64,000 nucleotides of DNA. Source: Gyrodactylus bullatarudis (taxonomy: Eukaryota; Platyhelminthes; Monogenea; Gyrodactylidea; Gyrodactylidae). Below the pieces are notes generated by a model. That model was not told where the DNA came from, did no database searches, and saw nothing but the letters and a program-made list of their open reading frames with translations. Below, piece by piece: positions 1-64,000 of this stretch. How positions within the stretch are numbered: the stretch's first letter is position 1; each line of letters starts with the position of its first letter. The translations under genes and the position numbers were made by a program. Where the stretch lies: the NCBI GenBank assembly GCA_012064415.1, contig SSNU01000064.1, positions 464,525-528,524 on the forward strand, in the 5' to 3' direction.

Positions 1-289
1 ATATATCACTGGATATTAATCTTTTTATTCTTTATTTAAATTTACAAGAGTTCAAACTACAGTTAGTTGTACTCTATCACAAGATCCCGCCTACTTCTAT
101 CCGAAAATATCACCTTTGCTCTTCAAGAGGTTTCACGATCCTCCTTACAACCATTCATCCATTGAGACATAGATTTCAGCTCAAATTTGCTGTTTTTAAA
201 ATCCTGAAGATATTTCAGATTATTCATTAATAATAATTTCATTTCATGTACCAACTATTTTATTGACTATTGTATTACAAATAAATAAG
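1..289. other. no supported feature; probable ACSS3 intron
   Basis: No open frame here matches an upstream ACSS3 exon and no repeat was recognised. The stretch ends at an AG acceptor (288-289 or 291-292) that opens the first visible ACSS3 exon, so it is most likely intron. The gene's 5' part lies outside the window. Confidence 0.5.
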
Positions 290-2862
290 AAGCTTATGCA
301 TATATATTCTAAGGGCAAGTCAGTTGATACACCAGATAGCAGCCAATACTTTCGAGTGCTAAAGGAGTACTCTATCGGTTCATGCTTTGTGACACCATCA
401 GCTTTAAAGTCAATTCGTCAAGTAGATGAGAATCTCGATCAAAGTTCAAAGTATTTGAACTACCTTGATTCTAGCCTGAAGCACATGTTCATAGCTGGTG
501 AGCATTGTGATAAGGAAACATTTATGTGGATTCGACATGCATTATCACCTAAAATTACAATATCAGACCATTGGTGGCAGACAGAGAGTGGTTGGCCAAT
601 AACAGCCCCTTGCATGGGAATGTATTCGAATGAAGAGAAAATTTGTGTCCCAATTGGATCTACTGGAAAAGCAGTTCCAGGTATTTCAATTACTGTGAGT
701 TTACTCATAAGGGAATATCAGAATTATTAATGATTCTTAAAAAGAAATGATAACGGTTTAGATCAAGTTTAAAGAATTGAATCTGACCAAAATTAGGGTA
801 TTTTTTGAATTACAAAAATGACCCAAATTTCCGAATCATGCAACTTCGTGATAATCGAAAATTTCAAATGATTTGATTTTTCACAATAATGACAAATTTC
901 TGTGAACTTCTTTAGGTGACTTCTAATTCTTGGTCTAATGATGCTCCAAAAATCTTTTTTTGGAAAATTCTGACCGAAATGAAATTTTTATAGCTTAATA
1001 AATTAGCTTTTAGTATTTAAATTGGATTCTCTATCATCTATGATTCAGACAAGCGATATTAAAATTTCATCTACCTCTAATCAGCACTTAATCGCTTCAA
1101 TTTTCTGAATTCAACAAAAGTTTTGAGCAATATCGAAATTTCGCAATATCGTTTCTTCTAAAAGTTGGGTGAGATGTTCGATCACATCAGGTCTGCAACC
1201 GTATATATTAGACATTTTAATGACTAGATGTATGATTTAAAATTCTAAGGGTCCAAATAAAAGACTGCTCGCCTATGATTGGTTGTTCCAAACTAGAAAA
1301 TATATCATTCCTATTGGTTTGAATAGTTGAAACAAAAGGATCAGTAATCACATAAGTAAACACACATTTCTTGAAATTAAATATCATTCTTTCTATACAG
1401 TCTTTGGACATAGGAAATACAAAGGAAAATAGCCAGTCAAATTTGATAAATGATCAGTCGGAGGCTGTGAATAGAATCTTGATCAAGTTACCCTTACCAC
1501 CTGGTTTCGCGTCAACTTTGTGGCAGGAGAGTGAAAAATTCCATGATTTGTACTTTAAAAATTATCCTGGATTCTATGATACAATGGATATAGGGTATCT
1601 GGATGAAAATAAAAATGTATTCATAATTTCAAGATCAGATGATGTCATCAATGTTTCTGGTCATAGACTTTGCACTGGGTCAATTGAAGAGGCCTGCTTA
1701 TCAGTCCATGAAGTTGTTGAATGTGCTGTTATAGCCATACCAAACGAGTTAAAAGGTGGATAATTTTTTATTCTTTTAAACTTTAATTTTATTTAACCCT
1801 CAACACTGATAACGAATTTCCAGTTTTTTCAACCAACTTTTAGTTTAATGAACATTTTTAGACCCTGAAAATGACTAACTTTTGTTATCACAAGGGATTA
1901 CTTCATGGAGATCATATTTTCGATAAAAGTTTCTTTAAATTTTTTTATTTGATCTCTGTGAGTGGATTTTAAAAAACGTTTATTATATTTTCTTGAAAAG
2001 GAGTCATCTATGAACTTCTCAATGAATTATAGTAGATGAATAAGTCATAATTCGTTCGAAAGAATATTAGTTCAGCTAATTTAGTTCATCTCTAAGAACA
2101 GTGGTTAAAAAATTATTTTTAGATTCCTTGAAACAAAATTATAACTTGAGAAAGTAACCACTCCATAGATGACCCGCTGAGGTGTTAAGGGTTTATGGAG
2201 GCAAAAATTTTATCTGACAAGAGAAAATTTTTTTTTTCTGGATTCATTATGATTGAAAAATTGTTTAGGGCTTTCAGGTAGGTGACAATCTACTGAACAT
2301 GTGAACAATAGAAAAATTATTGCAAAAATTAATTTCAATGTTACAGTCATTGAACAGAATGCATAATATTCTGAAGTATTTCAAGGTTGGTTGAATCGGT
2401 TGTCGATGCTTGAAATTCAATCCATTTCTACATTGAGCTTATCAATCAAAATATTGGACAAATGTTAATGGTAAAACTTTTGATTGATTGTTTTTTTATC
2501 TCTTCTATATTTTATACTTAGGCCAAGAGCCGTTGGCGTTAGTTGTACTACACAATAATGTTGACAAAACAAAATATGAAAGTGCAAAAGATTCAGTTAA
2601 ACTTAAAGTCAGGGAGCAGATTGGACCTGTTGCCGCTCTCAGTAGAGTTTGTATAGTACCCAGTTTACCAAAAACTCGATCAGGGAAGATAAGTCGACTT
2701 AGCCTGTTGAATATGGCATCAGGGAAGGACATTCAGGTAATTTGATAACCTAAATGAAAATTTTAGATACCTGCCACAATTGAAAATCCAGCTGTTTACA
2801 ACGATATCTATGAGGAGTTGAAGCGATCTGGTCTCAATCCCACTAAGCCTGAGCTAAAGTAG
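290..2862 (+). CDS. ACSS3: Acyl-CoA synthetase short-chain family member 3 (ACSS3), 5'-truncated
   Basis: An ATP-dependent acyl-CoA synthetase of the ANL (acyl-adenylate) superfamily; ACSS3 is a mitochondrial enzyme acting on propionate and related short acids. Exons read as 290-694, 1401-1755, 2522-2736 and 2767-2862 (stop TAG), giving 356 codons of the C-terminal half. Frame is kept across all junctions (phases 0, 1, 0). Visible motifs are DHWWQTESGWPIT (adenylate-forming motif A5), YDTMDIGYLDE, the hinge SRSDDVINVSGHR, and LPKTRSGKISR with the catalytic lysine of motif A10. The 5' part of the gene is outside the window, and the first exon may start at 290 or 293. The last intron is only 30 nt (2737-2766); without it the frame hits a stop, and the short last exon matches the family's C-terminus. 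The gene is tail-to-tail with the SR-rich gene. Homology is seen in the translation; substrate is inferred from the family. Confidence 0.9.
1793..2194. repeat. Inverted-repeat (MITE-like) element in ACSS3 intron 2
   Basis: The stretch opens with TTAACCCTCAACAC and closes with the near-complement GTGTTAAGGGTTTA, giving about 400 bp between short imperfect terminal inverted repeats. Its right part (about 2050-2185), with a tract ending GATGACCCGCTGAG, resembles the sequence at about 18,480-18,632. TTAA-CCCT ends recall piggyBac-type MITEs, but target-site duplication is not clean. No coding capacity. Confidence 0.45.
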
Positions 2863-2907
2863 AAGTTTCTTTGCTTCATACAATAATTATAATTATTTAT
2901 ATTTTTG

Positions 2908-2913
2908 AATAAA
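2908..2913 (+). terminator. ACSS3 polyadenylation signal AATAAA
   Basis: A canonical AATAAA lies 45 nt after the ACSS3 stop codon, the usual distance for 3' end formation in a short 3' UTR. Confidence 0.6.
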
Positions 2914-3172
2914 ACTGTACACTTTAGAAGTAAAAGACTGCCTTTTCAAAATTTTTGCAAGGGGAAGAGATGCCAATCTGTGTAAGAACAAAAGTAACAA
3001 ATGCTTCTTTTTTAAGACTGGTAGGTACAAAATAATTTGAAAATGATTGTAAAAAAAATTTTACAATAATAATAGTAATTGAATAATTAATTGGATAAAA
3101 TAGTTTTTTGCAATTCATAGCTCATTAAAAAAATTGTTCATCCAATAAATAGCAAAGTTATCAATTTAATAA
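2914..3172. other. Convergent intergenic spacer
   Basis: AT-rich spacer between the 3' ends of ACSS3 (+) and the SR-rich gene (-). It must hold the 3' UTR of the minus-strand gene. No ORF or repeat is supported. Confidence 0.5.
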
Positions 3173-4856
3173 TCAGTTCATTGAAAGGGGTCGGGGTGCC
3201 TCAGACTGGTCAGTAGTCTTTTGTTGAATCATATTCAAGTACTCTTCTTTTTTGTGTGCTCTTCTATATTTCTTGATGTAGAGCTTAACAAAATTTCCTA
3301 TTTTCTCTGATTCTATACGTTTAATACCACTTCTGGAAATCTTTGTGACAGATTTCTTCATTATTTCCATGTAATCATCTTTGGTAATCTTTTTCGCTAC
3401 AAAAGCAGGTTTAAGATAGCTTTTAACTTCCAAAGCAATGCGATCTTGCCATTCACGATTGGTTGCAAAGTCAGATCGGTTGAAAAGTTGTGCGATTGCT
3501 TTCCAATCAACATTTTGGCTGTTACCTTTGGAAGTTTGAGCTGAATGAGGAGAGAAAATTAATTATTTATTCAAATTCAAGAATGAACAACTTACAAGTT
3601 TCATGTGTAGACTGACTATTCTTGAAAATAGAAGTGTTGTTGATGCTGGTATCTGTTCTGGATTTGTTTTCGTTGCAAGGTATTAAATTGCTGGCTGCAT
3701 TATTTAAGAGGCTACTTATCTTTTTCAGGGGAGACATTTCATTTTCGTCATTGTCATAGTCAATGTCGTCAGTATGATCTCTGTTGTTATGGTTATTATT
3801 ATGGTTCAAGTTATCATTATCAATGCACATATCATCAGACTTGGCTGTAGTATTATTGGGACACGAGGAAAATTCAGGAAGAGAGGATAAACCAGCCTGT
3901 GAAATAAGTGTCTGAAGAATGTTAGGCTTGGGAAGGGAAGCTTTTGGAGGAATCTCTTCAATCTTGGATGGCGGTGGGGGAGGCGGCTGATTCTGCATAG
4001 AGATTATAGCTGAGAGAGGAGGAGGAGGTGGTGGTGGCACAGTTGGATCAAATATGGCAGGCAACATGGGATCTTTGATGATAGGAAGTGGTGGCGGGAA
4101 ACCAGGTCGATTTACAAAAGGAATTCCAATTGGAGGCTGATTAATAGGCCAAGAAATAGGAGGTGGCTGTTGAATTGTTGGTGCTGGTATTGGCATCATA
4201 GCTTGATGGATAAATGGATCAGGGATTGATGGTGGACGCCTGTCGTAACTCTTATCAAGGTCATAATTCTTCCCGCCAAACATATTATTGTTACTGTTAT
4301 TGCTTCTCGGAGTGTCAAAACGAGAATTAGGACGACTATTAAATCTGTCTCGACTCGAGGGTGAATTATGCATAAATGAGGAATTAATAGGAGTTGAGGA
4401 TTTCCTATCTTTAATGGAATGACGATCATGACTTCTGGAGCGCCTATGGCTTCTAGAACGTGATCGATTACGATTATAGCTTCTAGAGCCACTTTTCTCT
4501 CGATCATATCTTCTCTTATGACTACTATGGTGGCTTTTACGTTTATGAGAACGTCTTCTGCGTGAATGTGATCTCGACCTGGACCTATTTCTATGACGAG
4601 ATTTTGATCTACGCGAAGAACGTCGTCGTCTCCTTCGTTCTCGACTATTGGATCTTGATGTTTTTTTGTGGGAACGAGAATTGGAGTTTTTTGAGTCACT
4701 ACTCGGAGAAACATTTGGATTAATTTCTGAATAAAGTTGAACAGATATATCCTCTTCTTTCGACAACTTTATCTCATCCTTTACTGGGGTTCCTTCGTCA
4801 TCGGTAGCCACATCCATATCCTGTTCAGTAGGATGAGATGGACTATAATTATCCAT
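3173..4856 (-). CDS. SR-rich, proline-rich SCAF1/SCAF11-like pre-mRNA processing protein
   Basis: Exon 1 runs 4856-3596 and exon 2 3540-3173, separated by a 55-nt phase-1 intron with GTAAG...CAG ends; 542 aa in all. After an acidic N-terminus, residues about 60-155 are an arginine/serine domain (runs of RRRRR, SRSRS, RSHRRS). A proline-rich middle follows (PPPPPPP repeats), then an Asn/Asp-rich linker. The C-terminus, with KITKDDYMEIMKKSVTKI and VKLYIKKYRRAHKK, resembles the conserved helical C-terminal domain shared by SCAF1, SCAF11 and PHRF1, proteins that link the RNA polymerase II CTD to splicing. No RING or PHD finger is present, which argues against PHRF1 and full-length vertebrate SCAF11. 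A nuclear splicing role is inferred from the RS domain and this C-terminus. The ATG lies 103 bp from the divergent PHF5A start. Confidence 0.7.
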
Positions 4857-4959
4857 CCTTAAAAGTTAATTATAAAAATTTAAAATTAATATCTGAGCTA
4901 AACAAGCTTTAATTAGTTTTTGTTTCATTGTTGTTCTAAGTGGTTCATTCAAAAATTTT
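4857..4959. promoter_or_regulatory. Divergent promoter region, SR-rich gene / PHF5A
   Basis: Only 103 bp separate the two divergent start codons, so both 5' UTRs and core promoters must lie here or overlap the coding exons. No TATA box is evident. Both genes serve pre-mRNA splicing, so shared regulation is plausible but not shown. Confidence 0.5.
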
Positions 4960-5463
4960 ATGGCAAAGCATCATCCAGATTTAGTATTTTGTCGTAAGCA
5001 GGCTGGTGTTGCCATTGGTAGGCTCTGCGAAAAGTGTGACGGTAAATGTGCGATATGTGACTCTTATGTGAGGCCTTGTACTTTAGTTAGAATTTGTGAT
5101 GAGTGTAATTATGGATCATATCAAGGTCGCTGTGTCATTTGTGGAGGTCCTGGTATCTCTGACGCTTATTATTGCAAGACTTGTGTAACCCTTGAGAAAG
5201 ATGTGAGTTCAACTTTATTTTTATTATTAACTTGCTTGACATAATAAATACTTAGTGATATAATGGTAAGAAAATATTTCCATAGACAACTTTTTAAACT
5301 AATTTCTGTAGGTAACTCTAACACTTCACTTGACTAAAATCAATTCATTCTAATAAATATAATATTCTTATAGAGAGATGGATGTCCCAAAATTGTAAAC
5401 CTTGGAAGTTCAAAAACGGATTTGTTTTACGAACGAAAGAAATACGGTTTCAAAAAGACATAA
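4960..5463 (+). CDS. PHF5A: PHD finger-like domain protein 5A (SF3b 14b subunit)
   Basis: A core subunit of the SF3b complex of the U2 snRNP, which helps recognise the branch point. Exon 1 is 4960-5202 and exon 2 5374-5463 with a phase-0 intron of 171 nt; 110 aa, the same length as human PHF5A. The translation follows the family almost residue for residue: [16 protein letters not shown] at the start, the cysteine knuckles [30 protein letters not shown] and YYCKTC that bind three zinc ions, and the tail [19 protein letters not shown]. The start is fixed by family length. It is head-to-head with the SR-rich gene and its stop is only 39 bp from the stop of convergent TMEM231, so the two 3' UTRs probably overlap. 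Identification is very secure. Confidence 0.97.
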
Positions 5464-5502
5464 TATTCCCAATTATTTTGAATTGATAAAGAATTTTTTT
5501 AT

Positions 5503-6329
5503 TTAACAGCAAATATATTTTTTAACATGCTTAAAGTGTCTTCTTGCTACAAATGCTCCATAATTTCTTATTGATAATCCAAAAAACACTAAAAAGGCCA
5601 TAAATTGCACGAATGCCATTTTCATTGTATACCAGTAATTCGCTTGAAATATCAGTGCAGATTTTTGAAATTCAAAATTAAATTTTAGCTTCAGATAATC
5701 TTGTTCCAGCCTTCCTGTCTTTATGGTCCACGTTTCTAACGTTGAGAAAAAATCTTCAATATTGAATAAATTATATGAAACTTACTATGATTATCAACTA
5801 AAAGACTTTCAAGATTTATTTGATCGGTACATTTTGGAAAATATTCATTCTTAAAGAGATCTCTTTGTGTTTCTGACACGGAGAACTGAACTTGCATGTC
5901 GCCAATATCTTCATCTTCAATTCCAACGTATATTATCATAGTCCGCGTGAAATTGTAATCTTTATCAAAAGTTATATTCGCGAAAATAATTCCATCTAAT
6001 TGCGTAATGATCTCAGACTGATCAGTAGGTAAATTTAATTCCAATGTGAATCCTGATTCATAAGCACTGTAACTAAAAAACAATGGATTGGTTGTTGAAC
6101 ATGATGAAAAAATTTCTTCTACAGTTGTTGACTTCTGAACAACGACATCTTTGATTTCATTAAGATATATTCTCCGGAAGTTATTTTCTACTTCGATATA
6201 ATAATCGTTCAAAATATAAGGGACAATAAAGCTTGAAATAATTATTATCAAACCAAGACTGATATTGAAAAAACCTGGAAATGTGTCTGGACGAGGTTTA
6301 TATTTGCAACTAACATTCAGAGCAAACAT
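5503..6329 (-). CDS. TMEM231: Transmembrane protein 231 (ciliary transition zone)
   Basis: Exon 1 is 6329-5786 and exon 2 5735-5503, with a 50-nt phase-1 intron; 258 aa (human about 316). Two membrane segments are visible, about residues 19-40 near the N-terminus and 219-237 near the C-terminus, flanking a large extracytoplasmic domain. This topology, and the block LEQDYLKLKFNFEFQ followed by the second helix, match the TMEM231 family. TMEM231 is a component of the MKS/B9 complex at the ciliary transition zone, so this animal very likely has cilia. The stop codon overlaps a minus-strand TAAATAAA run that can serve as polyadenylation signal. Divergent from IDI1 (205 bp between ATGs). The call rests on topology and C-terminal similarity; the middle domain is poorly conserved. 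Confidence 0.72.
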
Positions 6330-6534
6330 GGGCTGAGATTCATGTAAATGATTTATTTAATAGATATTTTTTATTATTTATTAAATAAAATTTATTATAA
6401 ATTTATAATATTTATTTTATAAAATTTTTTGAAAATGTACTCAAACTTTGAGTTGAACTAAAAGAACAAAAACTATTTAATATTTGTATTTAAACAGGTT
6501 AATTATTCGAAAAATTAATATTTTTGTCAATCCT
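6330..6534. promoter_or_regulatory. Divergent promoter region, TMEM231 / IDI1
   Basis: A 205-bp, very AT-rich gap between divergent starts. AT content is too high for any single TATA-like run to be meaningful. Confidence 0.4.
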
Positions 6535-7336
6535 ATGACGATTAAAAACAATTTGCTCTTCTACATAATAAGGAATTTATCATGCCAACATAGATTAAAG
6601 CAAGAAAATTATATGAAAAATGATGTATGCTTTATTGTGAACGAAACAGACCAAACATTGGGAGAAGAAAGTAAAAAAGTAATACCAAATTATCATGTAG
6701 GATGTGCATACTGTTAGCTTAGCTAATCCATACGGGAAACTTCATAGAGCCTTCTCTCTTTTTTACTTTATTCGGGATGAATCCAACTTTAAGCTTCTTT
6801 TACAAAGACGCTCTGGATTCAAGTTAACGTTTCCTGGATTATGGTCAAACACCTGTTGCAGTCATCCAATAAAAAACTATTCCAATGAAGCTCTTGAAGA
6901 CAAAATCGTTTCCTCAAAGTATGCTGCTCAACGTAAAATCAAACACGAACTAGGAATTGATAATGGTTACATTGAAATTGAAAAAATTCGGTTTTTCACC
7001 AAGTTGGACAATTTTTTTAACTTATTCAGAATAATTTATAGAGCTAAGAATTCTGTTGAATACAGCCCTTATGCAGAAAATGAGCTAGATTACATTCTTC
7101 TATATCCAGCTGATAATATCTCTGGTAGAGTTATTGTTAATCCTAACGAACAAGAAGTTTCAGATTATAAGTTTGCAGACTGGTCCGAGACTCTGGATTT
7201 GTATGATCAAATGACACCATGGATGAAACTGATTATCGATAGAGGCTTACTAAAAGATTTGTGGAATTATTCTGAATCAAACTTTTGTCAAAATTCCATG
7301 AAGTATAATCCAGATAAAATATATAAATTTTTATAA
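6535..7336 (+). CDS. IDI1: Isopentenyl-diphosphate delta-isomerase (IDI1)
   Basis: Interconverts isopentenyl and dimethylallyl diphosphate, the last step before prenyl chain assembly in the mevalonate pathway. Exons 6535-6678 and 6701-7336, 259 aa. A Nudix-fold enzyme: NTCCSHP holds the catalytic cysteine, AAQRKIKHELG is the Nudix-type helix, and ENELDYILL holds the catalytic/metal glutamates (usual EHEIDY). LHRAFS and TPWMKLI also match. The two exons are in different frames and are joined by a 22-nt intron (6679-6700, GTAATA...GTAG) that restores the family sequence ESKKDVHTVS. Every other donor/acceptor pair tried breaks the frame. The first ~25 residues before ENYMKND are unlike cytosolic IDI1 and could be a targeting peptide; a later ATG at 6613 is possible. 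Its stop is only 34 nt before the proposed TAF10 ATG. Confidence 0.93.
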
Positions 7337-7370
7337 AAATCTATGTACTTTTATCTAAGAAGACGTTCCT

Positions 7371-9296
7371 ATGTTGATTTTTCTTCAAGTATTGATTAAT
7401 CATTCTTTTTAGACTCTCAATACTTCAATTAAGCAAGAATCAGGCAGTAGTGTCAGTCAGTCAGCTCATTCCAATCTCTTGGTTACCAACTACAAAACTG
7501 AAGGAACATCCCAATCAAAAGTTCTATTGGATGATCTATTGAACAAACTAAATAATATCCAGCCAACTGTAAGTTAAAATACATTGAAATGATTTAAATT
7601 AAACTATTAATAAATAATTCGAATCTATTGGATTAGAGTCGATCAAAATATATTAATTTTTATGATAAAACCTATGAAATTTGAGTCAATATCATAATGT
7701 GTCCAGATATAATTAATTTCAACACTAAAGCTTTTAGTTTACTGGGAAATTTTTTATTTAGGTTCCAGACAAGGTTGGTGTTTCCATACTTGAAAATTCA
7801 GGTCTTCGTCTAGATCAAAATGATCCCAGACTTGCTAGATTAATGACTTTTGGCGCTCAAAAATACATGACAGATCTCATTAAAGATTGTATGACCCAGC
7901 ATAAACTGAATGCGGGTCAATCAAGTGGTCTTTTGAATACAGGTTCTAGTGTATCTCAAAACACTACGAGTAATACTGCTGCTTCAAATCAAAATGGCAA
8001 CAACAATACCACCAATCCACCTCCAACTGATCCAGCAAAGAATGCCACTGATCAGAATACAAACTCTGCATCAGCCCTTACGAACGCTCTCCAATCACGT
8101 ATGTCCAAAGAAACATTGTCCATTTAACTAGACCAAGTTATGATAAAATTCACTTTGATTTGAGTAAATTCTCAATTGGTCAAGTTGTAACCTGAAATCA
8201 GTAAAACTATAGAGTATTTTCTAAAACAAACCATAATTATTCTCCGCAAGGAATTTGTTTCTAATTTCTTGAGTGGTCAATTTTCAGTATGTTTTTATTA
8301 CTTGGAAAACAGCTAATATAGTTTCATCAAACTGGCTTCTTAGCCTGTTTACTATTCCCATTTGATAAAATTCCGGCGCATTGGCTGAGGAATTCAGTAC
8401 AATTACAATTATCTTAAGAGACAAATTTTAGACTGAAAGTTGACCATATTATTATGTCCGATCACGGTTCAAGTCGATCAACTGGAAGGATGTCCATTGG
8501 GACATTAAAGTACTCCGCCGCAAAACATTCATGATTTTTGTCCATACCATAGTAAAGTATTAGTTACAGGTTAGTATATCATGTCCTTGGTTAGAGGTAG
8601 TTGTTAAAAAAACTACTTTTGTATTATTATTTTTTTGCTAGAAAATGGTTCTATATTGTGAAAAAAATGATTGAAATTTGTACAAAATAGACCAAAATAT
8701 ATATCTAGCTTAAATTGTTCAAATCTTGGTGTTAGTTTTTTATTAATATGAGATTAAAGAGAAATAAGTCTGAAAATCCTATTTAAAATCATTCTGGTAA
8801 CAACTCAATAGTGTAGATCAGGATATAAAAGTTTTATTTTTGATCTTATATGCTATATATTTTGAGTTGAGATAATTGCAAATTGATAGTAAGAAATCTA
8901 TCTATTATTAAAACTTTAATTAGACGTTAAAGATTTTTTTATTTATTATAATAAATGTTGAATGTTATTTGATATTGAAATTAGGCCAAAGAAGGAAGAA
9001 CAGTAAGTCCTAACATAAAACATGAATTTCCCCCTCTTTTTCCATATATAAACTACTATCATCCAGAAAAAAAGTTAAATAAATAAATTTTAAAAATACA
9101 CACAGGATATCGCTCATATTGGACATAATTTTAAATTTCAGCTGTGAAAATTGGAAATAATGTCGCTCCGAAAGATAAAAAGGCGTCTTCAGCCAACAAT
9201 AATCAAACAAACTCTATGACTCTAACTATAGAAGACTTAACAAAGGCCCTTCGTGAACGAGGTATCAATATTGCTCCCCCACCATACTACAAATAG
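7371..9296 (+). CDS. TAF10: TBP-associated factor 10 (TFIID/SAGA subunit), multi-exon copy
   Basis: A histone-fold subunit shared by TFIID and SAGA. Proposed exons are 7371-7388, 7413-7568, 7762-8098 and 9142-9296, 221 aa, with phases 0, 0 and 1. Exons 2-4 are well supported. The histone fold spans LLDDLLNKLNNIQPT into VPDKVGVSILENSGLRL and GAQKYMTDLIKDCMTQH, followed by a Ser/Asn/Thr-rich linker, then the C-terminal helix SMTLTIEDLTKALRERGIN. Exon 1 (six codons, MLIFLQ) is inferred: exon 2 has no ATG and is preceded directly by a stop, and a 24-nt GT-AG intron (7389-7412) joins them in frame. The alternative is spliced-leader trans-splicing at 7412. The 193-nt and 1,043-nt introns are ordinary. 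An AG-rich Asn/Thr linker is longer than in vertebrates. Confidence 0.88.
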
Positions 9297-9779
9297 CAAA
9301 TATTTACCTTCTGTATTTTATATTGATCTTAACATATACACATAATTTGTACATTTGATTGTTTTTTAGTAATAATAATAGTTATTGTAATTATACATTA
9401 ATTGATATGATTAATGGTTCCAGAATCATGCATTGAAACATTTTGAATTAAACAAATACAATAATACCCTAATCAAGCTAGATAAATATAATCTTCACTG
9501 ATTGGTCGAAAAATAATTTGTGAGTCATTTATATGGTATTGGTTAGCCAATCAAAAGCGTTGATATTTATGATAGGTGACAAAATCGTACACACAAACAC
9601 ACTTTAACACTATATAAAACTTAAAATGTTTTTCATGCTTATCAGTTGCTACACAGATCAAGAACCCCTAGTTACCGGCATAGTGACAATTATTGTGTGT
9701 TAGATTTCTCTAATTAGAATTTCAAAAAATCAATTCAGTTTAGAAATTTTCTATATTTCACAATTCGTGATCAAAAATC
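9297..9779. promoter_or_regulatory. Spacer and promoter of the second TAF10 gene
   Basis: 483 bp between the two TAF10 genes. It holds the 3' UTR of the first and the promoter of the second. A TATAAA at 9612-9617, within CTATATAAAAC, is 163 bp before the ATG. No ORF or repeat was recognised. Confidence 0.4.
9612..9617 (+). promoter_or_regulatory. Candidate TATA box upstream of intronless TAF10
   Basis: TATAAA in a locally less AT-rich context, 163 bp before the intronless TAF10 ATG. In a genome this AT-rich a single TATAAA is weak evidence. Confidence 0.3.
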
Positions 9780-10181
9780 ATGAATAATAAGACAAGGCTG
9801 GGATCCATTGGTCAGAAATGTTTAAATCCGCCCGTGAAAAAGAGTGTCCCATATGTAGTTGAAAATCCTAGTAAAATTATCTTGAATGATCTTTTGAGTA
9901 AAATCAACAACATAGAAGCGACAATCCCCGACAAAATTAGCGTCCGACTTCTCCAAGGTTGCGGTCTACGTTTAGAAGATGACAACGATCTAAGACTTCC
10001 AAGATTTCTCACTCTGGCCGCACAAAAATATATAACCGATGTTATGAAAGAATGCATGAATCAGCACAAAATAAACAACCCAAGCGAAGATGAAAAGACA
10101 TCGCTAACACTGAGAGCTGCTGACCTACAATCTGCTCTGCGGGAGAAGGGCATTCGTATTTCAACTCCAGAAATGTATTAG
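9780..10181 (+). CDS. TAF10B: TAF10 paralogue, intronless
   Basis: A single open frame of 133 aa encoding a complete, compact TAF10. LNDLLSKINNIEATIPDKI and AAQKYITDVMKECMNQHK align with the histone fold of the upstream gene, and LTLRAADLQSALREKGIRI with its C-terminal helix, with the long Asn/Thr linker reduced to about a dozen residues. Both splice junctions present in the upstream gene within this region are absent, so a retrocopy of the neighbour, or very old loss of introns, fits best. The frame is intact and conserved residues of the fold are kept while many others differ, which suggests it is expressed and selected rather than a pseudogene. Drosophila also has two adjacent TAF10 genes. 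The symbol is a description by analogy, not an orthology claim. Confidence 0.85.
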   Translation: MNNKTRLGSIGQKCLNPPVKKSVPYVVENPSKIILNDLLSKINNIEATIPDKISVRLLQGCGLRLEDDNDLRLPRFLTLAAQKYITDVMKECMNQHKINNPSEDEKTSLTLRAADLQSALREKGIRISTPEMY

Positions 10182-11699
10182 AAAACTATTCTTATTCCTT
10201 GTCAAAGAAAAGAAATTATTATTTTCCTTAAAACTTGGTCTTTTCCTTACTTTCATAGAATATTCAAGAATGAGGGGGTTGAATCTTTCTTCTAGACTAA
10301 CTTTTCTAAACAGATATCCAGGTGAAAACAAATATGAAACGAGTTTTATAATTTACTTTGAAAATTCACCTCCATGTGCTATCTTTCTGTCATTAAACTA
10401 GATATATATTTATGTCACAACGATCGATTTCCACCTGGCTAATTCGAATGAATCAATAGGATTTCTGATAATAATAATTATAATTTCATTAATAATTATA
10501 GATCTACTCATGGCTCTAAAATTAAATCTTATCTGGGAGATTTGAGTTGAAATTTATCCCCTAATTAATCAGCTAATAAATTTAATTTAATCGTTGGACA
10601 TGAATCTCCTGATGAAGTAGGAACATTTGATCATGTAAAGTTCAATATGTTATGTTAGGAGTTCTTGCTTTGCATAGAAATATTACTAGACCAGAATATC
10701 CACTAAATTTATTCCTGTAAAGATTATTTTTGTATTTTCATTGATTTTATTTTTATATGAAAAATCTATTTAAATATTTTTTAAATTGATAAGTGATAAC
10801 CATCAGAAGTAGACGAAATTTTAAAATTGCTCGGGAAAAATGAATTTTGATAGAAAATTGAATAAAAACTTTAAAATCAATAAATATCAAGCGCTAAAAT
10901 TTCCTTTTCCATTTCCTCTTGTAATTTATGCCATACACAAAAAAGTTATTTGTCTTAAATTAAGTGTTGACATGATAAATAAGAACTCACACATTTTTTT
11001 GTTAGAAATATAATCTGTATTAAATAGAGTAATTAATATGTACAATGAAAGATATAAGAAATAAATAAAAATGTTAATCTAGTTTTCTTGATCAGAAAAT
11101 TAAAAGTTTCAGTCCATTTAAATTCTTTCAGAACTACCAGTAAAGATTTACCTCTAATTTATTATTTATAAAATTTTTGATGCGAAAAATTGAAAAAAAA
11201 CAATGAAACAATATTATTTAAGTCAACAACGTTACCCTACAATATTTTTTTCTCTACTTTTGGCTTGTGGTATATAGTTACTAACATTGAGGGTCAAGTC
11301 TAAAACTGATAAACATTGTTTATTCAAGTAAGTATAATTTGTAGTCAGTTTCTGTGGGAGTTTTTTTCGATACCTTGGTTACCAAATTTTTCATAAACCT
11401 ACACAACTTTTTTTTCATTATTTCTTAAATTGAGATCTATTCGATTTTTTCGATTTGGACGAAATTTTGAGAGAAAGCCTTAGGATGAATAGAAAATAGA
11501 GATTTTCGAAATATCCAAAAATATTCCAAAGATTTTCGCAAAGTAGAATAATTTGAAAATTTTAAAGAATTGAAATTTCAGGTTTGTTAAAAAATTTTTT
11601 TTTTGAAATTGCAACATTATATTAAGTAAATTGATATAAATATGTACAGAGAAATCATAGATGTTCAAAATATAGTTAAAAAAAAAATAATAAAATCCA
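10182..11699. other. Non-genic AT-rich stretch
   Basis: No coding region supported; open frames here are AT-rich chance frames. A T-run followed by GTTAGAAATATAATCTG at about 10,996 resembles the presumed retroelement tails at 12,733 and 35,039. The right end may include the 3' UTR of the LINE fragment that follows. Confidence 0.5.
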
Positions 11700-12729
11700 G
11701 AAGCAAGACGAGACATCCTGGGTTTCTGCGATAGGCACATCCTCTTAAGGTCCTTCAGCAGAATTAGTCTCTAATACACACTGAATAGAAATTGATTGCA
11801 AAGTGTGCTACGACAACAAGCCAGGTGCTAAATCAATTCAAACTTTTATCTCACAGTCAGAGATTTAACTTTATAAAATGTAAAAGGTCTCAAAAAAGGG
11901 GACCTATTCAGACAAATGTAAATTAGAGTAAAGAAGAGACAAAGAGTAATCCAGTTTAGTTCTTCCATTTTAGATCATAGAGGTTATCACAATCCGAGAG
12001 ACTAAATTTAGAGTCTAAACATCTAAATTGATTAAGGAGAGTGGTCCGAGTAGGCTGTATAACGGAGGGATAACATTTACGGCTTGGTTCGGAGAAAGAG
12101 GCGAAATTTTTAATAATGAAAGCCGATCTTCTCAACCATAAGGGATCAAGTCCAGAGATAGAGATTAGTGAATTTTAGAAATCAATATTGGGAAAACAGG
12201 AATGAAGAAATCTGTATTGGATCCTTTCAATGGTTAGCGAATTAGAGTTATTGATATGAGGAAGGAGAGGGGAAAGGTAATCCAAATGAGGAAGAACAAA
12301 TTTTTTATAACATAAGGTTTTCAGACCAATGGAAGAGGAGAATCTATCAATTACATAGATTACGAAGTTAATCAGACTTATTTTAGACAAACGAGCAATT
12401 TTTAGGGAAGAATCCAATTCAAAACCTAGATCAATAGTAGTGTTGACGAATTCACCAGGAAGGTGAAGGTTAGAGAGAAAGATATCAGGGAGACCATTGG
12501 GAAAAGGAGTTTACACTTAGATCTATTGATTTCCAGGTCCATTTTAGAAAGAAAATTTTTGAAAGAATCAAAATAATTATTAATTTCTATAATGTCGAGA
12601 GAGTTGTTCACATTATAGATAATTTTAATATCATCCGCGTATTTAAAAATCTTACCTATGTTGTAGGAATTTGGATATCCGACATGCATAAATTAAAAAG
12701 CAAAGGACCAGATCACTCTGGTTTCTTTC
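11700..12729 (-). mobile_element. Non-LTR retrotransposon (LINE), 3' half: RT palm to C-terminus, decayed
   Basis: Read on the minus strand from 12,729 down. A fragment SGPLLFNLCMSDIQIP (RT motif around PQGS-LGPLLF) is followed after a frameshift by KYADDIKIIY with the catalytic YADD, then LEINRSKCKLLF (RT thumb side). After another break come SISLIN-like and HLDYLSPLLPHINNSNS with IERIQYRFLHSC, the C-terminal region typical of single-ORF LINEs. A last stretch with LDPLWLRRSAF ends at a stop near 11,958; the rest to about 11,700 is presumed 3' UTR. Several stops and frameshifts mean it is dead. It faces the 5' half at 12,951-14,520. The lower boundary is a guess; no clear tail was found. Confidence 0.75.
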
Positions 12730-12950
12730 TACTTAATGCTTTTTTTTGTTAGAAAAAAATCTTGTATTGAATTGAAAATATAAATAAAAATTATAACGAA
12801 ATCTGCTTGTACAAATAGAAATAAAATACAATAATTACAATGGATAGATTGATCAGTACAATTATGAAATGTTAAAATGTTAAGTCATAAAATAAGGTAA
12901 AGGCTGCCGAGTTGTAAATATTTGAGCAATAGGAAAGCCTGGAAACTAGA
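12730..12950. repeat. Junction segment between LINE halves, with T-run tail
   Basis: Begins with a T-run (about 12,733-12,740) then GTTAGAAAAAAATCTTG, which on the minus strand reads as a sequence ending CTAAC plus poly-A. Similar T-run/GTTAGAAA junctions occur near 10,996, 26,323 and 35,039, suggesting the 3' tail of a retroelement inserted in minus orientation. It separates the two oppositely oriented LINE halves. Confidence 0.35.
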
Positions 12951-14520
12951 GTGGCTCGATCATTATTAGCCAAAAATACATTCCTTAATATAAAAAATGT
13001 TCTTACTAAGCCCTCAAAATTTTTCATTACCGAAACCTGGCTCAAACCGTTTGTTTCCGATTCCATTTTACATATACCTGATTATCTATTTCTTAGGGCT
13101 GATAGACTTGGTGCTACTGGTGGTGTCGGTATCTATATTCACTCTTCGATAAAAATCTATTCATGCTCAGTTTATAATGCTCCTTTTTAACACATACATA
13201 TTAAAGTTAATCTAAAAGGCTCCCAACATACTTTTATTCTCATCTACAGACCTCCATTAGGGAGTAATTATTACATCCCTGATGATATTTTATTTGAACA
13301 TATTTACTCTAAAGTAGACACTCAAATAAAAAACCTCTCTATCCTTGGCGATTTCAACTTCCCCGCCGAAAACAATTTTCCTATTATTCCTATCATTTTC
13401 GATAAATTATTAGTAACCCTCAACTTAAACCAAATTGTATCTCAGCCTACTAGGCATAACAATATTATCGATCTTATCTTTACAAATGTTTTTCACAATT
13501 CATCAGCTCATGCTGTACCCTTCTCCGACCACAATATTATTTTCTTTAATTTCTTCATATCCAATCACTCTAAATACTATCTAAAACCCAAGAAGGTTGT
13601 GGACATCAAAAAGCTTAATTGCCTCGTTCAAAAATTCTCTGCTTCAATCTTTGAAAATAACGAGTTCAACTTCCAATTCTTTTACGCTTTAATTACCAAA
13701 GCTTCAAGGACTACCATCAATTCCAGAAAATTTTTTAATAGCTCCTCAAAATTAGACTTCATTTCATTGAAATATTTCGAAGCCTGTGTTATGCATGACC
13801 TCAAATCCAATCCCCAAAAGGGTTGGTCCAAATTTCGAAAAATTTTGAATATTAACAAAAATTCATCCATAAAAAATTTTACGCAACTATCTGACCAGTA
13901 CTGCTGTACTGAAATCAATAATTTTTTCATCAACTCTTTTAATGAATTTGAAAATATTAACCCTATTATAATGAATTCTCCCACCTCCCCTTGCATTACT
14001 CTCTCCGATCTGGACTATATATTTTCCAACTGTAAAACATTAACAGATTGGACATTCATTACAACTCATTCTATCTATTAACTAAACTCTCTCCCTCTTT
14101 CCTGATTTTGTTATGTAATTTCCTCAATTACTGTATCTCCAATTGTTTCATCCCTGATGACTGGTTAATTGTCAAAATCACCCCAATCCCTAAAACTAAG
14201 AATTATTCTTCCCTCTGCGATCTTAGGCCAATATCCTCATTGAATATCTTTCTTGCGATTCTTGATCGCTTTCTCACTGATGAAGTTTCTAACAGTTTAC
14301 CTAAACCGTTTCCTGACAAATCTCAACATGGCTTTTTACCTGGGAAAAATACGTCAAGTAACATATAGGCTTTCATGGACTATTCCATTCCCGTTTTAAA
14401 ATCGGATTACTACATCATCAATTACTTAATCTTAAATCATGGAGTAAAATTCTGTTCAGAGTAATCGCAAATTATTTAAGTCTAATAGGGATAGGAAATA
14501 TCAAAATAGATGTGATAGCA
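12951..14520 (+). mobile_element. Non-LTR retrotransposon (LINE), 5' half: APE endonuclease to RT fingers, decayed
   Basis: One frame is open from 12,951 to 14,081 except for a single TAA at 13,188. It encodes an AP-like (EEP) endonuclease: ARSLLAKNTF, FITETWLKP, GGVGIYI, FILIYRPP, LGDFNFP and the catalytic SDHNII. After a frameshift near 14,050 the reverse transcriptase begins: FIPDDWLIVKITPIPK, LCDLRPISSLN, and SQHGFLPGKNTS. Weaker similarity with LLHHQLLNLKSW continues to about 14,515 in yet another frame. Single-ORF APE-type LINEs (CR1/Jockey-like) have this order. The endonuclease part is notably well kept for a broken element. The RT motifs that should follow lie on the opposite strand at 12,729-11,958. 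Confidence 0.8.
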
Positions 14521-15196
14521 CAAGGTTGACGCTGAAATTGGCTAACTTTTAAATCTCAAGAGATGAATTCAAGCTGTTCAAATTTTTAAATCCTACGGAT
14601 ATGGTTTCTCGTTAAAAGGTTTCTTCATATTTTTTCTGCGATCTAGTGGAGTGGTTTTTCAAAAAAACGTTCTTTTTAATGAAGAGTATGAGTATAATCC
14701 AACTTGCTACGAATATGTTGCATTATAGATTGGGATAAATACGAAAATAATAGGTAGGGTGAGTAAAATGGTCAAAAACAATAGGTGTCAGATGAAGTAT
14801 AATAGGTGATATTCGAGGTATTTCCAAAAACAATGGGAATATGATCAGCATTAATATCCGGGGTAGAGAAGTATTTATACATAATGGGATATACCGATAT
14901 ATTTTGTCAAATACACAAACCACCCAGTTCTCTTAATTGTACAATAATTATTTTTCTTGATATTTCATCAGTGATTATGTACATCCTTCGGTTAGCGAAA
15001 TAAAATTCACAAACATAGCAAAATTTTTCTTTATCATTACGGCATTGAAAGACACGAAGATCCATTTTTGTTAAATGAATTCAATTACAATATAACATAT
15101 TTTAAAATCCTGTTGAATACTGTAATTGGTTAAGGTTTGGTCGAATACAACCAATGAGAAAATATCTGGATGGGGAAAAGGGTGTGTAGACATATA
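14521..15196. other. Non-genic stretch before Tc1 copy 1
   Basis: No gene, RNA or repeat recognised. It ends with the TA (15,195-15,196) that is the target-site duplication of the Tc1 element. Confidence 0.5.
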
Positions 15197-16740
15197 TAGT
15201 GGTAGAAAAAATAAAAGTATTCACTAGAAATTGTCTCTAAATCACTTATTAAAAGTTATTGAAAATGGAAAGATGACCCATTCGATAGAGAATATTCGTT
15301 TCTATCAGAAATTACTTTTACTCGTACAAAGAGTTCATTCATATTTTCATAAATACAAATTTACAATATTTCATTAAATTTCAAAACGAAAAATTAAAAG
15401 TATTCACTTTTATTTTGTAAAATCTCCCCTACCAAGTACAACATTTAAGCACCTTTTTGACATGGAATCATACAAATTTTCTATTATTTCTTTTGGGATT
15501 GATTTCCACTCTTCATTGATTCTTTGAACTAGTTCTTGCCTATTTGAATATACTCTCCCTTGGGAATAGACTTTTTGAGATAAAATTCCCCACAAGTTTT
15601 CAATCGGATTCAAGTCGGGGCTCCTAGCTGGCCATGACAAAATCTGTATCTCATTATCATCAAACCATGTTCTAGTTGATGCTGATCGATGACAGGGAGC
15701 ATTATCTTGCTGGAATATCATCTCGCACTTATGAATTTCCTCCTTAAAGGGTAATAGCTGATCCTCAAGCAATTTCTGATATGAATTTGAATTAAGCTTC
15801 TCATCAATAACGACAAGATTTCCAGTTCCTTGCTTTGTGATAAACCCCCAAACCATTACATTGCCTCCACCAAATCCTCGTTTGATTTTAGTAGGTCTAG
15901 GTAGAGACTTGTCAATCCAACAAGAAGAAAGGCCATCAGGTCCATCCAAATTGAATTTTTTCTCATCTGAAAACATGATTTTACTCCAATCTTGGTTTTG
16001 GACAATTTTATCATGAGCCCACTGGTATCTCGATTCCCTATCCTTGATACTTAGATTAGGAACCCTTTTTGGTCTTCCCCAATAGATATTAGGATTAGTA
16101 TTCAAATAATTTTGAACTGTTCTAATGCTGACATTCAATTTAAGCTCAGCTTTTATTTGAGAAGCTGTTGCTTTTTTCTTGATGGCTAGATTGACAATTT
16201 TTTTAATCAGGCAATTGGGTATGGATCTCTTTCGGCCTCGCTTTTTCGGATTTAGCTTCTTTTGTTTGACTGAAAACAAATTATTAACAGTTCTACATGA
16301 GCATCCGATTATTTTAGCTATCTTCCGATTGCTTGAGCCATCTTGTTTTAATTTGTTGACAAAATCTCTATCACAGCCTCTCAGCTTCGAAAATTTCAAT
16401 TTTTTAACGAACATTTTTGAACTATGTTTAGTTTATTGGCGATAATATATTTGAATGTACTGTGTAAGAGATATAATGAAAATTCAGAATTCAAAGTCTA
16501 ATTCTAACTGGGAAAAAAGGTGATTGAAACTGAATACTTTTAATTTTTCGTTTTGAAATTTAATGAAATATTGTAAATTTGTATTTATGAAAATATGAAT
16601 GAACTCTTTGTACGAGTAAAAGTAATTTCTGATAGAAACGAATATTCTCTATCGAATGGGTCATCTTTCCATTTTCAATAACTTTTAATAAGTGATTTAG
16701 AGACAATTTCTAGTGAATACTTTTATTTTTTCTACCACTA
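15197..16740 (-). mobile_element. Tc1-like DNA transposon, copy 1 (intact, 1,544 bp)
   Basis: Flanked by TA duplications at 15,195-15,196 and 16,741-16,742. The terminal inverted repeats are 210 bp (15,197-15,406 and 16,531-16,740), opening TAGTGGTAG, and appear perfectly complementary. Within each repeat the motif AAAAGTATTCA occurs twice, once near the tip (about 15,213) and once at the inner edge (about 15,396), the IR/DR layout in which transposase binds two sites per end. One complete transposase ORF lies inside. The element is the same length and, as far as read, the same sequence as copy 2 at 40,756-42,299, so movement was recent. Confidence 0.95.
15410..16414 (-). CDS. Tc1/mariner transposase, DD34E, copy 1
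   Basis: A 334-aa transposase that cuts and pastes the surrounding element into TA sites. The N-terminal half holds two helix-turn-helix segments (RDFVNKLKQDGSSNRKIAKI and the TASQIKAELKLNVSIRTV region) separated by an AT-hook/NLS-like NPKKRGRKR. The catalytic RNase H-like domain shows the first aspartate in MFSDEKKFNLDG, the second in FQQDNAPCHR and the glutamate in LNPIENLWG. Thirty-four residues lie between the second D and the E (DD34E), the Tc1 signature. GGGNVMVWGF and SPDLNP are also typical. No stop or frameshift, and the length is normal, so it could be active. The start ATG at 16,414 is 117 bp inside the right inverted repeat. Protein identical to that of copy 2. Confidence 0.96.
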   Translation of the reverse strand: MFVKKLKFSKLRGCDRDFVNKLKQDGSSNRKIAKIIGCSCRTVNNLFSVKQKKLNPKKRGRKRSIPNCLIKKIVNLAIKKKATASQIKAELKLNVSIRTVQNYLNTNPNIYWGRPKRVPNLSIKDRESRYQWAHDKIVQNQDWSKIMFSDEKKFNLDGPDGLSSCWIDKSLPRPTKIKRGFGGGNVMVWGFITKQGTGNLVVIDEKLNSNSYQKLLEDQLLPFKEEIHKCEMIFQQDNAPCHRSASTRTWFDDNEIQILSWPARSPDLNPIENLWGILSQKVYSQGRVYSNRQELVQRINEEWKSIPKEIIENLYDSMSKRCLNVVLGRGDFTK

Positions 16741-16742
16741 TA

Positions 16743-17654
16743 CATACGTTTAAGAAAAAAAATAATGAAATGAAATTTTTTAAGAAAAAAAACTTTGAAA
16801 AACAATAAAATAGACACTTAAAAAACTTTAACTCGATATCAAAATTAAGTTTTTTTATAAATATACAAATCCCTGTTAGTGTCTATACTGATTTAATCAT
16901 TTATTATAAATCCTTCAGTTTTATACGAAATTATTGTGCTAATCAAAATGAACCAAATCAGAATCGAGAAAAAATAAATCGAGAAAAATTGAGTGAAATC
17001 ACTTATGAAAGAACCTGGAATAACATCTGAATCAGAAAAGATAAATGGTCATGCAAGGTATCATTGGATAGAGAAACAAATTTTACATTCTTTCCCCCAT
17101 TAGAATTTGAGATTTTATCAAAATAAGATAGCCTGTTGAAGGGTAAAAACAAAAAAGTGCATGGCATTTTTCGCTAATTTTTTTTTTCAACTTTACGACC
17201 AATTTTGAGGATGATCCATTCCAAAAGCACGTTTGAACTTATGAGCATCATATAGAAATTTTTACGCTCTTTCAAATGTTATCAAATTTTACTCTAAAAT
17301 GTCTAAGGATCAAGTCGAAAAATTGATTTATTCAAGTCCCGATTATGAACATTGTGCTATTTCTGTTTTTCGCGAATTGCGCAAAAACTGAGCAACTTAT
17401 GAAATTTTTGAAAGCAGATTCAGAATCTGCGTAAAATTTTACACTATAATCAGTTTGTCGCAAAAATTTATCGCAACCCCCCAACCACCCGTGTAATTAA
17501 CTTCTATATATGTGGTGACGCAGCGTCACGTTTGTCCGGTATATTTTATTTACTCAGCGTTTAAGATAAAAGGGGGAGAAGTAAGCAAATCTCATGATGT
17601 GTGATTTCCAAAAAAGGGGTCTCTAGTAGTTTTTATGTTGAAAGACCTCATATG
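16743..17654. other. Non-genic AT-rich stretch
   Basis: No coding region, RNA gene or clear repeat seen between Tc1 copy 1 and the SINE. Confidence 0.5.
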
Positions 17655-17820
17655 GATTTTTTTTTGAAATCGAACATTTTTATTTATATACAGAATTAGA
17701 CTAATGATAGTACAAATAAGAGAACAGGGAAATAGTGTTCAATGTGCCCGGTGTGGGACCGAGAATAAGAGGGTCCTAATGAGAAGTGAGAGAGATACCA
17801 CTACGCCACACCGGGCATGA
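17655..17820 (-). repeat. tRNA-derived SINE, copy A
   Basis: On the minus strand it starts GCCCGGTGTGGCGTAGTGG, where TGGCGTAGTGG fits a polymerase III A box, and pairs with a distal CACACCGGGC like a tRNA acceptor stem. A non-tRNA body follows and the unit ends TTCGATTTC plus an A-run (T-run at 17,658-17,665 on the plus strand). The B-box part present in copy B (26,338-26,510) is deleted here: CCACACC is followed straight by the body-side sequence. The two copies share the body and tail. Not a functional tRNA: the T arm is missing. Confidence 0.75.
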
Positions 17821-19483
17821 CAAGACTTAAATTTAAAATTTTTTACAAAAGCGGTCTCGTCTTTGAATCTTCATGTATCTCAGATGAAACAATATCTTAG
17901 CCTAAAATTTGAGGGAACCAGATAATTTTTTATTCGGTATCGAATGGTGCTAACGAAAATAAATTAACTTTGTTTTGGCTAAAGAAAAATGAATAAAAAT
18001 TGGCATGACAATACATTTTGAAAAGAATAAGCCAATGCTGAAAAATAACTTATTTATGACCAAACAAAATTTCATCTAGTTCCTAAAAAAATATAAATTT
18101 CATGCTCCTACTCATAAGTAATGAAGCAAAATAGTCATTATCGACCGGTTTAACTCTCATACATTTTTTAGGAAGTTTAGTGTACAAACACCACCACCAG
18201 TAGCATCAAGTCTTTCGGCCGTAAGTAATAGAATATCAACTAAGAATTGGGTTTAACAGATTTGGCATAAGTTGTTTTGGAAACACAATCTTGACCGGAA
18301 ACATATTTCACACAACCGATAGGTAGAGGAGGTTAAGCAGAACTGAATCTTGAGTTAGATGAAATTGGCTTAATGAAATTTAAGATAGACGATTTATTGT
18401 CTGCTTTAAAATATTTTAGCTTGATAATTCATAGTTAACCATTTAGAACCCGTTAAAATGCAGCGATCGCCTAAAACTGTTGATTTAGAGGTCGTATATA
18501 TATTCGAAAGAATATTCGTTTTACTTTCAGAAAACTGGCTAATAAATTATTTTTAGTTTCTTTTTGACAGAATTATGGCTTGACAAAGTTTCCTGTCGCA
18601 TATATGACCCGCTGGGACTTGAAGGGCTAAGATCATAGAGATTGTTTTGGATATCCAAAAGTATCTGAAAGTAGACAATAAAATTGTTCCTGAGATGAAT
18701 TCTTGCAAGGGTGAAGTGATTAAACATTTTAACCAACTTTCAGAGCAAACTAACTTGGGTTTATCCGCTATTATTTCTGAGAAGAGGTATAAGAATCAGA
18801 GAAATTTTTCAATACTCAGAGTGGCCCCTTACTGCATTTTAAGAGTTTTATATTTTGAAATAATTGAGTGTAAAGTTGAATGAATAAGAAAAATACAGGA
18901 AAGAATATCTTTTAAGAAAAAGTTTTAAGCGTGAGGGGAGACACTTTTACAATACACATTCTCTCTATGCCCTCATCTTGAAACTAGTTCCAGTTCCTCG
19001 TTTGAAAACTATAGAAAGATAAGGCAGATGTAAAGGCAGTTTCTATTCACTGCTAAAGAGGATTCAATCAATTTTCCCACTCATATTTGTAATTGAGCGG
19101 TACTAGAGCACTGTTTTTCTTCTTAAGGAATAGCTTAACTCAAAAAAATTATAAAAATAGCTTACATATCCATATTTTAAAAGGTTCAAATGTTTGTGGA
19201 TTCTGATTCAGAGATTAAAATATTTGTTAAATAAGAAATGCAAAGCATACACGAAATATTCTGCTTATTACAAGAGTTCAAATCTCGGCTAAATCAAATT
19301 AGTTTTCAGAAAATTTCTGACTCCTAAGTATTCTATGCAAAGATTTTAGCCTGGATAAAATATTACCAAGTTAATCACTAAATTTTAGGTAGAAAAGCGG
19401 TACTCTAACTGTAGTAGTTACTATACGAAGATTAATAATAATAATAATATTTATTAAACAATACATGTGTTATCTATATAAAT
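17821..19483. other. Non-genic stretch with a dispersed repeat
   Basis: Positions about 18,480-18,632, with TTCGAAAGAATATT, a TTATTTTTAG tract and TATGACCCGCTGGG, resemble the right part of the ACSS3 intron element (about 2,050-2,185). The open frame at 18,647-18,883 encodes no recognised domain and probably is chance. Nothing else is supported. Confidence 0.45.
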
Positions 19484-20221
19484 GTTACAGGGAAAATGGG
19501 AAATCAGTGAGTGGACAGAAATCACTAGTGAAAGTGGGAAATGAATTAAATTTTTCCGATTTTCTGGTTCACTGGTTTTTCCCTGAAATCATATATCAAG
19601 AGTATTATCTATTCCAGATATATGCGTGAATGGTTTATTCATGTCATAGACTGTATTACATGTACAAGGGGGATTTCATTTCACAGTATTTATCTCTTTG
19701 GTACTGAAGTTCTGAATAATTTAGTTTGTTAAAATTTAATTTCAGGTAATCTCTAGTTTCATAAACAATGTTATATTGATTTCATAATATTTACTAAGGT
19801 AATTTTTTAAAAAGTTAGTCAATGGTTGTCTTTACGAGATAAAATTAAAGAATTTTAAATGTTTGAAAATACAACTCTTGATACACTCGCTCAGTCATAT
19901 TTTTAAAAACTAATTTATTTAAAACTACTCTCTCTTTAGCCCTATGTAGATAAGAATACCTAATCTAAGAGTCCTTGGACCAACCAAATATATTAATAAA
20001 ATAGAATAAAATCCCCCCTTTTACGTGTAATACACAGTCTATGACATGAATAAACCATTCACGCATATATCTGGAATAGATAATACTCTTGATATATGAT
20101 TTCAGGGAAAAACCAGTGAACCAGAAAATCGGAAAAATTTAATTCATTTCCCATTTTCACTGGTTTCCCACTTTCACTAGTGATTTCTGTCCACTCACTG
20201 ATTTCCCATTTTCACTGTAAC
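19484..20221. mobile_element. Large terminal-inverted-repeat element, GTTACAG family (738 bp)
   Basis: Left arm 19,484-~19,665 and right arm ~20,030-20,221 are near-perfect reverse complements over about 180 bp. Both open GTTACAG and include GGGAAATCAGTGAGTGGAC and CCAGATATATGCGTGAATGG. The right arm carries an extra ~17-bp GTGAAA-rich unit, so the arms have diverged by duplication. The central ~360 bp shows no transposase frame. A non-autonomous element is likely; the ends match those of the element at 35,911-36,476. Confidence 0.8.
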
Positions 20222-22788
20222 ATAAACATTAAATAGATTCTTCAGTTTTGTGGAAATTTATAAATTATAAAGTTTTTTAAATTCTTTTTTAAATTCATCA
20301 TTATCAAGAGTTTTCATCTTATGATTAAGTTTTTTAAATATGTTTTTGGCTTTGTTGAAAATTGATAGCTTTTTTAGATTGCTATATTCAGGAACATTGG
20401 AGCGTAGGCCTTGACGATTGGAGTTAGCCAGGGGTGAGAGTTTGATTAGGGTAATTGTTTTGAGTTTTCTTCTTAGCCACAAGGAGTTCTTCGTGGATTT
20501 CATTTCAGTTTGGTATGTTGATGACAAAAGGCGAGTAATCTCGACTTGAATTGGAAAAATAAAGTTTATTATTCATGTTTTGCTGCGTCAATAAATTTTT
20601 TTGTTCGAAGTTTTTTTGGTGTAAAGTTCTATTTTAGAGTACAAAATTAGGGGTTTCCTAATCATCAATATTTTCTAATTGATAAGTCGTATTTATTTAT
20701 TAAGAATTTTTTCTCATAAATTAGGTCATGTATTGTAGAACTGGAAATGTCTGGTCATCCAGATGATTAATTAGAATAAGCAAATCAAAAAATAAAAGAG
20801 AAGGCCTTCAATTGGCAACAGTTTAATTGGGGAGGAATACACTTTATTTCCAGTTTTCCTGATCATATTCCGTAGTATTTGTTTCGAAGGATTAGAATGC
20901 TAATAGCCCTTTCAATCGTAATTACATTATATGCCTATTCAGGAGAGGAAAGAAGAATACTGCTAAATTTTTTTCTACTGGATGAATTCCTTCTCCTGTC
21001 TAAAGAGGGCTCTCAGTGTGTATTAATGGGAAGATGATACACGTTGTACTGCTATACCACATCAATGTTCTTCTTTCAAATTCACTAATACACTGAAGAC
21101 ACCCTCAAAACTAGCAAAAGACACATGTGTGCATAAGAATTTCTGGTTTTTTAAAGGAGGAAAGATTATTTGCAGAATAAGAGAGGTACATCACAATCCA
21201 GAGGTTGTAGTTAGTCGTCTAAAATGCGCATTTTGCATTCCCTATAAATAAGGGAGGAAGCCCATAGTGAATTTGATCTAGATGAAAAATTTCCAAAGTA
21301 ACGTGAGAGGAGAAATTCTTAGAGCATGAGATTCTGGTTCAAATGAACAAAAGACCTTCTACTGGAATGTACAAATTTCTAGACAAAACGTACTCGGTGG
21401 GAGTTTTTTTGTACATTTGAACGAATTAACGTCAAATAAGGCTATTCCTATTGCTATCCATCTTTTGACCATGTGAGTTAATGACAATTCATAAATTTTA
21501 CCATCATTGTAGCCTTCTTTCAACCAGTTATTGCTTCTCAGTTCTGATTATGAAATTATGTCAATCTTGTAGTTTAATTTCAACATTAATTGGTTTTTCA
21601 TATTTTTATTTCGGTTTACTTGTAAGTAGGTTTCTTTTGGTAATTTGCGATAAAGTATAAAAATAATACATGAAATCGAAAATATTATTAAATCTAACCA
21701 TCTGATCATTAGTCAATGCTTCATTAATTTCTTCGGCTCCTAAAGCTTTCTTATTCTACGACTGCTGGAAAATGCCGAGGGGATTTATTGACTGATTTTA
21801 AAGTGATCAAGTTTACTGAACGTTAGTCTAATGAAAGCAGAAAAATTTCGTCGTTCTAAAATTATCATTTTTTGATTCACAAAGCCTGAACTTGAATATT
21901 TAATAAAATAACGGGATCTCTATTCTAATATGAGATCATTGTTCGTACATTGAATTGAGTCGCAGGCATTAGATTTTGATACATGGCTGCAATATATAGA
22001 GGATGTCTTTTGAGCTTGGCATAAGATTGTAAAATTATCTAAAATCAATTACAGACATATTTCGTATATACTGTAGTAGTTATTCGAAGAAAAAATAAAA
22101 ATCAAAAATGTCTACTTTGATATTTTGCAGGAAAAACTCGATAGAAAAATAAACACTGATAATTTGAAGTGTAAAATAAATTTCGAAAAATACACTCCAT
22201 TGAAATCGTTTCATTGGAGGATTCTAATCTTAAAATTCCCCAAAGCAAAGAAAAAGGTGGCATTAGATAGCATTCATAAAGTGAGACTTAGACTTTATTG
22301 CTGAGAAAACCTTTGCATTGAATGAATTAATTTATTGATAATTTCCAAATGTACATAAAATTTTTCTAGCATAGTCTCATCCAACTGTCTCATACGACAA
22401 AGAGAGAAAACTAGCCTTTAAAATCCCATTTTTCATATCTATAGTATGATTGAATGAAATGCAAGCTCAAATCTGCGTTCATTTTACTTTCTCTCAGGAT
22501 ATATAAAACATAGGAGAATTCTCAATACTCAATACAATATAATAACAATACTGTTCTATGCGTGTGGTACGAGTAAAAGTTACTCAGGGAAAAGTAGACA
22601 GACACACTGATAGCTCAGTATTAAAATAATCATAAAATTAGAATATACAATTTCAGGGAGGGAGAAATATGATAGTTTTTCAAATTTATGGAATTATTGC
22701 GGAAGATTTTTATCATTATCGGTCTCCAAAATTCAACTTTTCTGGTTCAAATGTGAATACCACAAAGAGCCAGGAATATATGATCAGA
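20222..22788. other. Non-genic region downstream of TEX2
   Basis: An open frame at 20,258-20,527 (-), 89 codons rich in Lys/Leu, matches nothing recognised and carries no domain. The TEX2 3' UTR should occupy the part nearest 22,788. No other feature is supported. Confidence 0.5.
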
Positions 22789-25700
22789 TCAGTTATTTTT
22801 ATGATTGGCTGATGCAGTGGCATATGGTGAAGGTCCCGAGTCAATTTGATCACTGACTAAGAGAGGAACACGAAAATCTAACATATTTGGTAGAACTGCA
22901 ACCCTTTCAAATTCATGAGTCAGTTTATTTTCAATCCACTCAAGTATTCTTGAAACAGATATATTCATAACTCCAATCTGAGGTTTTGCTTTCAACTTTA
23001 ACTGGGGACATGGCCGGAAACCGAACCAAAGGCGATCTGACGGTGGCGGTGGAAGATTCAGGACAATTGTACCACTTAATTGAAATACCTGGTAAAAAAA
23101 GGAAGAAGATTAAGTTTAAATCAGCAGAGATTTTATTGATCTGAATAAAACATTTGGATAACATTAAAATTTTTGAAACATACATCAACACGCATTTTAA
23201 GAGGTGTCTTTGACATGTAGTCGATACCCTTGAGAATAACCTTGTTCTGAACCAAAGTTGATTTTGCAAATTTGTCAACCAGTCGATATATTGCTTTCTT
23301 TGTTTGTTTTTGGGATCCACTAAAGATGAAATTTGAGTAAAATTAATCAAGTAACTGACTAATTGATATTTTGGATAAGTATTGTCATCATATTTCAAGT
23401 AACTATGGGAAAGAAATCAATAAAACTTTCTCGAATTTGTCTGATCCAGTCTGTGGAGAGAGGAACGAAAGAAAATCCTACTTGCAATCACTTGAACTCA
23501 AGATCTCTAATTCCATCTTTCAAGGAGAATTTTTTTCAAATTCAAGTTCAACTCAAATAAAATCGTACTAAAAGATTTATAATTACAATTATAGTTAAGA
23601 ACTAGTTTAATCCATTCAATAATGCTTTGTGCAAATACAAATAAAGCGGAGAAACTGATGAAATCTGGGTTGTGCTTAGAAAATTATTTAGCAATTGAAA
23701 AGAAAAGAAGAAACAAAACCAAAATCCCCTTATTGAAATGCTTGAAAGAGCTTGGAAATTTTCTCCTACCGGTAATCAATCTCATTAGTGAGAGATTCGA
23801 TTAATTTGAGAATGTGATTCTGAATACTATAGAAACAAATTTGGTTAGTTCAGACGAATTCATTCATACATAATGTAAGAAGCATACTTTTCCAGAACCT
23901 GTTGAGAATTGTTGGTCTTGTCCTCTTCTGCTTGAGATTCGTCCTCAGCATCTGGTGTACTTTTGACCTCTGTATTCTAAGAGGAGAATATATTTTAAAA
24001 ATTAAGATTAAAGATTTTATTTAGACAATTAAAGTCCCTCAGTGATAGTTCAATCACACGTCATTTTAACAACTCATTATTATTCATTCAAGCCTCAGAA
24101 AATACCTAGTTTACCAGCCATTCGATAGAAAATTTATTAATCTCCTGAAATAGATCTCGGCTCTATCATTCGTCAAACTCGCGCTAATTTAAAGAGAGTT
24201 GATTTTTTTCAAAAAATTAATTCTTGTTTAAAACGTTTATTTTGAAAACCTACTTCCCAGGGTCATAGATAAAAAATAAGATAACTTTTATCGAGGAATC
24301 ATACCTATAGCTTCTGAACCAAAAATAATTGCGTTAAAACAACTGTAGATTCGTAATCAGCTTATTCAAAAAAAATTCTCTGGGACTTTAAAGGTTAAAT
24401 ATTATTTTTAATTGCGAAGCAAATTTGAACTTTGAATCCACAAAAAATCTATATGGAGACTAGTTTCTCTAAAATTATATTTGGAAGTATAAAGAGAACT
24501 TCTTTTCTCTATTGAATAGACCACTTGATAATGAACTATATTGTATATATATTGCTATTAGTAGTGGGAAAATATAAAAGATAGTCCAAACTATTTTTTA
24601 GCCGTAATGGATATGACTCTTATGACCAAGGCTACTTCAATTCATAAGGAAGCTGAAGATGTTCAAGAAAAAACAAGGCTATATCGATTGATTGAGACAA
24701 GGAAAGAAAAAAATTTGCCAGAAATAAATTAAACATTGATATCGTTCAGAATAGGAATTTTATTTATTTAGAAGGATTTAGAAAAATCTCAGGTCAAAGG
24801 ACATTGGATAGGATTGTGTAAATGTTTTATTGATTAGTAAATGAACTGTATAATCAAAGTTCATTCAATAGTTGTTAATTATAGGTATAATTAAACTTCT
24901 AAATCTCCTAAGCTACAAAAACAGAGTTCATTAGAACTTGACAGAATGAATTATTAAACTACAAGAAAACCAATGGTCTGAGAAACTACGAATAGCATAG
25001 TATAGAAAGTTATTCTTTTGGTACTAAATATTCATATTTAGACATCACGATAAGAATATTTTGTTTAAATATTAAATTCAAAGTGCAGACAATAATAAAT
25101 CTATTGTAGTCAATAACATCAAAATTTGAATGCTTGTACTATATATGATAATAAATTTAATAAATACCCAAAATAAATAAAGTTTTTAAAACTCATCAAG
25201 CTTCAAATTGTTAAAATACTACCAGAATTTAACTAAGACGATAAGTAGATAAGCGTTTAATTATAGTATTCAAGTAACAATAACTATTACTAATAAGTAG
25301 TAGACTCTTCACTCAAGTAGTGTGTTGATTGTGACACACAATTTGTGCAGCCCTTAAAGTCTCTTATTTTTATCACATATCATTATATCTACTCATTATT
25401 TAGGAAATTAAAAGAAGATATAATAGAGGTAATATACTTTAAAAATTATAAAAGTTAAGAGTTAATTCAAGATAATAATTTACAAATTATGAAAGAAATA
25501 GTAAGAGTTAGAGAAAATAAGAATAAAATGTAAGCTGAAAAACAACAAAACTCTCAAATAAATAACAAAATTGGAGAGAAAAGTGAAAAAGCTCACACTG
25601 GTCAAGTTAGTTGAAGATTATAGAAATAGTTTTTCTGAACGCATAGATTAGGTTTATTTAGGTTAATGATAAATTTTTCTTTCATCCATACATCTATGCT

Positions 25701-28700
25701 GTCGTCACTAGGATTTTTGTATAAAACGGAGAAATTAGAAATTGAAGCTGCATGTCTTTCTTGTCTAAGATGCCTAGTAACCGAAGTATCTTTCTTAAGA
25801 TGATCGTTCGCTCTTGTACAATTTTCAGTTGTATGTCATTATAATATAACTAATTATTCATTCAAGGCTGAGATTTACTACACATTCGACAGTAAGTCTC
25901 CTGAAATACACAAGGAAATCAGCTAAATCATTCGTGCTATACAAATTCAGAGAAAGTTGTCTTTTTTGAAAATCTACTTCCCACAGTCATAGATAAAGAG
26001 TAAGATTTATCGAGTAACCAAACCTGTAGGATTTAAAAATGCAACCCTATCTGCTAAAGCTTCAAATTTTGATCAATAACTCCTGAACTAAAGACAGTAA
26101 TTTTTGGGAATTATCTAGAGTATTAATAGCAAACGGAAAGACTGTATTTAGGGTGATTGAAAATATTGAACATAATCATTTACAGGTGAAAGTCCTGTAA
26201 AGTGAGAAGAGATAAATAAAAATCCAACTCTTCCCCGTTTAGGACAAATTTCACTCAAATATCATTGGTTCCCTGTAAGGACCAATCAGAATCGAGGATT
26301 GCTCATGGGGAAACATTTTTTTTTGTTAGACATGGATGTTTTTTTTCTTTGAAATCGAACATTTTTATTTGTATACAGAATTATAAAGATTAATGATTGT
26401 ACAAATAAGAGATCAGAGAAAGAGGGTTTAATGTGACCGGTGTGGGAGGGTTTGAACCTGGGACCGAGGATGTTATTTCTTATCCTGCTCTACAATAAGG
26501 CCTAAGAACGCTAAGAAATGAGTTTTTCTGATATTTGATTTCAATAGATATGAGAATATCATTTTTCTCTATCATATGATATAATTCTTTTCGGGAAATA
26601 ACTTCTAATAAAATAAAAAAATTGATAAAATATTGGAGTAAAACTCATACCATTAGAAAGCTGAGGAAAAACTGATTCATCCTATAAATTTACAATGCTC
26701 AGCGGATCATTACAAGGAATTCATAGGTGTTAAAAGTTCTGTCGTGCTCATTTTCAATTTTGAAATTAAAATTCAATCTTTAAACCTCAATCTGACAAAA
26801 AGTCATGATGATTCATTCTTTCACAATATGTCTAGTGTAGATTTTAACATGGGCATTGATGCCCCTCCCTCATATCCGTATCCACACAGTCATGTAATAA
26901 GTAATATGTGTAGAAAGGGAAAATTTAGCATTAACATACAGACAATCATTTCACACAACATGTGATGGGGTACTTTAGTTCAGATCCGCTTTGCTATTTT
27001 TATTAAGTTAGTTACACCTTACACAAAATTTCTGCAGCATAGCATGAAATTGGACTAATAATACTGTAGTACAATAAAAATTCCCCATGTGAAAATGATT
27101 GCTAAACAAAACTGGGGATGATCATTAATCTAGTGTTGTAATCACTTTTAGTTATCTTGGAATAGAAAACATTCACATTCTGCTACTGTGGATATGTCAA
27201 ATGCAGGGATATAATTTTAGTTATCGTAGTAGTAGTTAAAGTTAATTAATTCCAAATCAAGAGAGAATTCATAGAATTCCAGTTCCGCAATAAGCAATTA
27301 AAAAATGCAATAACAACCAATGATTTGATGGGGTGCGGGGGATTCTTTCAAAACTAACAGCATAAGATGAAAAAGAAAAATATAATAGCAAAATCTTTGT
27401 TTTAGAATGGAAATACATAATGCAATAGGGTCAGCTGATTTAGCAAAGATTAACATTTTATTGCAAGAGTGTGTTAGTTACTGACAAATTCTTGGAGATA
27501 CTGAACTTACTGTTGAATTGTTTTCAATTTCTTCAAAAGTGTCCATATCATTTGTTGTATCAGAGTCGGTGGTGGTTTCAGCTGAGTCTTCCTCATCAGA
27601 TAGGAACACTGCCTTTTTCATACGATTCTTGTTTGTTTTCTTTACAGTGTGTTTAATTTCATCAGAAAAGTCTTGGTCATCTTCGTCATCTGAAAAATAA
27701 TTTTATTATCTCGATCTTCAAGAGTGTATTCAGAACATACTAGCTTCTTTTTTCATTTCTTTTGATTTCATTAGATTTATTTTTGTTTCGAGCATAAGTG
27801 TGAAACAACCGGCATATACAAACTCCAATTCAAACCATACTCCATGAGTATCGACAAAAGGTTTTGCAGCTTTTCTAATTACAGGAATATCGTTGCCTAA
27901 TTCCACGTTAACAACAGTCAGAGGATCAATGAACGGTGGTACTTTGATCTTGTTTAATTTGTTCTGAATTCTCTGTTTAACTTTTTCGAGCCAGTGATCT
28001 TCACGGAAGAAATCCCAGAAGATTCTTCCAATAAGAGCATTTAACCAGGCCATTTGGTCATCACAAAAGACATTTCTAATGTTCAACTGAATAGCGAAGC
28101 TACTCTTTAACAGCCAATCAGCTGGCATACATTTGGCCATGTATCTAATGAAGTGAATATTGAGTGATACAAGAACTTTATTAAATACTTCTAGACTAGT
28201 CTTTGCAATAAAAAAAGAGGTATTTGCAAAATTAGTCTATAGAACCATTCATTTAATCAGATTTAGTTTAAACTTTTCCATACCTGTGAGTATTTAATTT
28301 TCACATTTAGTTTTAGTATTTAGAATATAGTCAAAAAAAAATCTTTTATAGTTAAAATCTAGTATGGTTTTCAAAAATAGTAAGTTAAATTTTGACGTTC
28401 AGAACTTTAAGCTTTCGAGCAGCAATTGATGCGGCCAAGAAGTAATCATTAAATTTTGGACAAAATTCTTGTAGTGCAGTGTTTTAGAAAGTAGACCTTG
28501 TTTAAAACTTTTCGGGAGTCATCAAGCAAAATTCATAAATAGCATGAAATGGATGAAGACTAAGGATATCTTTGAGCGCTGAGTTTGCAGATTTCATGAA
28601 AACTGACCCAATTTTTAAAAGGTGTGTTCAAGGATCCGAAGAGAAATTATGAGATTTTTGTATTTATAAATATACTATTTTTGATTAGATTTACTAGATT

Positions 28701-31700
28701 TGAACTATAAAAGATTTTTTTTGACTAAATTCTAAATACTAAAACTAAATGTGAGCAAATGTAGACTAGTTCTGAACAAAAAAAGAATTAAAAATAGACT
28801 AAATGTGAAAATTAAATACATGCAGGTATGGAAGTGTTTAGATTAAATCTGATTAAATGAATGTACTATGAACTAATTTTGCAAATACCTCTATATAATA
28901 TAATAAGGAATAAATAATGCTTGGGAATTAATTTCTTTAAATTGAAATGTCTAAAAGATAGATAATTGAATTCTTAAAGAGTAGAATCTTGTACGCATCT
29001 CTTCTCTTGGTAGTATTGTTAGGATATGATCCTTTGTTATATTTATCGAAAGAGAATTTATTCATTGGGGTCGTTAATGCTACTTTGTTCAAAGAGAATG
29101 CCATCTTGAAAAGGGGGAATCACTCACTCGAGTACAAATGAATGGAAATGATATTTTCTGCAATGAGAGAAATATCAAGACCAGAGGAGCATTAAATGCT
29201 TCCTAGTAAAACATGAAAAAGGAACTAGAAATAATGGTCAGGATATGAGAGTTGATGAAACGAACAAGTAAGACGTTCAGACGAGGTAAAGTATAGACCT
29301 ATTAACTCGATTTTCAAATTATTCTACTAATTAGTTGGGTTATATTCAAAAAGGTGGCACAAAATTTATGAAAAGTGGCAATTAATAAATTCTTAGAAAA
29401 TGATGAAATCCTTTCGAAGTGAAAATAAAGCAAAATTAGGCAAATTTGGTGCTCTACTAATGATTATATGGATAAATTTTACCTGATGTATTCAACGTAG
29501 ATTGGTTCGTCCTTGTCTTTATTCTGGTTACCTGATGAGAGATTCTGTAGATTACCGGAAACAACACCACTCTGGCTATTTGGAATGGAAAGAGAGTCAT
29601 TCTTCACAGAATAAGTTGCTGGGCCGAGAACTGAAGTGGCGAATTCTGACTTTGACCTATTCTCACGATTAGAGTTAATCACAGATGTTGGCTGTAAGTT
29701 ATCACAAGTGGCTGGATAACCAGACATTTGATCATTTCTCATGATGAAATTCTTGATTGCCTGCAGAAAATTTATTGGTTAATTAAAATTTGCAGAGTAA
29801 AATACACCATCTAATTACTAGTCCCTATTTCTAGGGTTGACTGGTTGTTTTTTAAAAGATTAATTTTTGTACATTGGTTAGTAGAGTTGGGAAGTAAGAT
29901 CTAATCTTAGTTTCGGCATTAATGGACTTTTTGAAAAACTATCCATTGATTGACGCTAATTATCAGAGTGGAAAAATTATCATGTATCGAAAAAGTTAAT
30001 CAAGCCTGGAAATAGGTATAGACCAAGTAGAGCAAAATACTTTGTTCCTGTATTGTATCTCTAAAATTTGAATATTTTGGTCAAAGTCTCTTTTTGAAGC
30101 TATTAGGCGTGTTACAGGAGAATTTGCTTACATTGTTTTAACCATGAAAATCACATTTTTGAAAATCAAAATGAAAATTTTTCATGTTCTGCTATACAAA
30201 AATCCCATTTTTCCTAAAATCATCAAAATTTACCTAATTTCCTAGGAATTTCTTTTAGACTCAATTTTTACTATAAGCCCTATCTTTATTCGAAAAGTTG
30301 CAAAAATCTTAATTTTGTCCTTTCTCGTAGTAAAATTCATTGTAAAAATCTTGGCGCGTGTTCAGAAATTGTCATTTTCAATCGAGATTTTTATACCAAA
30401 ATAAGCTCGAAAACGTATGGCTCAATAGGAAAAAAGGCTTAGTGTCGAATATTTCAGTTCTATATTAGAATAAAGAATTTTCCATAAACTTGCATAGCAG
30501 ATTTATAAATTTCAGCTATTTTCATACATACCGATGTAAGCGAATTCTCCTAACAGGAGACAAGTCAGACATGTGAGGGAATGAAAATGTTTATACTTTT
30601 TTAGAATTGTACTGCGAGTTTTAGGGCAAAAAAAGAACTCAAATTAGATAAAACAAAAAATTCGAATATTTGTCGAAATCTATACGATAGAAAATTTCCA
30701 ATCTTCTTTTTACTAACTGATGAGCAATCTTAAAAAGGATTTTTAAAAATTCCATACGGTGTAATTGATAGGGATAAAAATACACCAATAGATGTAGAAG
30801 AATACAGGCACAATGTGCCTTGAAGCATGCTTATAAAAGTACATTAGTTTTTTATTTTTCTAAAATAAATTATTTCTATAATAAATGAATCTTTTTAGGG
30901 TCGATGTAGATGTTACGAACATCATTTGGGACATAATGTATCTAATTTGAAATCCAGAGAAATCAGAAAACTCTCAAGCTTTCTCATTCTAATTAAAGCG
31001 AAATGGACTGATCTGTTTTGAGTTCATCAATGAACATTTCATTTCTATCCAATTACATTACTATATTCACATTGTTAAGCTGTCATAGGAAAATTCTTGT
31101 ATTTTGATAAATAGTTGAATGGGAAATTACGAATAAATGTATAAATGAACACTATTTAGCGGGATTGAAAATCAAGAAAGCGAATGTTAAAATGTTTGTT
31201 TCATTGAAGAGTTCCTAAGAATTGAATTAGCATAAACTGTATCAAATCGATAATTTTATTTTGTATTTACTCCACCATTAAGAATTAAATACTGTATTAT
31301 TATTTTTCGCGTTCTACCTCTTCATTCTAACAGAGTTGGAGAATTTATCAGATGGACAAGGTCAAAATACAAATGCGCATTTAGAAGATGCATAAACTTG
31401 TCCTATCATTACTTTCTCCCTTCTTCTAAATAATTGAAAAATTTACCTGTGAACCCTTGCATGAGATTTGTCCTAAGTAAGTCGGGAATTACACAATATC
31501 ACATAATTTATATTCTAATCAACCCTTAACCAATCTTGAAAATCTTTAAAAGTTTCAGAGAGATGTCCCAGAATAATCCTTATTACATGGAATTTCCATC
31601 GGAACCTCATTTAGAATCGTTTTTGAATTAGTCTTTTTCATTTCCTCTTTCCTATCAATTTATCAATTTTCCTTAATCTATTGAAAGAATTGGCTTGAAT

Positions 31701-34700
31701 TTCATCAAGTATTGAAACCAAAATAAGAGAATCATCAATCTTTACTAGGCTAATTTTCCTAATTGAAATTCTAATTACTGAATTATTGTAATTCCAAGAA
31801 TCCATTTATTGATTTAAAAAGCAAGAGAGATTTGATTCAGATCAGCCTACTATGGATCGTATTTGATCATTTATTGATCCGATTGACTTTGGAAAAGGAG
31901 TTAGAAAATGAAAAGAGGTTTAAATTTCAATAAATAATCGGCTTAACTAGACACGTGAATTAGTGATTATCAGACGGCGCATTGAATAGGACAATTAGAG
32001 AGATAACCTAAGGCATCGAAATTTTCCCCCCGAAAGAAAATTTTAATCTCAATTCCGAGGTGTGGTCTCGCACTGTCCTAGAGAGAAATTTCATTTGAAT
32101 ATTCTAGAACGTGTAATCAAATCTTCAAAAAATGATTTGATTAAGCCCTTTGAAAGTTCCATAATGGCCCAGTTCTTAAACAAAAAATAGCTGGCAATCT
32201 TTTCAATTTTAGAAATATCTAAAGTCTAAACAAAAAGAGTAATCATCTACCTACAGGTACCAAATATGTTTGAATTCATTTTAGTTTTAAATAGTAATAA
32301 AATTTTATCGCACTTCTCGTTGAGAAAAGCTTTTAAAAGATTGGTCTATAACGTTGTTCGCTTGCTACATACATTTACACGCCAGAAGAAGAATACAACA
32401 TGTATTCAAAATATTTTGTGAGTCCAAACTGTTTTTATCAGCGTAATCTAAATGTTTTTTATTCTAATCTTAATTTTTTCAAGTGATGAATTACATATTA
32501 TAAGAGTTATTACTCTAATAATTCTAATTACCATAACAATCACTAAAATTTTTATAATCCTTATTCTTTAAGAAATACTACACCTTTCTCTCCTCTTTCT
32601 TTTTCTACGGATAGACCAATACAAGCCAGAAGACAGCATAGTCAGGTAGCAAGCGAACAACGTTATAGTCAATCTATGCCGAACAGCTCCCTGAAGAACT
32701 ACTTGGTTCAAAATTATGATTGAAACTTTTAAAAATTTTAAAAGGGATTTATTAAGTTCATTCATAATTAAAGACGTTTGGGTAACTTTGGCTAAATGTA
32801 CGATTGTTTTCATTGAAAAATAAACTTAAATGAAGATGATTAAATTTAGAATTTTTTATTGATTCTTGAATAACGCAGATGACAAGATTCAAACTGAATA
32901 TTATTACAGGTTTATTTGAATGCTTAAATGACTCACAAGCGAGGGTATAATTTGTAAGGGTTTTCCAATGGAGGCTGCATACAATCGCCTGTACCAGCTC
33001 TCCTTTTCTCGATCCGTCCTTCCGAAAAGATAAATGTTTGCTGCTCCAATTATTTTTTGAGTTCCTTTTGAGATGTTTGAGTCTGGGGGAATGTCCTCGT
33101 TGAAATTTTGAATTCCTCCGTTACCAGTGCTAATGAAGGAATTTGACTTTTTCAATGAATCTGGATTCTTCATTGGCTACGGAGGAAAAAAAGCTCAATA
33201 TTTCTTCTAATGAATTATAAACTAAAAGATACATTTATCAAAATGAAAAAAGGGAACAAATTTCGAAATTCAAAGACTAATTTCAGGGACTAAAGGTTGA
33301 GAGAATTTGAGGCAAAAATAAGATTGAAAAAAATTATTTAATTTTGAAAAAAAATCTAATTTGCATAATTGAATAACGGGATGCATGCAAATGAGAAATA
33401 ATAATTTTCAAGACTATTCAAAAAAACTGAAGCTATTCTGCATGAACATGGGGGAATTCATCGATGAAACATGAGATAAGTCAATTTTCTATAAGATATA
33501 CAGATTACAGAAAATTTATATTTTCCGGATGGCCAATAATTGCCTCTAATCAATTGTTAATGTAGAAATTTTTATTCTATTCTTTATTTAGGGGTGCATT
33601 TTTTGCATCAAGATTTTTTGCATTAACGATTCACCATAGAAAGAAAAGAAATTTGAAAAAATCTCTTTTTATAAAAGTTTAAATCTCGAGTGAACTTCCC
33701 TCTTTTAGAACTTTGAGTTGTAAATTTTTGTTGATTTCAAGTGAGAAAGTGATCCGAAGACCAAAGATGATCAGTAGGCAGAAACAAAGATATGATTTTG
33801 GACAGAATTTACCATATTTTACAAATGAATACTATATCAACAAAAACGTCCGGCTTGAATCAATGAAAGATTGTTTTTCTGAATTTTTATTTCAAAAAAA
33901 TAATGTTGTACAGATAGTAATTTCAAGAATATTTATAAATTTTTGAGAGGAAAATCGAAATAATTTTCCCTATTTACTATCCAGTGATCCGTACGAATCT
34001 CTGCTTTCACATGATTCTCTGTTACAAGTTATAAAAATGATATTGCAGTATAAAGCTAGTTGACATGAAAATGAAAATTTGGTGATTTTACAAAAAAACC
34101 AAAGTCAGAAATCAAAAAGTAGTTCTTAAAAATTCAATTCTGCTATATTTGGAATTTTGTAAAGGTCCCTATTTCCCACTTTTTAAGGGTTTGGGCTCAA
34201 CATTTATTTTCATTTCGAAGGTTTAAAGTAATTAAATGCTGATACTTGGAAAAATTAAAACCCTTTCGATACCATGGCTGAACGAATAAAGTTTCAGGCT
34301 TAATTCTCTCACAGAATTACCTAAAATGTGATGATTAAAAACATTTACTAGGACAAAATTTTATGAAAAGACACATAATTTCATCAGGGTCTGATTTATA
34401 TTGAAATTCCCATCTACTGGTGAGTAATTTAGGGTGAAACTTTGCCAATGAAGGGATTTATTTGAAATTTAATTGTTTCAAAGACTCAATTAATGTCAAA
34501 AAGGATATCTTTTAAATTTCATTCGATCTTATTACAAATTAACCTAGATATTGAAGATCTAAGGTAAAATTGGGGTTGAAAATTGCCCCATTTTCACGAG
34601 ACTATTGATGGAACTGCTCATTGGTTTCATGCATAAAAAATATACCTTGTTTTGGATTAACTATTTAGCTTGTACGGAAATTATTATTATCTCTGAACAT

Positions 34701-37700
34701 TGATAAGTTTAGTAATTTCGATCAAAAAGAATCATGAATTAAGGAATTCTACTTCCTTCGGTAAAAATTTAAATATCTATGGCACTCTTATGCCTGACTA
34801 GCAATAATATAGCATGATAGCAAACTAAGATAGTCATTGTGATATACTATCAAAAAATAATCATGAAAAAATGTTTCAAAATCATTGAAAAAAGTCAGTT
34901 TGAACATAGAGGTCATATATGACCTCAGGTATCGAAAGGGTTAATTCCCCTGAAGAAGTTTACAGAAAATTTTTCATTTTTCTGGGAAATCGAAACTACA
35001 GCAATTGTATTCTTGACTATCAGGAGAAAAATTTTGCGTTTTTTTGTTAGAAAATATATCTATATTGAAAAATAGGTAATAAAACAGAAAAATCTCATTT
35101 TCATCGTCATCTATAGTAGACACTTTGTGTATGAATAACGTATAGGACAAAGGTAAAAAATGGAATGAAATTATAAACATTTTTGCTTCATCATTCTACC
35201 AAATATATATCTTTTAATAAAGCTTTATTCACCAAAACCATCTTTCGTTTGTTCTTAACTCCAGCATGACTTCGAATCAGCAACCCAAAAATATATATCT
35301 AATAGAGTAATACAAAATATTTTATCCCGCACAACTTCCTGGTCGATTTGCTAATTTGGAGGCTTTAACACAAAAAGGAGATTCTCATGGATTGAATTCA
35401 AAAATTTTGCTGTTCTGATACCCAAAAATCCCATTTTCCCAAGATTCTTTAAAAAGCATTGAAATTTTCAAAAAAGGGTAAAGATATGTAGCGAATGGAT
35501 TTTAATTAACTATCAGAATGAATCCCATCCAAAAAGTAATACAGATTGCTCAAGAAAATGAATTTTATTATATATCGTAGTAAAATTTATTCAAAATGTG
35601 TTGGCGCGGGTTTTAAAATTTTCAAATGACATTTTTTATATCAGAACCAAATTTAAAATTCAATAGGATTTTTTTCTCAAAATTTAATTCACTATCGAAT
35701 GAGCAGATAGTCGAAAAAGTTTTTAAATTTTGTATAACTCTAATATCTATGTAATAATATACAGATGCATGAGTGTATTCATGTTTCAACTTACTGATTT
35801 TGATCGAGTATTTCTCTTCTATTCACAAGAAGAAATGTTTACAATATAATTATAAGTAAGTATTCTTCTCATTGTTTGTAAACTAATTATAATTTGAAGT
35901 TGATATATATGTTACAGTGATTCTGGAAACTTATGTGAGTCTGCAGACTTCCTGAAAGTCTGTAGACTCCCTAGTAAATTAGGGAATCTGGAAACTCGGT
36001 ATTCAGATTTCCTGATTAGCTATTCACTAGTAACAGTGAATCTGGAAACTTTAGGAATTCTGCAGAATCCCTGGGTAACAATCAGTGAGTCTGCAGACTC
36101 TCAGGGATTCTGGAAACTGATTATAATTCGTCACTGCTGTCAAATCATATGAAGCCCTGGCTCTATATTTCAGCTAAATAAAATAAGCCTTAAACCAACA
36201 GTAATAAAAAGACTCAGAAAATTTCTTTTTAACTTTATTTTAAACTTATCTTTCAATTCTGAAAACACTTGTGTATTCGGCTAAACACTAGCACTGACCA
36301 AGAAGAGTGTATTTTATTCATACCATTGAAAATTTAGGGCTTACAACTTAGTAGTTAAAATTAATAATAGTTATTTTTCCAGAATCCCTGAGAGTCTGCT
36401 AGGGAGAGTTTACTAGGGAGTCTACAGACTTTCAGGAAGTCTGCAGACTCACATAAGTTTCCAGAATCACTGTAACATATATATATATTAGAGAGAGTAC
36501 ATGTTTAAGACAAAAACAAAAGAAAAGCATGTTATTCCATCTCAAGGAACACAATACAGTACAGCTTAATTTTGAAAAATAAACTTTAGCAAGTACGGTC
36601 ATCATTTGAGTTGACTATGTCTTTTTTCCAGTAATAAAGTCGGTCGGTATGAGTTGGTTGAGAATCTATGATTTTAACAAAACTCTCAATTTCATAATGT
36701 GAACCAAGTAGTTCTTCAGGGAGCTTTTTCTACAGATAGACCAATACAAGCCAGAAGACAACATAGTCAGGTAGCAAGCGAAAAACGTTATTCTCAATTT
36801 CATCGTCATTTTACAACCCTCACCCACTATGATTCAAATTATCCCTGAAAATACTTTGAACTAATAAGAGGAATTCTCACAAATTAGTATAATAGTTTGT
36901 TGAGATCCAATAGAAGTTTTATAACTGAATATTCACTTGACTTCCAATTCCTTATGAAGATCCCTTTAATCATAAATTACGATTTGAAATCCCAGTTTTA
37001 TTTTAATTTTTAACTGAAAATGTTTAATGATTAAAAAACTGGGAGGGTGAACAAAACAGGAGTGAAAAATGACTATATTTTTCTAGAAATAATTTTTTCA
37101 TTATATTTCTATTCTCAATGCAAAAATTGAAATTTTATTAAAAATCATAGATTCCCAAGTTCATATCAATTAGCTTTTTATATTGATTTTATTCCTATTA
37201 ACAGTCTATAAAGGAAATAAATAAACGATCTTTGTAGTGCAAAATATCGATATGTTGTCGAATTTTAAGAAATTCTCATCAAACGAGACATCTTTTGCAA
37301 GATATTATTAATTTAAAATGAAAATGCAAAAACGTTAATTGGTTCATTACAATTGAAGTTTCGATCAAGGGGGGTAGAGAGAATTTATCATCATTATTTG
37401 AGGGTTTTTGAATTTTTATTCGATATAAACCCAATTGACATGAAGATGAGAATTTACTTTTTTTTACAAAAAACTCAATATTTTTCTTCGGAAAGTCAGG
37501 AAAAAACTTATTTTTCGAATTCCATAATCAAATGAACCAATAAGTTGTGGAAATTTTTAAAAATTTCCGAAAAAATTCAATCTGACTTTTCATCTTTTGA
37601 ACTCAAAAATTTTATCGATTTAAGAGATTTATCGCAGTTAAATTCAGATATTCGAGACCAACATTAGACAAAGAATTGGAATTGGGCCGTGGAAGTAGAG

Positions 37701-40700
37701 AGACTTTAAAATTTTGAATCATTAGTGATAAACAATAAATTCAAATTTTTCTATTTCCCACATTAATGACGAATTTCTGTGAATTTCTGTAGCCCATCTC
37801 CAATTCTCCGTCTAATGCTGGTCTCGAATATCTGCATTTAACTACATTAAATCTATTAAATCGATAAAATTTTTGAGATCAAAATCTGAAAAAGTTGAAA
37901 CTTGGTGACTTTCCGAAATTTGAAAAACAGTTAGATTGAGTTTATTTGGAAATTTTTAAAAATTTCCACAACTTATTGGTTCATTTTATTATGGAATTCG
38001 AAAAATAATTTTTTTCCTGACTTTCCGAAGAAAAATATTGAGTTTTTTTGAAAAAAAGTAAATTCTCATCTTCGTGTCAACTAGCTTTATGATGAATTTG
38101 AATATCTTCTTCTCCGAATCCCTCATACATATCTTTATTAAGTCAAGAGTATCCGAGTTAGGTAAAAAGGTGGCAATCGATGATATTTTCCCCCCTCAAA
38201 ATTGACATATCTAGACAGATTTGATTCAAGGAGATAAGACTCCTCTCAGTTATCATGTTGGGTAGTTTATCTTTAAATTTCTTTCAGATTGACAGACAGA
38301 GAGGAAAATAAGGCATTCACCTAACACAATCTAGAAGATCTTAGCATCTAATGGAAAAACAGATTTTAGTTCGAAGATGAACTTACTTTAACTGATGTAT
38401 TCATGATAGATGTTTTAATATGCTTGGCTGATATGTAGATTGGGTATTTTTTACTCCAATATCTCTTCTTAACAATGCCTATAGGATAAAGCGCTACTTT
38501 TGTCATCTTCATATCAATCGTATACAGACTAATGAAGGATGACATGTTGGGCTGAGTTGTCTGTGCACTTTCATTCCACATGGCTCGTCGGGGAATATTT
38601 CTCTTTGGTCGATAGATTTTGAGTGTTGTCTCCTCAAGGACAATGTAGACAGACTTTGTCATATTCAAACGATGCGTAAATGGATTATATGTGTTAACCT
38701 ATTAGGAAAATTTGAGTAATCTCACTTAATAAACGAGGAAATATAAAAAGCAAAGTGATATGGTGTTGGGAATTTATTATTTCGATTTTTTCATCAAGAA
38801 CTCGAATATGTTGATGATTTTTTTGGAATCCAACTCATGCTGTCAACTTTCATCTTATGTAGAAAAAAATTATTCTTATGAAATACATGGTAATTTTTCA
38901 AATCTCGATTTGGAGCCAAAATCTGATTTTTTCGAACTTTGAACTGAAAATTTTTATTGATTCAAAAGCGGCAGGATGTTCAAAAGAGGTTTTTCAAGAT
39001 TAAAGTAAGACAAGAGAGCTGAATATCCCCGTCAAATTAACGAAAGTTCCACTGAGAGATCTTGAATTATTTAAATGTCGTATAGTGAAAATGCATTCGA
39101 ACAGATATAGCATAATTTATTTTACAGTCTAATCTTTATGAATTTCATTTTGACCATCCTGCCACTTTTGAATCAATAGAAATCTTCAGTTCAAAGTTCG
39201 AAAAAATCGGATTTCTATCATTTATAATAAAAAAGTTATGGGTGTTTAAATTTTGACTAAAAATGAGCTCAATTTATTGAATAATGTTTCCAAAGTCACT
39301 GAAAAGACTTTAGATAGAATTCTCTAATTGATTTTTAATTTAACAAGGTGTAATTATGAAACAATTTGACCTTAAATAGACAATTTGTGACTGAAATGTA
39401 ATGCATAATTAGTAAGAAACTTTAGCTCAACTTGTAAATTAGGGAAGAGGGTGATGCATTAATTTTTCATCAAAATTTCAAAGTTTATTTTCAATAGTTT
39501 TTATACTTAATGAACGAATTTGATAGGGTTTGGTGGTACTGATCGAATCAGGAGAAAATTCTCTACAAGTTGAGACCAGAAACTAGAAAAGTGACAAAAT
39601 TTGCCCAAAATATTAAAATTTAAATATATTTGTCCTACTTCTTAGTAGATTTCAAATACGAACTCTTATTTTTAGCTAGAAAATCGGGGTGTGCACATTC
39701 TCACACACCAAAACTGGTGCACAACTGTATTTCATAAAAATAATTTTTTTCAGATTTTTTTCTTCATAAGATGAAAGTTGACAGCATGAGTTGGATTCCA
39801 AAAAAATCTTCAACATATTCGAGTTCTTGATGAAATAATCATGGATACCCAACTCCGTAACAACCAACTTTAAATGGTCTTATTTTGATCATCTACCTAA
39901 TGCTACTGACTATGAAAAAACTAGAAAGAGTCTAAAAAGTTGATCATGCCATTTCGTCAAGTATCATTCAGGAAAGTTAGTTTATTCTAATACATATGTT
40001 TTTATTTTTTACAGAATAATAATCTGCAATTGTTTATCAGATTGAAGAATTGATTCTCTTTGAAGATTAGAAAAACTGTTTTTCTTATTACATCAGACAA
40101 TTAATATTATTCTCACAGTAGTGTTTTCAATTTGTGTGTTATTCCATGCTTAAGGAGAGGGGATTCCCATGAATCTTGATAAGAGGAGTTGATTTTATTC
40201 TCAAAGATGAATTATACTCCTTAAAAGAAAATGACAAGTCAAATGTACAGTAGTAGGAGAAGGGATATTCCTAGTCAATTGTTAGACATGATGCAAATAA
40301 AATGAACCAAATTTAAATGAGGAAAAGAGGGAATTCTATCTATTCCACGAACGAGAGTAGTGGAAGAAAATTAAAAATAAAAATACATTTGAATAATGGG
40401 ACTCTTACATCATAATTGACCATCTTTAAGGAATTGAAATGAATAGAGAAAGAGTTGGAAACAAAATTGGATAAAATAAAAAAAGGAAAAGAACAATTTC
40501 AGTCGATGAGAGCAGTGGTTTGATTTTGAATTTCTACATAGTAGATTCAACTCCTGATTGGTTTTCATTTTTTCACAAATTAGTCTTAATAAAGAGAGTC
40601 ATTGAATAGGCTGAATATCAATCTATAATATAAATAGGTAAAAATTGCAAATATACCAAATTCTACGCGAACAAATGACAGGAATGCAAATAAAAAACTC

Positions 40701-43700
40701 AAAAGTGAAGTCTAAAGTCCAGAGAGAACTATTTTTAATGAATACTTTCTATCTATAGTGGTAGAAAAAATAAAAGTATTCACTAGAAATTGTCTCTAAA
40801 TCACTTATTAAAAGTTATTGAAAATGGAAAGATGACCCATTCGATAGAGAATATTCGTTTCTATCAGAAATTACTTTTACTCGTACAAAGAGTTCATTCA
40901 TATTTTCATAAATACAAATTTACAATATTTCATTAAATTTCAAAACGAAAAATTAAAAGTATTCACTTTTATTTTGTAAAATCTCCCCTACCAAGTACAA
41001 CATTTAAGCACCTTTTTGACATGGAATCATACAAATTTTCTATTATTTCTTTTGGGATTGATTTCCACTCTTCATTGATTCTTTGAACTAGTTCTTGCCT
41101 ATTTGAATATACTCTCCCTTGGGAATAGACTTTTTGAGATAAAATTCCCCACAAGTTTTCAATCGGATTCAAGTCGGGGCTCCTAGCTGGCCATGACAAA
41201 ATCTGTATCTCATTATCATCAAACCATGTTCTAGTTGATGCTGATCGATGACAGGGAGCATTATCTTGCTGGAATATCATCTCGCACTTATGAATTTCCT
41301 CCTTAAAGGGTAATAGCTGATCCTCAAGCAATTTCTGATATGAATTTGAATTAAGCTTCTCATCAATAACGACAAGATTTCCAGTTCCTTGCTTTGTGAT
41401 AAACCCCCAAACCATTACATTGCCTCCACCAAATCCTCGTTTGATTTTAGTAGGTCTAGGTAGAGACTTGTCAATCCAACAAGAAGAAAGGCCATCAGGT
41501 CCATCCAAATTGAATTTTTTCTCATCTGAAAACATGATTTTACTCCAATCTTGGTTTTGGACAATTTTATCATGAGCCCACTGGTATCTCGATTCCCTAT
41601 CCTTGATACTTAGATTAGGAACCCTTTTTGGTCTTCCCCAATAGATATTAGGATTAGTATTCAAATAATTTTGAACTGTTCTAATGCTGACATTCAATTT
41701 AAGCTCAGCTTTTATTTGAGAAGCTGTTGCTTTTTTCTTGATGGCTAGATTGACAATTTTTTTAATCAGGCAATTGGGTATGGATCTCTTTCGGCCTCGC
41801 TTTTTCGGATTTAGCTTCTTTTGTTTGACTGAAAACAAATTATTAACAGTTCTACATGAGCATCCGATTATTTTAGCTATCTTCCGATTGCTTGAGCCAT
41901 CTTGTTTTAATTTGTTGACAAAATCTCTATCACAGCCTCTCAGCTTCGAAAATTTCAATTTTTTAACGAACATTTTTGAACTATGTTTAGTTTATTGGCG
42001 ATAATATATTTGAATGTACTGTGTAAGAGATATAATGAAAATTCAGAATTCAAAGTCTAATTCTAACTGGGAAAAAAGGTGATTGAAACTGAATACTTTT
42101 AATTTTTCGTTTTGAAATTTAATGAAATATTGTAAATTTGTATTTATGAAAATATGAATGAACTCTTTGTACGAGTAAAAGTAATTTCTGATAGAAACGA
42201 ATATTCTCTATCGAATGGGTCATCTTTCCATTTTCAATAACTTTTAATAAGTGATTTAGAGACAATTTCTAGTGAATACTTTTATTTTTTCTACCACTAT
42301 ATAATATGGGTTTTGAATGAAATTTGATCTAATAATTGGCTATCTCTGAATGTATAACAGATCGAGTTCAGGCGATTGCAAATATATTTGAATTCTACAG
42401 GTATGAGTAATCTTATTTTTTATCTATGACTCTGGGAAGTAGGTTTTCAAAATAAAGGTCAAACAAAAATCCTAATTACTAATTAGTAGTTAGTACAGCA
42501 CCTGTGTGATAGGGGGTTGAGATCTTTGTATATTTAATGAGATTAATAGATTTCCTATCGAATGGGTGGTAAAAAATTCTGAGGCTTAAATGAATAGAGT
42601 AAAGTCTCTAGATTCATCCAAAAAAGTAACTTGTTTCTTGTTATTATTACAGGAATCAATAATTATTGTAGTTAAAATATTTGAGTTTGTGTGCATAGCA
42701 AAAGTAATTATTTTAATGTTATTCATAGGATTTTTTTCTTGATTACTCTTCATAAAATCAATACATGTTGATTGTGAACATAGAGAAATATTTTTCACCA
42801 TATTCTCTCTGCTACTAATCTAATGATTATATAGCTTTGTAATTTGTAAAAGAGGTTCTTTTCAATAATTTTACCCAAGATTCATATAAAGAATGATAAA
42901 AATTAACTTGCCATATTCATCCAGCCCTTGTAGAATATTTTCCCATTGGGTTTTATTGTTGGGGAAAGGCCATTCGCTAAATAGCTGCATGATTCAATAG
43001 TATTCAAATAATTTGTATGGTCACTGCTAGCGGGTGATGTTGAGTTTATTATCGAACTGGTTGGGCCAATGCTACTGTTCAATGTGGAGATGGAAGGATT
43101 CTGATTGATTATCTGATTAGGATTGATGGCACTTGATGTGGCCAAGTCTTTGATATCCTTCATGGTAGCAGAAGGATTTGACGAAGTCAAGCTGACGCTC
43201 TCTAATAAGGGATCTGATGAATTTTGAGTAGTTGCTAAACTACCAGTAGTATTGGAGGAATTATACGAAGATGTTGTTGTAGTTATTTCTGGCGGCAAGA
43301 TTGGAATCTAAACAAATATTATGTTTAACAGAAAAATGCTCAGCAAAATTAATCTAAAATTGAGACACTAATAAATTAACGTATTGAAATTAGAGATTTC
43401 AGGTATGCCAAGTATTGGGCATTTAATTTTCGGGATATGAGATAGATATGCCGAGATCTAGGAGAGATTAAGAGGCAAGTTATGTATTTTGTTTGTGTCT
43501 AGAAAAGTTTTCACCTTGTAGAATACAAAAATTATTTCTTCATGATCTAACAACCTCTATATAATTAGAAGCAGAGATGAGATTTTCTCAAAGAAAGATA
43601 ATCTAAAATTACTCTTAAATCATGAGAATGTAACAATAGAGGAAGAAATTATAATTTGGCACGCGATACTTTTGAAAAATACATAATTATTTTGAATACA

Positions 43701-46700
43701 GTTGTAATATTAAGAGAATATATATTTCATATAGGAAATCTTAACGTCTGTACTCATCTTCTTCTTGTTTTTTTTAATGAACAGCTCGGCTATTTTTCCA
43801 TTTGACTAATTTTCTATTTGAATTCGTTGGAATTGTAGATGAAATTAAATTACAGAAACTTTTTGATATAATCGAATAACTACATGTATAGCTCATTACG
43901 AACATTTCAATAGACAAGATAATTCTTCGAGATAATTATTAATTCAGCATTTTACTTTTGTGAATTAATAACTGAGAAAAATGGACAATTCCAATATTGA
44001 CTAATCGTAATGTCACTTCATCTAATCATGGGAAAAATAATGATTGAAAAATCTCCCAATTAGGAATCATTACCCTTCAAATGAAATGTCATTTTCTCAC
44101 TACTAATTGCTTTCATCTCGTTAATAATCATAAGCAATCATATGTTCAAATGCTTATGAATGATTATAAAGTTGAGAATTTTCCCAAAATGATGAGAAGT
44201 TTTGATATCCGGATGAATATCATATTTCGAATTTCGACTTGCCACCAAATTTTAATTATTTAGAATCAAAATTAGACACGAGATTGAGCTCTTGATGAAT
44301 AAAAAATGCAGATTTCTTCTTTGGAGTTAAAGTTATTCAAAAATTAACATCATCGAAATGAGTGAGATTGGTATTGAGAAGAGATCCAACACTAAATTCA
44401 TATCAAAAGAGCAATATTCTCAATTCTTGAATAACTGTGATATAATAGGTCTATATAGAGTGAATCTGCTCCAAAGATGATGACGGTAATGAATGAAAAA
44501 GATATTTTCCTTCATTGTTGTAATTAACTCTTTAATTTTGTATAGATAAAGCGCGTACTAAATTTGTAACTGGTTTGTGAAAAAACTCTAAAAAATAGTA
44601 GCATATCAGATGATAGTTTCTTACGATTTGAGGTTAACTCTACCCTTTATCATATTTTTAGGTCAGGTCTGATATGTTATATATAACTAATACATACTGT
44701 TATTTCATCCTTTACAATTGAATAAAATATTAGCAAAGGGTAAAAGAGTAAAAGAAATAATAATTGAAGAGAGATCAGATTGCAAATGTCTCATCTACTG
44801 AAGAAGGTACTCGATTACCTTAGTAACGAAATGTGTAGAAGAGGCTTTGGAAGAATGTTGGATATATTCCGATTAAATCTCTTTTTATTAAAGATTTCAG
44901 ATTCAATTTCGAACTCTTACTTTTTGAGTTTCAGGAATGTTTGGTCTTGGGAGATCATTCCAGCTAATTAGTGTCGGATATTTACTGAAGCAGGGAGAGT
45001 AGTCAGGCCACCAGCCGGAATAATCTTTACTGTGCTTTGTGCAACAGGTGACATTGTTTAAACCTGAGTAATAATAATGAATAATTATTGATAAATTATA
45101 ATTTACTGGGGAAAATATCTTAAATATATCTGGTTATTAGGTATAGCTGTTATTATAAGAATAATAATGAAGTATATTCATCAATTTCGGTCTAGTTTTA
45201 CAAGAGTAACGCTCTCCAGAGCATTGTACGTTTTTTCTTGATCAATCAAAAAATACTAAATTGTTTACTTGTACGTACAAATATTTATTTTGGCTCAATT
45301 CTCACCCACTATCTACAACATGCAGAATGGGGATTATAAAAGAGGATTTTAATTAAAAAGCTTTTTTTCATTACAATACAATATACGTAGTAATATTTTG
45401 TATGTTTATTAAAATTAAAAATTTCTTCTCGAATTCTCAGTAAACAAAAGATTTTTTTTCAAAAATCAACAAAAATAAATTTCAACTGCCTTTCAACTAT
45501 TTTGAAATCAGACACAATTTTTGTCAGTTTCAAGAATTTAAACCGATTTTGAATCAGTTCTGAGTTATTATTGGAATTTTTGCTATTTTGAAAACTAATC
45601 GGCTCATTGAATTATCTACCTGATAACTCGAGGAACTCTTATTAAGGTAAGATATAATTTTTAACTTTTCGAGTTTATGAGTTCATTCAATAGAGAATAA
45701 GAGAAGAAAAAATTCTTATTGGACCTCATATTTTTAATTTTATTTAGATATGCATAATTTCGATTGAAGATGTCAAATTTGTGCGACCATTTTCAATGAA
45801 TCTTACTACGAGAAATGATCATTTTTGAATAATTGGACACGCTATGATCTCTCTTTTTAAACCAAATTTTTACGTCAAATTAATGTTGGATAAATCCTGA
45901 ATGCACCCTGAAAAATTTAGTTTCGAAAACGGCGAATCTATTGGAAAAGTGTTTACGAAAAAATTAAAATATTTCTTATAAAAACATTTCCTCTTTATTA
46001 GATTATTATTTCAAGATTGAAATACATAATATGAATAGCTCACCGTCATACAAGTGATTAGTAATTCTGCCCTCTCTATGCATTTTGTCATTATGCTTTC
46101 CAAAGATGAATTGATAGATTATAAAAAAGAGACTAGTCAACGTAATTCCACATAGCAGTCCAAAGAGAAATTGCCTTGACATTAAATTGCTCAGGATATG
46201 ATTCAAGAGAAGTATGCCAATCGGAATTGATGCACTGTTGATATAATGATATGGGGAAAATAAATCAAATATCATATGTATTAGAGATTAACAAGCAAGT
46301 TTCTATCAATTATTTATCCGTTATTCCGAATTGAATTTTAGAAAATTACATTCAATGAATTCTAATCATTATGTGTTGTAAAATAAAATACTCGATTTCA
46401 GTAATTGAGAAGAAATAACTTTTGAAAATAACTCACATTTTCAATTGAGGGTAATTTGAGAAAATTGATGATTTTTGGTCATTATTTGAACTAGATGTAA
46501 TATTTCTAAATGAGACATTGTCCCATGAAGTTAAGTCTGAAGGAGATAGTATGGGCTTATCTTTGTTCATCTATATTAAATATAAAATGGTGTTATTTTA
46601 TACTCAAAGTACATTTTTTCGTACAAAAGAACTAACTTGTAGCAATGTTTGATTATGACCATCATTATGAAGATCAAAATTATTGGAGTCGCATAAATCG

Positions 46701-47057
46701 ACAAGATTATTGTTTTCGTTGTTTTCTTGCAAGGATAAGGAAGAACTGTTCAAGTTTCTATCTGGATCGAGAGAATCTTTTGTACTAAATTTAAAGATTA
46801 TGAATTATGTCTTACTCCTCAGAGTTTCTATCAGAGCTGTTTGAAAAATTCTCAACAGCAGATTGGCCTAAAATATCATTTTCAGAGAGTGCTTCTTTCA
46901 TTCGTTCTGGCTTCTGTTTAACCTCTGACTTGAGCCGATCAAAGATATTTCCTGAAGAATCTCTTTCTCCATCAGAATTAATTGATTTAAGCGACTGTTT
47001 ATCTGAGTCTTTTGCTAGTTTACGCTGATGGAGATACTCGTGAATTCGTTGGGACAT
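22789..47057 (-). CDS. TEX2: TEX2: membrane-anchored SMP-domain lipid transfer protein
   Basis: Fourteen exons give 1,063 aa (human 1,127): 47057-46816, 46784-46637, 46570-46437, 46234-46044, 45063-44921, 43307-42912, 38698-38387, 33176-32937, 29760-29483, 28144-27741, 27689-27511, 23976-23888, 23319-23184 and 23088-22789. All phases match. A Ser/Asn-rich N-terminus precedes a hydrophobic hairpin (residues ~176-225, QFLFGLLCGITLTSLFFII). A split PH-like domain follows: GKIFYKGWM, SVYIVLEETTLKIYRP, NIYLFGRTDREKESWYRRL. The SMP domain starts at WLNALIGRIFWDF and includes KIKVPPFIDPLTVVNVELG, IYRLVDKFAKST and LPPPPSDRLWFGF. TEX2 works at ER contact sites, where SMP domains carry lipids. Intron 6 uses a GC donor. 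Introns grow from 31 nt at the 5' end to over 5 kb and hold Tc1 copy 2, a SINE, Penelope and foldback elements. Divergent from the RBIS-like gene (121 bp). Confidence 0.93.
24090..24310 (+). repeat. Dispersed repeat family with TACTTCCCA..GTCATAGAT core, copy 1
   Basis: Shares a block (GAAAACCTACTTCCC, GTCATAGATAAA, TTTATCGAG) with 25,868-26,060 (+) and, inverted, with 42,400-42,592. All three lie in TEX2 introns. No ends or coding capacity recognised. Confidence 0.5.
25465..25850 (-). mobile_element. Penelope-like element fragment (C-terminal GIY-YIG end)
   Basis: Translated on the minus strand, ANDHLKKDTSVTRH, HAASISNFSVLYKNP, DVWMKEKFIINLNKPN and VQKNYFYNLQLT align closely with the end of the Penelope ORF at 59,765-60,409. 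A stop follows directly, then a shared non-coding tail to about 25,465. Only the last third of the endonuclease domain is present, so the copy is truncated at its 5' side. It lies in TEX2 intron 11. Confidence 0.85.
25868..26060 (+). repeat. Dispersed repeat family, copy 2
   Basis: Same block as 24,090-24,310 (GAAAATCTACTTCCC, GTCATAGATAAA), lying directly beside the Penelope fragment. Confidence 0.45.
26338..26510 (-). repeat. tRNA-derived SINE, copy B
   Basis: Tail and body (TTCGATTTC plus A-run; GTACAATCATTAATC region) match copy A at 17,655-17,820. Copy B keeps the polymerase III B box GGTTCAAACCC (plus strand 26,448-26,458) inside a good T-arm-like hairpin, but its 5' half no longer fits the acceptor/A-box pattern. 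The two copies thus preserve different halves of one tRNA head. In TEX2 intron 11. Confidence 0.75.
28217..28891. mobile_element. Terminal-inverted-repeat element (675 bp) in TEX2 intron 9
   Basis: Left end GAGGTATTTGCAAAATTAG is the reverse complement of the right end at 28,873-28,891. Complementarity continues through TTCATTTAATCAGATTTAG, CCATACCTG and TTTAATTTTCACATTTAG on both sides, over 110 bp imperfectly. No transposase frame. A MITE/foldback element, superfamily unknown. Confidence 0.75.
30111..30560. mobile_element. Short inverted-repeat element in TEX2 intron 8
   Basis: Left GTTACAGGAGAATTTGC pairs with right GCGAATTCTCCTAACAG (~22 bp imperfect). The interior (CATGTTCTGCTATAC, AAAAATCCCATTTTTCC) resembles 35,395-35,460, so at least two related copies exist. 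Confidence 0.5.
32604..32713 (+). repeat. Dispersed repeat with second copy at 36,702-36,795
   Basis: A ~70-bp block (TTTTCTAC, GATAGACCAATACAAGCC, AGGTAGCAAGCG) recurs at 36,725-36,795 with two or three differences. The adjoining AGCTCCCTGAAGAACTAC (32,685 on) recurs in inverted orientation directly before the block at 36,702-36,725. A short inverted piece (ACGTTGTTCGCTTGCTAC) also sits at 32,350-32,367. Confidence 0.6.
34256..34944. mobile_element. Inverted-repeat element, CCCTTTCGATACC ends
   Basis: Left ACCCTTTCGATACC and right GGTATCGAAAGGGTTAA are complementary. TTAA lies at the right edge; the left reads TTAAAACCC. piggyBac-like TTAA/CCCT ends are possible. No transposase frame. TEX2 intron 7. 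Confidence 0.5.
35911..36476. mobile_element. Terminal-inverted-repeat element, GTTACAG family (566 bp)
   Basis: Perfectly or nearly perfectly complementary arms of about 68 bp, starting GTTACAGTGATTCTGG and containing GAGTCTGCAGAC. The interior repeats short units GAGTCTGCAGACT and GATTCTGGAAACT several times. Flanks are TATATAT on both sides. The terminal GTTACAGTG is shared with the 19,484-20,221 element. Confidence 0.8.
37420..38095. mobile_element. Long palindromic (foldback) element in TEX2 intron 7
   Basis: Bases ~37,435-37,590 are the reverse complement of ~37,925-38,090 (GGAAATTTTTAAAAATTTCC, AAGTCAGGAAAAAA, GAAGATGAGAATTTAC). A second nested pair (ATATTCGAGACCA / TGGTCTCGAATAT) lies at ~37,648 and ~37,818. 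Almost the whole element is self-complementary around a short centre. It belongs to a dispersed family marked by ATGAAGATG-GAATTTA. Confidence 0.75.
38760..39860. mobile_element. Long foldback element with nested arms in TEX2 intron 6
   Basis: Bases ~38,765-38,890 are complementary to ~39,725-39,855 (TCATCAAGAACTCGAATATG, GGAATCCAACTCATGCTGTC). A nested pair, AACTTTGAACTGAA with CGGCAGGATG (~38,935-38,980), matches ~39,150-39,205 inverted. No protein encoded. Related by sequence to the 37,420-38,095 element and to copies near 62,311 and 63,873. Confidence 0.7.
40756..42299 (-). mobile_element. Tc1-like DNA transposon, copy 2 (intact, 1,544 bp)
   Basis: Same element as 15,197-16,740, displaced by exactly 25,559 bp, same length and orientation, with TA duplications at 40,754-40,755 and 42,300-42,301. 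Inverted repeats are 40,756-40,965 and 42,090-42,299. It sits in TEX2 intron 6, sense with respect to the host gene. No sequence difference from copy 1 was seen in the parts compared. Confidence 0.95.
40969..41973 (-). CDS. Tc1/mariner transposase, DD34E, copy 2
   Basis: 334 aa, identical in translation to the copy at 15,410-16,414: the same two helix-turn-helix segments, PKKRGRKR motif and catalytic residues in FSDEKKF, QQDNAPCH and NPIENLW. An intact frame inside a host intron on the same strand as TEX2 could be included in TEX2 pre-mRNA; removal would depend on normal splicing of intron 6. Confidence 0.96.
   Translation of the reverse strand: MFVKKLKFSKLRGCDRDFVNKLKQDGSSNRKIAKIIGCSCRTVNNLFSVKQKKLNPKKRGRKRSIPNCLIKKIVNLAIKKKATASQIKAELKLNVSIRTVQNYLNTNPNIYWGRPKRVPNLSIKDRESRYQWAHDKIVQNQDWSKIMFSDEKKFNLDGPDGLSSCWIDKSLPRPTKIKRGFGGGNVMVWGFITKQGTGNLVVIDEKLNSNSYQKLLEDQLLPFKEEIHKCEMIFQQDNAPCHRSASTRTWFDDNEIQILSWPARSPDLNPIENLWGILSQKVYSQGRVYSNRQELVQRINEEWKSIPKEIIENLYDSMSKRCLNVVLGRGDFTK
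42400..42592 (-). repeat. Dispersed repeat family, copy 3 (inverted)
   Basis: Reverse complement of the 24,090-24,310 repeat (TTTATCTATGAC, GGGAAGTAGGTTTTC, TCGAATGGGTGG). Lies just outside Tc1 copy 2. Confidence 0.5.
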
Positions 47058-47178
47058 TTTACTACATTTTACATTTAGGAATTTTTTTAACTTTTCATTA
47101 AGTTTTTAAATCTTCGCTACTAATTTAAAACGTTAGATTATGATGTTAAAAGCTGTTTTCAATCGTTTTAATTATTAA
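47058..47178. promoter_or_regulatory. Divergent promoter region, TEX2 / RBIS-like
   Basis: 121 bp separate the two divergent ATGs; AT-rich with no evident TATA box or CpG cluster. Confidence 0.45.
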
Positions 47179-47475
47179 ATGGGCAAGAAATCAAAACCAA
47201 AGAAAAAGAGCGTGCAGAATAATGCACATAACAAAGGAAATTTCAAAAAGAAACTGAGGAAAAAGACTGCTGCCTTAGTCCAACGCTCAGTCAAACTTCT
47301 TAATGACGACTGCTTGAAATTTAGGAAGAGACTGGCATCCGCTCCTAATGAAGACGTCTTAACTGATAAAGTAGTTGATTCCAAAGAAGAACTCAAGCCA
47401 GTAAATATATTCAGGGCTGATGTAGAAGAGGAGGAGTCTATTAAAGAATTGATGGGCAGTATAAATTTTAAATAA
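47179..47475 (+). CDS. Small basic protein, RBIS (C8orf59)-like ribosomal biogenesis factor
   Basis: A single-exon 98-aa protein with a lysine-rich start (MGKKSKPKKKS), NNAHNKGNFKKKLRKK, a central helix-forming stretch and a short acidic tail, ELKPVNIFRADVEEEE. Length, the NFK-K basic block and a KPVN motif near the C-terminus resemble RBIS, a nucleolar factor in 60S subunit assembly. Similarity is weak and recalled, not aligned, so other small nucleolar proteins remain possible. The ATG has a plausible context and no other in-frame ATG lies upstream close by. AATAAA overlaps the region just after the stop (TTTAAATAAAA). Divergent from TEX2, convergent with the nucleolin-like gene, whose stop is 70 bp away. 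Confidence 0.5.
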   Translation: MGKKSKPKKKSVQNNAHNKGNFKKKLRKKTAALVQRSVKLLNDDCLKFRKRLASAPNEDVLTDKVVDSKEELKPVNIFRADVEEEESIKELMGSINFK

Positions 47476-47545
47476 AAATATTCTTTAATTGATTTTTTAT
47501 TTGAGCAGAATATTTACAATTGGTTGGTACAGCCATTCTCGTTAT

Positions 47546-49731
47546 TTAACGGCGCATTTTTTTGGGTTTTTGTCCCGAATGACTCCTTTTTTGGAATGCT
47601 GGCTTCTTCGCCTGTTGCATTACTGACTTTTTAATTTTAGCTTTATCCTGAAGGACTTGCATCAACCTTTTATCCTCCTCATCGTCGTCGACGTCATCTT
47701 CATCTTCGTCGTCATCTTCATCTTCTTCATCATCTTCATCTTCGTCGTCATCTTCATCGTCGTCATCTTCATCATCATCGTCGTCTTCCATTTCCATATG
47801 TGTTCGTTTTCCTGATGATTTTCTATTGAGAAAAACAATGAATTGACCAGTTTATGTCTTAACTCTGAGAAAAAAACTTACTTTTTAAGTGAATTTTTCA
47901 ATTTTTCATCGTCATCACTGCCATCTTCCTCATCTTCATCGTCATCCTCACTATCATCATCGTCATCATCACTTTCGTTTTCATCATCATCCTCACTGCC
48001 GCCTTCGTCCTCATCTTCGTCTTCTTCTTCATCATCGTCGTCGTCTTCATCATCTTCACTTTCTTGAATAGGCTTTTTCTGTTTTTTCATTGCCTCAGAA
48101 AGAATATTTTTCCTAAAATGAGATGATGAAAAAGTATTGGAAAAATTCTCATTTTCTTAAGGTTGGATGCCATCCCGAAACTTACTTTTTTTTACCTTCC
48201 TCATTGTCTGAATCCACGAGACTACTAACTTTGGTTTTACCAACAGTTAGTTCATTTTTCTTGTTGGCTTCTTTCTTATCTTCTTTGTTGTTTTTGAGGA
48301 CTATTTCATCAATTTTTTTTGAATCTTTCTTGGCTAATTTAGACTCGTCCACGGTTCTTTTGACGCAAAAATTGACATAAATCTTTTTACCCTTTAGCTC
48401 GTAAGAATTAAACTTTTCAAAGTCTTCCTTAGCAATTTCAGCACTGGCATAATTGACATAGGCATAACCAAAATTTTTAAATTTTTTAGTAGACGGGAAC
48501 TCAATGGAAGAGACACGACTGAAAACTTTTTTCAAATCTGTCAACTCGACATTGGCAGAAAGTCCATACACCATCATACGTGTCCAGTTGATTTGTTCTG
48601 GATCATCGGGTATTTTGGTGGAATTCATTACGTTAACAGTTAAACTTTTACCATTGAATAATCTGCCAGTGAGTCCTTTCATTTCGGATTTGGCAACTTC
48701 TGAACTAGGATATTCAACAAATGCAAAAGATTTAACAGAATTATGTTTTGGATCAAAACTTCGACGAATGCTTATAAATTTAGAAGTGAGAGGCTTGAAC
48801 TGTTGATCAGTGGCATCCTTTGGCACTGGAGAAATGTAAAGACATCTCTCAGCAAAGCTATTATATCTGTCTCTAATGGTGGATATAAAATTTGATTTCG
48901 TCTCTGCCTTTTTATCTATATTCTTGGGTGCAGTGATCTCCTTTCTAGAATCTATAACAAAGATTAAAATTATTTTGAAGACACGTTATATAAGATTTGA
49001 AATTTACCTTTTGAATTAACAACTTTCTTTTGCTTCTTAGGAGGTGAGACAGCTTTTTCCTCCTCTTCACCACTTTCCTCGTCGTCGTCATCATCATCCT
49101 CATCGTCATCATCATCCTCATCGTCATCCTCATCGTCATCATCATCCTCGTCGTCATTATCTTCATCGCTATCCTCCTGACAATCAACTTCAGAATCCTC
49201 TGAGCCAAAATTATCAACCATGTTGTTAAGTTCGGCAATATCATCTGAGTCTAGTTCTTCGTCCTCATCACTCTCTGTTAGTTCCTTATTTTTACTTTTA
49301 ATGATTTTTTCATTCTTTTTAACATCGTTATTAAATTCTTTTTTAGGGGTAAAACCACCACCATTTTGCTTTTTCTGATTGATAACTTTATTGTTTTGAT
49401 TATGAGCTTTATTGTTTTGATTATTAGCTTTATTGTTTTGATTGTTAGGAGTGTTTTTAATGTTTGGCTTTATAGGAGACTTTTTGTTATTAAAATTATT
49501 GAGTTGCTTTCCATTTTGTTGATTTTTAGACTGAAAGGGATTATTTTTGGTCTTTTCAGGAGTATTCGATGTCTTTTGGACATTGTTTTTAGAATTATTA
49601 AAAACCTTTTTAATAGTGTTTGGATTAGGGTTGGAGTTAGTTTGTTGATTCTTTGGCTTGAAATCATTGTTTTTATTTTTGTTGAACTTATTGAACTAAA
49701 AATTAAAGTTACAATGCCTCACCTTTCCCAT
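47546..49731 (-). CDS. Nucleolin-like acidic protein with two RRMs
   Basis: Exons 49731-49723 (only three codons), 49695-49008, 48951-48186, 48112-47882 and 47822-47546; 656 aa, frame kept throughout. Introns are 27, 56, 73 and 59 nt. The N-terminus is Asn/Lys/Gln-rich (repeats of NNQNNKA), then an Asp/Glu run. Two RNA-recognition motifs follow: residues ~269-343 (CLYISPV as RNP2, SFAFVEY as RNP1) and ~357-433 (MMVYGLS, FGYAYVNY). Two further long Asp/Glu runs precede a basic end, KPKKMRR. Acidic tracts plus tandem RRMs fit nucleolar proteins of the nucleolin group. Unlike nucleolin it has acidic runs on both sides of the RRMs, two RRMs rather than four, and no RGG tail. Role in rRNA processing is inferred. 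GAT/GAC/GAA repeats could be length-variable. Confidence 0.72.
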
Positions 49732-49923
49732 TGTCACGTTAAATTTTAAATTCTGTCAAAAGTTGAACAAAGTTCCTAGATTATTTTCTGAAATTTATAT
49801 TTGTTTTTATCATACGGAGCATTGAAATTTTCTATTTATTTTATAAATACTATTTTATAGAGTTTATTGGACTCTAAAAAACATATTTCATATATCAATT
49901 ATTATATTTTTAAATAAATAGCT
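49732..49923. promoter_or_regulatory. Divergent promoter region, nucleolin-like / WBP4
   Basis: 192 bp between divergent ATGs, AT-rich, no recognised motif. Confidence 0.4.
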
Positions 49924-51292
49924 ATGGCACCTATAGAGAATGTCAAAAAGTATTGTCAGTATTGTAATTGTTGGATGGCCAATAACAAGATTGTAAGATA
50001 AAGTTACTTTTATTTCAAGAGTATTCAAAATCATGAAAATGGAAATAAACATAAGGCATCTATAGCTCGTAGGATTTCTTCCATGCGTAGGCATAATGTT
50101 GAACTAGAAAAAGAAAAATCTCAACTAGCAAATACTCTTAAGAACATTGAAAGTGCTGCTCAAGCAAGTATGGCTCGAGATTTAAGTAAAGATACTAATT
50201 TATCAAAAAAATATGGCCAGAACTCCAGTCATATATATCAGGCTAAATACATGAAAAAAGAAATGAATCCAGAGTTGGCTGCTGCGCGTTCTAGCAATAG
50301 TGCAATTTGTGGACTTACCTCGACTCAGTTCATGTACGATAATCTCTTTATCACCTCTTTATAGATGGAAAGAACTTAAAGCTAATGATGGATCTGTGTA
50401 CTACTGGAATAAAAAAACTGGTCAGACTACTTGGAGCAAACCCGTCGGTGAATTAATTGAACCATTGGATTCTGCTTCAACAGATATATCTTCAGAAAGG
50501 GATAAATTAAATCAATTTCTGATGACGAAGCTGGTTAAATTGAGTGAGGAAGGAATGGAAGCAGCTAGTGAAGCTGTCTGTGGTGCATTTAATGCTCCTC
50601 ATCCGCCTGCTTTTGGTTCAAATTATTCCGTTCCCAAAACAGATGAGAACGATGAAGATTTAATGACTAAAACTATTTCAGAAATTCCTCTCATATCAGA
50701 TTCCAACAAAGAAGATGATGAAGGCAAAATTGAACCAATCACTCATTTCATTTCCAGCTCCAAAAAGAAAAAATACAATCCTGGTCTAGGCCCCTGGCAG
50801 ACTGTGGAAATAAAAAATGAGTGAATTGAAATTTTTTTATTCTTTAAGATCTGTAGCTTGTAATAAAGCTGAAACTGCTCAACCTACTCAAGTAGAATTA
50901 GAAAAATCGACAGTATCATCATCTACAAGAATTAATTTTCATTATCAGCCTACTGGAACGGCTAAAAAGCTCCTCAAGGCATCTCACGAAGAAGCAGCCA
51001 ATAAATTAGCTCAGCTTAATCATCTCAATAATGTAATTTTTTAATTTAATGCCATTATTTCAAGGTTCACGAGGATTCTTATTTTGATGAGCATTCAATA
51101 AAATTTGGGCGAAAAACTGCCATTACTTCATTTGAAAAGGTAAAAGAGAAAGAGGATAAAATTGAGGATGTATTAAAGAAGCACCTTTTCGCTAATGCTA
51201 CAAAAGAAGAAGACGAGGTGGATGATTCAGAAATTATATTCAAAAAGAGATCTCGAAAAGAAAAGAACGGGATCAGAATTAACGATAGATGA
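49924..51292 (+). CDS. WBP4: WW domain-binding protein 4 (FBP21), spliceosomal
   Basis: A splicing factor of the spliceosomal B complex. Exons 49924-49992, 50020-50333, 50365-50820, 50849-51032 and 51065-51292, 416 aa. All four introns are ultra-short: 27, 31, 28 and 32 nt. An N-terminal matrin/U1C-type zinc finger (YCQYCNCW ... HENGNKH) is split by intron 1. One WW domain follows, WKELKANDGSVYYWNKKTG through TTWSKP; vertebrate WBP4 has two, so one is missing or lost. NPGLGPWQTVEIKNE and the C-terminal IIFKKRSRKEKNG match conserved blocks of the family. For intron 2 a 37-nt alternative (donor at 50,328) also keeps the frame and changes only a residue or two. Divergent from the nucleolin-like gene. 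Confidence 0.92.
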
Positions 51293-51639
51293 TTAGCACA
51301 TTTATTAATAAATACCATTTAATGTACAGAATAAGATGAATATTTTTTAATAACTGAATACTTGCATATTATATGAATTGATAATTAGAATCAGGCTTCA
51401 ATAATTCACATTAAGAATGATTTATCTTTTATTTTTAATATTATACAAAAAAATATAAAAATTGTATTATATTATTTCAATGAGACTCATGAATAACGAA
51501 CTCAGTACATCTAACAGACATACTAATTCTGTATTTATTGAATAATATAATATTTATTCAATTAATAATTCTTGATGTATAATTCACTTTACTAAATAAA
51601 GTTTATTTAGTATAAAAGTTTCATTTTATCAAAATTTGA
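51293..51639. other. AT-rich spacer
   Basis: WBP4 3' UTR and AT-rich sequence; no feature recognised. Confidence 0.4.
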
Positions 51640-52025
51640 TTATTGTGCTTCCCTCATCCTCGGAATTACCATTGAATCCACAAAAAAGATAGAACAAATT
51701 CAATACCGATTTCTCACCTCCTGCTATTGACCACTAAGTTATAAACAATGTCTCAAATTATCATCTTTATACCCTATCTGGCTCAGGAGGCTCTCTAGCT
51801 CCCTGATTCTCTATAACACTTATAACCCACAAGATAATTCTCCAACTTATAGTACCAGAAACTCCAGAAAATATTCAATTCTCCTTGGTAACATCTTCCC
51901 CCTCCAAGCCAGGTTTAAACTTGTACTTAAAAACATCCCCTGCACATCCATCAAATCCACATGTGCTTTCCTCCAAAGTCTCATTCCAGAGGATGAAGAC
52001 CTGTTCAGAAATTATTTTGCTTAAT
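51640..52025 (+). mobile_element. LINE C-terminal fragment
   Basis: In one plus-strand frame, IEQIQYRFLTSCY, then after a stop LSSLYPIWLRRLSSSLILY and FPLQARFKLVLKNIP ending in DEDLFRNYFA, resemble the C-terminal region of single-ORF LINEs. The first block parallels IERIQYRFLHSC of the 12.2-kb LINE. Contains stops; 5'-truncated and dead. Lies between WBP4 and the scramblase gene. Confidence 0.65.
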
Positions 52026-52244
52026 TCTGTCTTTTATTTATATATTTTATATCAGATTAATAAATACATTTCTATTCCAAAATTTAGTAAAAATAATATT
52101 TAGACTAAATTATAATAATAATTTAGTTGAAAATTTTTGAATACAAATTCGTAACGAATAAACTTTAAAACACTGATAAAGGTATTAAAACTAATTGTTT
52201 AAATTTTTGACTTTGAAATTTGTAGTTTTTCGAAAAATCAGAGT

Positions 52245-55200
52245 ATGGATGAAGAAAAGGTTGTTCTTAAAGCTCCATATGAAACTCAGTTAACAGGTAT
52301 TTATTAGTGATTTTATGCAATATCTGAATATTTTGAATAAAATTGACATAAGTATGGATTTTAATTTCGTACATTTAAACTGCTATTGATATAATAACAA
52401 TTTTATTTTCGCAAATGAATATAATGATCTTGATACTTTCAATCTTTCTCTAAATTTTTCTTCTTTAATTAACCAGGGCCTTACGATGTTCCTCCCGGAC
52501 TTGAGTTTCTAAGATATTTTGATCATGTAATGGTCAGACAAGATCTTCCAACTAATGGCAGTAAGTCAATAAACCTATTATATTTTCCTTATTAAAGTTT
52601 CACATTGTTGAAATAAGTTATATCTCAGTTAATTGATATCGAGGGTAGGTCATTTCAGGAATATCATCCATTTAGTTATTTCGTCGACAAAGTTTTCAAT
52701 CTTTATTGCAATCCTATAATAACATTTAGCATGTCAAATTTCAATCATATAATTAATTTTCATTCTTTTAATAACTAAAACTGCAATAAAACATACTTTT
52801 TTCAATTTTAAAGGAATTTCTCGGTATGAAAATCCGAATAAATACTCAATTCTCAACCCTGATGGAAATCAGGTTCTGACAGCAACCGAAAGGTCCAGTT
52901 TCTTATCTCGTTTGTGCCTCGGAAAATATAGAAGATTTGTCATGGAGGTCAAGACTGCTGCTGGACAGGTCATAGCATTTGTTGAGCGACCTTTCAAATG
53001 TGGTTGCATGTGTGGCCCAGCATGTGTACAGGTAAAATACTCTATTTCTATAAATGTTTTCTAAACTTGACGAAAATATTTTTAGCAATTGAATATTTAC
53101 GCTCCGATGGGACGTAAGCTCGGAACACTCGAACAAAAATTTGGCTGCTCAATCAATAATTTCATTTTGAAGGATTGGACCAACACGACACAACTCATAA
53201 TCAAAGGTCCCCTGTTCTCTTGTCAATCGTGCGTTGATTTAGTTCTGAAAGTAAGTCTTTATAATCCCTTTACAATGATAAAAAAAACTCGTTGAATCAT
53301 TTGGTGATAATCGATCACGGAAATAGAAATTTCTTTTTACTTTAAAATCATACAATAAATGTACTTGATAGTGGATCTTGATTGGCAGCTTGACTCAAGT
53401 CAACATTTTTAGAATTAATTTGCATGAGATTTTATTAGTAGGGTACGTTTTTTTATGGCATAGGTCACATGTTCTATAGTCTTTTTAAATTTCCCTCATC
53501 CAACATACACTTTTTGAGAATTTTCTCAGTGTTTTATACTGCTACTTAGAATAAAACATTATTGATTTTCTTATTTTTGGCTTTTTAATTTTGGATAAAA
53601 AATACCCAAAGATGAAATGATTTTGATAAATTTTTATCTACCTCCTCCCGGACAGATCTGATAGAAGCCAAGTAGACATTTTTATCATGAATTAAATCAT
53701 TTTCCTAACAAGAACTGTTAAAAGTAAATATTATAAATTTTTTCGAAAGAATTTCGAATTTCTGCTCTAAAAGCTATATTTTTTGAGTAAATACAATTTC
53801 GATTATTTTTCTTTGAAAAAATCAATAAATTCCAATTGGTGAATGAGTAATTACTGTTTTTTCTGTATGAACAAAAATTTCTCCCATTTTTTTAAAATAC
53901 CCAATAAGAATTGTAATGAGTCAAATTCATTATGAATGAATCGTTAACCCATCTTCTCTTGCATTTCATTCAAATGATACTCTACACTGCTACTCTCTTC
54001 TCAGGGTGTATTTAATACTCAGTAAGTATTCAGTTAGTAGTAACAGAGGAATGCATACTAAAAGATGAGTTAGTAACTCTCATCACATTAGTCTTCCTCT
54101 GTCTGTCACACCCTCCTGCGAATATTTCTGCTCTCCTTCCCTAGTTTGTTTGTCCTAAAAAGATTATTTATCGTTAACTAAGACTATACAATCGATTACT
54201 AAAAATATCCTTTGTCATAAAACTTTCACCTACACTATTATCATTTCTATGATGTGCATCAGGATATTTTATAATCAATCCATATTTTTTGGGTAACCAG
54301 AGTTGATAGAAAATTTATTCTTGCTTGCATTTGATTACAATTTCAATTGAGTCTGTTCAGAACATTTAAACAGTACAACTAAATCCAAACTTACTCGACT
54401 CGACTATATAACTGTGTCAAAGTGTATGTCTTACCGTGAGTTTGGGAAATCAGTCAATTTTAGTATTAGTTTGTATATCGTGGTAATCTGATGAATGAGC
54501 CCTCAAACTGAAAAAGGTTAGTGGATCTGGATCTGAATTCCTTCTTCTGATTTTGAAACCAGCTTACCTGACACTCATAAGATTAATTACTTTGAAACAA
54601 GATGTCCAAGATTATCTTTGTTAAATATGATCAATCCCTAAGACAGATGATTTCCTATACTCAGTGACCATTTCACTGTGTCTATAGATAATAAGGGATT
54701 ACTAAATAGATTCACTAAAGTCACTCTGATTTCTTAAACTCAACAATCGACATGTCTACTTTTCTAAGGGTATAACAAGATTCTTTTCATATAGCTTCTT
54801 TAAATGGCTTATCTGTAAAAGTATCCAGACCAGATGATTCCATGTTGATCGTATACTAGATCGAGTCACAAAGGAAATCAAAAACTGCTAACTGTAAATA
54901 GAAATGCTTGTATGGAAATCTGTGAAAAAAACACTTTGACTAATTGTTTAGTGGTTATCTCTCTTGATAATTCTTTCTCATGTTCTTCTTCTCTCAGAGT
55001 GATGGTGTGCAACATTTTTTTCTAAAACATTTGTCTGTCATCTTCAATACAGGAGATGAAAAATTAAATTTTAATATAAGAAAGAATCATAGAGAATAAA
55101 ACATGAAAAATGTTGAATTCCTCTCGTGAATGATGATATGGCATGGGAAAATAAAATTTATCTCCCCCCTGCTTCCGTCATTAAAACAAATGGGGCTCTC

Positions 55201-57987
55201 AAGTCTATCATCAAATGACTCTTATCAAGTCATGCTTCCAATTTCAAACTAAGAAATCCTTCAGAATAATAAATTTTTATGCTATTTCTCGCATGATCAA
55301 GATCTATGCATAAAACTTGAGATTATTGCAGACTCTGTAACACAGTATTATTAGTAACTGCTCAGGATTGAGTAATTATTGAAAAGCCCTTCAATCTACA
55401 GATTTCAATGGATGATCACATCAAATTTCTAAATATAGATTTTCCATTTTGCTGAAGAATTAAAACTGTTAACTTTTTATAGAATGACAAAGTTTTGAGA
55501 CCAAATAAGTAAGCTTATCCATTTTGTAGGCTACGAAATCTATCCATATGAAATCTAAGTTGATGGAGATTTGCCTTCTCAACTTATAGATGTGGGGAAA
55601 AAGGACAATTCCATGAGAGAATCGGATAATACTAAGGATTTTTCACTTCCCAGTCTTCAACATTATCCAATTTCTAAAATCTAGGCATGACAAAATAATT
55701 GAAAAATATTATTTTTCGATTTCAATGTATTTTTTGAATAGTTTATTATTATTGATTTACCAAAAACTCAAACTGAACCAAAACATTAAGATAATTCCAA
55801 GGTTATTTTTGAGCTTAGCAATGAAAATCATCTATCTACCTCAAAAATTTGGATTGAGATCATTGGTATGAATGGAATACCATGCTTTAATGATGTATCA
55901 TTTCTTTAACCTCATTTTCACAATAATACATTTTGAGACCTTATAACTTCGAACTCCGATATCTTAGAAAAATTAATTTTTCTTAATGGTTTTCAGAACA
56001 CAGAGGGAATAACTCGTTAAAAGAAGCATTTTAATCCTTTTTGAGGCTCCAACGATGACTCTATGCTAGAACTATAGGTTGATTTTCGGTCTTTTAAAAT
56101 CCAAAAAAATGCCATTCAAAAGACGGCTGTTTCACTATATTTAGAGTTATTTTAGACAGAAAATATATACATTGGCTGATTCGTGAAGTTTCTATCTCAA
56201 CAAATGGCAAATTTGAAAAATCAATGATAAGAAAGGTTATTAAAACATGAATTTGGAAACTGATTTTCTATGTTTTTGCACATGTAATAGGTCAAAGTAG
56301 GTTTAGATCGTTTCTCTACCAAAACTCGATACATTTACTGGATCTTGTCTCAATATTTAATGAATAAATAGAGATGTAATGAAAAAAAATTTGCGCCAGA
56401 TAATCTAGTCAATATCTCACCTATAACCAACACTCTTTTTCAATAGAAAAGTAAAATAATCACACAATTCCAATAACATGCATTTTGTAGCTTCTTTTCA
56501 ATTTTCAAGAGTTGTCAATCTAAATCAATGTAATTAGATATTTTCATTCAGAGCTTGAAATCTTAAATTTTGATAAACCTATTCCATTTAATACTTTTTT
56601 TTTATCGATTTCCTATAATGGATCATTTCGACTCTAACTAAAAAGTAAAATCTCTCTTTCAAGGTTGTTAAATATGGAATTATTAATTTTACTAACATTT
56701 TAGCAAAGAATGAAAAAGGCAATTGAAATCGGTAGCTTATTTATTTAAATACATAACAATCTTTCTTTTTTTACATACTAAGAGCACCTACCAGATTATA
56801 ATAGTTTCACTAGAAATATTTCGTTCTAGGTGCTTAGGTCGTATATCCCACAGGAACGTCATATTTGGTAATGGATTAGCCCATGTCGCTGAATGTTACA
56901 GCTTACTAATGGATCCCACCGAGACTGGTACGAAAGAAACTTACAAAGCATTTAGAAATAATTTAAGTATAAATACATGGTAGACATATACGCGCGTTTC
57001 GTCCTTTTTCTGGACTCATCAGTATGCCACAACCTGGGATTTGAACCTCGGACCTCTCGCATTGTAGACCAATGCTCAATGCACTCGTGCAACATCCCAT
57101 GCAACTCGGATTACTTCTATATGCTCTTTCGTACCCCTAGGGTTTTGCTTACTTATGAATAGTGCAGCACCTATACTTACTAAGTTTAACTAGAAATATT
57201 TCGCTCTAGGTGCTTAGGTCGTATATCCCACAGGAATTGAGCATTGGTCTACAATGCGAGAGGTCCGAGGTTCAAATCCCAGGTTGTGGCAACATTCAGC
57301 GACATGGGCTAATCCATTACCAAATATGACGTTCCTGTGGGATATACGACCTAAGCACCTAGAACGAAATATTTCTAGTTAAACTTTGTGAGTATAGGTG
57401 CTGCACTATTAATATAATAGTTTCCTCAATTAATAGCATAATATATTTATTTTAACTTGAATGAAGCTAACCTATTTTTTTTTAAAATTTACTTCATATT
57501 CATTCAAATGCAATAGATGTATATTCCAACTACAAAATAATATACAAATTAAAAATATTAATATTTTGAAAACAGTAGTAGAATCAAATAACTGGCTTTA
57601 GTTATGTCATCAATTATCTCTGGTATTGAATTACACTTCATCGACATAAATTACTTGAATTTGAAGGTCAACAGAACGAAAATTTAGTTCTCACGATTCT
57701 TGAAAATTTTAGTTTGTACATCTTTCCGATTAGTTCTCAATCACACATGTAACACATTTTCGTGCCTCTTATTTTTAAAATTTTACTCTCATCAGTGGAA
57801 AAACTTGCAAAAGATTCATAGATCATGATCTTTTTTTTTCCTATAGGTTTACACTCCAGCAAGTTCTAGTTCTATCGGACGCATCATCCGACAATATTGC
57901 AATGGTACAGACAACTTTTCCATCATATTCCCTCAAGACTTGGATCTCAGATTAAAGGCCCTACTCATGATGACTCCAATGCTCATA
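52245..57987 (+). CDS. Phospholipid scramblase family, 3' end not found
   Basis: Exons 52245-52296, 52477-52560, 52814-53031, 53086-53250 and 57847-57987 give 220 codons with matching phases (1, 1, 0, 0); the last exon is missing. Scramblases are membrane proteins proposed to move phospholipids between leaflets in response to calcium. The family blocks are present: VPPGLEFLRYFD, NKYSILNPDG, FVMEVKTAAGQVIAFVERPF, the cysteine cluster CGCMCGPAC, the QSCVDLVLK strand, and GTDNFSIIFPQDLD, which corresponds to the calcium-binding loop. The first loop aspartate is a glycine here. The expected C-terminal membrane helix is only begun (LKALLMMTPMLI); after a GTGAG donor at 57,988 the usual short acidic end was not located. 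The N-terminus is short, with no long proline-rich region. Intron 4 is 4,596 bp and holds the tRNA/hammerhead composite. Confidence 0.88.
56974..57033 (-). ncRNA. Hammerhead self-cleaving ribozyme
   Basis: On the minus strand all invariant core elements are in order: CTGATGA (57,022-57,016), stem II GTCC with a 7-nt loop AGAAAAA and GGAC (57,015-57,001), GAAA (57,000-56,997), then stem III and GTC (cleavage after the C pairing with g56,983). Stem III is short: A-U, C-G and G-U pairs, then a loop. Stem I can form from TGG, a two-base CA bulge and TA on the 5' side pairing with TACCA after the cleavage site. The string CTGATGAGTCC plus GGACGAAACGCG is what is known from the tRNA-related SMalpha SINEs of schistosomes. 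Activity is inferred; the weak stem III means it may act as a dimer or slowly. Confidence 0.85.
57026..57102 (-). repeat. tRNA-like SINE head, upstream of the ribozyme
   Basis: Minus strand opens GCATGGGATG, has a D-arm-like part, a 5-bp anticodon-like stem (GCATT/AATGC) around a 7-nt loop, and a B box GGTTCAAATCC (57,047-57,037). The acceptor ends do not pair as in a functional tRNA. It is the polymerase III promoter part of a SINE and leads directly into the hammerhead. Confidence 0.7.
57238..57290 (+). repeat. Second tRNA-like segment, inside the inverted-repeat element
   Basis: Identical to the T-arm/anticodon part of the 57,026-57,102 head but in the other direction, with B box GGTTCAAATCC at 57,269-57,279. 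It begins abruptly at TTGAGCATTGG, so the A-box half is missing, and after GTTGTGGC it joins the inner edge of the right arm instead of a ribozyme. Confidence 0.7.
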
Positions 57988-59639
57988 GTGAGTTGATTAA
58001 CCAACTAAATTTGCTAAAATATTGTCTGGGAAACTCAAAAACCCTAATACCGAATTAAGACTACTTATAATAAGATTATTTATGATTCAAGTTTTAACGA
58101 GTGAGTTTACTCATCATTCTTTTGATACCAAGTTTGATCCTCTCTCTCATTAATAACCTAAAAAAGGTATCTCTCAAAAGAAACATAGATTGATTTCTAT
58201 AGATTGGTAAATAGTTAAAATAGAGTTTAGAGAATCTTTCGAATAAAAATAACCCTGGCGATGACTAACAACTAGGAGGCGACTATTCTTATCAACATCC
58301 TGTATTGATATTGTAAATCACTCTGATAAGACCTTATCTGTTTTCCTCGTTGAGGATTGTTTTTTTATCATTTCATCTTTATATCCTTGAGACAGTGCAT
58401 TCTGCTCGTAAAATCCATTGAAATTCAAAATCAATAAAGAGCACCTTCTACTACATAAATTTCTAAGGCCTGCTAATCATGAACAAAAAAAGCATATTTG
58501 TATCATTATAATCATAAAATTCATTCATTAATTTCAATCAATGAAAAATAGTAATACAATTCTATCGTACAAAGTTGAATGTATGCTTGCGAGTCTCTTA
58601 TAATTTTTGTATTATAATAATGCCTTTTGATTTTATTAACATTTAATGACAATTATATATCAGTAGGCAGACATACGTATATTGTGTCTGTCGACCCTTA
58701 TCGAATGTCCTTTCATTGATTCATTGAAAATTTTTATTTAAAAATGAATGAAAATTGTTAATTTTCTATAAAAAACATGTGGGTATTTCAAAATCATTAA
58801 TATCTGAACCTTATTCATTCCTGGATTCATGCGAATGAATAGAAATAGGTAAAACTAACAGATAAAATTTTTTTCTAATTCAGCCGGTTCCATACCTGTT
58901 GTCAGCATCTTCTAATCTCAAGAATATAATACAAGAGTTTAACTTTAACAAATATCATTTTCACGGTGTACACTGTACATACTAAAACAGACAATAATAT
59001 AAAAATACATGTTTTTAATTGTTCACTTAAAACATGACAATGTTCACGCTTCTCTTTTTCGTCATACGCTTCATTTTTCATTCTCAGTAGAGAATCAAGT
59101 GTAAAGTTTATTATTTATTGATTTTCCATAGAGAGAATATACTTTTTACCATCCATCTCTATCTCTCTATCTCCTTAGCTTGCCTTGAATGTTTCGATGA
59201 TTAATTTTTTAATCATGACAAAAGCAACGAAAGAGAAAGAAAGATAAAACCCACGCCAGTGTCTACTCACATCCATCTTTATAGAGAGACTGAAACTTTT
59301 ATTTCAAGCATTCCTCTCTTTACTCAGTATTCTACTCTAAGAAGAATATGAGAGAAAACTTTCAAGATGATCATTTTACAAACAGACATGGGATAACGTG
59401 TAGAGATGTAGAAAGTTGATACTTTGTCAGTTTGGCTTCTCGGAGGTGTTTCATTTCTCTTTTTAATAATCAGGCTAGACTTTGTAGCAATGTTAACTTT
59501 TTGGCTAATTCGAGTACGACAAAACTTTATAAGATTATTATTATTATCAAGATACCATTTAGAAATATGTTAGAAAATATATTTATAAGCAAATGCGCAT
59601 TTCTCAAAGGATCATCAGTGGTCTCTCTTTGAAAATGAT
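57988..59639. other. Non-genic region, presumed scramblase intron 5
   Basis: The scramblase last exon should lie here or farther on, but no AG followed by a plausible acidic C-terminus was identified. No repeats or RNA genes recognised. Confidence 0.4.
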
Positions 59640-60790
59640 AAAAGTTTGAATGAAAAATAATAATTTACAATTTACAAAGAAATAGTAAAAGTTTAGAATA
59701 TAAGAGTCATGAATGGAAACAAGAATATTATGTAAGCTAAAAAACACCAAAAACTCTTCAATAATTAGGAACAGTGAAGAGAAAAAGATGAAAAAGCTCT
59801 CATAGGCCACAGTAGTTGAAGATTAAACGAATAATTCTTTTGAACACACAAATTAGGTTTATACATGTTGATGAAAAATTTCTCCTTCATCCACACATCT
59901 CTGCTGTCAACCCCTGGGTTTTTGTTTAAGACAGAAAAATTAGAAATTGAAGCAGCATGGTTTTCGTTTTTAATATTTCTGGTCACCGCAGTATCTTTAT
60001 TGAGGTGATCAAGAGATCTTGTTGACAACTTCCTACTTGTACGCCTTATATACGAAGCCCCACAGTCACACTGAAATTTGTAGATCAATAGAGTCTTTTC
60101 TTGAGGGTCAAGTAAATCCTTATGGATTAAACTGAACAATCTCTGAGTTTTGAATACAATTTTCAATTGTATATTGTCATAATGTTGATCGATGAGATTG
60201 TTCAGTTTTCTCCTAACATCATTACTAATACCATCACCTTTGAAGTTGAGTCTCATGAAAACTTTTTTATCGCCTTCCTCTGTATTGACAACCTCATCTC
60301 TAACCAAAGGTTGATTGATGAACTTGTCCACAAATTTGGCTGGATAACAATTTTCCATTAAACAAGACTTTGCCGTCTCTTTCTTTTGGTATTTCTTCCG
60401 GACCAGCAATCCTCCGTATTCTCTTCCCTAGACCAATTACTAAGCCAACTTTATGTGAAACTGGACTAAAACTTGGCATAATTGAGATATTTGCCGTTGT
60501 CAGTCTTTTTCTTAAAGATATTTCTTAGAATCGATCCATCTTCTCGTCTGGTTTGCTTGACATCTAAGAAACTTAAATACGTTAGACTCTCTTTCCATAA
60601 AATCTTTCTTTATTTCTTAATTGCCAATTTTCTCAACATAACTACATTCAGAAACTCTACTAAACCAGTCCTGTCCTGTATAACATTAAATGAGAATCTC
60701 ATAAAATTCGATTCATTTTACTATTTTCAAACATTTCTTTACAAACCTTTAGCATCATTTATATAAAAAAATTGGCATGAATTCAAAACT
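59640..60790 (-). mobile_element. Penelope-like retroelement, RT end plus GIY-YIG endonuclease
   Basis: Minus strand. At ~60,600-60,480 FLDVKQTRREDGS and KKKTDNGKYLNYAKF match the end of the Penelope reverse transcriptase. After a frameshift SPVSHKVGLVIGL leads into the open frame 60,409-59,765, which has CGASYIRRTSRKLSTRS (GIY-YIG region, with R in place of the G of YIG) and ends near MRAFSSFSL. Penelope-like elements carry exactly this RT plus GIY-YIG order. 5'-truncated and frameshifted, so inactive. The 3' part to ~59,640 is shared with the fragment at 25,465-25,850. Located near the 3' side of the scramblase gene. Confidence 0.88.
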
Positions 60791-62310
60791 TTGGAATTTC
60801 ATTTGGGATTTTGGTTATCAAAACATACTTTTATCTCTTTTTAATACAAATAATTGTTTAGTTAGCTATTGTTTAGTTGAAATGAGCTTTTCTCGATTTT
60901 CAACTCTTTCAAAGACATGAATCGACAATTAGCATTTTCTTTCAAACCATTAAAATTCTCCAAGATGAATTTAAACAAAATTCATTACCAACATAGGTCC
61001 CTTCGAGAAATCGTGCCATGTTATTAGCCATCTTTGATCTATAAAAATATTTTCTGTACGTTAAAACTTTACCTATATGGAATAGACAGCTTTTATTATT
61101 TAATTCCTGCTTAGAGATTAAACTTTGATTAATTTTAATTTTCACTCACTCATTTGACTCCTAACCAATTTGGTTGTTACGTTGTTTCCTCATTCCATTT
61201 CGATTGGTTCTTTGAAAAACGTTTAAAAATTAATTTTTACTCAAAGAATTGATCATCATACAGGATCCACTACAAGAAGGTAACTAGACCTAATCCAATT
61301 TTTCAATCTACGATCAATAATGAAAAATGTTATTTAATTTAATTATTCATGAGTAGGGTAGGGTGGAATTTTTAACCTCATATTAATACTAACTTTTCTA
61401 ATAGAACTATCAATTATAAGCATTATTATGTATTGAAGAGGGCCTTCATGGTGAATTTGGTTGTTTTTTTGGTGTCCGAGGGATATTGTGGGAAAAATTG
61501 GCAACTTTCACACTTTTAAAATATCCAAAACTTGATTTGAGTACTAAATTTCACCAGAAAAGTAAGTACTCTCGTCAGCTGTTTGAAGAAAAAAAAATTT
61601 ACCCTAGCCTATTTATGAGTACCACTTCATATTTTTTTTCTAAATCTTAAATCATGAATAGCACCTGCGATTTAGAGAAAATAAATTACATCTAGTTAGA
61701 GATGAGAATTTTGGTTTTTTTTTAAATATCTCAATTTTTCCCCAAGAAATCAAATTTAATTAAGAATTTTTGGAAATTACTCTCTATCATGAGGTTCACA
61801 TTCACCATATGAAGGAAGAAAAATTAGTAAGGTGAATTCAAATCTCGAGTTAGCGCCAAAATTAGTTGATTTCAAAATCCGGGATTTGATTTTCAGTCAA
61901 TGAAATCAAATTTACTGAATCAGATCAAAAAAAAAATTTTAGAAATCACCCCATGATCTTGTGATATTCGGATTTTGATTCCTTGATCTTGTTTGTCTAA
62001 CAAAAAAAGTTTTACTACTTGAAAATGAGTGAAAATCCCTTAGTATATCACAGGTTTATGGTGCCAAACAGTTCCCTTGTCTAATTAATTATACGTTATC
62101 GTTATCCTTAAATTAGACTCATCGAAATTTCAACAGGAAGTTATATTGACCTGAGTTTTAATAAATTTTATTATAAAACTAATTTCAGATCATTTTTCAC
62201 TGATTCGGAAAGGAAGTTATGCGCTTACTCGAGAAATATGCCATAATTTTCATAAAAATTGATTTTTCAAAATTTTTTCCACACATGATCAATATGCTGT
62301 CAACATAATG
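60791..62310. other. Non-genic AT-rich stretch
   Basis: No coding region or RNA gene supported. A short piece of the foldback-family repeat (CCCCAAGAAATCAAATTT) lies near 61,740. Confidence 0.45.
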
Positions 62311-62420
62311 ATCTAGATTTGATTCAAAAAAATCTTAATCAAATTCGATTTCTTGATGAAAAAAATTGAGAATTTTGTAAAAATCATAAATTCCTATTTT
62401 CCTGTATTAACTAAAGATTT
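62311..62420 (-). repeat. Foldback-family dispersed repeat (inverted copy)
   Basis: On the minus strand it reads AGGAATTTATGATTTTTAC, then CATCAAGAAATCGAATTTG, the same order as at 63,873-63,960 and in the arms of the 38,760-39,860 element. Confidence 0.65.
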
Positions 62421-63872
62421 CTTTAGGCTCGCATCAATCTCTTATTTGCTTATAAATAAGTAATTAGTAGTCTATAAAAACTGTTCACAAGCACTAATTA
62501 TCAGTTAGTTGACATTTCAAGGTCCATTGGACTCATTATTACTATGTAGATCAAATCCTAATTTTCACCCCTTTTACTCAAAGTGATAATTAACATCGCA
62601 TTTATTATACATGGTATCCTTTTTCAGTTTTGATTTTTGAAATAATATTTTCCTTTCATCACCAAAAGTGAAAAATCAATTCCATCATTCCTTCCACTAT
62701 ATATGCAAATGGGGTCATCATCAGCTGAACCTAAATTCATATTCTCTCTTCTACAGATATTCCCTTTGTCTAATGACGATGAAAAAGCCATATTTTGAAT
62801 GACTAAAAAATTATTATTCTTTCATTTGAATGTGTGTTCCTTTCAATCTCTCCGAGGACATTCGTTTCCATTTAAATTATAACAAATCATCTGAAACTTC
62901 AACAGACTATTTGTTCAGTTTTTCCTTTTTGCAAAGCAAAACTTTGGAAAGGAATGAAAAAAGGGAAAGAACATGTTTTCTTCTCTTTCCCTCTCCCGTG
63001 CATTACTAATCTCTGCATTTTTATTCAAGATGATGCAGGAAATTAAGTGGAAAGGTCTACTCAGCAAAAAATGCATAAAGATTTTCAAATTCTCTTGTTT
63101 TCCAAAAACTTTCCTGGAGGGTATAAGAGTGGGGATTAATCATCAGAGAGAGAAAAATGCATTTTATATGATAATTTCATTTGTAAGTTTTTTATACATT
63201 TCTGATGTGTGTAGTGAGGAAACATGTCTGTAATTTCCTCTTGGCTTAGCTAGAGAGTTCTCTTGTAGGAGAGAAACTACGTAATATCCTCTTATTGTCT
63301 TTATAAAATCTTGTGTAAATCATTCATCAAAAAATAACAAACATAGCAACATTTAGTTAGTATAGATTGCACAAAACTATTATATTGCATTATATTTAAG
63401 TTCCTTGATGGATTAATCAATAGTATGCTGGCCAATTATTATTATTAATCATCATTTTTAATACAAGGTTGTTAGACAAGGTTTCCTTGATTGTAACATT
63501 TTTTTGTAAAATTATTCCAAAAAAAATAAAAGGAAAAATCTGTTTTGGATCCAACTAGTGTGTGAACCTATTGATATTGATCATCTGGTGATAATTTTAA
63601 TTGAAATATTTTGCTTACCTTCCAATAGAGAAGAATTTTAACAAGAATATCTATAACTCTTTGAGATATTCACGAATTTTAACCATTTCTGCACATCAAG
63701 TGTTAATAATAGGTTTCCAAGCGTTTTATTCGGGGTTATTCACCAAGTTAGTATCAATTTTTTCAATTATTTTCACCAATAATATAATAGACCGGTATTA
63801 TTTACCAAAGTAGTATCATATTTTTTGAATTTTCTATTATACTAAAAAATATTGCAAAAACATTATAATACA
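62421..63872. other. Non-genic AT-rich stretch
   Basis: No gene, RNA or repeat recognised; open frames are short and show no domain. Confidence 0.45.
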
Positions 63873-64000
63873 CCTAATTAATATGAAGATGGGAATTTAT
63901 GATTTTTACAAAATTATAAATTTTTTCATCAAGAAATCGAATTTGATCAAGATTTTTTGGTATATAGATCGTAGGTTCCACTTTCAGGATCTGAAGAAAA
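63873..64000 (+). repeat. Foldback-family dispersed repeat, runs off the window end
   Basis: ATGAAGATGGGAATTTATG, then CATCAAGAAATCGAATTTG and AAGATTTTTTGG, matching the family at 62,311-62,420 and 38,760-39,860. The other arm, if any, lies past the window. Confidence 0.6.

Follow-up and report, generated by a model that had tools for sequence, protein, structure and literature searches.

Hammerhead ribozyme repeats with Penelope-type insertion scars suggest spread of the family by Penelope enzymes

Results

The ribozyme-bearing insertion and its surroundings

The window, i.e., the whole 64,000-nucleotide stretch of DNA analysed here, contains a 604-bp insertion that lies within 12-bp target duplications and consists of two head-to-head arms of a repeated element. 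The features of interest are the following.

25441..25808, minus strand: second Penelope-like fragment (BLASTN, 79% identical to L089 3253-3620)
52819..53268, plus strand: scramblase exons preceding the element (PF03803 score of 70 bits over the whole stretch, above the cut-off)
56797..56808, no strand: left target-site duplication TATAATAGTTTC, exact 12-bp repeat flanking the pair
56803..57235, minus strand: arm 1, B end outward (jump alignment to the unit, locus L001)
56983..57028, minus strand: type I hammerhead ribozyme (RF00163, 29.2 bits, gathering score 34)
57023..57098, minus strand: Pol III-promoter-like head (sequence and family consensus)
57154..57235, minus strand: second-unit tail joined seamlessly to first-unit head (alignment)
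57235..57236, no strand: inner head-to-head junction (jump alignment)
57236..57412, plus strand: arm 2, A end outward (unit 74-128, then 257-380)
57413..57424, no strand: right target-site duplication TATAATAGTTTC, exact 12-bp repeat
57889..57987, plus strand: scramblase C-terminal exon downstream of the element (PF03803, 20.3 bits, E 3.6e-4, below the 25.4 cut-off)
59557..60598, minus strand: 5'-truncated Penelope-like element (BLASTN, 77% identical to L089 2662-3696)

Three pieces matching the scramblase profile PF03803 lie on the plus strand in profile order: 52819-53031 (E 1.6e-14), 53092-53268 (20.8 bits alone, E 2.7e-4, below the Pfam cut-off of 25.4) and 57889-57987. Because the predicted C-terminal exon is downstream of the element and the other exons are upstream, an intronic location is supported; the ribozyme, on the minus strand, is antisense to the host gene, as the earlier note had proposed.

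The repeat unit is 380 nt long, with 41.6% GC. Arm 1 (433 nt) is 99% identical to this unit, which was largely derived from the arm 1 locus itself (window position = L001 position + 55429). The arm runs from unit position 351 to 1 and then across the unit seam into positions 380-299 of a second unit, and its first bases overlap the left target duplication. Such a seamless join, which reads CATA|AGTAAGC in the unit, points to a template that was multimeric or circular. Arm 2 lacks the ribozyme stretch, so a cut is not required in every arm.

Five other foldbacks of the window were compared with the element as possible kin, and none shares sequence with it. Foldback symmetry was dropped as a contrast, since borders taken from matching arms match by construction. 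For the IDI protein of the window, identity is 35-47% to the flatworm matches listed and no more than 39-42% to two Schistosoma proteins. Judged by this single protein, the source appears to be a diverged flatworm and none of the known schistosomes; a schistosome host is not supported. A search with a Penelope-like element (PLE) also returned flatworm relatives; a Tc1 search returned none from a flatworm among the matches listed.

The hammerhead ribozyme and the promoter-like head

RF00163 aligned end to end over 56983-57028 of the minus strand (E 3.5e-5 in a 551-base search). The catalytic core and three stems are present, open at stem I, and the score cut-off is missed; an Rfam scan of the whole window at gathering score came back empty because the copy scores 29.2 bits, less than 34. 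CTGATGA, stem II (GTCC/GGAC) and GAAA occur on the minus strand where the earlier note placed them. In the Rfam register, the helices are GGCAUA/UAUGUC (stem I), GUCC/GGAC (stem II) and ACG/CGU (stem III). Since stems I and III pair in this register, the cleavage triplet reads as GUA (56991-56989), with a predicted cut after A56989. The GTC at 56985-56983 belongs to stem I, within its 3' strand, and the cut formerly assigned to it at 56983 was misplaced by six bases. The bare core pattern, which occurs twice in the window (0.59 expected) and at least twice in 14 of 100 shuffles, is not significant and was dropped as evidence. Rfam matches to MIR824, MIR2630, sroH and mir-360 all fell under their own gathering scores and were rejected; those to MIR824 and MIR2630 coincide with inverted repeats.

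In the 77-Mb genome assembly, at least 57 RF00163 matches were listed at E <= 0.001, a lower bound because 73 of 11,180 candidates were scored. Of these, 29 exceed the gathering cut-off, so that the covariance-model check proposed earlier comes out positive for the family and negative for the window copy at that score. No RF00163 match was found in any of 14 control genomes. A pattern with 26 fixed bases had 20 exact genome matches, as compared with 0 for the reversed control. Among the 35 arms spanning the ribozyme, 30 have the GUA triplet, and 27 retain an intact core with an NUH triplet.

In loci found independently of the ribozyme, divergence is 2.5% in core and stems and 3.4-9.2% in the rest of the unit; the apparent gap between 2.5% and the 3.4% of the body is small. 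Loop II (15.6%) and the free core position N7 (14.8%) vary in these loci, and the stems have changed too little among copies for any covariation signal. Judged from these comparisons, the type I hammerhead is real and resides in a mobile repeat family.

Next to the ribozyme, a B box (GGTTCAAATCC, 57037-57047) matches the consensus at 11/11 positions. The A box is weak in the window copy (TGCACGAGTGC), and the family version (TGGACGAGTGG) is nearer to consensus; both boxes were judged against the general box consensus. ARAGORN, in its bacterial setting, called no tRNA in the window or in 20 loci tried, and Rfam searches (E up to 5, 0.5 or 10) yielded no tRNA match in the element. Of the tRNA-derived SINE head claimed earlier, the Pol III-like promoter segment beside a type I hammerhead in a mobile repeat holds (RF00163 match, B box, repeat family); the tRNA likeness of the head, for which the B box speaks, appears weak. 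The unit contains no TTTT.

Insertion structure across the family

Places with the unit's tail number 253 in the genome. Alignment to the unit produced 110 chains, of which 13 were noise; among the remaining 97, 61 are head-to-head, 36 single-armed and none tail-to-tail. All 61 inner junctions are distinct. Outer ends fall at two sites of the unit, A (about 376-380) and B (about 342-357, about 34 nt short of A). In the 51 fully typed head-to-head pairs, the combination is A+B in 49, A+A in one and B+B in one. Thirteen extra loci comprise eight head-to-head pairs (six A+B, one B+B, one with an untyped end), four single arms and one locus without a segment. In a cruder BLAST-only check, the 64 tail-out pairs comprised 48 AB, 6 BB and 5 AA, one end being untyped in the other 5 (48/59 typed pairs A+B, a looser rule than by jump alignment), and further neighbours included 5 tail-in and 17 same-strand cases.

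Target duplications exceed chance. Common flank words of at least 9 bp occur in 29 of 51 pairs (27 of them 10-14 bp), as compared with 2.8% with swapped flanks; at 8 bp or more, the figures are 36/51 and 8.7%, and no duplication of this length was found in 15 of the 51 typed pairs. The L003 element is inserted within a PLE, and the duplication on its two sides consists of PLE sequence.

In eight of the 97 chains, one of them (L061) doubtful, an arm crosses the unit seam and extends 30 nt or more to either side of it. The longest aligned arm has 461 nt, and none of them contains an array of two whole units. Element tails end in CATA or CTAGT and are neither A-rich nor simple repeats. Arms are 96.6% identical within pairs (39 pairs with at least 25 common positions) and 93.4% between loci; in 4 of the 39 pairs they are identical over the common part.

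Inner ends coincide with the hammerhead cut site in 4 of 158 cases. Within unit positions 116-216, 4 of 27 inner ends from loci found independently of the ribozyme map to the cut at 165/166 (Poisson P 0.0013 for one pre-set site). The corresponding values are 4/53 (P 0.018) for all loci, and 4/35 (P 0.004) after adding the 13 loci.

Penelope-like elements in the genome

PLEs are abundant: the genome has 150 scored matches, counting those in the window. One of these elements, L089, carries two 263-bp pseudo-LTRs as well as a reverse transcriptase, whose alignment to P0153 extends through the GIY-YIG region of the latter. Compared by BLASTN with this one full PLE, the ribozyme element shares neither sequence nor tail with it. 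Rfam type I models, which detect the hammerhead of the element, found none in L089; a minimal hammerhead is readable by eye near L089 965-1002. Another PLE, L110, is a head-to-head pair with a duplication of about 11 bp and a one-sided tail (a single PLE, borders set by eye). A short likeness between its A end and the B end of the ribozyme element, also noticed by eye, is a candidate similarity.

Discussion

Relationship to known elements

By its small unit, type I hammerhead, GC below 50% and target duplications longer than 4 bp, the element resembles the metazoan non-LTR retrozymes described in excerpts of PMC7229834 (units of 170-400 nt), which likewise occur in genomes with PLEs. Unlike these, its copies are mostly paired head-to-head with a fixed combination of ends, and it has a Pol III-like head; no long tandem arrays were seen among the aligned arms. 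It shares with SMalpha/Sjalpha of schistosomes a type I hammerhead and a promoter-like head in a short SINE-like flatworm repeat, as far as the excerpts of PMC8490949 and PMC2770079 describe them. However, the SMalpha-like copies in those excerpts are detected as tRNA-Gln and the present element is not, and more than 38,000 hammerhead candidates are given for S. mansoni, compared with the at least 57 matches found here. The distinction from SMalpha is drawn on sequence features and host. The host, judged by its IDI protein, does not look like a known schistosome, and the SMalpha identity proposed earlier is not supported.

Several features are shared with PLEs and their pseudo-LTRs (PMC3846280, PMC11167929, in part): head-to-head arms, short duplications, a 30-40 bp tail on one side only, unit seams and a hammerhead. 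Unlike PLEs, the 380-nt element encodes neither a reverse transcriptase nor an endonuclease. Rotifer PLEs feature inverted pLTRs, 8-10 bp duplications and, optionally, a 31-bp tail on one inverted pLTR (PMC3846280, excerpt), and the excerpt of PMC11167929 assigns the tail to "a fraction" of copies. In nearly every typed pair of the present family, by contrast, one end bears the tail. According to the same portion of PMC11167929, the PLE protein cuts both strands and extends them from two start sites, which accounts for a 30-40 bp tail.

A model for mobilisation and its alternatives

What is directly seen is the homology of the ribozyme, the pairing of arms with A+B ends inside target duplications, the seam between units and the presence of genomic PLEs, one with the same layout. 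Head-to-head arms in a short duplication with a one-sided tail (49/51 pairs; 6/7 in the later loci) match the PLE insertion pattern, as read from the aligned copies. Copies with such scars suggest that Penelope enzymes spread the ribozyme family. The element is probably a non-autonomous retroelement of the retrozyme type, moved in trans by PLEs of the same genome. In its 380-nt unit, a Pol III-like head and a type I hammerhead would be followed by a body and a tail. Transcription would start from the internal promoter, and read-through beyond one unit is possible because the unit lacks TTTT. The hammerhead would cut after GUA, and the 380-nt monomers may, by analogy, be ligated into circles. 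A PLE protein would nick both strands of an AT-rich target about 12 bp apart, and reverse transcription would be primed inside the unit, where site A would be the start of one cDNA and site B that of its partner. Both would extend headward, sometimes over the unit seam, stop at variable points and be joined head-to-head. Several points count against this model: the lack of sequence in common with L089, the looser A+B rule in the BLAST-only check, the 15 of 51 pairs without a duplication of 8 bp or more, the absence of an array of two whole units from the aligned arms and the window arm that lacks the ribozyme. Two observations on the anole PLE (PMC11167929, excerpts) weigh on the same side, namely that its start site does not differ between strands and that it inserts in vitro without ribozyme cleavage.

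Alternatively, a LINE might have moved the family as an SMalpha-like SINE of tRNA origin, with inverted pairs arising by twin priming or from neighbouring insertions. The B box (11/11) and the A-box-like stretch of the family consensus favour this reading. However, LINE-type insertion of a SINE leaves a single orientation and an A-rich or simple-repeat tail, and the expected product of twin priming is a single inverted 5' piece, not a pair of tail-out arms whose ends differ. The family instead has 61 head-to-head pairs, a combination of A and B outer ends in 49 of 51 typed pairs, ends in CATA or CTAGT and many duplications of about 12 bp, which speaks against the plain SINE reading of the earlier note. 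Hammerheads in SINE-like schistosome elements are described in excerpts of PMC8490949 and PMC2770079, but a tRNA scan catches SMalpha-like copies (PMC2770079, in part), and neither Rfam nor ARAGORN reported a tRNA here. We disfavour this explanation as quite improbable. Even less credit, close to none, can be given to a DNA transposon of foldback or MITE type, bounded by long terminal inverted repeats and carrying a ribozyme by chance, likewise disfavoured. Inverted arms, duplications of 10-15 bp and the presence of other foldbacks in the window fit such an element, but its ends should not be as unlike as A and B; cut-and-paste copies are expected to have common junctions, not 61 different ones in 61 pairs, and seam-crossing arms need an RNA or tandem template.

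Two further readings retain a PLE-type element. Its second arm could be made by self-priming, i.e., by copying a folded-back cDNA, instead of priming on both target strands. On the evidence of palindromes in inverted repeats, an excerpt of PMC3846280 proposes such self-priming for PLEs, and the higher arm identity within pairs than between loci agrees with it. A plain copy should nevertheless keep the same outer end, and outer ends differ in 49 of 51 pairs; in only 4 of 39 pairs do the arms agree fully over their common part, though later mutation could explain the differences. This origin seems unlikely. Somewhat more room, though still a minor share, is left for a PLE-moved element whose hammerhead is a decaying, inactive passenger outside the life cycle: 8 of 35 spanning arms have no intact core, most inner ends lie away from the cut site, and one window arm has no hammerhead. 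The low divergence of core and stems, with loop II and N7 free to vary, and the excess of inner ends at 165/166 (4/27) argue against it.

Significance

In the literature covered, mobilisation of retrozymes by PLEs has so far been proposed on circumstantial grounds. In the accessible parts of PMC7229834 and PMC7761336, PLEs are named as strong or likely candidate movers of animal retrozymes on the basis of common hammerheads, tandem copies and co-occurrence, and insertion structure is not used there. Within the open-access PMC literature covered, in excerpts, we found no report of such a PLE-type A+B insertion of a retrozyme. Here, the PLE mark is borne by the insertion structure itself, in tens of copies that each have a junction of their own.

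The insertion mechanism of PLEs is likewise touched by the A+B pairing. In the assay of the anole PLE, as described in part of PMC11167929, the start site did not differ between top and bottom strands, so the assay does not predict a strict one-A-one-B rule; insertion in vitro proceeds there without need for ribozyme cleavage. Near-strict A+B pairing, set against an optional published tail and no strand difference in vitro, points to an order of events. Tentatively, and with a little less than even confidence, we propose that the family is a parasite of Penelope enzymes in which an A-started and a B-started cDNA are copied from two RNA templates, some stops marking an RNA end made by the hammerhead. 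If true, the genomic copies would directly record three things: the trans-mobilisation of a retrozyme by PLEs, a priming in two ordered steps that is absent from the published in vitro assay as excerpted, and ribozyme cleavage in the animal.

The hammerhead ribozyme and its family

The ribozyme and the insertion that carries it are organized as listed below; A and B are the preferred outer arm ends, approximately 34 nt apart in unit coordinates.

56983-57028, minus strand: hammerhead ribozyme, GGCATA-CTGATGA-GTCC-AGAAAAA-GGAC-GAAA-CGCGCGTA-TATGTC
56797-57424, two arms: whole insertion with its duplications, from jump alignment and sequence
Left arm, 433 nt, minus strand: from site B through ribozyme and head, unbroken into the tail of another unit
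57235/57236: inner junction
Right arm, plus strand: unit position 128 jumps to 257, without ribozyme; outer end at site A

The bare core pattern provides no evidence by itself (2 matches in the window vs 0.59 expected). The full length of RF00163 aligns with the window hammerhead, scoring 29.2 bits; because this is below the Rfam gathering score of 34, a default Rfam scan of the window is empty. Genome-wide, at least 57 matches, at least 29 of them above the cut-off, were found by scoring 73 of 11,180 candidates (77.3 Mb assembly, 471 contigs), and the counts are therefore lower bounds; 14 control genomes yielded none. A pattern of 26 fixed bases occurs 20 times in the assembly and its reversed control not once. 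The top-scoring family member (45.2 bits) has a stem I identical to that of the window copy. Judged from sequence, the ribozyme reported in the earlier note is real, as evidenced by the full-length alignment and its recurrence in a repeat family rather than by the core pattern; the covariance-model check proposed there succeeds for the family and falls short for the window copy.

According to the earlier note, cleavage follows the C opposite 56983. In the covariance model, the GTC at this site is paired on the 3' side of stem I (GGCAUA/UAUGUC); the predicted cleavage triplet is GUA, with A56989 as the last base before the cut. GUA also characterizes the family, occurring in 30 of 35 arms that span the ribozyme. 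NUH triplets, GUA included, are cleavable.

Alignment of the copies defines a 380-nt unit (41.6% GC) consisting of a promoter-like head, the ribozyme (approximately 126-171), a body and a tail. The unit lacks TTTT, so Pol III could read through it. The head matches the B-box consensus at 11 of 11 positions, and the family consensus also contains an A-box-like TGGACGAGTGG; at least two of the three B boxes in the window (both strands) lie in the two arms. No tRNA was called in the element by Rfam or ARAGORN (bacterial setting), and the proposed tRNA derivation of the head therefore stands as a reasonable guess only.

Genomic context and lineage

The window insertion is flanked on both sides by the same 12-bp target duplication. 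Three scramblase Pfam pieces, all plus-strand and following the order of the profile, are found at 52819-53031, 53092-53268 and 57889-57987; the second and third alone miss the Pfam cut-off (E 2.7e-4 and 3.6e-4), and the first two combined exceed it. Since the pieces lie on either side of the element, its assignment to a scramblase intron holds.

Two Tc1/mariner-type transposase frames of 334 aa (15410-16414 and 40969-41973, minus strand), 25 kb apart, have the same translation. Pfam DDE_3 is present in the first, and both are 35-44% identical to the 120 best proteins listed; we read them as a putative recent or active DNA transposon. The matching arms of foldbacks 19482-20223 and 35903-36484 start at or near ATGTTACAG and are TIR/MITE-like, with provisional borders; neither is similar to the ribozyme element. 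The foldback family of 37418-38097 recurs, among the matches listed, near six element loci (L004, L016, L024, L028, L051 and L052) and is possibly a common insertion target.

The nearest named matches by E-value of the IDI protein in the window are from Schistosoma (39-42% identity), Trichobilharzia (38%) and Dicrocoelium (42%); flatworm proteins range from 35 to 47% among the matches listed, and the top match overall is a metagenome protein (39%). The host appears to be a flatworm, but no known schistosome. COX1 (contig C13, 9972-11309) contains 12 in-frame TGA codons, fitting a mitochondrial code.

Insertion structure across the family

Jump alignment of 108 loci (L001-L109 without the Penelope-like element (PLE) locus L089) gave 110 chains after duplicate removal. 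Thirteen were discarded as AT-rich noise and 97, from 90 loci, were kept; a few loci yield two chains, some of which may belong to one insertion. Sixty-one chains are head-to-head, none tail-to-tail and 36 single, a pair proportion that is biased because loci were picked by similarity to the element, tail or ribozyme. A ends are aligned ends from 366 to 27 across the seam (unit 380|1), mostly 376-380 or 1-6; B ends fall at 334-365, mostly 342-357. Both outer ends are typed in 51 head-to-head pairs: 49 are A+B, one is A+A and one B+B (P of at least 49 mixed pairs 6e-13, given independent ends with equal chance). All inner junctions are distinct (61/61). Thirteen later loci comprise eight head-to-head (six A+B, one B+B, one half-typed), four single and one without a segment. 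A looser, BLAST-only check gave 64 tail-out pairs (48 AB, 6 BB, 5 AA, 5 with an untyped end), as well as 5 tail-in and 17 same-strand neighbours (at most 700 bases apart).

Flank words of at least 9 bp are shared in 29/51 typed pairs vs 2.8% with swapped flanks; in 15/51, no word of at least 8 bp is shared. At L003, the element is inserted in a PLE, from which the duplicated bases derive.

Arms cross the seam with at least 30 nt on each side in 8/97 chains (L061 doubtful), and the longest arm is 461 nt. Only one of 130 listed junction ends lies at positions 1-10, so RNA does not seem to start at position 1; a template that is multimeric or circular would fit better. Internal jumps occur in arms of L030 (168 to 327), L077 (167 to 342) and the window locus L001 (128 to 257), two of which exit the unit just past the ribozyme cut.

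Similarity to Penelope-like elements

PMC3846280 reports that the PLEs of a rotifer carry inverted pseudo-LTRs arranged head-to-head, with duplications of 8-10 bp and with one inverted end optionally extended by a 31-bp tail. According to PMC11167929, a purified anole PLE protein cleaves the two strands of the target and extends them, with a preference for AT-rich DNA; it initiates reverse transcription at two internal sites of the RNA, the spacing of which accounts for a 30-40 bp tail. The element shows these PLE insertion footprints. However, nearly all typed pairs carry the tail at one end, which is not predicted by that assay, where no strand difference in start site was seen.

By similarity, the genome is full of PLEs (at least 150 scored matches to the window PLE fragment, out of 3,835 candidates). 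The PLE is most similar to PLEs of flatworms, at 33-36% among the top five named matches. The full PLE L089 contains a pair of 263-bp pseudo-LTRs and a reverse transcriptase in an open frame; it aligns lengthwise, GIY-YIG region included, with comparison protein P0153 (Pfam label GIY-YIG), although Pfam calls no GIY-YIG in the L089 sequence. In L110, two PLE arms that are 98% alike lie head-to-head; with borders set by eye, the duplication measures approximately 11 bp, and a tail of approximately 50 nt is present on one side. PLE copies at contig C26, 21062-24265, form another head-to-head pair, judged from coordinates only. Both pairs suggest that the layout is the PLEs' own. L089 and the element have no clear sequence similarity. 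By eye, a minimal hammerhead (TCACTA-CTGATGA ... GAAATGTACATTT-AGTGA) is seen in the L089 pseudo-LTR at 965-1002, where Rfam calls none.

Possible ribozyme use and proposed mode of mobilization

In loci not found via the ribozyme, core and stems diverge by 2.5% (1,146 letters) vs 3.4-9.2% elsewhere in the unit, the gap to the body (3.4%) being small; divergence reaches approximately 15% in loop II and at N7, a free position of the core. Covariation is little informative, as the stems hardly vary. If the RNA is cut, some cDNA ends are expected at unit position 166. In the same loci, 4/27 inner ends within 116-216 lie at 165/166 (L046, L055, L064 and L062; Poisson P 0.0013). Ribozyme-found loci, a set biased against such ends, have 0/26 (pooled 4/53, P 0.018); 13 further loci have none (nearest 163 and 168), giving 4/35 with the non-ribozyme-found set (P 0.004). 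These ends are suggestive of ribozyme use, not proof.

Head-to-head arms, A+B ends and target duplications are Penelope-type scars, and, for this family, a retrozyme-type element bearing them is a more fitting class than the SMalpha SINE first proposed. PLE mobilization of metazoan retrozymes was proposed earlier on circumstantial evidence (PMC7229834 and PMC7761336); in open-access literature, partly accessible, we found no report of insertion-structure evidence, which may exist elsewhere. The second arm might instead arise by self-priming, or fold-back copying, in a PLE-type element, the explanation preferred by the authors of PMC3846280. Arms are more alike within pairs (96.6%, 39 pairs) than between loci (93.4%), and 4/39 pairs have identical arms; however, plain fold-back copying should leave two like ends, whereas nearly all typed pairs are A+B, and we consider this origin unlikely. 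This rival and the lack of a strand difference in start site in PMC11167929 slightly lower our confidence in mobilization by PLEs and in what follows from it. A non-autonomous retrozyme-type element mobilized in trans by PLEs is nonetheless the probable reading. More tentatively, at slightly less than even chances, the family may be a ribozyme parasite of Penelope enzymes, in which each insertion would have one cDNA begun at A and its partner at B, two RNAs would serve as templates and some cDNAs would end where the hammerhead had cut.
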